A DNA stretch of 49,287 bases from an uncultured Paenibacillus sp. (GTDB lineage Bacteria; Bacillota; Bacilli; Paenibacillales; Paenibacillaceae). The translations under genes were made by a program, and so were the position numbers. The stretch covers positions 1-49,287 of the forward strand of contig CAKMKL010000229.1 in assembly GCA_927443375.1 (NCBI GenBank), read 5' to 3'. Positions 1-49,287 of this stretch are shown one piece after another. How positions within the stretch are numbered: the first letter of the stretch is position 1; every line of letters begins with the position of its first letter. Under the pieces are notes generated by a model. The model was given only the letters and a program-made list of their open reading frames with translations, had not been told where the DNA came from and did not search any database.

Positions 1-1070
1 CTGGTCATACGCCTGGGTCGGATCTGCGCGACGAGTTCGCGAATGACTTCATCTATCCGATGTTCCAGTCGGGTGCGCTGTACGAAGGCCAATATCTGCT
101 CGGAACAAGCATTGCCCGTCCGCTGATCGCTAAGCGCATGGTGGACATTGCCATCGCCGAAGGCGCTACAGCGATTGCCCATGGCGCAACCGGCAAAGGG
201 AATGACCAGGTCCGCTTCGAGCTGAATGCGGCGGCATTGTCGCCAAGCATCAAGGTGATTGCGCCTTGGCGGCTGGAAGAGTTCCGCAACCAGTTCCCGG
301 GCCGTGCGGAAATGATTGCCTACGCTGAAGCCAATGGCATTCCGGTGCAGGCATCGGCAGCGAAGCCGTATTCGATGGACCGCAATCTGCTGCACATCAG
401 CTATGAGAGCGGCGTACTGGAAGATCCGTGGTTTGATCCAAGCGCACCGGAGAACAAAGAAATGTTCTTGCTCAGTAATGCGCCTGAGGATGCTCCGGAT
501 GAAGCGGAGTACCTAGAGCTGGACTTCCTGAAAGGCAACTGTGTGGCGCTGAACGGTGAAGCGTTGACTCCGCTGCAGGTGATGGAGAAGCTGAATGAGC
601 TGGGAGGCAAGCATGGCATCGGACGTGTGGACATGGTCGAGAACCGTTTTGTCGGCATGAAAAGCCGCGGCGTGTACGAGACTCCAGGCGGAACCATCTT
701 GTTCACTGCTCACCGCAAAATGGAATCCATCACGATGGACCGTGAAGTGATGAACCTGCGTGACAGCCTGATTACCCGTTACAGTACATTGGTATATAAC
801 GGCTTCTGGTTTGCTCCTGAGCGTCTTGCGCTGCAGGCCCTGGTGAACGAGAGCCAGAAAAACGTTACTGGTACCGTTCGCGTGAAGCTGTACAAAGGCA
901 ACATCATCGGTGCCGGCGTGAAATCTCCGGTCAGCCTGTACAATCCGGACATCGCTACGATGGAAGCAGATCCGACCCAGGCGTATGACCAGGGGGATGC
1001 GACGGGCTTTATCCGCCTGAATGCACTTCGTCTCAAGGTTTCTGCGGGTGTGGCGGAATCGAATAAGTAG
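1..1070 (+). CDS. argG: argininosuccinate synthase, 5'-truncated by window edge
   Basis: ATP-dependent ligation of citrulline and aspartate to argininosuccinate, the penultimate step of arginine synthesis, in the cytoplasm. The reading frame is open from base 3, where it already encodes conserved family sequence ([16 protein letters not shown]), so the start lies upstream of the window; 355 residues are visible and about 50 N-terminal residues, including the ATP-pyrophosphatase P-loop, are missing. Visible family landmarks are [16 protein letters not shown], which contributes to citrulline/aspartate binding, and [17 protein letters not shown]. The ATG at 60 is internal. argH follows 119 bp downstream on the same strand with no clear terminator between, so the two are probably co-transcribed. 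Identification is secure from the conserved blocks; only the start is unknown. Confidence 0.97.
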
Positions 1071-1123
1071 ATTATTTTAGCCGCGCGGCGGTTTTATAGC
1101 AGCATATCATATAAGCGGACACT

Positions 1124-1162
1124 AGAAGGCCGTTCCTCCGTCAGGACAGGAGCGGCCCTTCT
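1124..1162 (+). other. imperfect hairpin between argG and argH
   Basis: AGAAGGCCGTTCCTCC and GGACAGGAGCGGCCCTTCT can pair with small bulges to give a stable stem just before the argH ribosome binding site (AGAGGAGG, 1173-1180). No T-run follows, so this is not a normal terminator. It could be an mRNA processing or stability element between the two cistrons. Confidence 0.4.
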
Positions 1163-1189
1163 ATCGTCCATCAGAGGAGGAATTAACAG

Positions 1190-2605
1190 GTGAGTAAGCT
1201 TTGGGGCGGACGGTTTACCAAAGGAACAAACAAGCTGGTGGAGGAATACACAGCATCCATCGGATTTGATAAGGCACTGGCCGAAGAGGATGTGCAGGGA
1301 AGTCTGGCTCATGTGACGATGCTGGGCAAATGCGGTATTCTGCCGCAGGAGGATGTCGAGACCATTAAGGCCGGGCTGAACAAGGTACTGGGTAAGGTTC
1401 GGGCAGGCGAGATTGAATTCTCCGTGGCGGACGAAGATATTCATATGAATATCGAAAAGAATCTGATCGGGGAAGTCGGTCCGGTAGGCGGCAAGCTGCA
1501 TACAGGACGCAGCCGCAACGACCAGGTAGCGACGGACATGCATTTGTATCTCCGGAACCGGGTAGTGGAGTTCGTGGGACTCTTGCATGAACTGCAGGAA
1601 GCCCTGATTGAACAGGCCAAAGATAATGTGGAGACGATTGTGCCGGGATACACGCATTTGCAGCGCGCACAGCCCATCCTGTTCGCCCATCACCTGCTGG
1701 CTTACGTGTCCATGTTCCGCCGCGATGCGGAACGCCTGACGGACAGCTACAAGCGGATCAATGTGCTGCCGCTGGGTGCCGGGGCGCTTGCCGGAACGAC
1801 GTTCCCGATTGACCGTCATTTTGTAGCAGAGCAGCTTGGTTTTGATAGTGTCTATGAGAATAGTCTCGATGCTGTCAGCGACCGCGACTTCATTGTCGAG
1901 TTCCTGGCTAACGCAGCGCTGATCATGACCCACCTGTCCCGCCTTAGTGAAGAGCTCGTGCTGTGGAGCAGCACGGAATTCAGCTTCGTAGAGCTAGACG
2001 ATGCGTTCTGCACCGGCAGCAGCATCATGCCGCAGAAGAAGAACCCGGACGTGCCGGAACTGGTGCGCGGCAAAACAGGCCGCGTCTACGGCAACCTGAT
2101 CGGTCTCCTGACCGTACTCAAATCGCTGCCGCTGGCGTACAACAAGGATATGCAGGAAGACAAAGAGGGCATGTTCGACACAGTAGCCACGCTGACAGGT
2201 GCGCTGCAGCTGTTCGCACCGATGATCTCCACTATGAAGGTGAATAAAACCCGGATGCGTGAAGCGGTTAATACCGACTTCTCCAATGCGACCGATATCG
2301 CTGACTTCCTGGTCGGCAAGGGACTCCCTTTCCGCCAGGCTCATGAGGTGATCGGCAAAACCGTGCTGTATTGTATCAATGAAGGCAAATTCCTGCTCGA
2401 TCTGACGCTGGATGAATTCAAGCAGTTCTCACCGCTATTCGATGACCAGATTTATGCTGTTCTGCAGCCTGAGGCTGTAGTGAACGCCCGTAACGTCTAC
2501 GGCGGCACAGCGACTGTACAGGTTAAAGCGGCGATTGAACGGGCTGAAGCTTCTCTGCTGGAAGCGGGTAAATGGGTAGCACAGCATAATAGCAGTGCCG
2601 AATAA
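1190..2605 (+). CDS. argH: argininosuccinate lyase
   Basis: Splits argininosuccinate into arginine and fumarate, the last step of arginine synthesis; a cytoplasmic homotetramer of the fumarase/aspartase superfamily. The start is GTG at 1190, 9 bases after AGAGGAGG. The 471-residue product has the usual family length. Visible marks are the N-terminal SKLWGGRF, the [10 protein letters not shown] substrate-binding segment (about residues 103-112), the [11 protein letters not shown] segment with the conserved histidine, and the superfamily signature loop [12 protein letters not shown] at residues 276-287, which carries the catalytic serine. It follows argG and is closed by a strong terminator at 2645-2690. 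Nothing is missing or disrupted. Confidence 0.98.
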
Positions 2606-2644
2606 ACAGTCAGCCTGAAACTTCACTAATCATGACCTAAACCA

Positions 2645-2690
2645 AAGACTGTCCTCACCGTATCGATTACGGGAAGGACAGTCTTTTTTT
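2645..2690 (+). terminator. intrinsic terminator of argGH
   Basis: AAGACTGTCC pairs with GGACAGTCTT around a roughly 20-base loop that itself partly pairs, followed by a T-run. It lies 40 bases after argH and just before the convergent esterase gene. Confidence 0.9.
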
Positions 2691-2705
2691 ACAGCACCGG
2701 TCTGA

Positions 2706-3491
2706 TTATTTACCTAGCGGCAGCCATTTCAGCACATCTTGGATTTTGGTATCCCAGTAGCCCCACTCATGTGCGCCCGGACCTTCTTCATAGGTTAGAG
2801 ACAGTGAAGTCTTGGCACAGGCTTTGCGGAAGCTCTGATTATTTTCATACAGGAAATCCTCCGTGCCGCAGCATTGGTAGAGAAGCGGTTTAGGTCCCTT
2901 GGAGCGGTCTACTTCCTTGAGCAGCCACAGCAGATCATTGGGAGTACCGTCGATATCCTCTTGCCCGAAAATAAGCTCATACTCCCGGCTCTTCTGGGAA
3001 GGGTCTTCCCAGTTGATGAAATCATGCGCCATATCCAGCGCCCCGGAAAGGCTTGCCGCAGCGGCAAAAGTCTCCGGCTTGCGCAGACCCAGCTTAAACG
3101 CCCCATAACCGCCCATGGAGAGACCGGCTACGAAGTTATCCTCACGTTTTGGCGACAGCGGGAAGAACGAGCGTGCGAGCGCCGGCAGCTCCTCGCTGAT
3201 AAAGGTCCAGTAATTGCCCCCGCCCGCCATATCCGTATAAAAGCTGCGGTGCACCTGCGGCATGACCACGGCGATACCCAGCTCTGCCACATACCGCTCA
3301 ATCGAGGTCCGGCGCAGCCAGATAGAGTCGTCATCCGATAAACCGTGCAGCAGGTAGAGGGTTGGGTGAAGATCTCCTTTTTTGACATTGCTGAGACCAA
3401 TTTGCGTAGTCGTCTGCTGCGGCAAAATAACCGTCATTGAGGTGCTTAATCCGAGCACTTCGGAATAAAATTTGCATTCTATTAAAGCCAT
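2706..3491 (-). CDS. alpha/beta-hydrolase esterase (tributyrin esterase / esterase D-like family)
   Basis: Predicted cytoplasmic serine carboxylesterase of the PF00756 family, similar in layout to the tributyrin esterase EstA of lactic acid bacteria. The 261-residue product has the oxyanion-region motif [10 protein letters not shown] (about 46-55), the nucleophile elbow GLSMGG with Ser125, a likely acid Asp212 in GTEDFLY, and His241 in GAHEWGYWD, so the catalytic triad is complete. No signal peptide is seen. The ATG at 3491 follows AAGGAGGATG at a good distance. The gene stands alone, convergent with argH; its natural substrate cannot be told from sequence (short-chain esters or S-formylglutathione-like compounds are possible). 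Confidence 0.85.
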
Positions 3492-3580
3492 GGATACATC
3501 CTCCTTTTAGCACAAATGATAGCACAGCGCGAAACCGATATACATAGTAGAAATCTCTAGAATAATTATGCCTAATAGGA

Positions 3581-3610
3581 TTGCTGGGGCAACTAATGAA
3601 AGAATATAAT
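3581..3610 (+). promoter_or_regulatory. candidate sigma-A promoter of the minor pilin operon
   Basis: TTGCTG, an 18-base spacer and a perfect TATAAT, about 78 bases before the first minor pilin start. The -35 matches only 3 of 6 consensus bases, so an activator may be needed. Confidence 0.55.
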
Positions 3611-3687
3611 GGGAATAGGTAGAAAGATTCAGATCGGTGCAGGAAATAGGACTTATGACAGGCAGAACAGGATAAGGAGCGAACCGG

Positions 3688-4272
3688 ATGCCTTTAAGGG
3701 ATAACCAAAAAGCGTTATGGAACAAGGAAGAGGGGGGATTTACTTTAATTGAGGTGCTGGCAGCTATCGTAATTTTGTCGATAGTGTCACTGGTGCTGAC
3801 CTCCTATTTCACCAACGCCATGACTTACTCCAAGTCAAACCAGAACAAGACAATTATGGTCAATCTTGCGCGGAACGCGCTATTTTATATGGAGAAGCAG
3901 GATTTTGAGAAAATGCAGGAGTTTTTCGTGACTCAAGATTATTCGCTTTCTGCCGATGTATGTCGCATAGATGCATGTGATGATGATAGTAGTCAAGAAG
4001 GAAATGCATATCAACAAGCTTTTAATACGGAATCGCTGGCCCATGTCCTCCACCCCAAAGTAAACGGAATTGATTATAGCATCAATGTTGTTTATCAAAG
4101 GGGATTATTAGAGGAATCGGATTCAGAGGATGGGGCGGTTGATGAGGTAGATAAAGCGGATATCCGGGACTATCTGCTTCCGGTCAAGGTTGTGGTTACT
4201 CGTGATTCTGAGAGCGGCCCGTCCGCACCAGTAGAGGTGGAGGGATATATCAGTAATGAAGAAATTCGCTAA
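3688..4272 (+). CDS. type IV prepilin, PilV-like minor pilin
   Basis: Small surface pilin of the type IV pilus or pseudopilus. The 194-residue product has a 17-residue basic/acidic leader ending EEGG, then FTLIEVLAAIVILSIVSLVL: the prepilin peptidase cleavage site (Gly17/Phe18), the Glu at +5 (Glu22) and the hydrophobic alpha1 helix. The soluble part is acidic, with two cysteines close together (CRIDAC). It is the first gene of an operon of three pilin-like genes; its stop overlaps the next start by 17 bases. Size and position match PilV/GspI-type minor pilins, but the globular domain is not recognisable, so 'PilV-like' rests on position and N-terminus only. Confidence 0.85.
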   Translation: MPLRDNQKALWNKEEGGFTLIEVLAAIVILSIVSLVLTSYFTNAMTYSKSNQNKTIMVNLARNALFYMEKQDFEKMQEFFVTQDYSLSADVCRIDACDDDSSQEGNAYQQAFNTESLAHVLHPKVNGIDYSINVVYQRGLLEESDSEDGAVDEVDKADIRDYLLPVKVVVTRDSESGPSAPVEVEGYISNEEIR

Positions 4273-4783
4273 TGGTGTAGAAAGCGAAAACGGTTTTACT
4301 TTAATTGAATTGATCGCGGCCATTAGCCTGTTTGCAATTGTGGCCGGTATTATCGGATCTGTGACCATGTTCGGTTTTAAAAGCTATCATAAAATTACGG
4401 TTGAGAATAAGTTGCGTGATGAAGCCGACCTCGTGATGTCCTCAATTATTACAGAGCTGTATACTTACGGACCGGAGGAGATAAGGAACACAAATTCAGG
4501 AATAATGCTGCAAAGGTCAGATAGTGATCCGGTACGAATTCAAGTGGACGGCAGTGATATCGTAATCGGCGGAACACGGATTGGACCCGGAAGCACAGCG
4601 GCACTTCATTTAGAATCCGCTTTGGAGGGGTCGACTATAGCCGTCACTAAAGTAGATGAAAATATACCGAATCCCAACGCATTGTATGAATCAGGACTGG
4701 TGCAGATACAGCTTGTGTTAAGCCATGATGGTGGGGCATTGGAGGAGGAAGGGCTTAGTGTGGATAGTCAATTTGGTTTTTAA
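4256..4783 (+). CDS. type IV prepilin, PilW-like minor pilin
   Basis: Second minor pilin gene; 175 residues. The leader of 13 residues ends in Gly13, followed by FTLIELIAAISLFAIVAGII with Glu18 at +5, so it should be processed by the prepilin peptidase encoded at 16353. After the helix comes a PilW/GspJ-like pattern (GFKSYHKITVENKLRDEADLVMSSI), where a charged amphipathic helix follows the hydrophobic one. The start ATG at 4256 lies inside the previous gene behind GTGGAGGG, and its end overlaps the candidate longer frame of the next gene, so the three are translationally coupled. The assignment to the PilW/GspJ position is an inference from order and N-terminal pattern. Confidence 0.85.
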   Translation: MKKFANGVESENGFTLIELIAAISLFAIVAGIIGSVTMFGFKSYHKITVENKLRDEADLVMSSIITELYTYGPEEIRNTNSGIMLQRSDSDPVRIQVDGSDIVIGGTRIGPGSTAALHLESALEGSTIAVTKVDENIPNPNALYESGLVQIQLVLSHDGGALEEEGLSVDSQFGF

Positions 4784-6623
4784 GGGTAAAATTGTGCGTG
4801 CTGGAGAGCTAAGCCGGCGGCTTCGTTCAGAGGAAGGCTCCGCTCTTGTACTGGTCATGTTTATAGTACTACTGCTTACGATCCTTGGGATGGGCGTCCT
4901 CAGCGCAACCATCGGCGGAGCAGTACGAACGGAAACTAGGGAAAACGATGTCCAGAGCCTGCATTTGGCACAAAAGGGTCTGGATGAGTCTACGGCCTAT
5001 ATCCAAGCACGGTTAGCTAAAATGACGGATATCAATCCGGATAAGCTTGAGGATGTTCTGCGCGGTTTGGACAAGGAAGGCCTCAATGTCTCCACAGAGC
5101 TTGGTGTCGGCAGCAGTGGAATGATTGACTACATTGAATACAGAAATAAGAATATCAGCGAGCAGACGAGACAGTATTATATCGATGTAGAGGCCTCTGC
5201 ACTGGTAAACGGTGTTCAGCGTACTCTCCAGCAGAGGATTACGATCGACAGCTACCCGGACTTTCTGAAATATGCCTTTGGTTCGGAGCAGAATGTTTAC
5301 CTGAATGGAGCCCCAGTGTTAAAAGGAAATATATATGCGGGCAACAAACTAATTGTCTCTAACAGAGCCGAGTATACATACCTCGGGGATTCCAGTTTGA
5401 CGAAGGTGACAATGTTCCCGCAAATCCAACCTAATGGGACAGATACCGCAAATTCGGGAAAAGTTTATGTACAATCGCTTGAAAATATCGAATATCATAC
5501 ATTCGATCAAGCCGGGAGCGGGGGAGACCCCGAAACTTTATCTGAAAGTACTGATATGGGTCAAACCATTAGGAGTATATTGGATATTGATTTGGATAAG
5601 ATTAACATAAAAGATCAGAAGAAGTTCGTACAGATTAATGTGGAAGAATCTTTTAATGACAAACTGGTTGAAGCTACCTCGCCCGCTAATGTTATTGCGG
5701 CGGAGGAGCTTCGAAAACAGCTTGGCAAAAAAAACAAAAGCGAACTGACTACTTGGCTGCGGACAGCCAATCTCATTAGTGCAAAGCCGGTAATACCCCC
5801 TCCGGATAAGCCTTCACAGAACGACGGGGAGAGCGATGCAGCATATCAGACAAGGGTTGCCAAATATAACAACGAGCTTTTGACGTACCATCGGTTTTTT
5901 ATGGATATGAGTCAATCGTACCGAGTTGATGGTAATCTTACGATTGATGGTATCGAATACTCCGGTATAACTTTTACCGATACCGCCAAAAGAGGCAGTG
6001 CCCCAAAATGGCTTGTTATAGACGGTAACTTGAACATTATCAATAATAGACCCGATTTCGTTTCCATTAAAGCGAATATATTGGTTACTGGTAATGTGAC
6101 AATCAAAGGTAACGTATCTTTTGATTCTACGATGTTCGTACTGGGAAGCACTACGGTGGAAGATGCGGTAATTAGTGGATTGGGTGCGGGTACTGATCAA
6201 AAGGAGCTAGTTCTAATTTCTAAGGGTCCTGTGCTGGTAAACCGTATTGATGCTTTTTCCAATGCAGATCCGACTGAAATGAATGCATTTTTTTATACTG
6301 ATGACAAGGCTGATCTTTATGGTGTCGGTTCGATCTTTTGGCTGAAGGGCGGATTCTTCTCCAAAGGAGATTTGACGGTAAATGCAGTGCTGGGAAATGC
6401 GAATCAACCGCCAGGAGCCGTAAGTAGCGATGAACTGCTCTTCTCGGATCCGCAGATTACTAGTCCAAGGGCACGGGAACGTTTTCGGGTGATTTATAAT
6501 TACAATGTATACTCCGATCAGCAATCCAGTCTGCCAAGGGTCCGGAAGGTGAATATTTCTGTGAGTCCGATGAGACTCATTAGTGCTCCTCCACAATCCC
6601 CTGACGCGACTTCGACGAATTGA
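4758..6623 (+). CDS. PilX/GspK-like large minor pilin with extracellular beta-rich domain
   Basis: 621 residues from a GTG start at 4758, chosen because GGAGGAGG at 4741-4748 sits 9 bases upstream; the frame is open from an ATG at 4725. Residues 25-50 read EEGSALVLVMFIVLLLTILG: a prepilin-like Gly27 followed by a hydrophobic helix, but without Glu at +5, as in many PilX and GspK proteins that cap the fibre. After the helix comes TRENDVQSLHLAQKGLDES, typical of PilX N-termini. The rest is exported and rich in short strand-turn repeats such as DGNLTIDG, DGNLNIIN and TGNVTIKGN (about residues 390-460), suggesting a beta-solenoid. It is last in the minor pilin operon and followed by a terminator. 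Likely role: tip pilin with an adhesive or capping module; this is inference. Confidence 0.75.
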   Translation: MWIVNLVFKGKIVRAGELSRRLRSEEGSALVLVMFIVLLLTILGMGVLSATIGGAVRTETRENDVQSLHLAQKGLDESTAYIQARLAKMTDINPDKLEDVLRGLDKEGLNVSTELGVGSSGMIDYIEYRNKNISEQTRQYYIDVEASALVNGVQRTLQQRITIDSYPDFLKYAFGSEQNVYLNGAPVLKGNIYAGNKLIVSNRAEYTYLGDSSLTKVTMFPQIQPNGTDTANSGKVYVQSLENIEYHTFDQAGSGGDPETLSESTDMGQTIRSILDIDLDKINIKDQKKFVQINVEESFNDKLVEATSPANVIAAEELRKQLGKKNKSELTTWLRTANLISAKPVIPPPDKPSQNDGESDAAYQTRVAKYNNELLTYHRFFMDMSQSYRVDGNLTIDGIEYSGITFTDTAKRGSAPKWLVIDGNLNIINNRPDFVSIKANILVTGNVTIKGNVSFDSTMFVLGSTTVEDAVISGLGAGTDQKELVLISKGPVLVNRIDAFSNADPTEMNAFFYTDDKADLYGVGSIFWLKGGFFSKGDLTVNAVLGNANQPPGAVSSDELLFSDPQITSPRARERFRVIYNYNVYSDQQSSLPRVRKVNISVSPMRLISAPPQSPDATSTN

Positions 6624-6639
6624 TTAGAAAAACAAAAAC

Positions 6640-6691
6640 AAGGCTTTCCTGGATACTTCCGCATAAAACGGAATCCGGGAAAGCCTTTTTC
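6640..6691 (+). terminator. intrinsic terminator of the minor pilin operon
   Basis: AAGGCTTTCC pairs with GGGAAAGCCTT, with an inner TTCCG/CGGAA stem, followed by TTTTTC. It separates the minor pilin operon from the convergent giant gene. Confidence 0.85.
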
Positions 6692-6713
6692 TTTGGCCGA
6701 AACCGCTAGCTTG

Positions 6714-9700
6714 TCAGTAACGGTCTCCCTCATTGAGGTTGGACTGGCGGTTCAAAACAATCACTTCGATTGTTGCAGTTACAGGCTGCAGTCCTGGAAC
6801 AGAGTAAGTAACAGTAACTGTAACAGACCCCTTTTTATGCCCGGCTATGGCACCTTGTTTCGGGTTGGCGAAAGAAGCAATATCCGGTTGGCTGCTGGTC
6901 CAGGTTAAATCATTTTGGATAGATACCAAGGAAAAGGTACGCGGTATCGTCCATAATAAACTCATAAGATTAAAGGCAGGGTCGCCGACATAGATGGTCT
7001 TGCTGAACTGGCTGAACTCAAGACCATTAAGACTTGTAATGCTTACTGCGTAAGGCAGACTTGTAATTCCACTATTCTTGTCTTTTACAATGACCTGAAC
7101 CGTCTTCCCGGGAACATCCTTGGCTACCAACTGGCATTGGTTCGATCCGGTAGCTGCCTTCAGCTCGGCATATTGGCTGTCATTTGGATTTGCGAATAAC
7201 CATTCCAAATCGGTTGCATCGGCATTAACCGGTGTAAGAATAGCCGTAAGATCCAGCGACCCTCTCATCGGAACCGAGTTTCCGCTGCCGGAGATCGTCA
7301 AGGCTTCAAGAGGATTGCCTACAGTAATGATCTTGCTGGCAGGGACGTTGGTAGCCTTGTTGCTGGATACGTAAACATAAACGGTATAATCACCGGATGC
7401 AGGTGCATTAAATGTTGCGTTTTCAGCCGCGGCTGTAATATAACTGCTCACATCGTTTCCGTCCTTATCGAGGACCTTCCAAACATAAGTAATATTTTCC
7501 TCCAGAATCGTGTTATAGATGGCCTTCAATCCTAAATCAGTTTTCGGTTTAACAGGGTTATCCCCGCCCTCAATCCACAGTGTGCGGTCTTTGACGGTGA
7601 TGAGGGCTTTTCCTGTTATTCCGCTTCCATCAGTAGCAGTTGCAGTTATTTCCACGGGGCTCGTACTGACTCTCTTGCCTGTTACCTCTCCGGTTATGGA
7701 ATCAATATATACTGCTGACGGATCTGCCGAGCTCCAGCTTAATACTTTATTAGAGGCATCTGCAGGTAAAATAGATGTGGGTATAATGCGTAACGGATTA
7801 TCATTTAACAGGATATCTGTATTAGGCAACGTAATACTCTCTACCTTGATTACTGCATGCATCATCAACTGCAACGGAGAAAATAGCACCGAGCCAGGTA
7901 CAGGGTCTTCATTCAACGGAATCGTCCCACTAAACGCTGAGTACATTAAAGTTGTCATCTTAGTCACCGAACCCGCTACAACCTGACCAGTTAACTGCCC
8001 ATTCTCGAAGCTGACATTAGCGAATGGAGCTAGAAAGGTACCGTTTAAGGTGTTGCGTAACACAAGTGATTCAGCACTTGGAAAGTTATATAGAATATGC
8101 CCGGTATCGACTCCGCTAAGATTAGTGTTGAGGGCCATATTGACAGTCTTGCTTCCTGCTCCAATGTTGACCAGCACAGTAGACCCCTGAGGGACCGATA
8201 CATTCAAGCTGGTTGCCGAAGAAGTCATTTCAGCGGGAACAGTGAATATATACAGCTTGGCACCGCCAGTACCTTTTAAAGTAATCGTTCCATAGGCTGA
8301 GTTCACCGAACCATTATCGGTCAGAGCAGCCAGTTGGGTTGTCAGGTGCGTCATCCTGTCTCGCAGCGAGGCAAAGTCGATCGGAGAACCTTTCACGACC
8401 TGTCCTCTGATGGATTGGGTATCAGCATTCCCGTTATAGTAATAGTTACCGCCATACACGGCATTACCGTTTATAGTGATATTGTTATTATAGTAAAGGT
8501 TACCGCCTGCAACCAAGGCGTTCTGAGAAGAGTTACCGCTCTGATTGATATAAGCTCCCCCACCGATATTACGGAAATCAACATCTCCGCTAGCTGCGAC
8601 ACGTCCCTGGATTGAAAGGTTGCTAATTGTCACAGTATTAGAATTGTTTGGGATGCCTACGACTACCAGATTATAATCACTTCCGGCGCCAAGTAGCGAC
8701 CCGTCTGTCACAGCATGAATCTCATCATATTGCAAAGAGGCTGTATTAAATAGGAAATCTCCGGCTCTTTGCGGGGATACCGTAATTGAGAATGTAACGT
8801 CTTGGCTGGGATCGGGAACGAAGGTTTTGACACCATCTGTTCCGGTCTTTAGGGTATAACGGATATCACTTAATTTCTTTGTTACGCTGTAACCAGTGCC
8901 GGATGTCCCGGATTTGGTAATGTCTGTGGACGATCCCGTAATTTCTAGCCCAGGTGGGATTCGTTCTGTAAAGACGACGTTGGAAATGATTTGGCTGTCT
9001 CCGACATTCGCTGTAATATTCGTTTGGGTAAATGGAATTGACCTTGGCGTAATAGTATATGTTACGGCGACGTCTTGCCCGCGTATAACTTCACCATTGA
9101 CAATGCTTGCAGGCAATACCCGTGTGGCGGTTAGACTGGCTGTTGCTTGTCTGATCGTTACATTGATCGTTTTGGTAGCCAGTGCTCCATGGCTGTCCCA
9201 AGCGTTGATCTCGATCTGTAAATCTCCGCCGTTCGGAAGCGGGTTAGCAAAGGAGCGGCTAATAGTCTGTCCCGACTGCAGACTCAATCCATCCACACCG
9301 GCATTGTTAATATAGTTTCCTCCAGATTTAAAGCGAATGGAGGTCGTCAGGTTGCGGTCGTTCAAATCGAAATCTCTTGCGCTGTAATCAACTAAGATCT
9401 CATGTGTATAAGACGGGATGATGCTACCCTCTGCAGGAGCGTTTACCGTGATCTCCGGAGCGTGGTTGGCACCGACGAAAGCCCGGTACATTGTATTAAC
9501 GAAGAGCTTCTGCTCCCAGTCGGGGAACTTAATATTATTATTGATATCCCCTTTTTTGCTATGCCCTGTGCCGGAAAAGGTAATGCTGCCTACAGAATAC
9601 GTATAGAAATGGTTGTAGCTGTCATCGACATCCCGCTGGGTTTTGCCGGATTCGCTCTTAACGTTATACCATGGCACCACATCGGCCCGCTCCAAATCCA

Positions 9701-11249
9701 GCATAAAAAACTGGTCGTGCGTTTCAGCTACCGGATAGTAGGTACTGCCGGCACTGTTAAGATTGAAGGGGTATTGAGTCAGCAGACCGTTATTGACAGG
9801 AACGACCTTGGAGGATGGATTGACAGCATTGCCCCCTAAGTAAGTTCTTGAAGTCTGGCCAACCAGTGTACGGAAGTAATCGCCCCAATAGTTCAAATCG
9901 TTAGGATCATCAATATAAATCGTATCATGGGTGAGCATGATGCTTTGTTTGGTTGTGTTGGCAAAATCATAAACCGCCTGGGCGGCTTCTTTTGAAATCA
10001 TCGGGCTAGTCACACGGTCATACATATCCTGAAAGCCGAAGACAATCATGTCATAAACGCCGTTAAGACCATGTTGTGGACTGTTGGCATTCTCGCTGAT
10101 ATAGGTATTGAAATTATTCATGTTCATCGTAGAAATATAGAGCTGATAACTATTGGTATTTAGATAGGTCTGATTCATATTGAGACTATTCAGGAGCGAA
10201 CTGTCGGAACGATTCGAAGGCATAACCTGAAGCACCTTAATAATCGGCTTAACACCAGTGAAACGGATGACATCACGATCAAAGGCCTTAAGATTGGTTG
10301 AGGTGTCGGTCACCTCCAGCTTCCAGTAAAGCAGTCCTGAGTATGTATCCGGCAGTGTATAGCGAAGAGTTCCTTCAGTCGAATTCATTTCCAGCGAGGC
10401 GACCACATGATCCTCAGTCATAGGAATCGAAGAATCTACACTCATGTACAAACGGACACGGACAGGGGTGGTTGTGATGTTAGGCACGTTATCAAGTTTG
10501 ATCTTGAAGGTCATAGCATCGCCTGGCTTATAAGTATCAGTGGCATTAGTTAAATAGCTTTTAATCTCCGATTTGTTGGAAATTGTAAGCAGCGGACGCC
10601 GGACGAGCCCGGCTATATATAGTGGCGTACGGTTCTTAATCCCGGTAATCCAGTTACTCCGGATGGTGTCGGTGTCGGTGAGAAAAACAACGTTGGCTTT
10701 TCTGCCCGCAGTGGTGCGATAAATATTAAATGAATTGTAAAGCTTTCCTTGCAGATTCTTATCTTTCTCCTGGGCTTTAAAGGTTTCCTCCGGAAGAAAT
10801 ACATACAGGCCTTTATTGATGTAGTAGTCAATGATTTCTTTCGCCTTCAGATTGGTAATGTCGTTCTGGACAGCGAGCGTGTTATGAGCTTTGTCCCGGT
10901 CGGTGCTGTTCATCGCTGAAGTGCTGGAAACCAGCGTTTTGCTGAAGCTCCCCCGGCTTATGTAGATGGCATCGTACTTGCCGTCCCAGTCTTCGCGTAG
11001 CGAGACGAACTTCTTCATCGTAACCGTATCAACGGTAACATTGGAGAGTGTCTTAAGCTCGTCCAGTTCGCTGCCGTCGGATCCCAGACTGGTACTGGTG
11101 GGATCTGTTATCTCCAGAATGCGAATTGGATAGTCATTATTCGATGCCTCAACATCCGGGCTAAACAGCTGAACCAGCAAAACTGTTAATACTATCAATA
11201 CTGCGGTTACAGAAAAAAACATAAGCTTCTTCCGATTGAACATTTTCAT
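6714..11249 (-). CDS. giant secreted DUF5057 / choice-of-anchor-A-like adhesin
   Basis: 1511 residues from the ATG at 11249, which follows GGGGAG at 8 bases; the frame extends to 11315 without a better site. An N-terminal hydrophobic segment (about residues 8-27) after MFNRKK is a signal peptide or membrane anchor. Next come two alpha/beta segments, one starting PIRILEITDP and one near residue 335 (KPIIKVLQVMPSN) ending ILTHDTIYIDD, of the DUF5057 type. A cadherin/Ig-like part and a repeat-rich choice-of-anchor-A-like region follow (about 870-1110, with GGNLYYNNNITINGNAVYGG), then a bacterial Ig-like group 2 (Big2) domain (about 1135-1220), a PKD-like module and a last Ig-like domain. No LPXTG or other C-terminal anchor is present. 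It lies antisense between the pilin and motor operons; a role as pilus-associated adhesin is inferred. Confidence 0.8.
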   Translation of the reverse strand: MKMFNRKKLMFFSVTAVLIVLTVLLVQLFSPDVEASNNDYPIRILEITDPTSTSLGSDGSELDELKTLSNVTVDTVTMKKFVSLREDWDGKYDAIYISRGSFSKTLVSSTSAMNSTDRDKAHNTLAVQNDITNLKAKEIIDYYINKGLYVFLPEETFKAQEKDKNLQGKLYNSFNIYRTTAGRKANVVFLTDTDTIRSNWITGIKNRTPLYIAGLVRRPLLTISNKSEIKSYLTNATDTYKPGDAMTFKIKLDNVPNITTTPVRVRLYMSVDSSIPMTEDHVVASLEMNSTEGTLRYTLPDTYSGLLYWKLEVTDTSTNLKAFDRDVIRFTGVKPIIKVLQVMPSNRSDSSLLNSLNMNQTYLNTNSYQLYISTMNMNNFNTYISENANSPQHGLNGVYDMIVFGFQDMYDRVTSPMISKEAAQAVYDFANTTKQSIMLTHDTIYIDDPNDLNYWGDYFRTLVGQTSRTYLGGNAVNPSSKVVPVNNGLLTQYPFNLNSAGSTYYPVAETHDQFFMLDLERADVVPWYNVKSESGKTQRDVDDSYNHFYTYSVGSITFSGTGHSKKGDINNNIKFPDWEQKLFVNTMYRAFVGANHAPEITVNAPAEGSIIPSYTHEILVDYSARDFDLNDRNLTTSIRFKSGGNYINNAGVDGLSLQSGQTISRSFANPLPNGGDLQIEINAWDSHGALATKTINVTIRQATASLTATRVLPASIVNGEVIRGQDVAVTYTITPRSIPFTQTNITANVGDSQIISNVVFTERIPPGLEITGSSTDITKSGTSGTGYSVTKKLSDIRYTLKTGTDGVKTFVPDPSQDVTFSITVSPQRAGDFLFNTASLQYDEIHAVTDGSLLGAGSDYNLVVVGIPNNSNTVTISNLSIQGRVAASGDVDFRNIGGGAYINQSGNSSQNALVAGGNLYYNNNITINGNAVYGGNYYYNGNADTQSIRGQVVKGSPIDFASLRDRMTHLTTQLAALTDNGSVNSAYGTITLKGTGGAKLYIFTVPAEMTSSATSLNVSVPQGSTVLVNIGAGSKTVNMALNTNLSGVDTGHILYNFPSAESLVLRNTLNGTFLAPFANVSFENGQLTGQVVAGSVTKMTTLMYSAFSGTIPLNEDPVPGSVLFSPLQLMMHAVIKVESITLPNTDILLNDNPLRIIPTSILPADASNKVLSWSSADPSAVYIDSITGEVTGKRVSTSPVEITATATDGSGITGKALITVKDRTLWIEGGDNPVKPKTDLGLKAIYNTILEENITYVWKVLDKDGNDVSSYITAAAENATFNAPASGDYTVYVYVSSNKATNVPASKIITVGNPLEALTISGSGNSVPMRGSLDLTAILTPVNADATDLEWLFANPNDSQYAELKAATGSNQCQLVAKDVPGKTVQVIVKDKNSGITSLPYAVSITSLNGLEFSQFSKTIYVGDPAFNLMSLLWTIPRTFSLVSIQNDLTWTSSQPDIASFANPKQGAIAGHKKGSVTVTVTYSVPGLQPVTATIEVIVLNRQSNLNEGDRY

Positions 11250-11605
11250 CACCATCACTCCCCGGTTTACCGAAAAAAATGTCTTATTAGTAAAAATCCT
11301 CTTGAAAAATAGCATTTTTTGCCTAGATTCATTGTAAGATTACCTATAATATGCTATATATCATTCTAGGATAAATTTCACAGTTAGGCAATGAACGAAT
11401 GTGTAAATATAACTAAAAATTTGAGACCTGGGAATTATTTTTTAAAAATAATCTATTAAAAAATTAATAGTTTAAACTCGGCATACATATAAAATCTATC
11501 GACAAAACTAAATGAAAAATGTAGGCATTTCGCACTGTTATTAGCTTAATTTTAATAGATATTGTTCCGATAGAACTTACATACACTACACGGCATGGAG
11601 ATGAG
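11250..11605. promoter_or_regulatory. divergent AT-rich control region of the adhesin and the pilB operon
   Basis: This stretch is markedly more AT-rich than the genes beside it and holds no convincing small gene. Besides the minus-strand promoter, a weak plus-strand promoter (TTGTAA at 11332-11337, 17 bases, TATATA at 11355-11360) could serve pilB, leaving a long leader of about 240 bases. I looked for a cyclic-di-GMP-I riboswitch in that leader and did not find its conserved blocks. Confidence 0.4.
11363..11391 (-). promoter_or_regulatory. candidate promoter of the giant adhesin gene
   Basis: On the minus strand TTGCCT, a 17-base spacer and TAGAAT (5 of 6 to consensus). It would give a leader of about 105 bases before the ATG at 11249. 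Confidence 0.55.
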
Positions 11606-13276
11606 TTGGAGTTGGCGATTGTAAAAAAAAGACTTGGGGACTTGCTGGTAGAAAATGGAATTATCTCACAGGAACAGCTTCAGGAGGCACTGGTAGACCA
11701 GCGTAAATCCAAGCGCAAGCTGGGCGACCTGCTGATTTCGCAAGGGTATATGACAGAGCAACAACTGATCGAGGTACTTGAATTTCAATTGGGCATTCCA
11801 CATGTAAGCTTGTTTAAATATCAGATCGATCCTGCGATTACACAGATTATTCCGGAAAGTATGGCCAAGCGGTACCAAGTTCTCCCCTTTATGAAAGAGG
11901 GCGGGAAGCTGATGGTGGCTATGGCGGATCCGCTGGACTATTTTGCGATTGAAGATTTGCGGATGAGTACGGGCTTCCGGATCGAGCCAGCCATCTCGAC
12001 AAGGGATGAACTGCAGCGTGCCATTGCCCGCCATTACGGTATGCGCGACTCCATGAACCAGATGCTGGTAGAACTTCCGACCCAGGAAGAGATTGAAGAA
12101 ACGGAAATAACTGATGAAGATTCACCGATCGTCCGGCTTGTGAACCAGATGATCCAGCAGGCGGTTCAGCTGCGGGCATCAGATATTCATGTCGACCCGG
12201 GTGAGAATAACCTGGCGATCCGCTACCGGATCGACGGTACACTGCGGACGGAGCGGCTGATTCCGAAGCAGATGCAGGGCTTTATCACGGCCAGACTCAA
12301 GATTATGGCCCGCTTAAACATCGCCGAACGGCGTCTTCCCCAGGACGGACGAATCAAGATGCAGTTTGACTACAAGATGATCGACATTCGTGTCTCTTCA
12401 CTGCCGACGATGCATGGGGAGAAGATCGTGCTGCGGCTGTTGGATCTCAGTACCGGTGTAAAGTCAGTTGATACACTCGGATTCAGTGATAGCAATGCGG
12501 TATCGTTCAAGAACATGATTGGCCGTCCTTACGGTATTTTGCTGATTACAGGACCGACGGGAAGCGGCAAGACGACTACACTGTATTCAGCGCTCAACCA
12601 GCTTAACCAGGAGAGTGTCAACATTATCACGGTTGAAGATCCGGTTGAGTATCAGCTGGAAGGAATCAACCAGGTTCACGTTAATCCGGCTATTGGTCTT
12701 ACGTTTGCGGCAGGGCTGCGGTCCATTCTCCGTCAGGATCCCAATATTGTAATGGTAGGTGAAATCCGGGATACGGAAACTGCCGAGATTGCGGTAAGAG
12801 CATCGCTGACCGGGCACTTGGTGCTGTCCACGCTCCATACCAATGATGCCGTCAGCAGCGTATCCAGGCTCCGCGATATGGGTGTCGAACAGTACCTGAT
12901 TGCTTCGTCCTTAATCGGTGTCGTCGCTCAGCGGCTTGTACGCAAAATATGCAGTGATTGCAAGGAAAGCTATAAGCCTTCTCAACAAGAGGCGATCATG
13001 TTGGAACGGTATGGCTTGCGGGCGGACATGCTCCACCGGGGCAGGGGCTGCGGCAACTGTAACTCTACCGGCTACCGCGGCCGGATTGCTATTCATGAAG
13101 TGTTAACTATTGATGATCATCTTCGTCAATTGATTACGGATTCTGCGTCGGTGGAAGAGCTGCGCTTGGCAGCTAAAGAAGGCGGGCTGATCCAACTGAT
13201 GGAGGACGGTTTGCTTAAAGTATCGCAAGGGATGACCACATTGCAGGAAGTGCTGCGCGAGACGGTATCCCATTAA
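11606..13276 (+). CDS. pilB: type IV pilus extension ATPase PilB (GspE/PulE family) with MshEN domain
   Basis: Hexameric cytoplasmic ATPase that drives pilin polymerisation. The 556-residue product starts with TTG at 11606 or TTG at 11612 (giving MAIVKKRLGDLL); both share the GGAG at 11597-11600. Two MshEN-type motifs are visible, R9-L-G..L14-V..G18-I-I....L25...L29..Q32 and K38-L-G..L43-I..G47-Y-M....L54...L58..Q61, the known cyclic-di-GMP-binding pattern. The ATPase core has Walker A GPTGSGKTT (316-324), Walker B with GEIRD (385-389), and HLVLSTLHT. A tetracysteine zinc site is formed by C449/C452 and C482/C485. It heads pilB-pilT-pilC: 18 bases separate it from pilT. Confidence 0.95.
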   Translation: MELAIVKKRLGDLLVENGIISQEQLQEALVDQRKSKRKLGDLLISQGYMTEQQLIEVLEFQLGIPHVSLFKYQIDPAITQIIPESMAKRYQVLPFMKEGGKLMVAMADPLDYFAIEDLRMSTGFRIEPAISTRDELQRAIARHYGMRDSMNQMLVELPTQEEIEETEITDEDSPIVRLVNQMIQQAVQLRASDIHVDPGENNLAIRYRIDGTLRTERLIPKQMQGFITARLKIMARLNIAERRLPQDGRIKMQFDYKMIDIRVSSLPTMHGEKIVLRLLDLSTGVKSVDTLGFSDSNAVSFKNMIGRPYGILLITGPTGSGKTTTLYSALNQLNQESVNIITVEDPVEYQLEGINQVHVNPAIGLTFAAGLRSILRQDPNIVMVGEIRDTETAEIAVRASLTGHLVLSTLHTNDAVSSVSRLRDMGVEQYLIASSLIGVVAQRLVRKICSDCKESYKPSQQEAIMLERYGLRADMLHRGRGCGNCNSTGYRGRIAIHEVLTIDDHLRQLITDSASVEELRLAAKEGGLIQLMEDGLLKVSQGMTTLQEVLRETVSH

Positions 13277-13294
13277 GATAAGGAGGAGTCACAA

Positions 13295-14356
13295 ATGCCG
13301 ATCTCACCCAGAAATATTACACAGCTGCTGCACATGGCTTACTCCTCCCGGGCATCCGATTTGCACATTTCAGTAGGTGCGCCTCCTGTCCTGCGGATTG
13401 ACGGCAGACTTCAGAATATGGAGGGCGCAGTTGTCGGCCCCGGTGAAGCGGAACAAATGGCTTTGGATTTGCTGGGGCCGGAAAGAGAATCTGCGTTTCG
13501 TGCGGCAGGAGAGTATGACTTCTCCTATCCGCTGGAAGGAGGAGTCCGGTTCCGCGTGAACGTATACCGCCAGCGGGGAGGTATCAGTATCGCCGCCCGC
13601 AGTATTCCGGCCGATATTCCAACCTTGGAGCGGCTGTCACTTCCGCCGGTTCTTTCTTCCCTGGCGCTGAAACCGCAGGGGCTGATCCTGGTAACCGGTC
13701 CAACAGGGAGCGGCAAGTCATCCACGCTTGCTGCGATGCTCCATCATATTAACCGAAGTGAACGGAAGCATATTGTCACGCTGGAAGATCCGATTGAATT
13801 TCTGCACAGCCACGGAACCTGCATCATCGATCAGAGAGAAGTCGGGAGCGATACGTCCAGCTTCTCGAATGGCTTGCGGGCCGCGCTCCGTCAGGACCCG
13901 GACGTGATTCTCCTCGGAGAAATGCGGGATCTGGAGACGATCTCGGCAGCAGTGACCGCAGCAGAGACGGGCCACCTGGTTATGGCAACCCTGCATACCT
14001 CCGACGCGCCACAGACCATCGACCGGATTATCGATGCTTTTCCCGGGCATCAGCAGAACCAAATACGTTCACAGTTAGCTTCCGTCCTGCTCGCAGTCAT
14101 ATCACAGCGGTTATTCCCCCGTTCCCAGGGACAGGGGCGGCTCTGTGCAACTGAAATTTTGGTTAATACGCCTGCGGTTGGTAACATGATCCGGAGTGAA
14201 AAGACGCACCAGATCAAAAATGTGATGCAGACCGGGAAAGCGCTGGGCATGCACACGCTGGATATGAGCATCCGCGACTATTTGGCCCTAGGGCTCATCG
14301 ATCAGGCAGCTGCCAAGACTTATCTTGCGGAGGTGAAAGCCGATGCCGCAATTTGA
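13295..14356 (+). CDS. pilT: type IV pilus retraction ATPase PilT
   Basis: Hexameric ATPase that depolymerises the pilus and powers twitching. The 353-residue product has the usual PilT length and N-terminal PAS-like part (ASDLHISVGAPPVLRIDG), Walker A GPTGSGKSS from residue 135, an Asp/His box region (LGEMRDLETI, GHLVMATLHT), and near the C-terminus NMIRSEKTHQIKNVM, which corresponds to the AIRNLIRE block needed for retraction in PilT. The ATG follows AAGGAGGAG closely. The end overlaps pilC by 14 bases. Presence of PilT beside PilB means the filament is expected to be retractile, unlike a simple competence pseudopilus. Confidence 0.95.
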   Translation: MPISPRNITQLLHMAYSSRASDLHISVGAPPVLRIDGRLQNMEGAVVGPGEAEQMALDLLGPERESAFRAAGEYDFSYPLEGGVRFRVNVYRQRGGISIAARSIPADIPTLERLSLPPVLSSLALKPQGLILVTGPTGSGKSSTLAAMLHHINRSERKHIVTLEDPIEFLHSHGTCIIDQREVGSDTSSFSNGLRAALRQDPDVILLGEMRDLETISAAVTAAETGHLVMATLHTSDAPQTIDRIIDAFPGHQQNQIRSQLASVLLAVISQRLFPRSQGQGRLCATEILVNTPAVGNMIRSEKTHQIKNVMQTGKALGMHTLDMSIRDYLALGLIDQAAAKTYLAEVKADAAI

Positions 14357-15548
14357 GTACCAGGTCAAGACGCCAGCTGGGAAACCACTCAAAGGCAAGC
14401 TTACTGCAATGGATAAGTCGTCAGCGATGGAGGAGCTCCGCAAGCGGGGACTTACCGTTTTCTCGCTGAATGAACAGAAGAACTCTATTCTGTCGATGGA
14501 GATTTACATCGGAAATCCGGTTAAGACTATTCATTTCATTATTTACTGCCGGCAGTTCGCAACATTAATCCGGGCAGGTGTTTCGATTGTCGATGCCACC
14601 CGGATTTTAGCGGAACAGACGGACAGCAAGCCGCTGGCCAAAGCTTTGCAGGACGTCAGCTCGAACCTTCTGCGCGGCGTGGCTTTCTCTCAAGCCGTTC
14701 AGGATCACACTAAGATTTTTCCGCATTTGTTCGTCAGTATGGTGCGGGCGGGTGAGGAATCCGGTGACCTGGAAGGAACATTGGAACGGCTGGCCATGTA
14801 TTTTGAGAAACAGCATACGACTACAGAAAAAATCAAATCAGCGCTGATGTATCCGATCACAGTCGCGGTGATGGCGGTAGCTGCAGTTGTCTATCTGCTG
14901 TGGGCGATTGTCCCTCAGTTCGTAACGATGTTCGAGTCGATGGATGCGGAGCTCCCGGCAATCACCAAAATGGTGCTGGCGCTTAGTAAAAGTATCCAGG
15001 GACAATGGTATTTCTGGGGGCTTGGCATCATCCTGATTATCACTGCTTATCAGATTGCGAAACGTACGGAAAAAGGTGCCTATGCCTTGGATTACGCCAA
15101 GCTGAAGGTACCGGTGTTCGGAAAGCTGAACCAGAAGGGCTCCATTGCCCAGTTCACACGGACCTTTTCCTCACTGTACGCCAGCTCGGTGCCGATACTG
15201 CAGTCGCTGACGATCGTTGAAGAAATTGCGGGCAATAAAGTGATCGGGAAATATATCCGCAGTGCGGGCGATTCACTTAGACAGGGCAAGCCCCTGTCCG
15301 AGCCGCTGAAGAAGGCCTGGGTGTTCCCGCCACTGGTCACACAGATGATCGCTATCGGTGAAGAAACCGGGGCGCTCGATCAGATGCTGTCTAAGATAGC
15401 CGATTTCTACGAAATGGATGTCGAGAACACCGTTGACCGGCTGAAATCGCTGCTTGAACCGCTGCTGATTGCCTTTTTGGCAGGGGTTGTTGGTGTGATT
15501 GTGGCAGCGATTATGCTGCCGATGTTTAGTATTTACAGTAATATGTAG
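14343..15548 (+). CDS. pilC: type IV pilus inner-membrane platform protein PilC (GspF family)
   Basis: Polytopic platform on which PilB and PilT act. The 401 residues include an N-terminal PilC leader region (PQFEYQVKTPAGKPLKGKL) and two type II secretion F domains, the first with FCRQFATLI-like CRQFATLIRAGVSIVDA and GEESGDLEGTLERLA, the second with FTRTFSSLYASSVPILQSL and GEETGALDQMLSKIA. Three membrane segments are visible, the last being LLIAFLAGVVGVIVAAIMLP at the C-terminus. The ATG at 14343 follows GGAGGTGA and overlaps pilT, so translation is coupled. Confidence 0.95.
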   Translation: MPQFEYQVKTPAGKPLKGKLTAMDKSSAMEELRKRGLTVFSLNEQKNSILSMEIYIGNPVKTIHFIIYCRQFATLIRAGVSIVDATRILAEQTDSKPLAKALQDVSSNLLRGVAFSQAVQDHTKIFPHLFVSMVRAGEESGDLEGTLERLAMYFEKQHTTTEKIKSALMYPITVAVMAVAAVVYLLWAIVPQFVTMFESMDAELPAITKMVLALSKSIQGQWYFWGLGIILIITAYQIAKRTEKGAYALDYAKLKVPVFGKLNQKGSIAQFTRTFSSLYASSVPILQSLTIVEEIAGNKVIGKYIRSAGDSLRQGKPLSEPLKKAWVFPPLVTQMIAIGEETGALDQMLSKIADFYEMDVENTVDRLKSLLEPLLIAFLAGVVGVIVAAIMLPMFSIYSNM

Positions 15549-15577
15549 GTGGATTTTATTGAGAGGGGTGACGCGGG

Positions 15578-15596
15578 CGAAAGAATATATCTTTCG
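15578..15596 (+). other. short perfect hairpin ahead of the major pilin gene
   Basis: CGAAAGA, loop ATATA, TCTTTCG: a 7-bp perfect stem in the 127-base gap between pilC and the pilin gene. No T-run follows. It may mark an mRNA processing or stabilising site, or an operator; I found no clear sigma-A promoter in the gap. Confidence 0.35.
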
Positions 15597-15675
15597 TACT
15601 GAAGATTTTAGATAAATAAGAGCTTAGAGAAAAGCAGTCATCCACTCGTTATATTATTTTTTAGGAGGAGATCAT

Positions 15676-16173
15676 ATGTTAGCAAATGCAATTAAAAAGA
15701 GATTGAGCAAAGAAGAAGGACAGAAGGGCTTTACACTGATCGAGTTGTTGGCGGTTATCGTAATTCTGGGGATTATCGCAGTTATTGCAATTCCGTTGAT
15801 CGGAAATATCATTTCTGATGCTAAAAAAGATTCGGACGTAGCTACAGCGCGGCAGATCTATGATGCGGCGAGGTTATATATTGCTGGTGAGAAGGATGGT
15901 AAGTTCGTTGACACCACAGGTGTAACAGTTACTATTAAGGAAATGCAAACTGAAGGATATTTGGATACTAATTTAAGCCTTCCAAGTTCAAAACTTGCTA
16001 TTACAGGTGGTGTTGTTATTTTCACTCCAGCAGGTCAATTATCCTCGGTGGAAATAGCTCCAAAGCCTCTTGGTTCTGTTGATGCATCTGCTGTTCCGCC
16101 TACTGGAACTGGGACGACAGGGATAGCGGGAGGCAGTTTTACAGCTACACAAGTTCTAAGTTCAAAACAGTAA
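15676..16173 (+). CDS. pilA: major type IV pilin precursor
   Basis: Structural subunit of the pilus. 165 residues: an 18-residue leader with KEEGQKG, cleavage expected between Gly18 and Phe19, then FTLIELLAVIVILGIIAVIA with Glu23 at +5, a textbook class IVa pilin N-terminus. The soluble domain is short (about 110 residues), without cysteines, ending in a flexible Gly/Thr/Ser-rich tail. The ribosome binding site TTAGGAGGAG is the strongest of the locus, as expected for the most abundant product. A terminator follows at once, so the pilin ends the pilBTC-pilA transcript. The ComGC family is an alternative label, but the neighbours pilT and pilMNO favour a pilus. Confidence 0.92.
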   Translation: MLANAIKKRLSKEEGQKGFTLIELLAVIVILGIIAVIAIPLIGNIISDAKKDSDVATARQIYDAARLYIAGEKDGKFVDTTGVTVTIKEMQTEGYLDTNLSLPSSKLAITGGVVIFTPAGQLSSVEIAPKPLGSVDASAVPPTGTGTTGIAGGSFTATQVLSSKQ

Positions 16174-16196
16174 TGTTTTAAAAATACTGAACATGG

Positions 16197-16228
16197 AAGG
16201 AATCGGACCATTCCGATTCCTTTTTTAC
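16197..16228 (+). terminator. intrinsic terminator after the major pilin gene
   Basis: AAGGAATCGG, loop ACCATT, CCGATTCCTT, then T-run: a perfect 10-bp stem. Confidence 0.93.
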
Positions 16229-16352
16229 AACATCCCGGCTAAACTAAAAGTTATTCTGTCAGGATACCAGGTCCGTGATCCTTTACCATCTATCCAACCA
16301 TTACGTCCCTCATCCCGACAGCAATAACATCCCATACACAAAGGAATCAATC

Positions 16353-17102
16353 ATGACCACCATTATCGCTGTTTACATCACGCTGCTCGGAATGACTCTG
16401 GGCTCCTTCTATAATGTGGTTGCGCTGCGGGTACCTGCCGGGGAATCGCTCAACCATCCGCCTTCGCACTGCACCGGGTGCGGGACACGCCTGACGGCGA
16501 GGGATCTGGTACCTGTACTCAGCTGGTTGGCCAGCAAAGGGAGATGCAGGCATTGCGGTGCTAAGGTGTCTGTACTATATCCTCTAGGAGAGCTTGCGAC
16601 CGGACTTTTATTCCTGTGGTCCTACTTAGAGTTCGGCTTTACTGTCAGGGGAGTAACTGCGATCGTGTTGTCGAGCTTAGCTGTTATTGTAACGGTTGCG
16701 GATCTCAAATATATGCTGATTCCGAATAAGGTGCTGCTCTTTTTTACACCGCTCCTGCTTATGCTCACCCTGTTGAACCCGGAAGGACCGGTATGGTTAT
16801 ACCTGCTGGGTGCTGTTCTAGGAGGCGGAATTATCTTGCCTTTCGCCTGGTTCGGCGGTATGGGCATGGGCGACTTTAAGTTGTTTGCACTACTGGGGCT
16901 GGTTATTGGCTTCCCCGGCGTGTTGCTTGCCTTTTTCGCAGCTTGTCTGCTGGGTACGCTTGTTGGCGGTGCACTGCAGCTGACGGGTATCGTCAAGCGC
17001 GGACAGCCGGTTCCGTTCGGCCCTTGGCTGGCTGTAGGAGCGGTACTTGCTTACGGTTACGGCTCACAGATTATCAGCGGGTATCTCTCGCTTATTCATT
17101 AG
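16353..17102 (+). CDS. pilD: prepilin peptidase / N-methyltransferase
   Basis: Membrane aspartyl protease that removes pilin leaders and methylates the new N-terminus. The start ATG at 16353 (AAAGGA 8 bases upstream) gives 249 residues; the open frame reaches back to a GTG at 16275, but the added 26 residues look non-coding. The N-terminal domain has the GSFYNVVALRVP block and a tetracysteine zinc site (C40, C43, C65, C68). Catalytic aspartates are D117 in ADLKYMLIP and D174 in GMGDFK. Several membrane segments follow. It starts a second transcript with pilMN and pilO. Confidence 0.95.
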   Translation: MTTIIAVYITLLGMTLGSFYNVVALRVPAGESLNHPPSHCTGCGTRLTARDLVPVLSWLASKGRCRHCGAKVSVLYPLGELATGLLFLWSYLEFGFTVRGVTAIVLSSLAVIVTVADLKYMLIPNKVLLFFTPLLLMLTLLNPEGPVWLYLLGAVLGGGIILPFAWFGGMGMGDFKLFALLGLVIGFPGVLLAFFAACLLGTLVGGALQLTGIVKRGQPVPFGPWLAVGAVLAYGYGSQIISGYLSLIH

Positions 17103-17118
17103 GAGGAGTATAGCTCAT

Positions 17119-18726
17119 ATGCTTGGACTTCAGAATCCTGCGGCCGGTCTTGCGATAGAGCAGACGGGAATCCGCTACATCAGCTTAAAGAATAAAAAGT
17201 CATGGGAAGTCCGCAAAAAACGGTACCTTCCTCTTCCGCCGGGGATGATCGTAGAGAATCAGGTTGCCGATAGCGAAGCTCTTTTGGAAAGAATCAAGCA
17301 ATGGGTCAAAAAAGAGGGATTGCGCGGCAAAAAAATCTCTCTGTCGATTCCTCCGTCGCAGATCATCATCCGTAAAATGAGCATTCCGAGCACTAACCCG
17401 AAACAGGTAGAGCAGCTTGTGAAGCTCGAGGTGGAAACGGGGCTGCATCTGCCTTTTGAGAGCCCGGTCTATGATTACGTCACCATCGAAGTCGATGAGG
17501 ATAGCAGCCATCTGTTAGTGTTCGCTGCGCCCCGTAAGCCGATTCAGGACTATATTGATGTGCTGGAAGGTGCAGGTCTGCGCGTAAGCACCGTTGAAAT
17601 CGCCGCTACCGCTCTTACCCGAAGCCTGGCGCTCGGCCAGAATGCTAAATTTGAGGAAACCATGCTTATTAATATCGAGCAGACTGTTCTCGACGTATAC
17701 ATGTTCCGCAACGGCAATCCTTTATTTATCCGGACCATAAATCAAATGGACTTGAACAGTGGTGTGCAAACCGCTTTTCAACCGGGAATGGAGTACGCCA
17801 AGGAAGCAGCAGCTGCGTCTGAATTCGCTGGTAATTTGCTTACGCCTGGACAGATCCTGGAGATCACCGCTGAAATTTCGCGAATGTTAAACTTTTATCA
17901 ATACAGCCTACATGACGGAAGCACGAGAATTCAAAACGTGCTGATTGCAGGTCCACAGCATATCCGCAACCAGTTGTACGAGGAATTGAATCAATCCTTA
18001 ACTGAGCTGGAAGTATCACCGATCGGGCTAGATGATCTTACAGACGGAGGACCTTCTGATCCCGAGCTGAATGAATACCGTGTAGCAGCCGGCGCTGCCC
18101 TGCGCGATGGTGAATTTTTGACGATCAACCTTCTCCCCAGAGAAGACCGGGAAGCAGTACTTTTTCCTTACATTGCTGTTGCACTTGCCGGTGTTTGGCT
18201 GCTTGGGACGCTTGGGACGGGTATTTTTTATAGTACTGATAAAGGGCGGATCGCAGATAATAAACAACAGATTCAGGGTGCCCAAGACCGGTCTCTAATG
18301 TTCCAAGCCCAGCTAGCTGAGCTGAATGGGACATCAGGCCAGCTGAACAGAAAAGCCGCAGTGGATGAAATTCTCACCTATAAAATGAATATTGTGTCCG
18401 TGCTGAACGAACTGGCCTCGGGCTTACCGGAAGGCAGTCTGCTGCGCAATATCAACTATACGTATCTTACCTCCATTGATCTCACTGTAAGAGTGCCAAG
18501 TATGGAGGCGGCTTCTATTTATCTGGCGAACCTTCGAAAGATGTCCTTCGCTGCAAGTACCGAGATCCAGAAGCTGACAGAAGGGGACACGGCGACGGAG
18601 TCTGCAATCTCAACGTACGGCGCATATACCGCTGTGTATCATGTGAGTTTAATAAAAGCGGGAGCCGCTGAAGCGGACGGACAGGCAGCCGCAGAAGAGG
18701 GGGATAATAGTGGAACAAATCAATAA
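17119..18726 (+). CDS. PilM-PilN fusion, pilus alignment complex protein
   Basis: 535 residues from ATG 17119, 9 bases after AGGAGGAG. Residues 1 to about 330 are PilM-like (actin/FtsA fold): GLAIEQTGIRYISLK at the start, then LSIPPSQIIIRKMSIPS and the QLVKLEVETGLHLPFE block. At about residue 335 comes NLLPRE, the hallmark PilN cytoplasmic tail that in other bacteria docks into PilM, followed by one membrane helix (IAVALAGVWLLGTLGTGIFY), a coiled coil and a PilN periplasm-type domain (MNIVSVLNELASGLPEGSLLRNINY). Two proteins that are separate in most species are thus one chain. pilO overlaps its 3' end by 17 bases. Confidence 0.88.
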   Translation: MLGLQNPAAGLAIEQTGIRYISLKNKKSWEVRKKRYLPLPPGMIVENQVADSEALLERIKQWVKKEGLRGKKISLSIPPSQIIIRKMSIPSTNPKQVEQLVKLEVETGLHLPFESPVYDYVTIEVDEDSSHLLVFAAPRKPIQDYIDVLEGAGLRVSTVEIAATALTRSLALGQNAKFEETMLINIEQTVLDVYMFRNGNPLFIRTINQMDLNSGVQTAFQPGMEYAKEAAAASEFAGNLLTPGQILEITAEISRMLNFYQYSLHDGSTRIQNVLIAGPQHIRNQLYEELNQSLTELEVSPIGLDDLTDGGPSDPELNEYRVAAGAALRDGEFLTINLLPREDREAVLFPYIAVALAGVWLLGTLGTGIFYSTDKGRIADNKQQIQGAQDRSLMFQAQLAELNGTSGQLNRKAAVDEILTYKMNIVSVLNELASGLPEGSLLRNINYTYLTSIDLTVRVPSMEAASIYLANLRKMSFAASTEIQKLTEGDTATESAISTYGAYTAVYHVSLIKAGAAEADGQAAAEEGDNSGTNQ

Positions 18727-19366
18727 ATACCGGTCGCCCATTGTATTGGGTCTGCTGATCCTGTTTTTGCTGTTATTTGCTTTCTTTATGCTCGGTGTGC
18801 GGCCGGCCAATCAAGAAATTAGAGATCAGGAGTCGGAGCTCAGCCAGCTGAATGAACAGAATAACCTGCTTCAGAGTAAAATAGACGAACGGAAGAGCGA
18901 CACCTCCCAAGATGCCGAAGAGGCGACACTGCTGGCCCAGCTTCCAAAAGGTGACAATAGTGAACAGCTGATTCTGGATCTGCGCGCAATCGGGTCTGTT
19001 ACGGGAACGAGATTGAAGGATGTCAGCTTCAGTGTCGGCGACCAGAATCCAATCCAGGTAATGACGGGCTCAAGTACAGCGATGTACCCCACGGTTAAGC
19101 AGCTTAATATGACCGCAGTAGTCGAGGGTGACTATGACGGGGTCAGCAGCTGGCTGCTTGCGCTTCAGTCGCTGCCTCGCATCGTCAATGTGGATTCGTT
19201 ATCATTCCAGCGGTCTACCGAAGGCGGATCAACACAGGGAAGCTCGGGGATTATCACAGCAAACGTCTCATTTACAGCCTATTTTGAAGACGCTGAGGAT
19301 GCTGAAGGAAACGATGCATCGCTGGCTGCTAAGGACTCCAATCAGACGGCGTTTAAGGGTAACTAA
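18710..19366 (+). CDS. pilO: PilO-like pilus alignment protein
   Basis: 218 residues with a short cytoplasmic tail, one membrane helix (IVLGLLILFLLLFAFFMLGV), a coiled coil (about 35-65, EIRDQESELSQLNEQNNLL) and an extracytoplasmic ferredoxin-like domain, the layout of PilO, which pairs with PilN. The GTG start lies inside the end of the pilMN gene behind AGAGGGGGA. No PilP or secretin follows, consistent with a single-membrane cell. The product is assigned by layout and position rather than by strong sequence motifs. Confidence 0.8.
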   Translation: MEQINKYRSPIVLGLLILFLLLFAFFMLGVRPANQEIRDQESELSQLNEQNNLLQSKIDERKSDTSQDAEEATLLAQLPKGDNSEQLILDLRAIGSVTGTRLKDVSFSVGDQNPIQVMTGSSTAMYPTVKQLNMTAVVEGDYDGVSSWLLALQSLPRIVNVDSLSFQRSTEGGSTQGSSGIITANVSFTAYFEDAEDAEGNDASLAAKDSNQTAFKGN

Positions 19367-19403
19367 TATAGGCTAATCTTACTTCAAAAACTTGTTGATA
19401 TTC

Positions 19404-19429
19404 CGGTCCCCCTGGGGGCCGTTTTTTTT
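19404..19429 (+). terminator. intrinsic terminator after pilO
   Basis: CGGTCCC, loop CCTG, GGGGCCG with one T-G pair, followed by eight T. It closes the pilus locus. Confidence 0.88.
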
Positions 19430-19577
19430 ATGGCCATCCCCCCATAAATCCGTTTTCACACCTACATGAATTGGGTATTTTAGCTTACAAGCCGCCGTAA
19501 AGTATAAAGTAACGGTCATTGTAATGGAAGTAACTGTGATCTAGTGGATGAAGCAGAACAACAAGGAGGAATGGAGA

Positions 19578-20180
19578 ATGAACAAGAAGTGGATGATTGG
19601 TTCGCTGGCCCTGGGACTGGGGCTGGTATCGGCAGGGAGCGGGGCCATGGCAGCTGTGCCGGATACCGGCAGCACGGCCGTAAAGACTGTAGCGGTTTCT
19701 TTACCGGGTAAAGAGGGCCCGGCCACGATTAACAATCTGACGGTGAAGAGCATTATTCCGCTCGTTGTCCATGCCAAAAAACTGTATACCTACGCCAGCG
19801 GGAGCGGGAATGTATACAATCCGGAAACATTCGTATACAACGGTATGAATTACCGTTACCTTTCCAGCGACCTTGGCACCAAGCAACAACTGATGAATTA
19901 CATAAAAAGAGCCTACACGCACAATGCCGCTGCCTTTTATGTGCAGACACAATTCCTGGAGTATAAGGGAAGAATGGCACAGGTGAATGCCGATGTGGGC
20001 AACGCGCTTCAGTACGATAAGGCTACAGCCATTATGGTCTCCAAAACAGCAACCACTGCGGTATTCGAATTGAGCGTGCCACAGCCTGACGGCCAGGGGG
20101 CGAATGAAATGGTAGTCGTCAAATTGAAAAAAGTGAACGGCTACTGGAGAATCGATATGTCACCGGATACCTTGTTCTAA
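19578..20180 (+). CDS. secreted IseA-like DL-endopeptidase inhibitor family protein
   Basis: 200 residues from ATG 19578, 8 bases after AAGGAGG; the longer frame from 19548 lacks such a site. A clear signal peptide (MNKKWMIGSLALGLGLVSAG...AMAA) is followed by about 170 exported residues. The segment FVYNGMNYRYLSSDLGTKQQL, then YIKRAYTHNAAAFYV and YKGRMAQVNADVGNA, resembles IseA (YoeB) of Bacillus subtilis, a wall protein that binds and inhibits NlpC/P60 DL-endopeptidases. The similarity is recalled from memory and moderate. It stands alone between the pilus terminator and a convergent CBS-like gene; an envelope-stress or growth-phase role in limiting autolysis would fit. Confidence 0.55.
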   Translation: MNKKWMIGSLALGLGLVSAGSGAMAAVPDTGSTAVKTVAVSLPGKEGPATINNLTVKSIIPLVVHAKKLYTYASGSGNVYNPETFVYNGMNYRYLSSDLGTKQQLMNYIKRAYTHNAAAFYVQTQFLEYKGRMAQVNADVGNALQYDKATAIMVSKTATTAVFELSVPQPDGQGANEMVVVKLKKVNGYWRIDMSPDTLF

Positions 20181-20239
20181 GGCAGGTATAGATGGAGCTA
20201 GTTATAGTGGAGGATAACGCCGGGCAGGGGGAACATGCC

Positions 20240-20647
20240 TTACTGCCGGGAGCAAAGCATGTCTGAAGGATAGACTACACCGGCGAGCTTGCCTTGGTAG
20301 GTTATAATGATGCAGTCATTTTTCATCATTTCGGGGCGGTTCCTGGCTTCGGCCAGTACGGAGGCGGCAGGGGCGGACAGGTCGGCAATTAGGGGGTTAC
20401 GGATCATCAGCCTGGTTATGGATTCCCGGTAGAAGTGATCTGCACCCAGGCGTCCCGTAGCTTTTAAAAAGAATCGTTCGCACATCAGCAGTCCCACCGG
20501 CTCGATCCCCTCATTGCAGATAACGATGCATTTCGATTCCGGATGCTGGAACAATACGCGCAGCGTTTCGCGGCAGGTGAGAGAAGCGGGAACCGTAGGG
20601 GCGCTGCGGATCACTGTGGACCATTCAGATATTAATACGTTGTTCAA
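20240..20647 (-). CDS. small stand-alone CBS-pair-like protein
   Basis: 135 residues starting at TTG 20647, with AAAGGATG 9 bases upstream; no in-frame ATG is available. The pattern CRETLRVLFQHPESKCIVICNEGIEPVGLLMCERFF and later IITYQGKLAGVVYPSDML shows two degenerate CBS halves. The middle part (GLLMCERFFLKATGRLGADHFYRESITRLMIRNPLIAD) resembles the CBS modules attached to some GGDEF/EAL signalling proteins, but no enzymatic domain is present here. CBS pairs usually bind adenosyl nucleotides. There is no signal peptide. Function unknown; the candidate promoter TATACT (20682-20687) lies shortly upstream. Confidence 0.6.
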   Translation of the reverse strand: MNNVLISEWSTVIRSAPTVPASLTCRETLRVLFQHPESKCIVICNEGIEPVGLLMCERFFLKATGRLGADHFYRESITRLMIRNPLIADLSAPAASVLAEARNRPEMMKNDCIIITYQGKLAGVVYPSDMLCSRQ

Positions 20648-20773
20648 TCTTCTTCATCCTTTCTGCGGGGGGTATTCTCTCAGTATAATGCACCTGCGTA
20701 AACTCCAATAATTACCAAAGTAAGGACAGTGTAAAATAAGCCAGGAAATTTCAGCAGCGCTCTAAAGCTGCAC

Positions 20774-20811
20774 AAAAAGACGGTCAGAACGTATGCTGAA
20801 CCGTCTTTTTG
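20774..20811 (-). terminator. bidirectional intrinsic terminator after the VanW gene
   Basis: AAAAAGACGGT pairs with ACCGTCTTTTT around a loop with extra pairing (TCAG/CTGA). It terminates the VanW-family gene on the minus strand and lies upstream of the CBS-like gene. Confidence 0.85.
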
Positions 20812-20855
20812 CTGTGCGCTCTGAATAGCGGCTAGTTTCCGCTGTCCTTAATTAA

Positions 20856-22286
20856 TTATTCACTGCTGCTCACGCCGTCTTCCACCAGCGGCTTCCTCAG
20901 AGATTCCGGCCGTACAGCATTACTCATGCCGCCGCGGTTGATGGCAATCACCTGCTTCTGGGCGGGATACACATCACGGGAGAGCTTCTTCTTCTCTACG
21001 GCTTTGCCGTCAACGTAACGTGTGATATAGGTCTCGACGATATAGCCTGCCTTTCCGCTCTGCAGAACACGGGTACCGCCGCGGGGCAAAGAGGAATCTG
21101 CTACATATTTAGCTGTAGGCTGCAGCACCTCAACCGTATGGGATTGAACAGAATAGTAGACATTTCTCGGGAAGGTGCCGAACAGCTTCACAGTTAGCGT
21201 CCGGCCTTGGACAGCCGCCTTAATGATCAGATATTTACCGGTATTATTGCGGAAACGGAAATTGATATACCCTTGGGAAAAGGTCGCATCCTGGCCTTTG
21301 GGCAGATAGCTGACCGGCAGGGAGTGATTGCGGCGTTCCACGATTTCCAGGCCGGAGCGGAGCGCCGCGTTGTAGAGCGTGCTGGAGACCTGGCAGATGC
21401 CCCCGCCGGTGCCGGGCTGCAGCTTCCCGTTTACAATAACCGGCGCTTCGCGGAAGCCATATTCCGCCTGGGCTTTTTCAATCGCCTTGCCGTAATCGAA
21501 GACAGCCCCCGGCGGCAGCATCGTGCCGTTGACGGCTTTCGCTGCGGCCTCCACGTTGAAGGTACGGCCTGGACCGCTTAAGCCTAGAGAGGTGCTGAAC
21601 TGCGAAATCTTACGCTCAATTCCCTGGTCCTTCAAAGCCTTCAAGGTTACCGCCGGCTCTTGAACGGTTAATGGCACTTCAAGGGTGATGCTCTTACCCG
21701 TCAGGAACTCTGCGCTGCTAAGCCGGGTAGGAACGGCTGCCCGCAGGGCGAGCTCCAGTCCATGCCAGTCGACCTCATAAGAGGTGGTTTCCGGAGTATA
21801 GATGATTTGATCATCTCCGGTAATCCGCCGGGTGGCATCTGCCGGAACGCCGAATGATTCCCGTTCCCAAGCCGGACTTAAGCTGCTCTGCAGCTGCTTA
21901 ATCTCCAGATGAATGCCGAGGCCCCAAGAGCTGGCAAAGCTCCGCCGGGCTTGGACACGATGGAGCAGTCCTCCGTCCGTTAACTCCTTCAGCCCCCGGA
22001 GAAATGCCTCTGCTTCATACGTGGTTCCAGCCTGCGCCAAGGTGACGGTCATCTCGGTATTTCCCTCCGCTTTGAGAATCAGCGGGACAGCCTCCAGAGC
22101 ACTTAGCCTTGCAGCTATTCCGCTGCGGACTTCGGATATGTCCATCCCGCCGATATCCCAGCCCGCGAGCCGCGTGCCCTTGGGAAGCGTCTGCTGATTT
22201 CCATATATAAGAAGTCCCCCGGCCACAAGTGATCCGGCCAGAAGCAGTCCGATTACGGTGATGAGGGCGGCGTGTTTTTTTTTCAT
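20856..22286 (-). CDS. VanW family protein with PG_binding_4-like and G5-like domains
   Basis: 476 residues from ATG 22286, 8 bases after GAAGGAGT; the frame is open further upstream but without such a site. Domain order: an N-terminal membrane anchor or signal (AALITVIGLLLAGSLVAGGLLIY), a putative peptidoglycan-binding region (about 40-230, starting LAGWDIGGMDISEVR), the VanW domain with PGRTFNVEAAAKAVNG, PPGAVFDYGKAI and GTGGGICQVSSTLYNAAL (about 250-400), and a G5-like C-terminal domain (KAGYIVETYITRYVDGK). Such proteins are common in sporulating Firmicutes; the biochemical role of VanW is unknown, and association with vancomycin resistance in the founding example does not transfer. The cell-surface location next to the ftsEX group suggests wall maintenance. 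Confidence 0.85.
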   Translation of the reverse strand: MKKKHAALITVIGLLLAGSLVAGGLLIYGNQQTLPKGTRLAGWDIGGMDISEVRSGIAARLSALEAVPLILKAEGNTEMTVTLAQAGTTYEAEAFLRGLKELTDGGLLHRVQARRSFASSWGLGIHLEIKQLQSSLSPAWERESFGVPADATRRITGDDQIIYTPETTSYEVDWHGLELALRAAVPTRLSSAEFLTGKSITLEVPLTVQEPAVTLKALKDQGIERKISQFSTSLGLSGPGRTFNVEAAAKAVNGTMLPPGAVFDYGKAIEKAQAEYGFREAPVIVNGKLQPGTGGGICQVSSTLYNAALRSGLEIVERRNHSLPVSYLPKGQDATFSQGYINFRFRNNTGKYLIIKAAVQGRTLTVKLFGTFPRNVYYSVQSHTVEVLQPTAKYVADSSLPRGGTRVLQSGKAGYIVETYITRYVDGKAVEKKKLSRDVYPAQKQVIAINRGGMSNAVRPESLRKPLVEDGVSSSE

Positions 22287-22633
22287 CTGAAAAACTCCTT
22301 CAGGGTGGCGGATTTGCGCTGCCCCGCAGCGCGGCCGGAAAAATTGAGCTTGCAATCATCAGTGTTTGAAGCAGATATATAGAAGTAGAAGCTGCGGGCG
22401 GGCAGGATTTTATCAGTGGTGGAGCGAATGTAATAATGTTCTGAGACAGCCGGACAAGAGCCGGTAATATATCTATATGTGCGATGCCTGTAAAACTTTC
22501 GGGTACTCAAGCAGTTACAGATTTGTTACAATAGATACGCCTGCGGTTATTTGTGCAGTTTATGGAAGCTTCCGCGGTTTGATGTCGAAACGGAAGGACC
22601 GGCGGAATATGTCAGAATCGGGAAGTGATAATT
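22287..22633. promoter_or_regulatory. divergent control region of vanW-like gene and ftsEX, with extended -10
   Basis: No small gene is supported here. An extended -10 (TGTTACAAT, 22524-22532) points toward ftsE with a weak -35, giving a leader of about 95 bases. Nothing else stands out. Confidence 0.4.
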
Positions 22634-23320
22634 TTGATCGAAATGCAGGATGTCTGGAAGACCTACCCCAACGGAACCCACGCGCTTCAGGGGATATCCG
22701 TCAAGATTGACCGCAACGAGTTTGTGTATGTCGTCGGACCCTCCGGCGCAGGGAAATCAACGTTCATGAAATTAATTTATAGAGAAGAAACTCCGACGAA
22801 GGGGCAAATCTCGGTAGGCGGATTCAACATAGGTAAGCTCAAACCGCGTAAAATCCCGTACGTCCGGCGTAATATCGGCGTAGTGTTCCAGGATTTCCGC
22901 CTGCTGCCGAAGCTGACGGCCTATGAGAATGTTGCGTTTGCGATGGAGGTTATCGAAGCGCCGAAGAAGGTTATCCGGAAACGTGTCCCTGAAGTGCTCG
23001 AATTAGTCGGCCTGCGCAGCAAAGCGAACCGCGAGCCCTCTCAGCTCTCAGGCGGGGAGCAGCAGCGGATTGCCATTGCCCGGGCGATTGTCAATAACCC
23101 TTCCGTCATTATTGCGGACGAGCCTACCGGCAACCTGGACCCCGAGACTTCCTGGGGAATTATGCAGCTCCTTGACGAAATTAATTTTCGCGGCACAACG
23201 ATTGTGATGGCTACCCACAACAGGGATATTGTCAACAAAATGCGCAAACGCGTGCTGGCGATCGAGAATGGGAATATTGTCAGAGACCAAGTGAGAGGGG
23301 AATATGGTTATGAGTTTTAA
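22634..23320 (+). CDS. ftsE: cell division ABC ATPase FtsE
   Basis: ATPase of the FtsEX complex that transmits a conformational signal through FtsX to a peptidoglycan hydrolase. The TTG at 22634 is preferred over the GTG at 22625 because it gives MIEMQDVWKTYPNG and 228 residues, the usual FtsE size. Walker A GPSGAGKST (about 36-44), Q-loop VFQDFRLLPKLT, signature LSGGEQQR, Walker B VIIADEPTGNLDP and the switch histidine in MATHN are all intact. The end overlaps ftsX. Confidence 0.97.
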   Translation: MIEMQDVWKTYPNGTHALQGISVKIDRNEFVYVVGPSGAGKSTFMKLIYREETPTKGQISVGGFNIGKLKPRKIPYVRRNIGVVFQDFRLLPKLTAYENVAFAMEVIEAPKKVIRKRVPEVLELVGLRSKANREPSQLSGGEQQRIAIARAIVNNPSVIIADEPTGNLDPETSWGIMQLLDEINFRGTTIVMATHNRDIVNKMRKRVLAIENGNIVRDQVRGEYGYEF

Positions 23321-24224
23321 AACCTTCTTGCGGCATGTGCGGGAAGGCTTCAAAAACGTATTCCGCAACGGCTGGATGTCGGTGGCTTCCATCACATCTA
23401 TTGTCGTCTCCTTATTCGTGCTTGGTGTCTTTATACTGCTTGTGCTTAATGTTAATTCTATCGCAGACAAGGCGGACAGCCAGGTGCAGATCAATGTGCA
23501 TCTGACGCTGAATACCGACGAGAAGCTGCGTGAAACGCTGCAGAATGAAATCGGCAGCATGCCGGAAGTCAGCAAGGTGGAGTTCGTGTCCAAAGAGCAG
23601 GGCCTTAAGGAATTCCGTGAGGATATGGGACCGGATGCCGCCGAGCTGCTGGAAGGCTTTGACGAAGATAATAATCCGCTGCCGGACAAGCTGCTGGTAG
23701 AGGTCATTGAACCAACCACAGTTCCGTTTGTAGCAGATAAGATAGAAGCACTAAACAAAACGCACGAAGAGCAGCCGATATATAAAGTAAACTACGGCAA
23801 AGGCTCCGTAGAGACGCTATTTAAGATTACGCGCGCTGTGCGCAATATAGGATTTATTTTTGTAGCAGGTCTGGCCCTGATGTCGATGTTCCTAATCTCC
23901 AATACGATTCGGGTAACCATTCTCGCCCGCCGCAAGGAGATCGGTATCATGAAGCTGGTGGGGGCGACGAATTATTTTATCCGCTGGCCGTTCTTTATTG
24001 AGGGGGCGCTTATCGGGCTGATTGGTTCACTCGTGACCTCTGGAGTGCTGTATATCGGATACAGCAGTCTTACGCATTCCGTACAGGGAGATCCGATGCT
24101 TGGACTGCAGCTGATCCCGTTTGAAGATATTTGGGTGCTGCTCTGCGGGCTGCTGGTCGGCCTGGGTGTACTGATCGGCGTCTGGGGAAGTACCGTGTCA
24201 ATCCGCAAATTCCTGAGAGTATAA
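23310..24224 (+). CDS. ftsX: cell division permease-like protein FtsX
   Basis: Membrane partner of FtsE; four membrane helices with a large extracellular loop between the first two (about residues 50-170) that engages the hydrolase partner. Starts at ATG 23310, 9 bases after GAGGGG; an ATG 6 bases earlier is too close to that site. The N-terminal REGFKNVFRNGWMSVASITS and the MacB-like segment ARRKEIGIMKLVGATNYFIRWPFFIEG are typical. It overlaps ftsE by 11 bases, and the coiled-coil hydrolase gene follows after 57 bases, most likely in the same transcript. Confidence 0.96.
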   Translation: MSFKTFLRHVREGFKNVFRNGWMSVASITSIVVSLFVLGVFILLVLNVNSIADKADSQVQINVHLTLNTDEKLRETLQNEIGSMPEVSKVEFVSKEQGLKEFREDMGPDAAELLEGFDEDNNPLPDKLLVEVIEPTTVPFVADKIEALNKTHEEQPIYKVNYGKGSVETLFKITRAVRNIGFIFVAGLALMSMFLISNTIRVTILARRKEIGIMKLVGATNYFIRWPFFIEGALIGLIGSLVTSGVLYIGYSSLTHSVQGDPMLGLQLIPFEDIWVLLCGLLVGLGVLIGVWGSTVSIRKFLRV

Positions 24225-24281
24225 GACTGTTCACTGTAAAAGGAACATTAAATAAATGAGTAAAAGGATGGGGAGTGCGAG

Positions 24282-25571
24282 TTGAAGAAGATTGCCGCCG
24301 GATTAGCCGTAGCACTGCTGGCTGTCACTTTATTAGGGCCCTCTGACGGATATGCCAAGAAGACAACAGTTTCGGAAATAGATAAGCAGCTGAAGAAGCT
24401 GCAGCAAGAGGTGCAGGCTGCCAAGGCAGCACAGGAGCAGGCTGCTTCCCGGAATCAGGTAGCCCAGCACTACAAGAACAAAACAACGCTGAATCTCCAG
24501 TATGTACTGGATCAGATAGCCCAGGTGAAAGGCGAGATGACAACCATCTCCGGCAAAATCGCCAGCACGGAGCAGTCGCTGAATGTGACGGCGGCCGAGC
24601 TGGATGAAGCTGAGGCGCGTGTGGCTTCGCGCGAGAAGCTGCTGGAATCCCGCGTCCGGCTGATGTATACAGACGGGGCAGTTTCATATCTTGACGTGCT
24701 GCTGTCTTCGACGAGCTTCTCGGATTTCCTGGACCGGGCCGACTCACTGAAGATGATTGTAGACCAGGATCAGGATCTGCTGGTGCAGCATAAGCTGGAC
24801 AAGCAGACAGTGATTGCGAAGAAGCAGGAGCTTGAGGGGCAATACGCCCAGGCCAAGCAGCTCTATACGGATCTGGAATCCCAGCGCACGGTGCTGAAGG
24901 AGAAGGAAGCCGAGAAGCAGGAGCTTATCGCTTATTATGATGAAGAGATCCAAGAATCCGATGAAGTCACTGAAGAGCAGAATGCCAAGCTGGTGCAGCT
25001 GGCCAGCGAACGTTCGGCGCTTGAAGAGCAGAAGGACAAGATAAGGGCAGAAGAAGCGGCACGAAAAGCGGCTGCAGCCAAGGCGGAAGCTGCGCGCAGA
25101 GCGGCCGCTGCGGCTAAAGCCAAAGCCTCCAGCAGCGCCAGCAGCTCTAGTTCCTCCTCGGAATATGCCGGAGGTAACGGACCGTTCCTGCTCCCTGTAG
25201 GCTCGGCGCGGATCTCTTCGGGATACGGCAAGCGGACACATCCGGTAACCGGTGAAGTCGGCAAAATGCATACCGGCGTAGACTTTGCAGTTCCGCAGGG
25301 AACGGACATTCATGCCGCTGATTCCGGTACCGTACTGGTCGCCGAATGGTGGAGCGGCTACGGATACTGCGTGATCATCGATCATGGCGGTGGTGTGTGG
25401 ACGCTGTACGGCCATATCCGTCAAGGTGGTATTAAGGTAAGTGTGGGCGATAAAGTAAGCCGAGGCCAGGTGATCGCGGAATCCGGCGCCACCGGCCGCG
25501 TGACGGGCCCGCATCTTCATTTCGAGGTGCGGATTGACGGTAAAACCGTCGATCCGATGCCGTATCTCTAA
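24282..25571 (+). CDS. EnvC/PcsB-like coiled-coil M23 peptidoglycan endopeptidase
   Basis: Exported wall hydrolase, likely the FtsEX-activated enzyme. 429 residues from TTG 24282 (GGGAG 6 bases upstream). Signal peptide MKKIAAGLAVALLAVTLLG...GYA; then two long coiled coils (about 28-110 and 155-285), the second ending in an Ala/Lys-rich and Ser-rich linker; then a LytM/M23 domain with all metal ligands: H330 and D334 in HTGVD, H378 in YGH, and H411/H413 in HLH. The layout equals E. coli EnvC except that EnvC has a degenerate active site, whereas here the catalytic residues are present, so it should cut peptidoglycan itself. Position directly after ftsX supports the partnership. Confidence 0.9.
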   Translation: MKKIAAGLAVALLAVTLLGPSDGYAKKTTVSEIDKQLKKLQQEVQAAKAAQEQAASRNQVAQHYKNKTTLNLQYVLDQIAQVKGEMTTISGKIASTEQSLNVTAAELDEAEARVASREKLLESRVRLMYTDGAVSYLDVLLSSTSFSDFLDRADSLKMIVDQDQDLLVQHKLDKQTVIAKKQELEGQYAQAKQLYTDLESQRTVLKEKEAEKQELIAYYDEEIQESDEVTEEQNAKLVQLASERSALEEQKDKIRAEEAARKAAAAKAEAARRAAAAAKAKASSSASSSSSSSEYAGGNGPFLLPVGSARISSGYGKRTHPVTGEVGKMHTGVDFAVPQGTDIHAADSGTVLVAEWWSGYGYCVIIDHGGGVWTLYGHIRQGGIKVSVGDKVSRGQVIAESGATGRVTGPHLHFEVRIDGKTVDPMPYL

Positions 25572-25685
25572 ATTTTAGGCCTAATAAATATTAATACACG
25601 CTGCGGCATATACTGGAAGAGATACCGTCCTTTCCGGACGGCTACGGGATACACGAGCTCTACATGAAGGGACGGTGGGAACATC

Positions 25686-27152
25686 ATGTTAAAGAAAAGC
25701 ACGGCGGCCTTTATGATCGTCGCTGCGTTGTTATGCGGCAGCCTCCTGACCCTGGGCGTTACCGGTTATGCACAGGTCTTCGGACAAGCTGCCGGCGAAG
25801 GCGTGGCTGCAGTTTTGCAGACCAGCGGCTTACAGGAGAAGGAATCCCAGAAGCTGGGTACCGCGCTGAGCCTGATCGAATCGAACTATTACCAGGCAGT
25901 AGACCGGGACAAGCTGATCGATGGGGCTGTCAACGGTATGATGGAAGCACTGGGCGACCCTTATTCCAATTATATGGGCAAAGAAACCGCCGAGAAATTC
26001 GAAGAGAGTATTGAAGGCTCCTTCTCAGGAATCGGTGCGGAGGTATCCTCGGATAACGGCAAGGTTGTCGTTGTCTCGCCGATCAAGGGAGCGCCGGCTG
26101 AAAAAGCCGGGATTCAGGCTAAGGACATCATCTTGTCGGTGAACGGAGAATCGCTGGACGGGCTTGAGCTAAATGCTGCAGTGGCCAAGATCCGGGGCCC
26201 TAAGGGCAGCAAGGCTACGCTCAAGGTTCAGCGTACAGGTTCTGCGGCGCCGCTGGAGTTCGTAATTACCCGCGATGATGTGAAGCTGGAAACCGTCTAT
26301 GCCACCATGGAAAAGGACGGAGTCGGCGTAATCGAAGTTACCCAGTTCTCCATGAACACTGCCGAGCGGTTTAAGGAAGAGCTGGCTAACCTGGAGAAGC
26401 AGGGCATGAAAGGACTCGTTATTGATGTCCGCAATGATCCCGGCGGTGTACTACAGCGGGTCGTTGAGATGGCAGAACTGTTTGTACCTAAGGGCGAGGC
26501 AATCGTTAAGATAGACGAAAAGGGCAAAGCGCTCGAAGTGATTAAATCGAATGGCTCAAGGAAGGATTATCCGGTCGTTGTCCTGATGAACAAAGGCAGC
26601 GCAAGCGCATCGGAGATTCTGGCCGGGGCTCTGCAGCAATCAGCCGGAGCCAAGCTGATCGGCGAGAATTCGTTCGGCAAGGGCACGGTGCAGACAAGCT
26701 TTGAGAAAGAGCTTGGGGATGGCAGCCTGCTCAAGATTACCATTGCCAAGTGGCTGACACCGGACGGCACCTGGATTCACGGCAAGGGCATCAAGCCGGA
26801 TATCGCGGTAGCACAGCCGGATTACTTCTCGGTTGCACCGATTAACAAAAGTGTGACCCTGCAATATAACATGAACAGCGCGGATGTGAAGAGCGCGCAG
26901 ACCATGCTTGACGGTCTGGGCTACAAACCGGGCCGTAAAGACGGATATTTCGATGCCGGGACAAAGAATGCGGTGAAGAAATTCCAGAGCGCATCGAAGC
27001 TGCAGGCAACAGGCATTATCGATGCCAAGACGGCAGAATCACTTGAGCTGGCCCTGATCAAGGTCATTCAGGACCCGGCCAATGACAACCAGCGCAACAA
27101 GGGAATCGAAGAGGTGCGGAAGGAAATTAAGGAAGCGGCGTCGAAAAAGTAA
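25686..27152 (+). CDS. ctpB: carboxy-terminal processing protease CtpB (S41) with peptidoglycan-binding domain
   Basis: Exported PDZ protease; in Bacillus subtilis CtpB cleaves SpoIVFA to trigger sigma-K activation in sporulation. 488 residues: N-terminal signal/anchor helix, helical cap with DPYSNYMGKETAE, PDZ domain (about 110-195, IKGAPAEKAGIQAKDIILSVNG), the S41 core with catalytic Ser307 in GSASASEI and Lys332 in FGKGTVQ (the family spacing of 25), and a C-terminal PG_binding_1 domain (about 395-455, GYKPGRKDGYFDAGTKNAVKKFQ). The extra wall-binding domain is common in this family in Firmicutes. A terminator follows directly. Confidence 0.94.
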   Translation: MLKKSTAAFMIVAALLCGSLLTLGVTGYAQVFGQAAGEGVAAVLQTSGLQEKESQKLGTALSLIESNYYQAVDRDKLIDGAVNGMMEALGDPYSNYMGKETAEKFEESIEGSFSGIGAEVSSDNGKVVVVSPIKGAPAEKAGIQAKDIILSVNGESLDGLELNAAVAKIRGPKGSKATLKVQRTGSAAPLEFVITRDDVKLETVYATMEKDGVGVIEVTQFSMNTAERFKEELANLEKQGMKGLVIDVRNDPGGVLQRVVEMAELFVPKGEAIVKIDEKGKALEVIKSNGSRKDYPVVVLMNKGSASASEILAGALQQSAGAKLIGENSFGKGTVQTSFEKELGDGSLLKITIAKWLTPDGTWIHGKGIKPDIAVAQPDYFSVAPINKSVTLQYNMNSADVKSAQTMLDGLGYKPGRKDGYFDAGTKNAVKKFQSASKLQATGIIDAKTAESLELALIKVIQDPANDNQRNKGIEEVRKEIKEAASKK

Positions 27153-27179
27153 GAAGGCTGAATTCAGCCTTCTTTTTTT
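27152..27179 (+). terminator. intrinsic terminator after ctpB
   Basis: AGAAGGCTGAA pairs perfectly with TTCAGCCTTCT followed by T6C. The stem begins at the last base of the stop codon. Confidence 0.93.
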
Positions 27180-27244
27180 CTAGAATGAATACTGTTTTTA
27201 TTTCTGTCTGTGTTTTGAGTGAGTAAAAGGAGTGTGACGACGGT

Positions 27245-28588
27245 TTGAATGATATGCTAGAACTGCTAACAAGCTTGGGCACAGCGGTCATACATCTGCT
27301 GATACAGCCTTATTACTATGTTGCACTTTTATTTATAGCCCTTTACTACCGCAGACAGGTCGCGCTGGAACGCAAACTGATTCATGTGAAGCAGCATAGC
27401 TGGGGCACAGAAACCTGGCGGACAATCTGGAGCGGGCTGGTAATGGGGCTGCTGGTTTCACTGGCTGCTGTAGCCTTAGGGATTTCTCTTCCGCCGGATG
27501 CTGTAATTTGTATCTGGATCGTCAGTCTGATCCTGATGTTATTCCGTGTGCGGTATTTATGCTTCGCATACTCTATAGGCTTGTTAGGAATTATGCAGTT
27601 TATCTTCTCTTTCTTTCCGGATCTACTTCAGGATGGAACAGCCGGCAGGCTGGCAACGGCGCTGCGGGAGATGGACATCCCGGCGCTGCTTGTGCTGGCC
27701 GCGCTGCTGCATCTCGCGGAAGCGCTGCTTGCGCGCTGGCAGGGCGCGCGGCTGGCGACGCCGCTGTTCCTGGCAGGCAAGCGCGGCAAGGTCGTCGGCG
27801 GCTACCAGCTTGAGGCCTTCTGGCCGCTGCCGCTGTTCCTGCTGATTCCCTCCGGAACGGGAATCGGCGGGCTGCCATGGCAGCCGCTGCTGGGCGGCGG
27901 GCTTGGCCTGGTGTCTTTACCGGTCATCATCGGCTTTAGCGAGATGACCCAGAGCCTGCTGCCCGGGCGCAAGGCTGCCCGCACAGCAGGACGGTTGCTG
28001 GCATACAGCACCGTTCTGCTGGGCGTCAGCCTTCTGGCCGCCTGGTGGAGCCCGCTGACGCTGGTCGCGGCGCTGCTCGCGCTTCTCCTGCACGAAGGCT
28101 TAAGCTGGTACAGCGCTCTGGAGGAGCGCAGCACCAGTCCCAGCTTCGTGCATCCGCCCGTCGGCCGCAAGGTGCTGGCCGTACTGCCGGGCAGCCCGGC
28201 AGAGGAGCTGGGCATCCTGCCGGGGGAAGTGCTCCTGAAGGTCAACGGTGTCCTGTTGACCGATGCCGCGCAGCTGCATGAAGCGCTGCGCATGAACCCG
28301 GCGTACTGCAAGCTGGAGGTGCAGAACCGTGAGGGCGAGAGCAAATACCTGCAGCGGCCGATTTATGACGGGGACCACCACCAGCTCGGCATGATCCTTG
28401 TGCCGGAGCCGGATGAGGCGGTAACGGCTGAGGCGAAGCCGTCCAGCATCTTCGGGATTATCGGGATGAAGACGGGAACCCGTACACGCCGCAGAGGGCT
28501 GTCGTCAGGAGGGCTGCAGCGGGCCAATACGGCAGCAGCCCACCCAAGCCAGCCGGACCTGCCTAAGCAGGAACCGGCAGAGGGCTGA
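27245..28588 (+). CDS. minJ: MinJ-like topological division determinant, polytopic membrane protein with PDZ domain
   Basis: 447 residues from TTG 27245, 10 bases after AAAGGAGTG; an ATG three codons on lacks spacing. About seven to eight membrane helices fill residues 5-290, followed by a C-terminal PDZ domain (VLAVLPGSPAEELGILPGEVLLKVNG, about 310-335) and a basic tail. Membrane plus C-terminal PDZ and the position after ctpB match minJ (yvjD) of Bacillus, which links DivIVA to MinCD at poles and septa. Its second third is very GC-rich. It has its own ribosome binding site and terminator and sits downstream of a strong terminator, so it may have a separate promoter in the 65-base gap. Confidence 0.8.
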   Translation: MNDMLELLTSLGTAVIHLLIQPYYYVALLFIALYYRRQVALERKLIHVKQHSWGTETWRTIWSGLVMGLLVSLAAVALGISLPPDAVICIWIVSLILMLFRVRYLCFAYSIGLLGIMQFIFSFFPDLLQDGTAGRLATALREMDIPALLVLAALLHLAEALLARWQGARLATPLFLAGKRGKVVGGYQLEAFWPLPLFLLIPSGTGIGGLPWQPLLGGGLGLVSLPVIIGFSEMTQSLLPGRKAARTAGRLLAYSTVLLGVSLLAAWWSPLTLVAALLALLLHEGLSWYSALEERSTSPSFVHPPVGRKVLAVLPGSPAEELGILPGEVLLKVNGVLLTDAAQLHEALRMNPAYCKLEVQNREGESKYLQRPIYDGDHHQLGMILVPEPDEAVTAEAKPSSIFGIIGMKTGTRTRRRGLSSGGLQRANTAAAHPSQPDLPKQEPAEG

Positions 28589-28617
28589 CACCGGACAACA
28601 ACTCCATATCTATAGTC

Positions 28618-28662
28618 AAAGGCCAGCTTCTGCGGTACATGCAGGAAGCTGGCCTTTTTTAT
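28618..28662 (+). terminator. intrinsic terminator after minJ, shared with convergent response regulator gene
   Basis: AAAGGCCAGCTTCTGC pairs with GCAGGAAGCTGGCCTTT (one bulge), followed by T-run. Confidence 0.9.
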
Positions 28663-28669
28663 ATGTTAT

Positions 28670-29326
28670 TTATTTCTCCCGCCGGCTTTTCAGATACAAG
28701 ATAGCGATCTGTGTCCGGTCACGCAGGCCGAGCTTGCTAAGAATATCGGTGATGTAGTTTTTAACTGTCCCCTCGCTAAGGAACAGTTTTCCGGCAATCT
28801 CTTTATTGGTCAGTCCTTCTGCAATAGAGGATACGACGGCCAGCTCAGCTTTGGTCAGACCGTAAGCGTCAAGCAGGGGCTGCTCCGCTGCCTCCGGCCG
28901 GGTGGCTGGCTGCAGAAACCCGGCCATTTTGCGGGCGATGTCGGGGTGGATCAGCATGTTGCCTTCATGGACGGTTTTGATGCCCTGAATAATCCGGTCC
29001 GGCGGGATGTTCTTCAGCAGATATCCGCTGGCACCGTTGCGCAGCGCTTCGATAATATACTCATCATCGTCAAAGGTGGTCAGCATCAGTACGGATGTCT
29101 GCGGATAGGATGTTTTGATGCGGCGTGTCCCTTCGACACCATCACAGTTTGGCATCCGGATATCCATCAGTACGACATCGGCTTGAGGCAGCGCCTGGAG
29201 CAGGGCGAGTGCTTCATGTCCATCGCCTGCACTGCCCACGACTTCAATCTCAGCATCCAGTCCGACCAGCACCTTCAGACTCTCGCGGATAAAAGAATCG
29301 TCGTCAACAATCACTACTTTTATCAT
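28670..29326 (-). CDS. NarL/FixJ-family response regulator (LnrK-like)
   Basis: 218-residue transcription factor: receiver domain with acidic pocket DDD (8-10), phospho-acceptor Asp55 in LMDIRMPNCDG, and the conserved Thr and Lys (TTFDDD, LLKN); then a LuxR-type helix-turn-helix (LTKAELAVVSSIAEGLTNKEIAGKLF, about 150-175). ATG 29326 follows AAGGAGCG. It is downstream of the kinase gene by 28 bases, same transcript. Together with the divergent three-gene ABC exporter this recalls B. subtilis LnrJK-LnrLMN (linearmycin sensing), so it probably activates the exporter through the repeats at 30611-30640. Confidence 0.9.
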   Translation of the reverse strand: MIKVVIVDDDSFIRESLKVLVGLDAEIEVVGSAGDGHEALALLQALPQADVVLMDIRMPNCDGVEGTRRIKTSYPQTSVLMLTTFDDDEYIIEALRNGASGYLLKNIPPDRIIQGIKTVHEGNMLIHPDIARKMAGFLQPATRPEAAEQPLLDAYGLTKAELAVVSSIAEGLTNKEIAGKLFLSEGTVKNYITDILSKLGLRDRTQIAILYLKSRREK

Positions 29327-29354
29327 TAGAAATGCGCTCCTTGAGTTGGATTAG

Positions 29355-30539
29355 TTACGGAATAATCGGCTGCTTATAGTCTCCCTGCCGGTAAACCGGC
29401 AGCCGGGTGATTACAGTGAATGGCGCTTCCGGGCGCAGCTCCAGTGTCCCGCCAATCAGACGGGTACGCTCATGCATACCTTCCAGACCCATCCCGCTGC
29501 CGCCGGCCCGGAGCCTGCGCAGCTGATCCTCTTCGGGCAGTGTTCCGTTGTTGCTGACCTCCATGACAACCTCCTGCTCACTGTAGAACATGGAGATCCA
29601 TACGGCGGTCGCCTTTCCATGCCTCAAGGCATTGGTAAGCGACTCCCGGGCATTTTTATAGAGTACGATCTGAATGCTGGGATACAGGGAAAAGGGATAG
29701 CCATTTACCTGATACGACGTCTTAATGCCGGTATCACGGCCGGTCTCCTCCAGCAGCTGATCCAACGCATAAGCGCCCTCGAGCTGCGGAGAAGGGTTCA
29801 CCTGCCTGATCGCGGCACGCATATCATCCATGCTGGCGGCGAGCTGGTCGCGGATCTGGCCCATCATGCCCATCCCCGTCTCCGGAGCGGCCGGCAGGGT
29901 ATGGATCGCGGCTTCGACCATCATTTTGACCCGGATCAGGCGGTGACCGATATCATCATGCAGCTGGCGGGAGATCCGGATCCGTTCCTCAGCTGTAGCT
30001 GCCTTCTCAATCTGCGCGGTGAACTCCAGCAGCCGGTTGCGGGCTTCGTCCAGTTCGAAATGCTTTTTGCGCAGCTCGTCATACAGAAACAGGGTGTCTT
30101 CCCGGCCGCGTCCTGTCCTGCGGAGCAGCTCGTTCAGTGCTGCTGCAAGCAGAAAGGCTAGATTTATGTATGCCCGTTCGTACGGTGCTGCGGAGCTGAA
30201 AGCCACATTCAAGACAGCCAGATGAAGCAAGGCAAGCAGCACGGGAACCTTCTTCGGCTGAAACCGGGAATAACAGAGCAGCACAGAAATCGCCGGGAAA
30301 ATCATCAGCATGCCATACGTTTGACACATCCATGCGCTATATAGCAGTTCAAGAGCAACGGCCGGAACGGACAGAGATTTGGGCAGCCTTGCGCCCAGGG
30401 TTGCAAGCAGCAGCTGTATCATAAAATAGAAGGTGAATAATCCATAATCGGAGTAAGCGTATGTATACACTGAAATTATAGCCGGAACAACAATAATACC
30501 GTAACGGAGTAGCTTCAGTTCTCTAGTCAAGGGGTTCAT
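29355..30539 (-). CDS. NarL-type sensor histidine kinase (LnrJ-like)
   Basis: 394 residues with about five to six membrane helices packed in residues 12-135 and no large external sensor loop, the layout of kinases that sense ligands in the membrane. A coiled linker (150-185) is followed by the HisKA_3 block with His194 in SRQLHDDIGHR and an ATPase domain (NARESLTNALRHGKAT; GSGMGLEGMHERTRLIGG). The ATG at 30539 overlaps its only Shine-Dalgarno-like sequence (AAAGGATG), so the TTG three codons on (30530) may be the true start. It is co-transcribed with the response regulator. Confidence 0.88.
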   Translation of the reverse strand: MNPLTRELKLLRYGIIVVPAIISVYTYAYSDYGLFTFYFMIQLLLATLGARLPKSLSVPAVALELLYSAWMCQTYGMLMIFPAISVLLCYSRFQPKKVPVLLALLHLAVLNVAFSSAAPYERAYINLAFLLAAALNELLRRTGRGREDTLFLYDELRKKHFELDEARNRLLEFTAQIEKAATAEERIRISRQLHDDIGHRLIRVKMMVEAAIHTLPAAPETGMGMMGQIRDQLAASMDDMRAAIRQVNPSPQLEGAYALDQLLEETGRDTGIKTSYQVNGYPFSLYPSIQIVLYKNARESLTNALRHGKATAVWISMFYSEQEVVMEVSNNGTLPEEDQLRRLRAGGSGMGLEGMHERTRLIGGTLELRPEAPFTVITRLPVYRQGDYKQPIIP

Positions 30540-30610
30540 CCTTTATATTAAAATATATGACTGGCGGAGGCTACATTCATCTTAGCATATTCCTCTCCCG
30601 GTTCAGGAGA

Positions 30611-30674
30611 TGACTTTAGTCACCTAAGCAAATGACTTTATCTACCTTCGGATGCATCCCGGATGCGCTACAAT
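30611..30674 (+). promoter_or_regulatory. operator-like repeats and -10 of the LnrLMN-like exporter promoter
   Basis: TGACTTTAGTCA at 30611-30622 is a perfect inverted repeat; the half TGACTTTA recurs at 30633-30640, exactly 22 bases (two helical turns) on. A TACAAT -10 lies at 30669-30674 with no good -35. This is the layout of a promoter activated by a phosphorylated NarL-type regulator. Confidence 0.55.
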
Positions 30675-30714
30675 CGAGACTATAGAAGCCTATATGAACA
30701 GGAGAGATGTGCGG

Positions 30715-31650
30715 ATGACTCTTGCGGTACTCAGTGATGTGGTGAAACGGTACGATCAGAAGCTGACGGTTGACCACGTGAATTTCAATATTAAAGAGGG
30801 AGAAATCTTTGGACTGCTGGGGCCCAACGGTGCGGGGAAAAGCACAACGATCAGCATGATATGCGGTCTGCTGAAGTACGACTCCGGCGATATCCGGATA
30901 GACGGGCTGTCAGTCAAAGATCAGCCGATTGAGGTCAAAAAAAGAATTGGTCTCGTTCCCCAGGAGCTGGCCTTGTATGAATCAATGACGGCAGCGGAAA
31001 ATGTACGTTTCTTCGGCAAGCTTTACGGCTTACGGGGCAGCCTGCTGAAGGAACGGACGGAGGAGGCGCTCGCTTTTACCGGCCTGAGTGACCGGGCCAA
31101 GGAGAAGCCGTCCACCTTCTCGGGCGGGATGAAGCGGCGGTTAAATATTGCTTGTGCGATCATGCACCGCCCGAAGCTGATCATTATGGATGAGCCGACC
31201 GTCGGCATTGACCCGCAGTCGCGTAATCATATTCTGGATTCAGTCAAAGCCTTGAATAAACTGGGTTCAACGATCATTTATACCAGCCATTATATGGAGG
31301 AAGTTGCGGCCATTTGCGACCGGGTGGCGATTATGGACAAGGGGCATATCATTGCCTGCGGCACGGAGAAGGAATTGCGCGAACGGGTCGCCCATGAAGA
31401 GAAAATTGTCTTAAACGCTCAGAATATTACACCGGCGCTGATTAATGAACTGGGCAAGCATCCGCGGATCAGTCGTGTTGAGGTAGTGCAGGATGCGATT
31501 GAGCTCTATCTGCCGTCTTCGCAAAGTGAGCTGCAGGACATTCTGTTTATTTTCGCCAAGCATGAGGGGGTCATTGTCTCCCTGTATATTGAAGAGCCGG
31601 ATCTGGAGACGCTGTTCCTCAGCCTGACCGGACGGACCTTGCGGGACTGA
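30715..31650 (+). CDS. ABC exporter ATP-binding protein (LnrL-like)
   Basis: 311 residues from ATG 30715, 9 bases after AGGAGA (longer frame to 30652 rejected). Walker A GPNGAGKST, Q-loop LVPQELALYE, signature FSGGMKRRLN (G-G-M-K form, typical of drug/antibiotic exporters of the DrrA/LnrL kind), Walker B LIIMDEPTVGIDP and switch region YTSHYMEE are intact, with the usual C-terminal extension (about 220-311). First gene of a three-gene exporter operon, with 18 bases to the next gene. Substrate unknown; polyene-like or membrane-active compounds are a guess from LnrLMN. Confidence 0.92.
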   Translation: MTLAVLSDVVKRYDQKLTVDHVNFNIKEGEIFGLLGPNGAGKSTTISMICGLLKYDSGDIRIDGLSVKDQPIEVKKRIGLVPQELALYESMTAAENVRFFGKLYGLRGSLLKERTEEALAFTGLSDRAKEKPSTFSGGMKRRLNIACAIMHRPKLIIMDEPTVGIDPQSRNHILDSVKALNKLGSTIIYTSHYMEEVAAICDRVAIMDKGHIIACGTEKELRERVAHEEKIVLNAQNITPALINELGKHPRISRVEVVQDAIELYLPSSQSELQDILFIFAKHEGVIVSLYIEEPDLETLFLSLTGRTLRD

Positions 31651-31668
31651 GGAAGGGGAGAAGCTGAA

Positions 31669-32838
31669 ATGAATATTTGGACGATTATGACCTATGAGCT
31701 GCGCCGGCAGCTGCGTTCACGCACACTGCTGTTAAATATGCTTTTGCTGCCGCTGGTGCTGATTTTTCTGCTGGGTGCTTCACTCTCCGGGGTTGTGGGC
31801 GTAGACGGCTCGGAATCGGTTGATCCGGTAAAAGTTGCTATAGTTCATTCATCGGCTGCGGATTCGGGGAAATCGGCAATGGTCGAGGCTTTTGTGAAAT
31901 CGGATGAGGTTAAGGATTACATCATTCCGGTGGAGGCAGAGACCCGTCAGGAAGCGGAGAGCGGGCTCCGCACGGGCAAATACGGATACGCAGTCATTGT
32001 GCCGCAGGGTTTTGACAGCGAAGTTCAAAGCGGCAGAAAGGCGGAGCTGGAGTTCATTCTCGGCAAAAACCATAGTAACAATACCGTTGCAGGCACAGTG
32101 TTTGACAACTTCCTCAGCGCTATCAATTACAAGCAGGCGGCAGCAATGATGCTCGGACCTGCAGCGATCACGGCAGCTTTGCCGGTAGCGGCTGAACAGT
32201 CTGCGGTGAAGCTTGGGGACCTTAACAATGGAGGGAAAACCTACAACGCCTCCCAGTTCTATGCGGCCTCCATGCTGCTGATGTTTCTGCTGTACAGCGG
32301 GTTTACGGTTACCCACTCTCTGTTCAGCGAGAAAGACAGCCATACCCTCTTCCGCATTAACTCCATGCCGGTAAAAGGCTCACAGCTGTTCATCGGCAAA
32401 ATGCTGGGAGTCGGTGTGGTGACGGTGCTGCAGTGTGCAGCAATTATTTTCTTTACCGATGTGCTGTTCGGTGTCTATTGGGGCAATCGTCCGGGCCTGC
32501 TGATGCTGTTCTGCCTGCTGATGATTATTACCTCGATGACGTTCTCCATTCTCATCTGTATGTTCAGCAAAACCAGAACAAGCGCGATTAATATCATCAA
32601 CATTGTTACGGTAGTTATGACCTTTCTCAGCGGGGGGATGGCGCCGCTTCCGGATGCATGGGTGAACAGCATAGGTGCATTTACGATAAACCATTGGGAG
32701 CAGCAGGCTATGATCCGGATGATGCTGCATTCCGGGTTAGGACAGATTTTGCCGAACTTGCTCGTAATGTCGGTTATTTGCCTCGTGTTGTTCAGCGCGG
32801 TATTGTTCACATACCGAAAGGTGGGTTACCATGAATAA
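31669..32838 (+). CDS. ABC-2 type exporter permease (LnrM-like)
   Basis: 389 residues. One N-terminal helix (LLLNMLLLPLVLIFLLGASL) is followed by a long extracellular loop (about 45-180) and five more helices in the C-terminal half, the ABC2_membrane_3 layout. The membrane-side segment SEKDSHTLFRINSMPVKGSQLFIGKMLG resembles the coupling helix of this family. ATG follows GAAGGGGAG. It overlaps the next permease gene by 8 bases. The pair is similar in layout, suggesting a heterodimeric pore served by the ATPase encoded just upstream. Confidence 0.9.
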   Translation: MNIWTIMTYELRRQLRSRTLLLNMLLLPLVLIFLLGASLSGVVGVDGSESVDPVKVAIVHSSAADSGKSAMVEAFVKSDEVKDYIIPVEAETRQEAESGLRTGKYGYAVIVPQGFDSEVQSGRKAELEFILGKNHSNNTVAGTVFDNFLSAINYKQAAAMMLGPAAITAALPVAAEQSAVKLGDLNNGGKTYNASQFYAASMLLMFLLYSGFTVTHSLFSEKDSHTLFRINSMPVKGSQLFIGKMLGVGVVTVLQCAAIIFFTDVLFGVYWGNRPGLLMLFCLLMIITSMTFSILICMFSKTRTSAINIINIVTVVMTFLSGGMAPLPDAWVNSIGAFTINHWEQQAMIRMMLHSGLGQILPNLLVMSVICLVLFSAVLFTYRKVGYHE

Positions 32839-33991
32839 CATTTTGACAATCGGCTGGAATATGGTCAAACGGACCATCGGCACCCGCAGAGGGATGCTCA
32901 TCTATATTTTGCTGCCGAGTATTGTGGTTGCAGGAATTATTTCGATTACCGGAGGTGTAGCTGAAGGCTCGGATTCAACCTTACTGTACACCAATCGGGA
33001 TACCGGCGCCGGAGGGGAACATCTGCTGGCTGAACTGGAGAAAACCGGGGATTACAAGCTGGTGGAGAGCAGTGATGAGGAGAAGATGAAGGAAAGTGTA
33101 ATCGGGCAGAAGGGAGTGGCCGGACTCCTGATTCCGGCTGACTACACAACGGAATTACTGAACGGTACTCAGCCGCAGCTGACCGTCTACGAGCTGAAAG
33201 CATCCGAGGATTCGGTTCTGATCAAAATGAAAGCTGCCGCTATCGCTGGCGAAATGCTGGTGACGGCAGGAACAGTGAAGGGGGCCGCCGCTAATGGTGA
33301 GCCTGAGGCACAGTTTACCGCGATTCTGCAGCAGGCAGAGCAGCATAACGTAGGAAGTATACGGACCGATTATGATCTGTATCCCCGCCAGACACTGGGA
33401 ATCATAACGGGCTTGACGCTGATGTTCCTGATGAACCTGGTAACAAGTACGGTAAACTTAATTATGGATGACCGCAGAGGCCGGACAATGATGCGAATGT
33501 ACAGCGCTCCGGTCCGTGCTTATGAAATTGCTCTGGGTAACTTTCTCGGCAGCTTTCTGGTAGGAATCATTCAGATTGCCGTTGTGCTGTCGCTGGGCAA
33601 ATGGGTACTGCGCTATGACTATGAAGTACCGATGTACCTGTATTTCCTGGTGCTGGCTGCGTTTATGCTTGTTTCGATGGGCATCGCCGGTACCGTAGCC
33701 GGCCTGATCCGCAATCCCCGTAATGCGGGGATGCTGAACGCGCTCATTCTTACCCCGACCTGTATGCTGGGCGGATGCTTCTGGCCGCTCACCATCATGC
33801 CGGAATATATGCAGAAGGCTGCCAATTTCACCCCGCAGAAGTGGGCTATCCAGGCGGTGGATATTGCTGCCACCGGCGGAGGCTGGAATGAGCTGTGGCT
33901 TCCCTTTGCAGTGCTCGGGCTGATGGCGGCAATTCTGCTGGCTCTCGGATCTGCGACTCTCCGGCCTAATGAGGCAGGTATCAGCGCTTAA
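32831..33991 (+). CDS. ABC-2 type exporter permease (LnrN-like)
   Basis: 386 residues with the same layout as the preceding permease: N-terminal helix (MLIYILLPSIVVAGIISITGG), an extracellular loop of about 140 residues, and five C-terminal helices, with DDRRGRTMMRMYSAPVRAYEIALGNFLG as the cytoplasmic coupling segment. It starts within the end of the upstream gene, so translation is coupled. A terminator-like hairpin follows. Two paralogous permeases plus one ATPase make a complete exporter. Confidence 0.9.
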   Translation: MNNILTIGWNMVKRTIGTRRGMLIYILLPSIVVAGIISITGGVAEGSDSTLLYTNRDTGAGGEHLLAELEKTGDYKLVESSDEEKMKESVIGQKGVAGLLIPADYTTELLNGTQPQLTVYELKASEDSVLIKMKAAAIAGEMLVTAGTVKGAAANGEPEAQFTAILQQAEQHNVGSIRTDYDLYPRQTLGIITGLTLMFLMNLVTSTVNLIMDDRRGRTMMRMYSAPVRAYEIALGNFLGSFLVGIIQIAVVLSLGKWVLRYDYEVPMYLYFLVLAAFMLVSMGIAGTVAGLIRNPRNAGMLNALILTPTCMLGGCFWPLTIMPEYMQKAANFTPQKWAIQAVDIAATGGGWNELWLPFAVLGLMAAILLALGSATLRPNEAGISA

Positions 33992-34036
33992 GCAAGTCAG
34001 CGCGTTCAGGATCATAGTCATGGTGAATTACCGGAG

Positions 34037-34078
34037 CCTGCTGCTCCTGGTCGAATGGGACCGGGAGCAGCAGGTTTA
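34037..34078 (+). terminator. hairpin terminator after the exporter operon
   Basis: CCTGCTGCTCCTGGTC pairs with GACCGGGAGCAGCAGG (16 bp, one mismatch) around GAATGG; the T-tract is weak (TTTACTTGTT). Confidence 0.7.
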
Positions 34079-34147
34079 CTTGTTAATTCTCGCAAAATAG
34101 TTGCTAAAGCTATAATGTGAACGGTATCATAAGAGAGGGCCGCCAAG

Positions 34148-34342
34148 ATGGATTATTTACGCCACGGTATATCAAACCGCGAATACATAGATGAAGTCAA
34201 CCGGGTGCAGGCTCACCAAACAAAGCAGATGCTTACGAGGCAAGTTTTGTACGAAGCAAATCAATGTAGTCTATGCTCACAAAACTCTTGGGAGGTTATG
34301 AGATGGAGAACAGCAATAAGTTGGCTTGGACCTGGCGGGTAA
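34148..34342 (+). CDS. doubtful short reading frame upstream of the mutarotase gene
   Basis: 64 codons from ATG 34148, with AGAGGG 8 bases upstream and a good -10 (TATAAT, 34111-34116) before it. The first 35 residues (MDYLRHGISNREYIDEVNRV) look protein-like and hydrophilic, but the end runs into the mutarotase gene in another frame and looks random. It could be a leader peptide, a gene remnant or chance. Confidence 0.25.
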   Translation: MDYLRHGISNREYIDEVNRVQAHQTKQMLTRQVLYEANQCSLCSQNSWEVMRWRTAISWLGPGG

Positions 34343-34629
34343 AGGAAGAGTGTCTGGAGGAGTACGTGCAGATGCATTTGAATCCTTGGCCGGAGATTCT
34401 GGAGGAGCACAGTAAGGCGGGCATTACTAATTATTCGATTTTTCAGAACGGTAATCAATTTTTCTACTGCTTTGAATGTGACGACAAGGAAGCAGCCTTT
34501 GCCTACATTGCCCAGAGCGAGGCCTGTAACCGATGGAACGCGATAACCTCAAAGATGGTGGAAGGGTCTTTTGATTTCAATGAAGAAACGCCGATGGAGC
34601 CGCTTCGTGAGGTGTTTTATCTGGAGTAG
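34303..34629 (+). CDS. L-rhamnose mutarotase family protein (RhaM/DUF718)
   Basis: 108 residues from ATG 34303, 7 bases after GGGAGG. Family members interconvert alpha and beta anomers of L-rhamnose or are small dimeric alpha+beta-barrel proteins of related role. The N-terminal AWTWRVKEECLEEYVQMHLNPWPEILEEHSKAGITNYSIF aligns with the RhaM pattern (conserved His in MHLNPWPE, and NYSIF); the C-terminal half has the Trp-rich dimer segment ACNRWNAITSKM. No rhamnose catabolic genes are nearby, so the physiological sugar is uncertain. It has its own terminator and is not linked to the exporter operon upstream. Confidence 0.8.
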   Translation: MENSNKLAWTWRVKEECLEEYVQMHLNPWPEILEEHSKAGITNYSIFQNGNQFFYCFECDDKEAAFAYIAQSEACNRWNAITSKMVEGSFDFNEETPMEPLREVFYLE

Positions 34630-34675
34630 GGGATTTATTCAGTATAATCATGAATTTTAACCGAATAGTATTATT

Positions 34676-34711
34676 AGGGAGGAGCCTGTTACCAGGGCTT
34701 CTCCCTTTTTT
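34676..34711 (+). terminator. intrinsic terminator after the mutarotase gene
   Basis: AGGGAG..AGCCTG, loop TTAC, CAGGGCT..CTCCCT, then six T. An isolated TATAAT (34643-34648) before it lacks a -35. Confidence 0.75.
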
Positions 34712-34740
34712 ATGGAAGCAAACTTGAATTTTCTGCCTTG

Positions 34741-34830
34741 CGGGTGGTGTACACCCGTTTCCTCTGTCCCGGGAGGGGGAAGAACCCCGACCTAAGACGG
34801 AGTTCGAAACCCTCCGTTAGGCGGTTTTGT
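34741..34830 (+). promoter_or_regulatory. structured leader with competing hairpins, possible attenuator of the RND pump
   Basis: Three helices: CGGGTG/CACCCG (34741-34757); GGGG/CCCC (34776-34779 with 34785-34788); and CCG-A-CCTAA-GA-CGGAG pairing with CTCCG-TTAGG-CGG (34787-34824), 13 bp with two small bulges, followed by TTTTGT, which looks like a terminator. The second helix and the base of the third share bases 34787-34788, so they compete. No coding frame is convincing here. It lies about 110 bases before the RND gene and matches no riboswitch class I recognise. Confidence 0.5.
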
Positions 34831-34938
34831 CATTCACCAAAAGACACTACACTAAAGCAAGAAAGCGGCAGTTCATACATAACGGATACAGACATAAGAA
34901 GCTACGCTAAAATACTGGGGTGGAAGGGGAATTAAACA

Positions 34939-37900
34939 ATGACGTGGTTAACAAAATGGTCATTCGGCAATAAGGGGGCTGTGGGTCTTCTGGTCGTAAT
35001 GGCGCTTGTAGTGGGAATGCTGAGTTATACTTCATTGCCGATGGAATTTATGCCGGAGGCGGATAATCCGCAGGTGACAGTTACCGTACTGGGCCCGGGA
35101 CAGGATGCCCATGCGATGGAAAGTAATGTTACGAAGCCGATTGAGGCGGCAACCTCGGCGGTGAAAGGCAAAACCGAGCAGATGTCTACTTCCGGTGACG
35201 GGTATGCCCAGGTGGACATTTATTTTGACGGGAAGACCAATATGAAGGAAGCGGCGCAGGAGGTTGAAAAAGCCGTCGGTGCCCTGCATTTTCCGGAGGG
35301 AGTCATGGATCCCTTCATCATTCAGCTGAACACTTCGATGATTCCTGTCAGCCAGGCTACCCTGTCTTTCGATGAGGGGCTCACTAAGGATAATCTGGCG
35401 ATCGCCGAGAACACGATCATTCCTGAGCTGCAGAAGATAGACGGGGTAGCCAGTGTAGCGCTCTACGGCAAAACCAGCCCGCAGGTCAATGTTAAGCTTG
35501 ATCCGCAGGCGATGGCAGCCAAAGGTGTATCCACCGCTCAGGTGCTGGGACTGCTCCAAGGCCGCAGCGTGTCGGCGTCCATCGGTGAGCAGACCATTGG
35601 CGGCCAGACGGGCAATGTGAACGTCGTGTCCTCGATTGACAGCATCGATACCCTGAAGAAGCTTCCCATAGCTGCCGGCGTGACCCTGCAGGATATTGCT
35701 GCCGTGGAAGCAAAAGTTGACCAGGAGAGCGTCAGCCGCTCAAACGGCAAGGATGTGCTGTTCGCCATAGTCACCAAGGAAGCGGGTGCCAATGCGGTTG
35801 ATGTGGGTGAGAAGGTACGTGATACTGCAGACAGTATTAATAAAAGTGTAAAAAATGCTGAGCTCTCCGTAATCTTCAGCACCTCTGATATGGTGGTCAC
35901 CTCGGTTAACAGTATGATGCGTGAGGTTCTGCTCGGCGCTTTGTTCGCAACGGTCGTCATATTGCTGTTCCTGCGCAATATCCGGGCTACGCTGATTACG
36001 GCTGTCTCGATTCCGCTGTCTCTGGCCGTGACGCTGTATCTGCTTAATGTTTCCGGGATTACTTTGAACATTGTTACACTGGGCGGGGTGGCCGTTGCGG
36101 TCGGACGACTGGTCGATGACAGTATAGTGGTAATCGAGAATATTTACCGGAGGCTGCAGAAGGAGCCCCTTTCGAAGGATCTGGTGATCAGTGCAACCCG
36201 GGAGGTAGCCAGAGCGATTACCAGTTCAACGCTTGCCACGGTTGCGGTCTTCCTGCCGATGGGACTGCTGCGCGGCGGCCTGCAGGCCTTCCTGCTGCCG
36301 TTTGCCTTAACGGTAACCTATTCCTTGCTCACTTCGCTGGTAGTTGCGCTGACCGTGGTGCCGCTTCTGAGCTCATGGCTGCTGCGCGGCTCGTCGATGA
36401 AGGAGCATGAGCCTGCCAAATGGTTCAGCCGTTTCCTGGAATGGAATCTTCACCGCAAGTGGATTACGCTGACGCTGGGTCTCGTACTGCTTGTTGGTTC
36501 GATTGCCGCCTATATCAATATGCCTAAGGGTGCGCTTAATGCTTCGGATGCCAGTATGGTAACCGTTCAGCTCGTCTATCCCAACGATGTTCCCGTAACG
36601 GAAGTGCTGGAGAAGGGCAAACAGCTGGAGCAGGAAATGATGGGCCAGCCGCAGGCAGAGACGGTTATCATGCAATCCGGGAACAGCGCGGATTCGGCCA
36701 GATGGGGCAGTGTAACCTCGGTGACCCAGGTGGATTATACCGTTATGATGAAGGAGGATGCTGATGCTCAGGCCTTCCTTGACCATATCCGCGGTCTGCA
36801 GGACAGCTATGCCGGGGCAACACTGACGGCGAATGAAGCCAGCATGATGGGCTCTACTTCAACGAGTGAATATGTGGATATCGTCGGCGATGATCTCGCC
36901 GTAATTAATAAGGTTGCGAAAGAGGCGGCGTCCAAAATAGAAAGTATCGAAGGCGTGGAGAAGGTCAGCAGCAATATGGAGGATACCAAACCGGTATTTG
37001 CCTTCAAGGTTGATCCCGAAGTAGCCAACGCCCAGGAAATCTCCATGCAGCTGAGCGCAATGCTTAACCCGGTTCCGCTGGGTCAGATGGAGCTTGATGG
37101 TTCTCCGGCGGCCGTATTGTTGGAGCCGGTATTGAAACCACAGTCGCAGGAGGATCTCCAAAAGATCACCATTATGACCTCCGGCGGTCCGAAGCAGCTC
37201 TCTGATGTAGCTTCTCTGGAAGTCACAGATCAGCCGGCCATGCTCTATCATAAGGACGGCAAGCCTTATGTGCGCATTACCGCAGAGGTTGATCCGAAGA
37301 AAGTGTCGGCAATCGGAGCCGATATCAAAAAGCAGACGGACAGCATTACGCTGCCGGAAGGGGTAAGCTTGTATGCCGGAGGCGCTTCAGCCGATCAGGC
37401 CGGAGACTTCAGCGATCTTGGAATGACCGCACTGATCTCCATCGGGCTGGTGTATCTGATTATGGTGCTGACCTTTAAGACACTGCGTGCACCGCTGGCT
37501 ATTATGTTCTCGCTGCCGCTTGCGGCCATCGGTGCCATCGTAGCGCTGATTATTTCGGGCGTTACTCCTGACTTCACCGCCTTGTTCGGTGCGCTGATGC
37601 TCATAGGGATCGTAGTCACGAATGCAGTGGTACTGATTGACCGGATTAAGCAAAATGAGGAGCATATGCCGATCCGTGCAGCCATTCTGGAAGCAACCGG
37701 CACACGGATGCGTCCGATTCTGATGACGGCCATTGCCACGATCTGCGCCATGCTGCCGCTCCTGTTCGGACAGTCCGAGCAGGGAAGCATCGTCTCACAG
37801 AGTCTGGCGATTGTAGTTATCGGCGGCTTAACCGCAGCAACCTTGCTCACGCTGCTGGTTGTACCAGCCATTTATGAGCTGCTCTATTTCCGCAAATCGG

Positions 37901-37944
37901 CCAAGGAACGCAAGCAGGCCGTCAAATCCGGAGCTGCCGCTTAG
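34939..37944 (+). CDS. RND efflux permease (SwrC/AcrB-type)
   Basis: 1001-residue proton-driven exporter of the HAE family. ATG follows AGGGGA. Residues 10-30 form the first helix; porter-domain repeats FMPEADNPQVTVTV..GPGQDA and the second-half counterpart follow; helices 2-6 (about 330-490) include GGVAVAVGRLVDDSIVVIENIYR, with the proton-relay aspartate pair (D397, D398 by count), and helices 8-12 lie in the last 170 residues (GALMLIGIVVTNAVVLIDRIKQ). The overall type matches SwrC of Bacillus subtilis (surfactin self-resistance and swarming). No periplasmic adaptor or outer-membrane channel gene is nearby, as expected in a Gram-positive. Preceded by the unusual leader. Confidence 0.92.
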   Translation: MTWLTKWSFGNKGAVGLLVVMALVVGMLSYTSLPMEFMPEADNPQVTVTVLGPGQDAHAMESNVTKPIEAATSAVKGKTEQMSTSGDGYAQVDIYFDGKTNMKEAAQEVEKAVGALHFPEGVMDPFIIQLNTSMIPVSQATLSFDEGLTKDNLAIAENTIIPELQKIDGVASVALYGKTSPQVNVKLDPQAMAAKGVSTAQVLGLLQGRSVSASIGEQTIGGQTGNVNVVSSIDSIDTLKKLPIAAGVTLQDIAAVEAKVDQESVSRSNGKDVLFAIVTKEAGANAVDVGEKVRDTADSINKSVKNAELSVIFSTSDMVVTSVNSMMREVLLGALFATVVILLFLRNIRATLITAVSIPLSLAVTLYLLNVSGITLNIVTLGGVAVAVGRLVDDSIVVIENIYRRLQKEPLSKDLVISATREVARAITSSTLATVAVFLPMGLLRGGLQAFLLPFALTVTYSLLTSLVVALTVVPLLSSWLLRGSSMKEHEPAKWFSRFLEWNLHRKWITLTLGLVLLVGSIAAYINMPKGALNASDASMVTVQLVYPNDVPVTEVLEKGKQLEQEMMGQPQAETVIMQSGNSADSARWGSVTSVTQVDYTVMMKEDADAQAFLDHIRGLQDSYAGATLTANEASMMGSTSTSEYVDIVGDDLAVINKVAKEAASKIESIEGVEKVSSNMEDTKPVFAFKVDPEVANAQEISMQLSAMLNPVPLGQMELDGSPAAVLLEPVLKPQSQEDLQKITIMTSGGPKQLSDVASLEVTDQPAMLYHKDGKPYVRITAEVDPKKVSAIGADIKKQTDSITLPEGVSLYAGGASADQAGDFSDLGMTALISIGLVYLIMVLTFKTLRAPLAIMFSLPLAAIGAIVALIISGVTPDFTALFGALMLIGIVVTNAVVLIDRIKQNEEHMPIRAAILEATGTRMRPILMTAIATICAMLPLLFGQSEQGSIVSQSLAIVVIGGLTAATLLTLLVVPAIYELLYFRKSAKERKQAVKSGAAA

Positions 37945-37992
37945 GCAAGACCTGAGAGGTAACTCTGAATATCGCAGTATTGGTAAATAATA

Positions 37993-38030
37993 AGAGCAGT
38001 GCGGGATCTCCGCACTGCTCTTCGTTGTTT
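37993..38030 (+). terminator. intrinsic terminator after the RND gene
   Basis: AGAGCAGTGCGG, loop GATCT, CCGCACTGCTCT, then a T-rich tail (TCGTTGTTTT). The perfect stem may also stop the convergent exporter operon. Confidence 0.85.
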
Positions 38031-38093
38031 TCTTGCTTTATTATTCCTGTACAAGTTTCGTTTTGTTCTGTTCAATTTATTGCCACGGGCCGT

Positions 38094-38891
38094 CTAGTTT
38101 CCTGTACTCTCATAACGGGAAAGTCCGAAACGGAAGATGCCATACGCAGCCGCTGCGCTGCCCAGCGCCGCGACAGGAGCGAGCATCCACCAGCCGGACC
38201 CTTCGCTTTTGCCGAAAATATAGGTTGCCGGGTAGAAGCTGATGAAGGCATAAGGGAGCACAGTCGAGACGAACACGCGAATGGCCTGCGGGAACAGCGT
38301 GAGCGGATATTTGGCCAGATCAGCCAGATTATGTACCATCAGCGGAAAAGCATTGCCGGCGTTTTTGATCCAGAAGGCAGCAGAATTGGCTGCCAGATTG
38401 ATCGACACCCGGATAATCACCGCGGTCAGGAGGAGCAGGAGAATGATTGCGATTTTGCCCAGGGTCCAGTGGATATGCCCGTGAACCATCGATTGCCAGA
38501 TGATCACACCCCCGATGAGCAGATTGCCCAGGCCATTGATTCCGATGCCTGTACAGAAGACCTGCAGCACTACAGGTACCGGCCGCAGCAGATAGCGGTC
38601 CAGCTCGCCCATATTTACCAGTCTGCCCATCCGCCAGGTGCCTTCAAAAAATAACGAGCCCACGCCCTCGGTCACAAAAATCATCGCATACATAAACGTC
38701 ACTTCCCAGAACTGCCAGCCGTTGATGTCGGGAATCCGGTCATAGATCACCCACAGGAAGACAAAACCCAGCACCTGTGTTAGCGCTGCGGAGCACATTA
38801 AAATGTAGAAATCCTTGTTATATTCGAGAATGGCTTTGAGCTGCTGCACGTACAGCCTTCTGTACAGATAGAACATTCGTGACACCCGCAC
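38094..38891 (-). CDS. ABC-2 family exporter permease (DUF990-like), second subunit
   Basis: 265 residues starting with GTG 38891 behind AAAGGAGTG; about six membrane helices. The family segment FFEGTWRMGRLVNMGELDRYLLRPVPVVLQVF (a cytoplasmic coupling segment with 'G..D..LLRP') is characteristic of PF06182-type permeases, which occur as ATPase plus two permeases. Last of the minus-strand operon 40753-38094; 20 bases separate it from its partner permease. Substrate unknown. Confidence 0.88.
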   Translation of the reverse strand: MRVSRMFYLYRRLYVQQLKAILEYNKDFYILMCSAALTQVLGFVFLWVIYDRIPDINGWQFWEVTFMYAMIFVTEGVGSLFFEGTWRMGRLVNMGELDRYLLRPVPVVLQVFCTGIGINGLGNLLIGGVIIWQSMVHGHIHWTLGKIAIILLLLLTAVIIRVSINLAANSAAFWIKNAGNAFPLMVHNLADLAKYPLTLFPQAIRVFVSTVLPYAFISFYPATYIFGKSEGSGWWMLAPVAALGSAAAAYGIFRFGLSRYESTGN

Positions 38892-38911
38892 CGGTCTTCA
38901 CTCCTTTTGTC

Positions 38912-39718
38912 TTAGCCTCCATGAATCGTCACCTGGCGGACCGCCCAGTTCCACATGCCTTTGCCGGCGATCCAGAGCGCAATCCCCCAGAAGGCTTGCA
39001 GCGCGATCAGCTTCAGGCTTTCCATAGTGCCGGTCTGCTGCAGAAAAATCATGGTCGGCGTGTGAATGATACTCTGAAACGGCAGCCATAACGCCAGCCG
39101 CTCCAGCCAGTCCGGAAAAAAGGCCAGCGGCACAAGCGCCCCGGACAACAGGTTAGTGACAGCAATCCGGGTCCAGACAATGCCCATCGAGCCGGTAGAC
39201 CAGAAGCACAGCAGTGCCGCCAGATACACCACGCCGAATTTCACCAGAATCGCCCCAAGCAGGCTTAAGGCGAATAACACATATACGAGCAGCGAATGCG
39301 GAAGGGTGATCCCGGACAGAAAGGAGGCAAAAAGGATCAGCAGGATGGCGCTCATTCCGCCTTCGAGCAGGCTGGCACCGAGGGTCTCTGAGAAGCGGGC
39401 GGTCTGGAAATCAATCGGCTTCAGCAAATCTACGGCAACGCTTCCGTCAAGGATTTTACCGGAGATGGACGTTTCGGAGTACCAGGAGAGTACGGAATTG
39501 GCCAAAAAGGTGACCAGCAGATAGGATTTCATCTGATCCCAGCTGTAGCCTCCGACCTCTGCCCGGCCGCTGTAAATCCCCTGCCATAAAAAGTAGATCG
39601 CCAGCAGATTCACGGCATTCGCCAAAAAGTTGATCACGTAAGAGGTCCGGTAGGCCAGCACATTTTGCAGGGAGCAGTTGGCAATGCTCCTGTATTTCTT
39701 TATTTGGATGGAAGACAT
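38912..39718 (-). CDS. ABC-2 family exporter permease (DUF990-like), first subunit
   Basis: 268 residues, six predicted helices. Shares with its partner the coupling pattern ISGKILDGSVAVDLLKPIDFQ ('G.....DLLKP'), showing that the two are paralogues. GGAGGT lies 12 bases before ATG 39718, a rather long spacing; no alternative start is in frame nearby. It follows the ATPase gene by 18 bases. Confidence 0.88.
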   Translation of the reverse strand: MSSIQIKKYRSIANCSLQNVLAYRTSYVINFLANAVNLLAIYFLWQGIYSGRAEVGGYSWDQMKSYLLVTFLANSVLSWYSETSISGKILDGSVAVDLLKPIDFQTARFSETLGASLLEGGMSAILLILFASFLSGITLPHSLLVYVLFALSLLGAILVKFGVVYLAALLCFWSTGSMGIVWTRIAVTNLLSGALVPLAFFPDWLERLALWLPFQSIIHTPTMIFLQQTGTMESLKLIALQAFWGIALWIAGKGMWNWAVRQVTIHGG

Positions 39719-39736
39719 GACTATGGCAATACCTCC

Positions 39737-40753
39737 TTATTGACCGCTTTGATTCAGGTCCAGATTTCCGTCATAGACGGCTTTAATCACCTGCTCGATG
39801 TTTGCATCCTCCATCCGGAAGTCAATGACCTCCCCATGGCGCATTACCCGGCTGACCACATCGCTGGCGGTATATTCATACCGGTCAAAAGAGACAGAGA
39901 ACTCCTGTTCACTTTGCAGCTCCAGCTTCATTCCTTCAGTCTCCGCCAGCTGTTCGAAAAGCTCCGGCATTGGGGAGCCCACCTGAAAGAAAATCACCCG
40001 GCTTTTGGCAAAACGCGATTTCACCTCACTCAGACTGCCGTCATATATGATCGAGCCGTGGTCAATGATAATCAGCCGTTTGCACAGGTCTTCAATGTCC
40101 CCTAGATCATGGGTGGTCAACATGACGGTCGTCTGCTGTTCCTGATTGATTTTTTTGATGAATTCGCGGATCTTCTGCTTCACGGAGACATCGAGGCCAA
40201 TTGTCGGTTCATCCAGATAGACAATGGGCGGGTTATGTAAAAGGGCGGCGGCCAGGTCCGCACGCATACGCTGACCTAGGGAGAGCTTGCGGGCAGATAG
40301 ATGGATAAATTCACTCATACCCAGCAGTTCAATAAACTGGTCGAGATTCGCCCGGTACACCGGTTCGGGGATCTGGTAAATATCCTTCAGCAGCGAAAAA
40401 GACTCCACAATCGGGATATCCCACCACAGCTGGGTGCGCTGTCCGAAAACGGCACCGATCTGGGCGGCGTTCTCCATTCTTTTTTTATACGGATTGATAC
40501 CGTTTACAGAAATACTGCCCGCAGAGGGCATCAGTATTCCGCTCAGCATCTTGATCGTGGTGGACTTGCCGGCACCATTCGGCCCCACGTAGGCGACAGT
40601 TTCACCGGCTTCAATGCTCAGATCCAGCGGCTGCACCGCGACCTTGGTAATGTTCCTCGGCACAAGCAGATGCTTGAGCGCACCCTTTAGGCCCGGTTCC
40701 TTCACCGCCTGCTGAAAGGACTTCGACAGTCCTCTGGCTTCAATAATACTCAA
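39737..40753 (-). CDS. ABC exporter ATP-binding protein
   Basis: 338 residues from TTG 40753, 7 bases after GGAGG. N-terminal part has the insert KEPGLKGALKHLLVPRNITKVAV seen in ATPases of the PF06182 exporter group; Walker A GPNGAGKSTT, Q-loop-like VFGQRTQLWWDIP, signature LSLGQRMRADLAAAL, Walker B PIVYLDEPTIGLD and switch TTHDLGDIEDL are intact. The QRTQLWWD segment is a hallmark of this subgroup. It heads a three-gene minus-strand operon with two permeases. The promoter region carries two inverted repeats (40813-40851). Confidence 0.92.
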   Translation of the reverse strand: MSIIEARGLSKSFQQAVKEPGLKGALKHLLVPRNITKVAVQPLDLSIEAGETVAYVGPNGAGKSTTIKMLSGILMPSAGSISVNGINPYKKRMENAAQIGAVFGQRTQLWWDIPIVESFSLLKDIYQIPEPVYRANLDQFIELLGMSEFIHLSARKLSLGQRMRADLAAALLHNPPIVYLDEPTIGLDVSVKQKIREFIKKINQEQQTTVMLTTHDLGDIEDLCKRLIIIDHGSIIYDGSLSEVKSRFAKSRVIFFQVGSPMPELFEQLAETEGMKLELQSEQEFSVSFDRYEYTASDVVSRVMRHGEVIDFRMEDANIEQVIKAVYDGNLDLNQSGQ

Positions 40754-40805
40754 GGATAATCCTCCTTCATCCTGGATTTGGATCTCTCAAAAAACATGTC
40801 CACTT

Positions 40806-40851
40806 AATATAGCATTAGGCTAATGTCGAAAACTATCAGATTAAATCGACA
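40806..40851 (-). promoter_or_regulatory. candidate operators and -10 of the second ABC exporter
   Basis: On the minus strand a -10-like TATATT (40806-40811) is preceded directly by the perfect repeat CATTAG-G-CTAATG (40813-40825, plus-strand reading); further up TGTCGA (40824-40829) and TCGACA (40846-40851) form a second symmetry with 22 bases between starts. No good -35 is seen. Confidence 0.4.
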
Positions 40852-40887
40852 ACTGAAAAATAATAGTGGACCCTGACGGATGCTGCG

Positions 40888-40933
40888 AAAAAAAACGGCT
40901 CTCCAGCGGTCTTAATGCAGACCGGGATAGCCG
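40888..40933 (-). terminator. intrinsic terminator of the small membrane protein pair
   Basis: On the minus strand CGGCT...GGTCT, loop, AGACC...AGCCG and then eight T. It lies 33 bases after the 57-residue gene and shields the exporter operon. Confidence 0.88.
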
Positions 40934-40965
40934 CTGAGTGTATGGGAGATACGCAATAGTTCGGT

Positions 40966-41139
40966 CTAGCGCTGCTTTTTTTGCATGAAGTACTTGTAGC
41001 TCAAGGACAAGATGATAAAAAGACTTAAATACAAGGCGGGGCGGTTCAATCTGTGCTCTGTGACAGCTATATAGATGAGCTGAATGATCTGAAGAGCTAA
41101 CAACAAGCCTAGAATTTTATCGTATAACGGGATTTTCAT
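40966..41139 (-). CDS. 57-residue membrane protein of unknown function
   Basis: A small gene not easily found by length filters. ATG 41139 follows AGGAGA at 7 bases and encodes 57 residues, beginning MKIPLYDKILGLLLALQIIQ and ending YKYFMQKKQR. Two hydrophobic helices (about 8-26 and 36-50) are joined by a short polar loop, with a basic C-terminus, so both ends are likely cytoplasmic. It lies 43 bases after the 139-residue membrane protein gene and directly before a terminator, which makes a two-gene transcript. I do not recognise a family. Confidence 0.7.
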   Translation of the reverse strand: MKIPLYDKILGLLLALQIIQLIYIAVTEHRLNRPALYLSLFIILSLSYKYFMQKKQR

Positions 41140-41182
41140 CGTATAATCTCCTGTTAAAAGTTCTTATTTTGGAGAGCTGAAG

Positions 41183-41602
41183 CTACTTTTTATGAAGGTA
41201 ATAATAAGTAGCGAAAAACCCGCCAATGCCTAGTACAATAAATATTCCACTCATTATGTGATCTCCTGCAGTATTGTTTTCGGAGACAATTCCTCCGGGG
41301 ATCATCACATCGATTAAAATCATTAAAGAAAAAATCAAAGCGTAGATAAATACGCAGTAGAAAATTTTGTTTTTGGTTGTCGAATAAATATACAGTCCGC
41401 CTATAAAAATAAAGAAATTGACTGCAAACCATTGCGGGTTCAGTATTTCGGACTTCCCCATAAGGGTAAGAACTAAAATTAGGATGCCCCAAAAAACATC
41501 CATTTTGATAATGAAAGGGATCATCCTCTCTAGTTTATGCTTCAACTTGAATTCCCGCCGCCTTTCTTCATATAAAATATGAATAGAAGAGACATGCTCC
41601 AT
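41183..41602 (-). CDS. 139-residue membrane protein of unknown function
   Basis: Starts at ATG 41602 behind AAGGCG. A cytoplasmic, strongly charged N-terminus (EERRREFKLKHKLERM) is followed by four hydrophobic helices (about 34-48, 58-73, 80-99, 117-136) and HKK at the end. The composition is AT-rich relative to the neighbouring operons. It forms a transcript with the 57-residue membrane gene and is divergent from the LuxR-type regulator, with 174 bases between their starts. No family recognised; charged N-terminus plus four helices is seen in DUF-type membrane proteins near regulators in Firmicutes. Confidence 0.7.
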   Translation of the reverse strand: MEHVSSIHILYEERRREFKLKHKLERMIPFIIKMDVFWGILILVLTLMGKSEILNPQWFAVNFFIFIGGLYIYSTTKNKIFYCVFIYALIFSLMILIDVMIPGGIVSENNTAGDHIMSGIFIVLGIGGFFATYYYLHKK

Positions 41603-41776
41603 TTTACGCCTTAAGCATAACCGTTCTGAAAGGTTTCATAAATATCTCTCTCTATATATTTACTATTAATTCCAAGTGTGTTATCTTGTATTGTTATTAA
41701 TATCTTTACATGTATGGTTAGGAATTAATGTGAAGTAATGTCATTGATGATGATATTAATTCAGGAGGCGTACTTT

Positions 41777-42583
41777 TTGACAACAACTATTCCTAGAACA
41801 AAAATGTGGTGCTCACCGAGTGATCTGCTAACGGCTGAGGTGGAGCTTTTTCGTAGAGACCTCTATGTATCAGCTTCTGATCCACAGGCTGCTCTGAGCA
41901 GTAATGAGGTGGAAGGCCGAAAGGCTATTTACAGCGAAGCAATGATTCAGTCCATTCGGGCGGAGATGAAGAAAATCAGCGAATACATCCCCATCCCCTA
42001 TATTGTGTTTCTGGCGAACGCAGAAGGTTGGGTGCTTGATCTAATATGTTCTTCGGAGAAGCTGGAATCAGAGATGCAGCAAGCTGGACTATGCCCGGGC
42101 GTGAATCTCGGAAAGTCTGTTTCCGGCCTGAACGCAGTCTCACTCTCCATGGAAATGAACTGTATGGGTATAGTCAGGGGGGAAGAGCATACCGATCCAG
42201 CCTTTGAAAAATGGAATTGTGTCTGCGCGCCTTTATTCGTGGATGGCAGCATACAGGGCTATGTGGATATCTCCTTTGGCGTGGAGCAGCAGATCGAGTT
42301 TGCCATCCCGTTCGTACAGCAGTTAACGGAGAATGTTACGGATAAATGGATGAACCAAAATATAGACTTGCAGAAATACAGATTGGATATGAGTTTTGGC
42401 GAATACAAGCTGACTGCGAGGGAGAAAGACGTTGCTTCGCTGTGGCTGTCGGAAAAAAGCGCGCTGCATATCTCTAGTGAACTCGGTATTAGCGAGGGTT
42501 CTGTACGCAATGTGGTTAAGAGTATTTATTTCAAAATGAATGTAAATGACCGCTGGCAATTTATCAAAAAACTTATACATTAA
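41777..42583 (+). CDS. GAF-like sensor / LuxR-type HTH transcription regulator
   Basis: 268 residues from TTG 41777, 8 bases after AGGAGG (an ATG at 41738 has no such site). Residues 65-185 resemble the GAF sensor of AcoR/DhaR-type activators: IVFLANAEGWVLDLI, PGVNLGKSVSGLNAVSLSMEM, GEEHTDPAFEKWNCVCAPLF and DGSIQGYVDISFG. The C-terminal part is a LuxR/GerE helix-turn-helix (LTAREKDVASLWLSEKSALHISSELGISEGSVRNVVKSIYFKM in outline, about 212-255). No AAA+ or receiver domain is present. It probably senses a small molecule. Divergent from two membrane proteins, which are its likely targets. Confidence 0.8.
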   Translation: MTTTIPRTKMWCSPSDLLTAEVELFRRDLYVSASDPQAALSSNEVEGRKAIYSEAMIQSIRAEMKKISEYIPIPYIVFLANAEGWVLDLICSSEKLESEMQQAGLCPGVNLGKSVSGLNAVSLSMEMNCMGIVRGEEHTDPAFEKWNCVCAPLFVDGSIQGYVDISFGVEQQIEFAIPFVQQLTENVTDKWMNQNIDLQKYRLDMSFGEYKLTAREKDVASLWLSEKSALHISSELGISEGSVRNVVKSIYFKMNVNDRWQFIKKLIH

Positions 42584-42637
42584 TGAATGGTTAGGGTTAA
42601 GGGAAAGAGCTTCCGCTCGAAATCATATATAGATTGC

Positions 42638-42690
42638 AAAAAGCGGCTATCCGCGAAGTCTATTAGGACTTCAGGATTAGCCGCTTCTTT
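42638..42690. terminator. bidirectional intrinsic terminator between the LuxR gene and gcvPB
   Basis: AAGCGGCTA-TCC pairs with GGA-TTAGCCGCTT, with inner GAAGTC/GACTTC. T-rich on the plus side (CTTCTTTG) and T5 on the minus side. Confidence 0.88.
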
Positions 42691-42710
42691 GTGTATGGCT
42701 TATTTATTAA

Positions 42711-44171
42711 TTAGCCGCAGGAACAGTTCAATACCGGCTTCCGCGCAGCCTGGGTCTCATCCAGACGGCTGATCTCCGTGGTGTGCGGAGCGTTGATTAC
42801 GATCTCCGGTGTCTCATGGGCTTCCTTGACGATTCTAATCATCGTTTCGATGAAGCCGTCGAGCGTTTCCTTACTTTCGGTTTCGGTTGGCTCGATCATC
42901 ATGCACTCTTCGACGGTCAGCGGGAAGTAGACGGTCGGCGGGTGGTAGCCGAAGTCGAGCAGCCGTTTGGCCACATCGAGTGTACGCACGCCGTACTGCT
43001 TGAGATTCCGGCCGGACATAACGAATTCATGCTTGCAGACACCCGGGTACGGGATTTCAAAATACGGCGCCAGCCGGTGCATCATATAGTTAGCGTTCAG
43101 TACGGCGTTCTCGGAAACCTCGCGCAGGCCGTCCGGCCCGTAGGTGCGGATATAGGCGTAAGCACGGACGAGGATACCGAAGTTGCCGTAAAAAGCTTTG
43201 ACCCGGCCAATCGATTCCGGTCCGCCGTAGTTCAACGAGAAGCTGCTGTCTTCGTTCTGGACTACAGTGGGCTGCGGCAGGAACGGAATCAGCTTCGCCT
43301 TCACGCCGACAGGGCCGGCTCCCGGACCGCCGCCGCCGTGCGGGGTGCTCATTGTCTTGTGCAGATTCAAATGCACGACGTCGAAGCCCATATCGCCCGG
43401 GCGGGTGATGCCCATGATCGCATTGGAGTTCGCTCCATCATAGTACAGCAGTCCGCCGGCTTCGTGGACAATTGCGGCGATTTCTACGATCTGCGTCTCG
43501 AACAGGCCGAGCGTGCTTGGATTCGTCAGCATCAGCGCAGCGGTATCGCTGCCGACGGCTGCTTTCAGGGCTTCAAGATCAACCATCCCTTTGCTATTTG
43601 AAGGAATCGTTACGGTTGCAAGGCCCGCAGCTGCAGCGCTGGCCGGGTTGGTGCCATGCGAGGAATCCGGCACGATGACCTTCGTGCGGGTCTCGCCGCG
43701 GCTCTCATGGTAGGCGCGGATCATCATCAGCCCGGTCCATTCGCCATGGGCTCCGGCGGCAGGCTGGAGGGACACAGCATCCATACCGGTGAGTGCGGCC
43801 AGATCCTTTTGCAGGGTATACATCAGTTCAAGTGCACCTTGAATGCTTTCCTCCGGCTGGTAAGGGTGAATCTTGGCCAGACCCGGGAAGCGGGCGACAT
43901 CTTCATTGATCTTCGGATTATATTTCATCGTACAGGAGCCGAGCGGGTAGAAGCCGTTGTCGACGCCGAAGTTGCGGCGGGAAAGTGCAGTATAGTGGCG
44001 GATGACATCCACTTCGGATACTTCCGGCAGAAGGGCTGGCTCGCTGCGGAGCAGTCCGGCCGGAATCAGCGACTCCATCGCTTCATCTTCGGGAACGTCG
44101 CATACCGGCAGGGAATAGGCTGAGCGGCCGGGACGGCTAAGCTCAAAGATCAGACTTTGTTCCGGTTTCAT
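42711..44171 (-). CDS. gcvPB: glycine dehydrogenase (decarboxylating), subunit 2
   Basis: C-terminal half of the P-protein of the glycine cleavage system; binds PLP and, with GcvPA, decarboxylates glycine and passes the aminomethyl group to lipoyl-GcvH. 486 residues, the usual size. PLP lysine is K272 in [28 protein letters not shown] (77-87) and [11 protein letters not shown] are conserved. The last residues include CSCG, a cysteine pair at the C-terminus often seen in this family in Bacillales. It overlaps gcvPA by 4 bases (ATGA) and is the last gene of the riboswitch-controlled operon. Confidence 0.97.
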
Positions 44172-45520
44172 ATACAGCCCTCCAATAGCTTGGCGAATTG
44201 GTCAATTTCAGACTTGCTACGTTTCTCTGTGACGGCAATCAGCATATGTCCGGTAAGCTCCGGATAGTCACGGCCCAGATCATAACCGCCGATAAAGCCT
44301 GCTTGAATCAACTTCGAGTTAATCTCGCTGACGCTGCTTCCTTCCGGAAGCTTCAGGACGAATTCATTGAAGAACGGTGCGGTGAACGCAGGGGCTGCAC
44401 CATTCAATTCTCCTAGCTTGCCTGCGGCATAATGGCTCTTGCGGATATTCAGCCCGCCAACCTCGCGCATGCCTTCTTTGCCCATTACGGACAAGTATAC
44501 GGAAGCGCACAACGCCAGCAGTGCCTGGTTGGAGCAAATGTTGGAGGTCGCCTTTTCGCGGCGGATATGCTGTTCGCGGGCCTGAAGGGTCAGGACGAAG
44601 CCGCGTTTGCCGTTACGGTCCACCGTCTGGCCGACGATCCGGCCCGGCATACGCCGCATCAGCGGCTCCGCTACGGCGAAGAAGCCGCAGGTTGGACCGC
44701 CGAGTGAAGCGGGAATGCCGAGCGGCTGCGCGTCGCCGACTACAATGTCGGCCCCGAGCTTGCCAGGCGTTTCCAGAATGCCCAGCGCCAGCGGGTTGGC
44801 ACTGACCACGAACAGGCCTCTTACCGCATGGATCAGCGGTTCGATGGCACCGAGGTCCTCAATCGCCCCGAAGAAGTTCGGGGACTGTACCAATACTGCT
44901 GCTGTATCAGCGTCAATGGCTTCAGCCAGCTTAGCCTGATCGGTTACGCCGTCTTTATAGTCAATTTCCACGACTTCCAGACCCCAGGCGCCGGCCGAAG
45001 TGCGCAGCACTTGGCGTGCCTCCGGGTGAACCGTGCGGGAAACAATCAGTTTCTTGCGTTTCGTAGCACCTGCCGCCAGAACAGCCGCTTCCGAGAAAGC
45101 AGTAGCGCCGTCATACATACTGGCATTGGCTACTTTCATGCCGGTCAGTTCGCAGATGTAAGATTGAAATTCGAAGATCGCCTGCAGCTCGCCCTGGCTG
45201 ATCTCCGGCTGATAGGGGGTATAAGCGGTATAGAATTCCGAACGGGAAATAACATGGTTGATGACAACGGGGATATGATGGTCGTACAGTCCGGCGCCGA
45301 GGAAGCTGGCATGGGTGTCGAAATTGGCATTTTTGTCGGACAATTCTTTCATATGGCGGAGCAGAGCATATTCATCCAGTGCTTCCGACATCGGCATCGT
45401 GCCCTGATAACGGACAGCCTGCGGAATATCGGCGAACAATTCCTCCATGGACTGAATTCCGACCGCTTCCATCATCTCTTGGCGGTCTTGTTCAGTCATG
45501 GGCAGATAGCGGTGTTTCAT
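44168..45520 (-). CDS. gcvPA: glycine dehydrogenase (decarboxylating), subunit 1
   Basis: N-terminal half of the P-protein, 450 residues. [54 protein letters not shown], and [26 protein letters not shown] are hallmark blocks. It forms the alpha2beta2 enzyme with GcvPB. ATG 45520 overlaps the gcvT stop by 4 bases, so all three proteins are made at matched rates. No disruption. Confidence 0.97.
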
Positions 45521-46641
45521 TGCGGCTTCACTCCTTGGCTCTTTTTGTAGAACGGCGCTTTGACGACGGCAGCCTTCAGCTGCTTGCCGCGGATCTCCAC
45601 GTAAACTTCTGTGCCGATTTCACTGTAGGCTGCATCCAGCAGCGCAAGTCCGAGATTGCGTTTGAGTGTCGGGGACTGGGTTCCGGTGGTCACTTCGCCG
45701 ATCTTCACGCCATCCGCGTAGACGGGGTAATGGGAGCGGGGGATCCCCCGGTCGATCATTTCCAGTCCCACGAGGCGGCGGGGCAGGCCGGCTTCCTTCT
45801 GCTTCACAAGCGCTTCCTTGCCGATGAAGCCGGTTTTATCCAGCTTGACGAAGAACTGCACGCCCGCTTCCAGCGGGGTAATGTCCGCCGACAGCTCCTG
45901 GCCGTACAGCGGCAGCTTCGCTTCGAAGCGGAGCGTGTCGCGCGCGCCGAGGCCGGCCGGCGTAAGTCCGTGCTTGCTTCCGGCTGCCAGCAGGCCGTTC
46001 CACAAGGCGGCTGCTGTATCCTGCGGGGCATACAGCTCGAAGCCGTCCTCGCCGGTGTAACCGGTACGGGAGAGGAGCACCTCTACGCCGCAGACTATGG
46101 CATGCTCGATGAAGTGAAATGGCTTCAGCTCAGCGACCGGAGCCGAAGTAACTTCGCTTAGGATGCTCTCAGCCAGCGGGCCCTGCAGGGCAAGCAGCAG
46201 TGTTTCGTCCGAGACATTCTCCAGGCGGACTCCGCTGTATTCAGCAGTGAGATGCTCCTGCAGCCACTGGAAGTCTTTGTCGATGTTGGAGGCATTGACG
46301 ACGAGCATGTAGCGTTCTTCGCCGAGGCGGTAGACCAGGAGATCATCTACAACTCCGCCGTTAGGGTAGAGCATCAGGGTATATTGCGCCGCGCAGTCCG
46401 TGAGGCGGCTGACATCATTGGTCGTCATTTGCTGCAGGAAGGCTTCCGAGCCGCTGCCGGAGACCATGAATTCCCCCATGTGCGATACATCGAACAACCC
46501 GGCCTGCTGGCGGACTGCCTCATGCTCCTTGACAATCCCGGTGAACTGCACCGGCAGCTCCCAGCCGCCGAAATCGATACATCTTGCCTCTGCATAAGCG
46601 GAATAAAGGCCGTAAAAAGGCGTTCTTTTCAAAGCATCCAT
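45517..46641 (-). CDS. gcvT: aminomethyltransferase (T-protein)
   Basis: Releases ammonia from aminomethyl-lipoyl-GcvH and gives 5,10-methylene-tetrahydrofolate. 374 residues. [43 protein letters not shown], the folate-site Asp in [15 protein letters not shown] context (ARDTLRFEA), and [13 protein letters not shown] are all present. The ATG at 46641 follows GGGAGTGAG. First gene of gcvT-gcvPA-gcvPB; a tandem glycine riboswitch lies in the leader. Confidence 0.97.
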
Positions 46642-46726
46642 GTGCTCACTCCCTTGGTCTGATTACATGCAAGCAAAAGCGGCCATTCCGCTCCGGAAGG
46701 TTGCGGTGCCCGGTTCTGTAGACAAT

Positions 46727-46790
46727 AAAAAAAAGGACAGAGCGGAGGCCAAATACGCGCTGCGCGCATAAATAGCCTTCCGCTCTGTCC
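46727..46790 (-). terminator. riboswitch expression-platform terminator of gcvT
   Basis: On the minus strand GGACAGAGCGGAAGGC pairs with GCCTCCGCTCTGTCC (one bulge), followed by eight T. Its 5' arm is also the 3' closing strand of the second glycine aptamer, so glycine binding should prevent it from forming. Confidence 0.92.
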
Positions 46791-46977
46791 TTTGTACCTG
46801 AGAGTTACCCTGCACAGCATCAAAAGCCGGCAGGTTTCCCCGTTGGTGATCAGTACGCTGCGGGTGCAGAGCCTGATGCTCTCCAGAGATGCGTCCGGCA
46901 AAGGTCCTTTTGCCTGAGAGATTCACCCGTCCCGGGTTTACTCCTTCGGCGCTGTCTTCGTGAGACAGTCTCTCCCT
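46785..46977 (-). promoter_or_regulatory. tandem glycine riboswitch of the gcvT operon
   Basis: Two aptamers on the minus strand, the first from about 46977 to 46886 (GGAGTAAACCCG, GAATCTCTCAGGCAAAAGG, ACC..GGACGCATCTCTGGAGAG) and the second from about 46885 to 46785 (GGGGAAACCTGCCGG, GGTAACTCTCAGGTACAAAGG). The repeated CTCTCAGG(C/T)A(A/C)AA block is the class hallmark. It switches gcvT-gcvPA-gcvPB on when glycine is high. Confidence 0.95.
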
Positions 46978-47017
46978 ATGCCATCATTCGCTAACGAATA
47001 TGTTTTCTGCTGTCTCC

Positions 47018-47047
47018 ATTAAACCGGGTATCGAGCTGCGCTGTCAA
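47018..47047 (-). promoter_or_regulatory. sigma-A promoter of the gcvT operon
   Basis: Perfect TTGACA, 18-base spacer, TTTAAT (5 of 6) on the minus strand, about 40 bases before the first aptamer. A palindrome ATTCGCTAACGAAT (46986-46999) lies between the promoter and the riboswitch. Confidence 0.8.
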
Positions 47048-47101
47048 CAAAAAAACGTCAAAAAGATGACAAATTTAAATTTCCTGTCAGTAATATTGAC
47101 A

Positions 47102-47130
47102 TTGCGGAGGACGATAACTTAGTCTATAAC
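47102..47130 (+). promoter_or_regulatory. candidate promoter of gcvH with an inverted repeat over the -10
   Basis: TTGCGG, 17-base spacer, TATAAC (5 of 6). TTAGT-CTATA-ACTAA (47119-47133) is symmetric around the -10 and could be an operator. A TTGACA at 47096-47101 overlaps but is spaced too far from TATAAC. Confidence 0.5.
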
Positions 47131-47170
47131 TAAATTTACAACACCAAATTCGGAAATGAGGCGGCTTGAA

Positions 47171-47563
47171 ATGAGTGAAGTGTTAGACAACCTGCGATAC
47201 AGCGAAGAACACGAATGGGCGCAGCAGGGTGAAGGACGCGTAGTACGGGTCGGGATTACGGATCATGCCCAGCATTTGCTTGGCGATATCGTATTTGTGG
47301 AGTTTCCGGAAGTGGGTTCAGCTATTTCTGCCGGTGACAGTGTAGGCAGCATTGAGTCTGTAAAGACGGTTTCCGAATTATATTCACCGGTCTCAGGAAA
47401 GGTGACCAAAATTAACGAAACGCTGGAGGCCAGCCCGGAATTGATTAATGACGAGCCATACAGCGGCGGGTGGATATTCGAACTGGAGCTTGACGGCGGG
47501 TATGACGAGGCGGTTTCCGGACTGCTGGATGCGGCTGCTTACCGCGAATTGATCGGGGAATAA
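47171..47563 (+). CDS. gcvH: glycine cleavage system H protein
   Basis: Lipoyl carrier that shuttles the aminomethyl group between P, T and L proteins; in Bacillus it is also the relay that supplies lipoyl groups to other enzymes. 130 residues from ATG 47171 (GAGGCGG 6 bases upstream); an ATG at 47156 in frame has no better site. LRYSEEHEW is the family start and the lipoyl lysine is K65 in IESVKTVSEL. NDEPYSGGWIFEL is the conserved C-terminal block. It is divergent from gcvT and lacks the riboswitch. Confidence 0.96.
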   Translation: MSEVLDNLRYSEEHEWAQQGEGRVVRVGITDHAQHLLGDIVFVEFPEVGSAISAGDSVGSIESVKTVSELYSPVSGKVTKINETLEASPELINDEPYSGGWIFELELDGGYDEAVSGLLDAAAYRELIGE

Positions 47564-47590
47564 TAATAGGATTTATATAATTTTTCAGAC

Positions 47591-47637
47591 AAAAACGGCT
47601 GCTGCTCCTTTCTCGGAAGGAGGCAGGCAACCGTTAT
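47591..47637. terminator. terminator between gcvH and motB
   Basis: AACGG..CTGCTCCTT and AAGGAGGCAG..CCGTT pair imperfectly around TCTCG. The T5 run is on the minus strand (motB side), so it mainly ends the motAB transcript; the plus-side tail (ATTTAC) is weak. Confidence 0.65.
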
Positions 47638-47735
47638 TTACAGGACGGATTTCACACATGATTAACACTATGTGCGGGGTCTGTCTTTTTGCGTTGCTGC
47701 GGGCTGAAATCTGCTAATCTCCGGGCTGGAAAAGG

Positions 47736-48614
47736 CTACTGCTTTTCCTCCTGCAGCTGGCGCAGGACAATTAGCTCTACCCGGCGGTTCTTCTGGCGGC
47801 CCTCTGCGGTCGAATTATCGTAAGCGGGTCTGGTGTCGGCATATCCTGCATACTGGAAGGTAGCGGGACTCAGCCTCTCAATGTCCAGGAAAAAGCGCAG
47901 CACCGAAAGGGCGCGGGCACCTGACAGCTCCCAGTTGTCACTATACCGGGAACCGGCAGATACCGGAGTATTATCCGTATGCCCTTCGATACTGATGGAA
48001 GCCCCGATGCCGCGGAATAATCCGGAGAGCTGGCGTAAGGCCGGAAGCGCAGGCGGTTTCAGCTCGGCTCTGCCGACATCGAACAGAAAGCGGTCGCTCA
48101 GTGTAATTGCTATGCCCTGCGGCTTGTCTGCCACAAAAATCTGGTCGCCAAGATTATTATCTTCGACATATTTAGTGATAACCCCCATCAGGGCCGCCAG
48201 CTTAGCTTCCTGCTCGCGAAATGCCAGCTCCCGCGCTGACGGCGGCACATTCTGACTCTCCCCGGAGGTACTGGTGTCTGTATTTGGGTTCCCTAATTCC
48301 GGTCCCTCGCTGTTTCCGCCATTTCCGCTGCCGGTTTCTTCTTCCTGCCCGTTCGCGGGGCTGCTGCTGTTCTGACTTCCGTTTTCCCCGTCCAGCAGTC
48401 CGCTGCCCCCTTCAAGTATAGGGTTCCCGGTCTTAAAGGTCTCGGAGAGCGACCCGGTGACGATTTTATATTTTTCCGTATCCAGGCTGCTCATAGCGTA
48501 CATGATGACGAAAAAAATAAGCAGCAGCGTAATCAGATCCGCATAGGTAATCATCCAGCGGTCCCTGGGCTCATGTGCGCTTCCCCTGCGGCTGCGCCGG
48601 TTTCTCTGCCTCAT
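47736..48614 (-). CDS. motB: flagellar motor stator protein MotB/MotS
   Basis: Wall-anchored stator subunit. 292 residues: basic N-terminus, single helix WMITYADLITLLLIFFVIMYAMSSLD with the ion-carrying Asp26, plug segment, a low-complexity Gly/Ser/Asn/Glu linker (about 68-122), and an OmpA-like peptidoglycan-binding domain with SIEGHTDNTPVS, NWELSGARA and KNRRVELIV. The sequences NWELSGAR and GYADTRP recall the sodium-type MotS as much as MotB, so the ion used is open. It overlaps motA by 4 bases. Confidence 0.9.
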   Translation of the reverse strand: MRQRNRRSRRGSAHEPRDRWMITYADLITLLLIFFVIMYAMSSLDTEKYKIVTGSLSETFKTGNPILEGGSGLLDGENGSQNSSSPANGQEEETGSGNGGNSEGPELGNPNTDTSTSGESQNVPPSARELAFREQEAKLAALMGVITKYVEDNNLGDQIFVADKPQGIAITLSDRFLFDVGRAELKPPALPALRQLSGLFRGIGASISIEGHTDNTPVSAGSRYSDNWELSGARALSVLRFFLDIERLSPATFQYAGYADTRPAYDNSTAEGRQKNRRVELIVLRQLQEEKQ

Positions 48615-49287
48615 AGCAGGCCTCTTGAAGGGTTGTCTTTATCCGCTGCTGAATCCGCTACAAAAGAGCTTAGCTTCTTGCGCACAAGCTGGGGATGATC
48701 CCCGTTCTGCAGGGCAAGGATGCCGACGAGGAGCATCTCCATGCTGTTCAGCTCGGTTTGGCTGCGGGATTTGATTTTGGAGGCGATGGGTAAAAATATT
48801 AGATTAGCGCTAGCTACACCATACAAAGTTGCTGTAAAAGCGACGGCTATGGATGAACCCAGATTGGACGGGTCGGAAAGATTGCTGAGTACATGAATAA
48901 GTCCCATAACTGTGCCGATAATGCCCATCGTCGGAGCATAGCCTCCGGCTGCTTCAAAGATTTTGGCGTAGCTTTCATATTTCAGCTCTTTGGCATCCAT
49001 ATCGAGCTCCAGAATCTGGCGGACCTGATCCGGATCAGTACCATCCACAATGAGCAGCAGCCCCTCACGGGTAAAAGGATCGGGATGCTCCTCAGCCTGC
49101 TCCTCCAGGGCCAGCACTCCGCCCCGCCGTGTAATGGCAGCCATTGATACTAACTCTTCAGCTTTGACAGAGTTGGTATCCGGCTGTCTGCCAAAAGCGA
49201 TACGCAGCGCATAAGGGATTGACCGCAGTTTAGAGGCAGGAAAGCTGATGAGAACAGCGGCAAGCGTTCCTCCGAATACGATGACCG
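48611..49287 (-). CDS. motA: flagellar motor stator protein MotA, 5' end outside window
   Basis: Membrane stator subunit that conducts ions with MotB and pushes on FliG. The frame is open to the window edge (first visible codons VIVFGGTLAAVLISFPASKLR), so the N-terminus is missing; about 225 C-terminal residues are present. Conserved segments are the charged cytoplasmic loop EEQAEEHPDPFTREGLLLIVDGTDP, and APTMGIIGTVMGLIHVLSNL and AVAFTATLYGVASANLIFLPIASKI, the third and fourth helices with the family prolines. The ATG at 49144 is internal. Confidence 0.93.
   Translation of the reverse strand, partial: VIVFGGTLAAVLISFPASKLRSIPYALRIAFGRQPDTNSVKAEELVSMAAITRRGGVLALEEQAEEHPDPFTREGLLLIVDGTDPDQVRQILELDMDAKELKYESYAKIFEAAGGYAPTMGIIGTVMGLIHVLSNLSDPSNLGSSIAVAFTATLYGVASANLIFLPIASKIKSRSQTELNSMEMLLVGILALQNGDHPQLVRKKLSSFVADSAADKDNPSRGLL

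Follow-up and report, generated by a model that had tools for sequence, protein, structure and literature searches.

The mechanism by which type IV pili adhere is described as poorly understood in an extract of the literature (PMC6916266). According to parts of two papers (PMC13190605, PMC8179133), the PilC/PilY1 proteins are large, Sec-exported non-pilins that are encoded together with pilV, pilW and pilX; their C-terminal carrier is conserved, whereas their N-terminal heads vary and include von Willebrand A (vWA) domains. Their C-terminal beta-propeller corresponds to PF05567 (PMC13190605, in part), and an excerpt of PMC9934059 states that PilC/PilY1 is absent in monoderms. The locus described here encodes a giant secreted protein, P0001, that is probably an exchangeable sticky tip, a pilus part described as missing in Gram-positives. 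It was found in the window, the whole 49,287-nucleotide stretch of contig CAKMKL010000229.1 from an uncultured Paenibacillus sp. (Bacillota; Bacilli; Paenibacillales).

The giant gene and its setting

The giant gene lies between pilV/W/X (3688-6623, plus strand) and pilB-T-C-A (11606-16173, plus strand), where the first-pass annotation had put it. It overlaps neither gene set, so that the term 'antisense' used there holds in the sense of opposite strand only. The features of the locus are as follows.

3688-4272, plus strand: pilV-like minor pilin, keeps Glu5 (N_methyl above cut-off, type_IV_pilV under cut-off)
4256-4783, plus strand: pilW-like minor pilin, keeps Glu5 (N_methyl above cut-off)
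4725-6623, plus strand: pilX-like large pilin without Glu5, ComZ-like fold (model, Foldseek)
6640-6692, no strand: hairpin between pilX and the giant gene (RNA fold)
6714-11249, minus strand: P0001, giant secreted protein of 1511 aa, proposed pilus tip protein (ORF, leader, Pfam and NCBIfam domains)
11250-11605, no strand: divergent control region of the giant gene and pilB (sequence)
11606-13276, plus strand: pilB with MshEN domain (profile match)
13295-14356, plus strand: pilT (profile match)
14343-15548, plus strand: pilC, platform protein (T2SSF)
15676-16173, plus strand: pilA, likely major pilin (profile matches)
16275-17102, plus strand: pilD, prepilin peptidase (Peptidase_A24)
17047-18726, plus strand: pilM, long, may include pilN (PilM_2 above cut-off)
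18710-19366, plus strand: GspM/PilO-like (GspM match under cut-off)

The RNA fold of 6624-6712 (-31.5 kcal/mol, z -5.18) predicts a strong hairpin, probably a terminator serving both sides. Promoter-like patterns (29 vs 23.3 in shuffles) and terminator-like patterns (21 vs 15.7) occur at about chance frequency, and no tandem repeats were found in positions 1-20000. RNA control of the divergent region was considered and rejected: Rfam at gathering scores gave only a glycine riboswitch at 46892-46987.

The ORF is an open frame of 1511 residues whose ATG at 11249 is preceded by a GGGGAG ribosome-binding site; an alternative start is possible at 11315. By eye, the N-terminus is a hydrophobic leader of the Sec type with its end near ...DVEA, which bears out the exported protein first proposed. 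Pfam returned no match to the pilin signal N_methyl in P0001. The reported lack of a C-terminal anchor stands as well, with no LPXTG visible by eye and no SLH match in Pfam. Among the domains originally named, DUF5057 (PF16480; residues 286-442, 2.5e-23, 83.5 bits vs a cut-off of 27.9), choice-of-anchor A (choice_anch_A, TIGR04215, NCBIfam; 872-1106, 2e-40, 139.1 bits vs 29) and Big_2 (best stretch 1160-1209, 5.4e-9) exceed their cut-offs, whereas PKD, like an additional Y_Y_Y match, remains under it. Pfam also places pAdhesive_15 at 853-1096 (8.7e-42). The modules, all on the minus strand, are arranged as follows.

10596-11141, minus strand: head, first alpha/beta module, residues 37-218 (model, mean pLDDT 89.3; conserved in A3)
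10269-10595, minus strand: head, Ig-like module, residues 219-327 (strands in model)
9456-10268, minus strand: head, ThuA-like module, residues 328-598 (many near-invariant polar residues)
9159-9455, minus strand: Ig-like module, residues 599-697 (model and matches)
8700-9158, minus strand: hub beta-sandwich, residues 698-850 (other slot proteins have a related one)
7962-8693, minus strand: ice-binding-like pAdhesive_15 / choice-of-anchor A domain, residues 853-1096 (Pfam, NCBIfam)
7623-7772, minus strand: Big_2 Ig-like stalk domain, residues 1160-1209 (Pfam)
6717-6728, minus strand: conserved C-terminal tail GDRY, residues 1508-1511 (C-terminus comparison)

The conserved core of the giant protein is formed by the N-terminal 850 residues, not by the repeat region, and the pAdhesive_15 / choice-of-anchor A domain is absent from some homologues. 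The first-pass annotation had remarked neither on this core nor on the hairpin or the GDRY end. In the predicted structure the core consists of ThuA-like and Ig-like folds, with a clear match to the ThuA-like fold. The ThuA family (PF06283) is not listed for P0001, and the relatives L130 and L138 score 25.8 and 19.2 vs a cut-off of 33.4. The DUF5057 core gave 0 matches at E 0.01 to sequences of solved structures, and no paper on DUF5057 turned up in the literature library searched. For the core, Foldseek ranked transglutaminases and others highest (TM 0.1-0.2, rmsd 20-30), and these were discarded as Ig-sandwich cross-matches.

Linkage to pilus genes and variation of the cassette

The tie of the giant gene to type IV pili, and to the minor pilins beside pilX, is strong. 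Core matches occur in 82/296 genomes of the order (two of them, G060 and G229, by the hub only), and all 82 are PilT-positive, with PilT lying 2046-2884 bp from the giant gene on the opposite strand in every case; 47 of the 129 PilT genomes of the order are without a core match. PilT is likewise present in 57/57 core-positive genomes of a class sample of 398, and within one genus 36 genomes have both core and PilT, one has PilT alone and 14 have neither. The result that would have spoken against the first-pass annotation, homologues located mostly away from pili, was not obtained: among the class-level matches whose surroundings were fetched, 3/20 lie away from pili, all three weak and partial.

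The giant gene is convergent with the adjoining pilX in 78/80 named loci, in nine of which (of the 78) pilB is found elsewhere. At L131 there are three ORFs between pilX and the slot gene, that is, the gene in the place of the giant gene; in L133 pilV and pilW were called and pilX was not (the ORF picker took the other strand), and in L094 pilV is uncalled. Other gene orders around the giant gene also occur.

The genes pilV, pilW and pilX and the giant gene vary together as a single cassette in two genera, and for the closest pairs the flanks of this cassette show 93-100% identity. A wrongly picked ORF at L124 ('o434', 50% over 24 aa) is left out of this comparison, which includes a gene that we take to be valS from its motifs. 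Exchange of adjoining genes may come from proximity alone. That the giant protein travels with three minor pilins suggests that it is probably an exchangeable sticky pilus tip. The slot heads comprise DUF5057 with the ThuA-like fold, vWA and others, or there is none, and slot proteins with differing heads have a related hub beta-sandwich. L148, with VWA_2 under cut-off, is left out of the vWA counts. The vWA scaffold was found in 0/299 of the phylum sample, which is uninformative since that sample is without any known positive.

C-termini were compared in 121 proteins, including P0026 and P0094, which are cut or shifted. A terminal Tyr, for which both Tyr codons are used, ends 77/80 giant proteins of the named loci, the others being L007 (a run of N), L047 (a broken frame) and L033 (Phe); the background for this count covers ORFs of up to 1000 aa that do not lie at locus ends. 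In families f21 and f32 terminal Tyr occurs in 0/14 slot proteins, and NN ends 6/13 proteins of the vWA types. Some vWA genes reading with pilV also end in [RK]Y; this and the synonymous codon use make it less likely that the C-terminus is conserved for a reason at the DNA level.

A proposed role at the pilus tip and its alternatives

GspK/PilX/ComZ tip pilins have a pilin leader without Glu5. Here, Glu5 is present in 0/76 scored PilX, as against 77/77 PilV, 78/78 PilW and 69/69 PilA (scored were 76/79 PilX, 77/78 PilV and 78/78 PilW ORFs and 69/69 PilA). The structure model of PilX and its match to ComZ show a large domain inserted into a pilin fold; ComZ is the best Foldseek match of PilX. 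ComZ is a GspK-like pilin reportedly put at the pilus tip by its authors.

We consider it likely that P0001, itself no pilin, is a tip protein that PilX carries on the type IVa pilus of Bacilli. This reading is based on the observed linkage, orientation, joint cassette variation, head swapping, tail conservation and tip-pilin features of PilX, from which we infer tip location, tail docking and ligand binding. The giant protein would be exported via Sec and held by PilX, as a ComZ-like terminal pilin, at the far end of a PilV-PilW-PilX complex. Hub, Ig stalk and conserved tail would constitute the carrier, and the N-terminal DUF5057/ThuA-like head would face outward and bind a surface ligand, probably carbohydrate; PilB/PilT extension and retraction could then convert head binding into adhesion or pulling.

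It is unlikely that P0001 is instead a released effector or enzyme helped through the wall by the pilus machine, comparable to secreted CofJ or T2SS substrates, with a head that acts on polysaccharide. A catalytic pocket would be in keeping with the 34 near-invariant polar residues of the ThuA-like module, in some loci the DUF5057 type is followed by an ankyrin-repeat gene, and CofJ, a secreted effector bound by the pilus tip trimer, provides a precedent (PMC10191384, in part). However, headless and vWA versions occupy the same slot, as is easier to explain for a carrier than for an enzyme, and the head has no cysteine, the only one of the protein being at 1372.

It is quite improbable that P0001 is no pilus subunit but a fixed component of the wall or surface, receiving the pilus or leading it through peptidoglycan. 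Large size and Ig stalk agree with such a role, as do the SLH protein encoded by the next gene in the vWA locus L098 and, as possible further cases, ORFs of similar size at the same place in other vWA loci; yet no anchor domain was found in P0001 by Pfam, the heads are strongly variable, and joint variation with pilV-W-X suggests that the giant protein is a partner of the minor pilins.

That P0001 has no tie to its neighbours and was retained by chance or through common descent is very improbable. The genomes are kin and the Fisher value ignores kinship, but the joint presence and absence within one genus, the other gene orders and the joint cassette variation already disfavour it. Membership of the PilC/PilY1 family is the least probable of all, given that none of the 6 Pfam matches (E up to 1) is to the PF05567 propeller and that the C-terminal part is pAdhesive_15 plus Ig-like, despite a like genetic setting, size and modular plan and vWA heads in both (PMC13190605, in part).

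Beyond P0001 itself, the evidence tips slightly towards a third, independently evolved tip carrier on the type IVa pili of Bacilli, the other two being pilins with grafted modules and the PilY1 propeller. In this Sec-exported carrier, interchangeable heads would sit on a hub/Ig stalk, a mostly aromatic C-tail would dock onto ComZ-like PilX, and pilV-W-X and the tip would be swapped between strains as a polymorphic cassette. If the tip reading is true, a head-swapping partner of minor pilins would be the tip effector for many soil Bacilli, DUF5057 would gain a role, and the concept of a single carrier for many effector modules could be tested in a third, unrelated architecture.

Comparison with known tip systems

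ComZ of Thermus thermophilus is a DNA-binding competence pilin, whereas PilX here adjoins the gene of a non-pilin partner. The tapirins of Caldicellulosiruptor match PilX, not the giant protein. In Streptococcus sanguinis, adhesion of a monoderm pilus likewise relies on grafted vWA or lectin modules (PilB/PilC; parts of PMC8179133, PMC9934059); in that case module and pilin form one fused protein, whereas here it belongs to a separate secreted protein without a class III pilin signal. As described in part of PMC10191384, CofB-CofJ of type IVb pili is similar in that a secreted non-pilin is displayed by a minor pilin at the tip, but it belongs to the T4bP of diderms, unlike the T4aP of Bacilli considered here.

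PilC/PilY1 offers another parallel. Like these proteins, P0001 is a large non-pilin with a Sec-type leader (judged by eye) in which varying N-terminal heads would be borne by a conserved C-terminal carrier, and its gene adjoins minor pilin genes of the pilV/W/X type (beside pilX in 78 of the 80 named loci). Unlike them, it has hub, ice-binding-like and Ig domains, with no beta-propeller found by Pfam, its gene is often convergent to pilX, and it ends in a C-terminal Tyr tail in most lineages. The 'counterpart of PilY1' of the first-pass annotation therefore survives as an analogy and fails as homology, Pfam having found no propeller and the core having ThuA-like and Ig-like folds; the best reading is that the giant protein would be a functional analogue of PilY1 and no homologue.

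The giant gene and its pilus locus

The first-pass annotation had placed the giant gene on the minus strand between the minor pilin operon and pilBTC-pilA, and this arrangement is borne out in the window.

Features of the giant gene and its locus
3688-6623, plus: pilV-pilW-pilX, on one side of the giant gene
6714-11249, minus: giant exported protein of 1511 residues (ORF with leader)
residues 286-442 of this protein: DUF5057 (Pfam/NCBIfam)
residues 853-1106: pAdhesive_15/choice-of-anchor A, ice-binding-like (Pfam and NCBIfam)
residues 1160-1209: Big_2 (Pfam/NCBIfam)
11606-19366, plus: pilB-T-C-A-D-M and a GspM/PilO-like gene, on the other side

The giant gene is convergent with pilX, a strong hairpin lying between them, and divergent from pilB. 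The best match of the locus among named loci is Paenibacillus auburnensis (L003, 98%), and the window's assembly, 72% complete, holds one DUF5057 match. PilB (11606-13276, plus) carries an MshEN domain (2.6e-24), a type that the part of PMC9765702 consulted describes as c-di-GMP-binding in other PilB proteins. At gathering scores, Rfam finds a single element in the window, a glycine riboswitch aptamer (46892-46987, minus). Two proteins attributed to the fungus Hortaea werneckii (P0008, P0128) are 83-84% identical to proteins of the giant-gene locus; the Hortaea assembly is therefore probably contaminated with Paenibacillus DNA.

Co-occurrence with pilus genes, a check that the first-pass annotation had proposed, is seen in the order. 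Among its 296 genomes, the DUF5057 core (the conserved N-terminal ~850 residues, alignment A2) is matched in 82, two of them (G060, G229) by the hub alone, and PilT is found in 129. All 82 core genomes encode PilT, 2046-2884 bp from the core and on the opposite strand; none has the core without PilT, and 47 have PilT without the core (Fisher 1.1e-39, a value that ignores kinship). The window's genus has both in 36 genomes, PilT alone in one (G252) and neither in 14. In a class-wide sample of 398 genomes, PilT is present in 224 and the core in 57, all 57 PilT-positive.

Gene order was scored in named loci; of the 150 that encode a relative, the best 80 were used. In 78 of these 80, pilX is convergent with the giant gene, the two stops being 29-4128 bp apart (median 113); the exceptions are L039, with pilX ~23 kb away, and L070, where the locus stops at a contig edge and pilX opens another contig. 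In the same set, pilB is no more than 600 bp from the giant gene, on its other side, in 71 loci, and beyond pilV in nine (Anoxybacillus, Neobacillus, Peribacillus, Bacillus). Nor are more distant homologues usually away from pilus genes: in 17 of 20 regions around class-level matches the gene is near pilV and pilW, mostly adjoining pilX, and the matches in the other three (L135, L136, L137) are weak and partial. Several class-level regions have an extra small gene between the slot gene, whichever gene occupies this position, and pilX; L131 has three ORFs there. Off pilus genes, L136 (genome G472) shows a row of eight same-strand ORFs of 656-858 aa with a ThuA-like module matched weakly at two places, and L137 encodes a 1888-aa protein (6223-11886, minus) with SLH and SbsC_C and a weak core match; its genome, G075, also has a pilus copy.

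A variable block with a modular slot protein

Fourteen loci of two genera, g63 and g87, were compared; one flanking neighbour is presumably valS. The slot protein of L123 has a DUF5057 head and 1199 aa; that of L159 has no head and 595 aa. Their flanks are nearly identical (putative valS 100%, a 444-aa neighbour 99%, PilB 93%), while the block between diverges, with identities of 36% for PilV, 35% for both PilW and PilX, and 25% over 201 aa for the slot protein. L126 and L158 likewise share flanks (99 and 100%; PilB 94%) around PilV at 50%, PilW 44%, PilX 48% and a slot protein at 26% over 213 aa. Same-type pairs range from the close L123-L124 (PilV 97, PilW 98, PilX 93, slot 95%) to the distant L159-L161 (flanks 88-89%, PilB 81%, PilV 46, PilW 46, PilX 48, slot 31%). 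Because the four proteins diverge together between near-identical flanks, the block varies as one unit, fastest at the slot gene. Gene closeness alone could explain this joint variation, but what varies is precisely the slot gene together with the minor pilin trio.

Slot proteins are modular. That of L082 has the hub (the beta-sandwich of residues 698-850), pAdhesive_15 and the Ig-like stalk without the DUF5057 head, that of L131 has hardly anything besides hub and stalk, those of L132 and L133 contain CarboxypepD_reg and cadherin-like domains, and those of L158-L165 are headless. A vWA domain occurs in L093, L094, L098, L099, L153 and L154 (Pfam) and in L142-L147 and L155 (MIDAS pattern), all with the slot gene in the direction of pilV wherever pilV was called; vWA is joined by Big_2 in L167 and L168 and by other Ig domains in L170. 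The hub profile clearly matches P0246, P0248 and P0249, and weakly the vWA proteins. In profile-profile comparison, the hub matches the segment behind the vWA domain with 91.8% probability (E 7.3e-7 for a single comparison), against 0.1-2.4% for four other core segments.

The vWA scaffold occurs in 15 of the 296 genomes of the order, all PilT-positive, 14 with PilT on the same contig. Two genomes, G104 and G106 (L142, L155), each hold a DUF5057-type and a vWA-type locus, so that a single cell may assemble two kinds of pilus that differ at the tip.

An ankyrin-repeat gene separates the DUF5057 gene from pilX in L122 (6636-7334, minus; Ank_2 1.1e-11), L125 (6700-7359, minus; 0.004) and L140 (6841-7686, minus; 6.1e-54). 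ORFs of similar size occupy its position in L123, L124, L126, L127 and L141; the headless loci L158-L165 have none above 130 aa there. Its product may assist the DUF5057 head. In L098, a gene for a 399-aa SLH-domain protein (8723-9919, minus) separates the vWA slot gene from pilT; other vWA loci have similar-sized ORFs there, the domain scan covering that of L098.

The conserved C-terminal tail

Despite the variable stalk, the giant protein's homologues end in tyrosine in 117 of 121 cases, 107 of them as [DN][RK]Y. Within the best 80 of 150 loci, 77 slot proteins end in tyrosine (codons TAT 40, TAC 37) and 66 in [RK]Y, an ending shown by just 1 of 944 other ORFs (200-1000 aa). The headless proteins, eight in number, share the ending D[FL]Y; the first vWA group (n=13) ends in [RK]Y (5), RW (1), RS (1) or NN (6, all genus g36). 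The tyrosine ending is not general: all 14 slot proteins from families f21 and f32 lack it, and 11 of them end in [NT]L[NKQR]. We infer that the tail is a docking or sorting signal, replaced in these lineages.

Proposed working and relation to known systems

Most likely, PilX, which has tip-pilin features, would prime the pilus together with PilW and PilV and present the giant protein, exported by Sec, at the pilus end. The carrier would consist of hub, stalk and tail, the DUF5057/ThuA-like part being the head, and a conserved tail behind a variable linker would suit a docking-type contact. Linkage to pili, joint variation, modularity and the tail are what the comparisons establish; tip location, binding and ligand are putative.

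In a library with preprints and most subscription papers outside it, no mention of DUF5057 was found. The titles and abstract openings listed yielded no non-pilin tip protein of Bacilli; the portion consulted of a paper on the Paenibacillus thiaminolyticus pilus has no such protein in its table, its figure legend mentioning hypothetical proteins in the cluster, and a survey of type IV pili in Gram-positive bacteria (2011) yielded nothing on adhesin, PilY or von Willebrand when searched for these words. According to the parts consulted, modular pilins and modular PilY1 are already known (PMC8179133) and PilC/PilY1 is described as absent in monoderms (PMC9934059). For these reasons the giant protein, which the first-pass annotation had proposed as a PilY1 counterpart, is set beside the PilC/PilY1 family rather than inside it: the setting beside pilV, pilW and pilX stands, and the protein is PilY1-like in its putative working.
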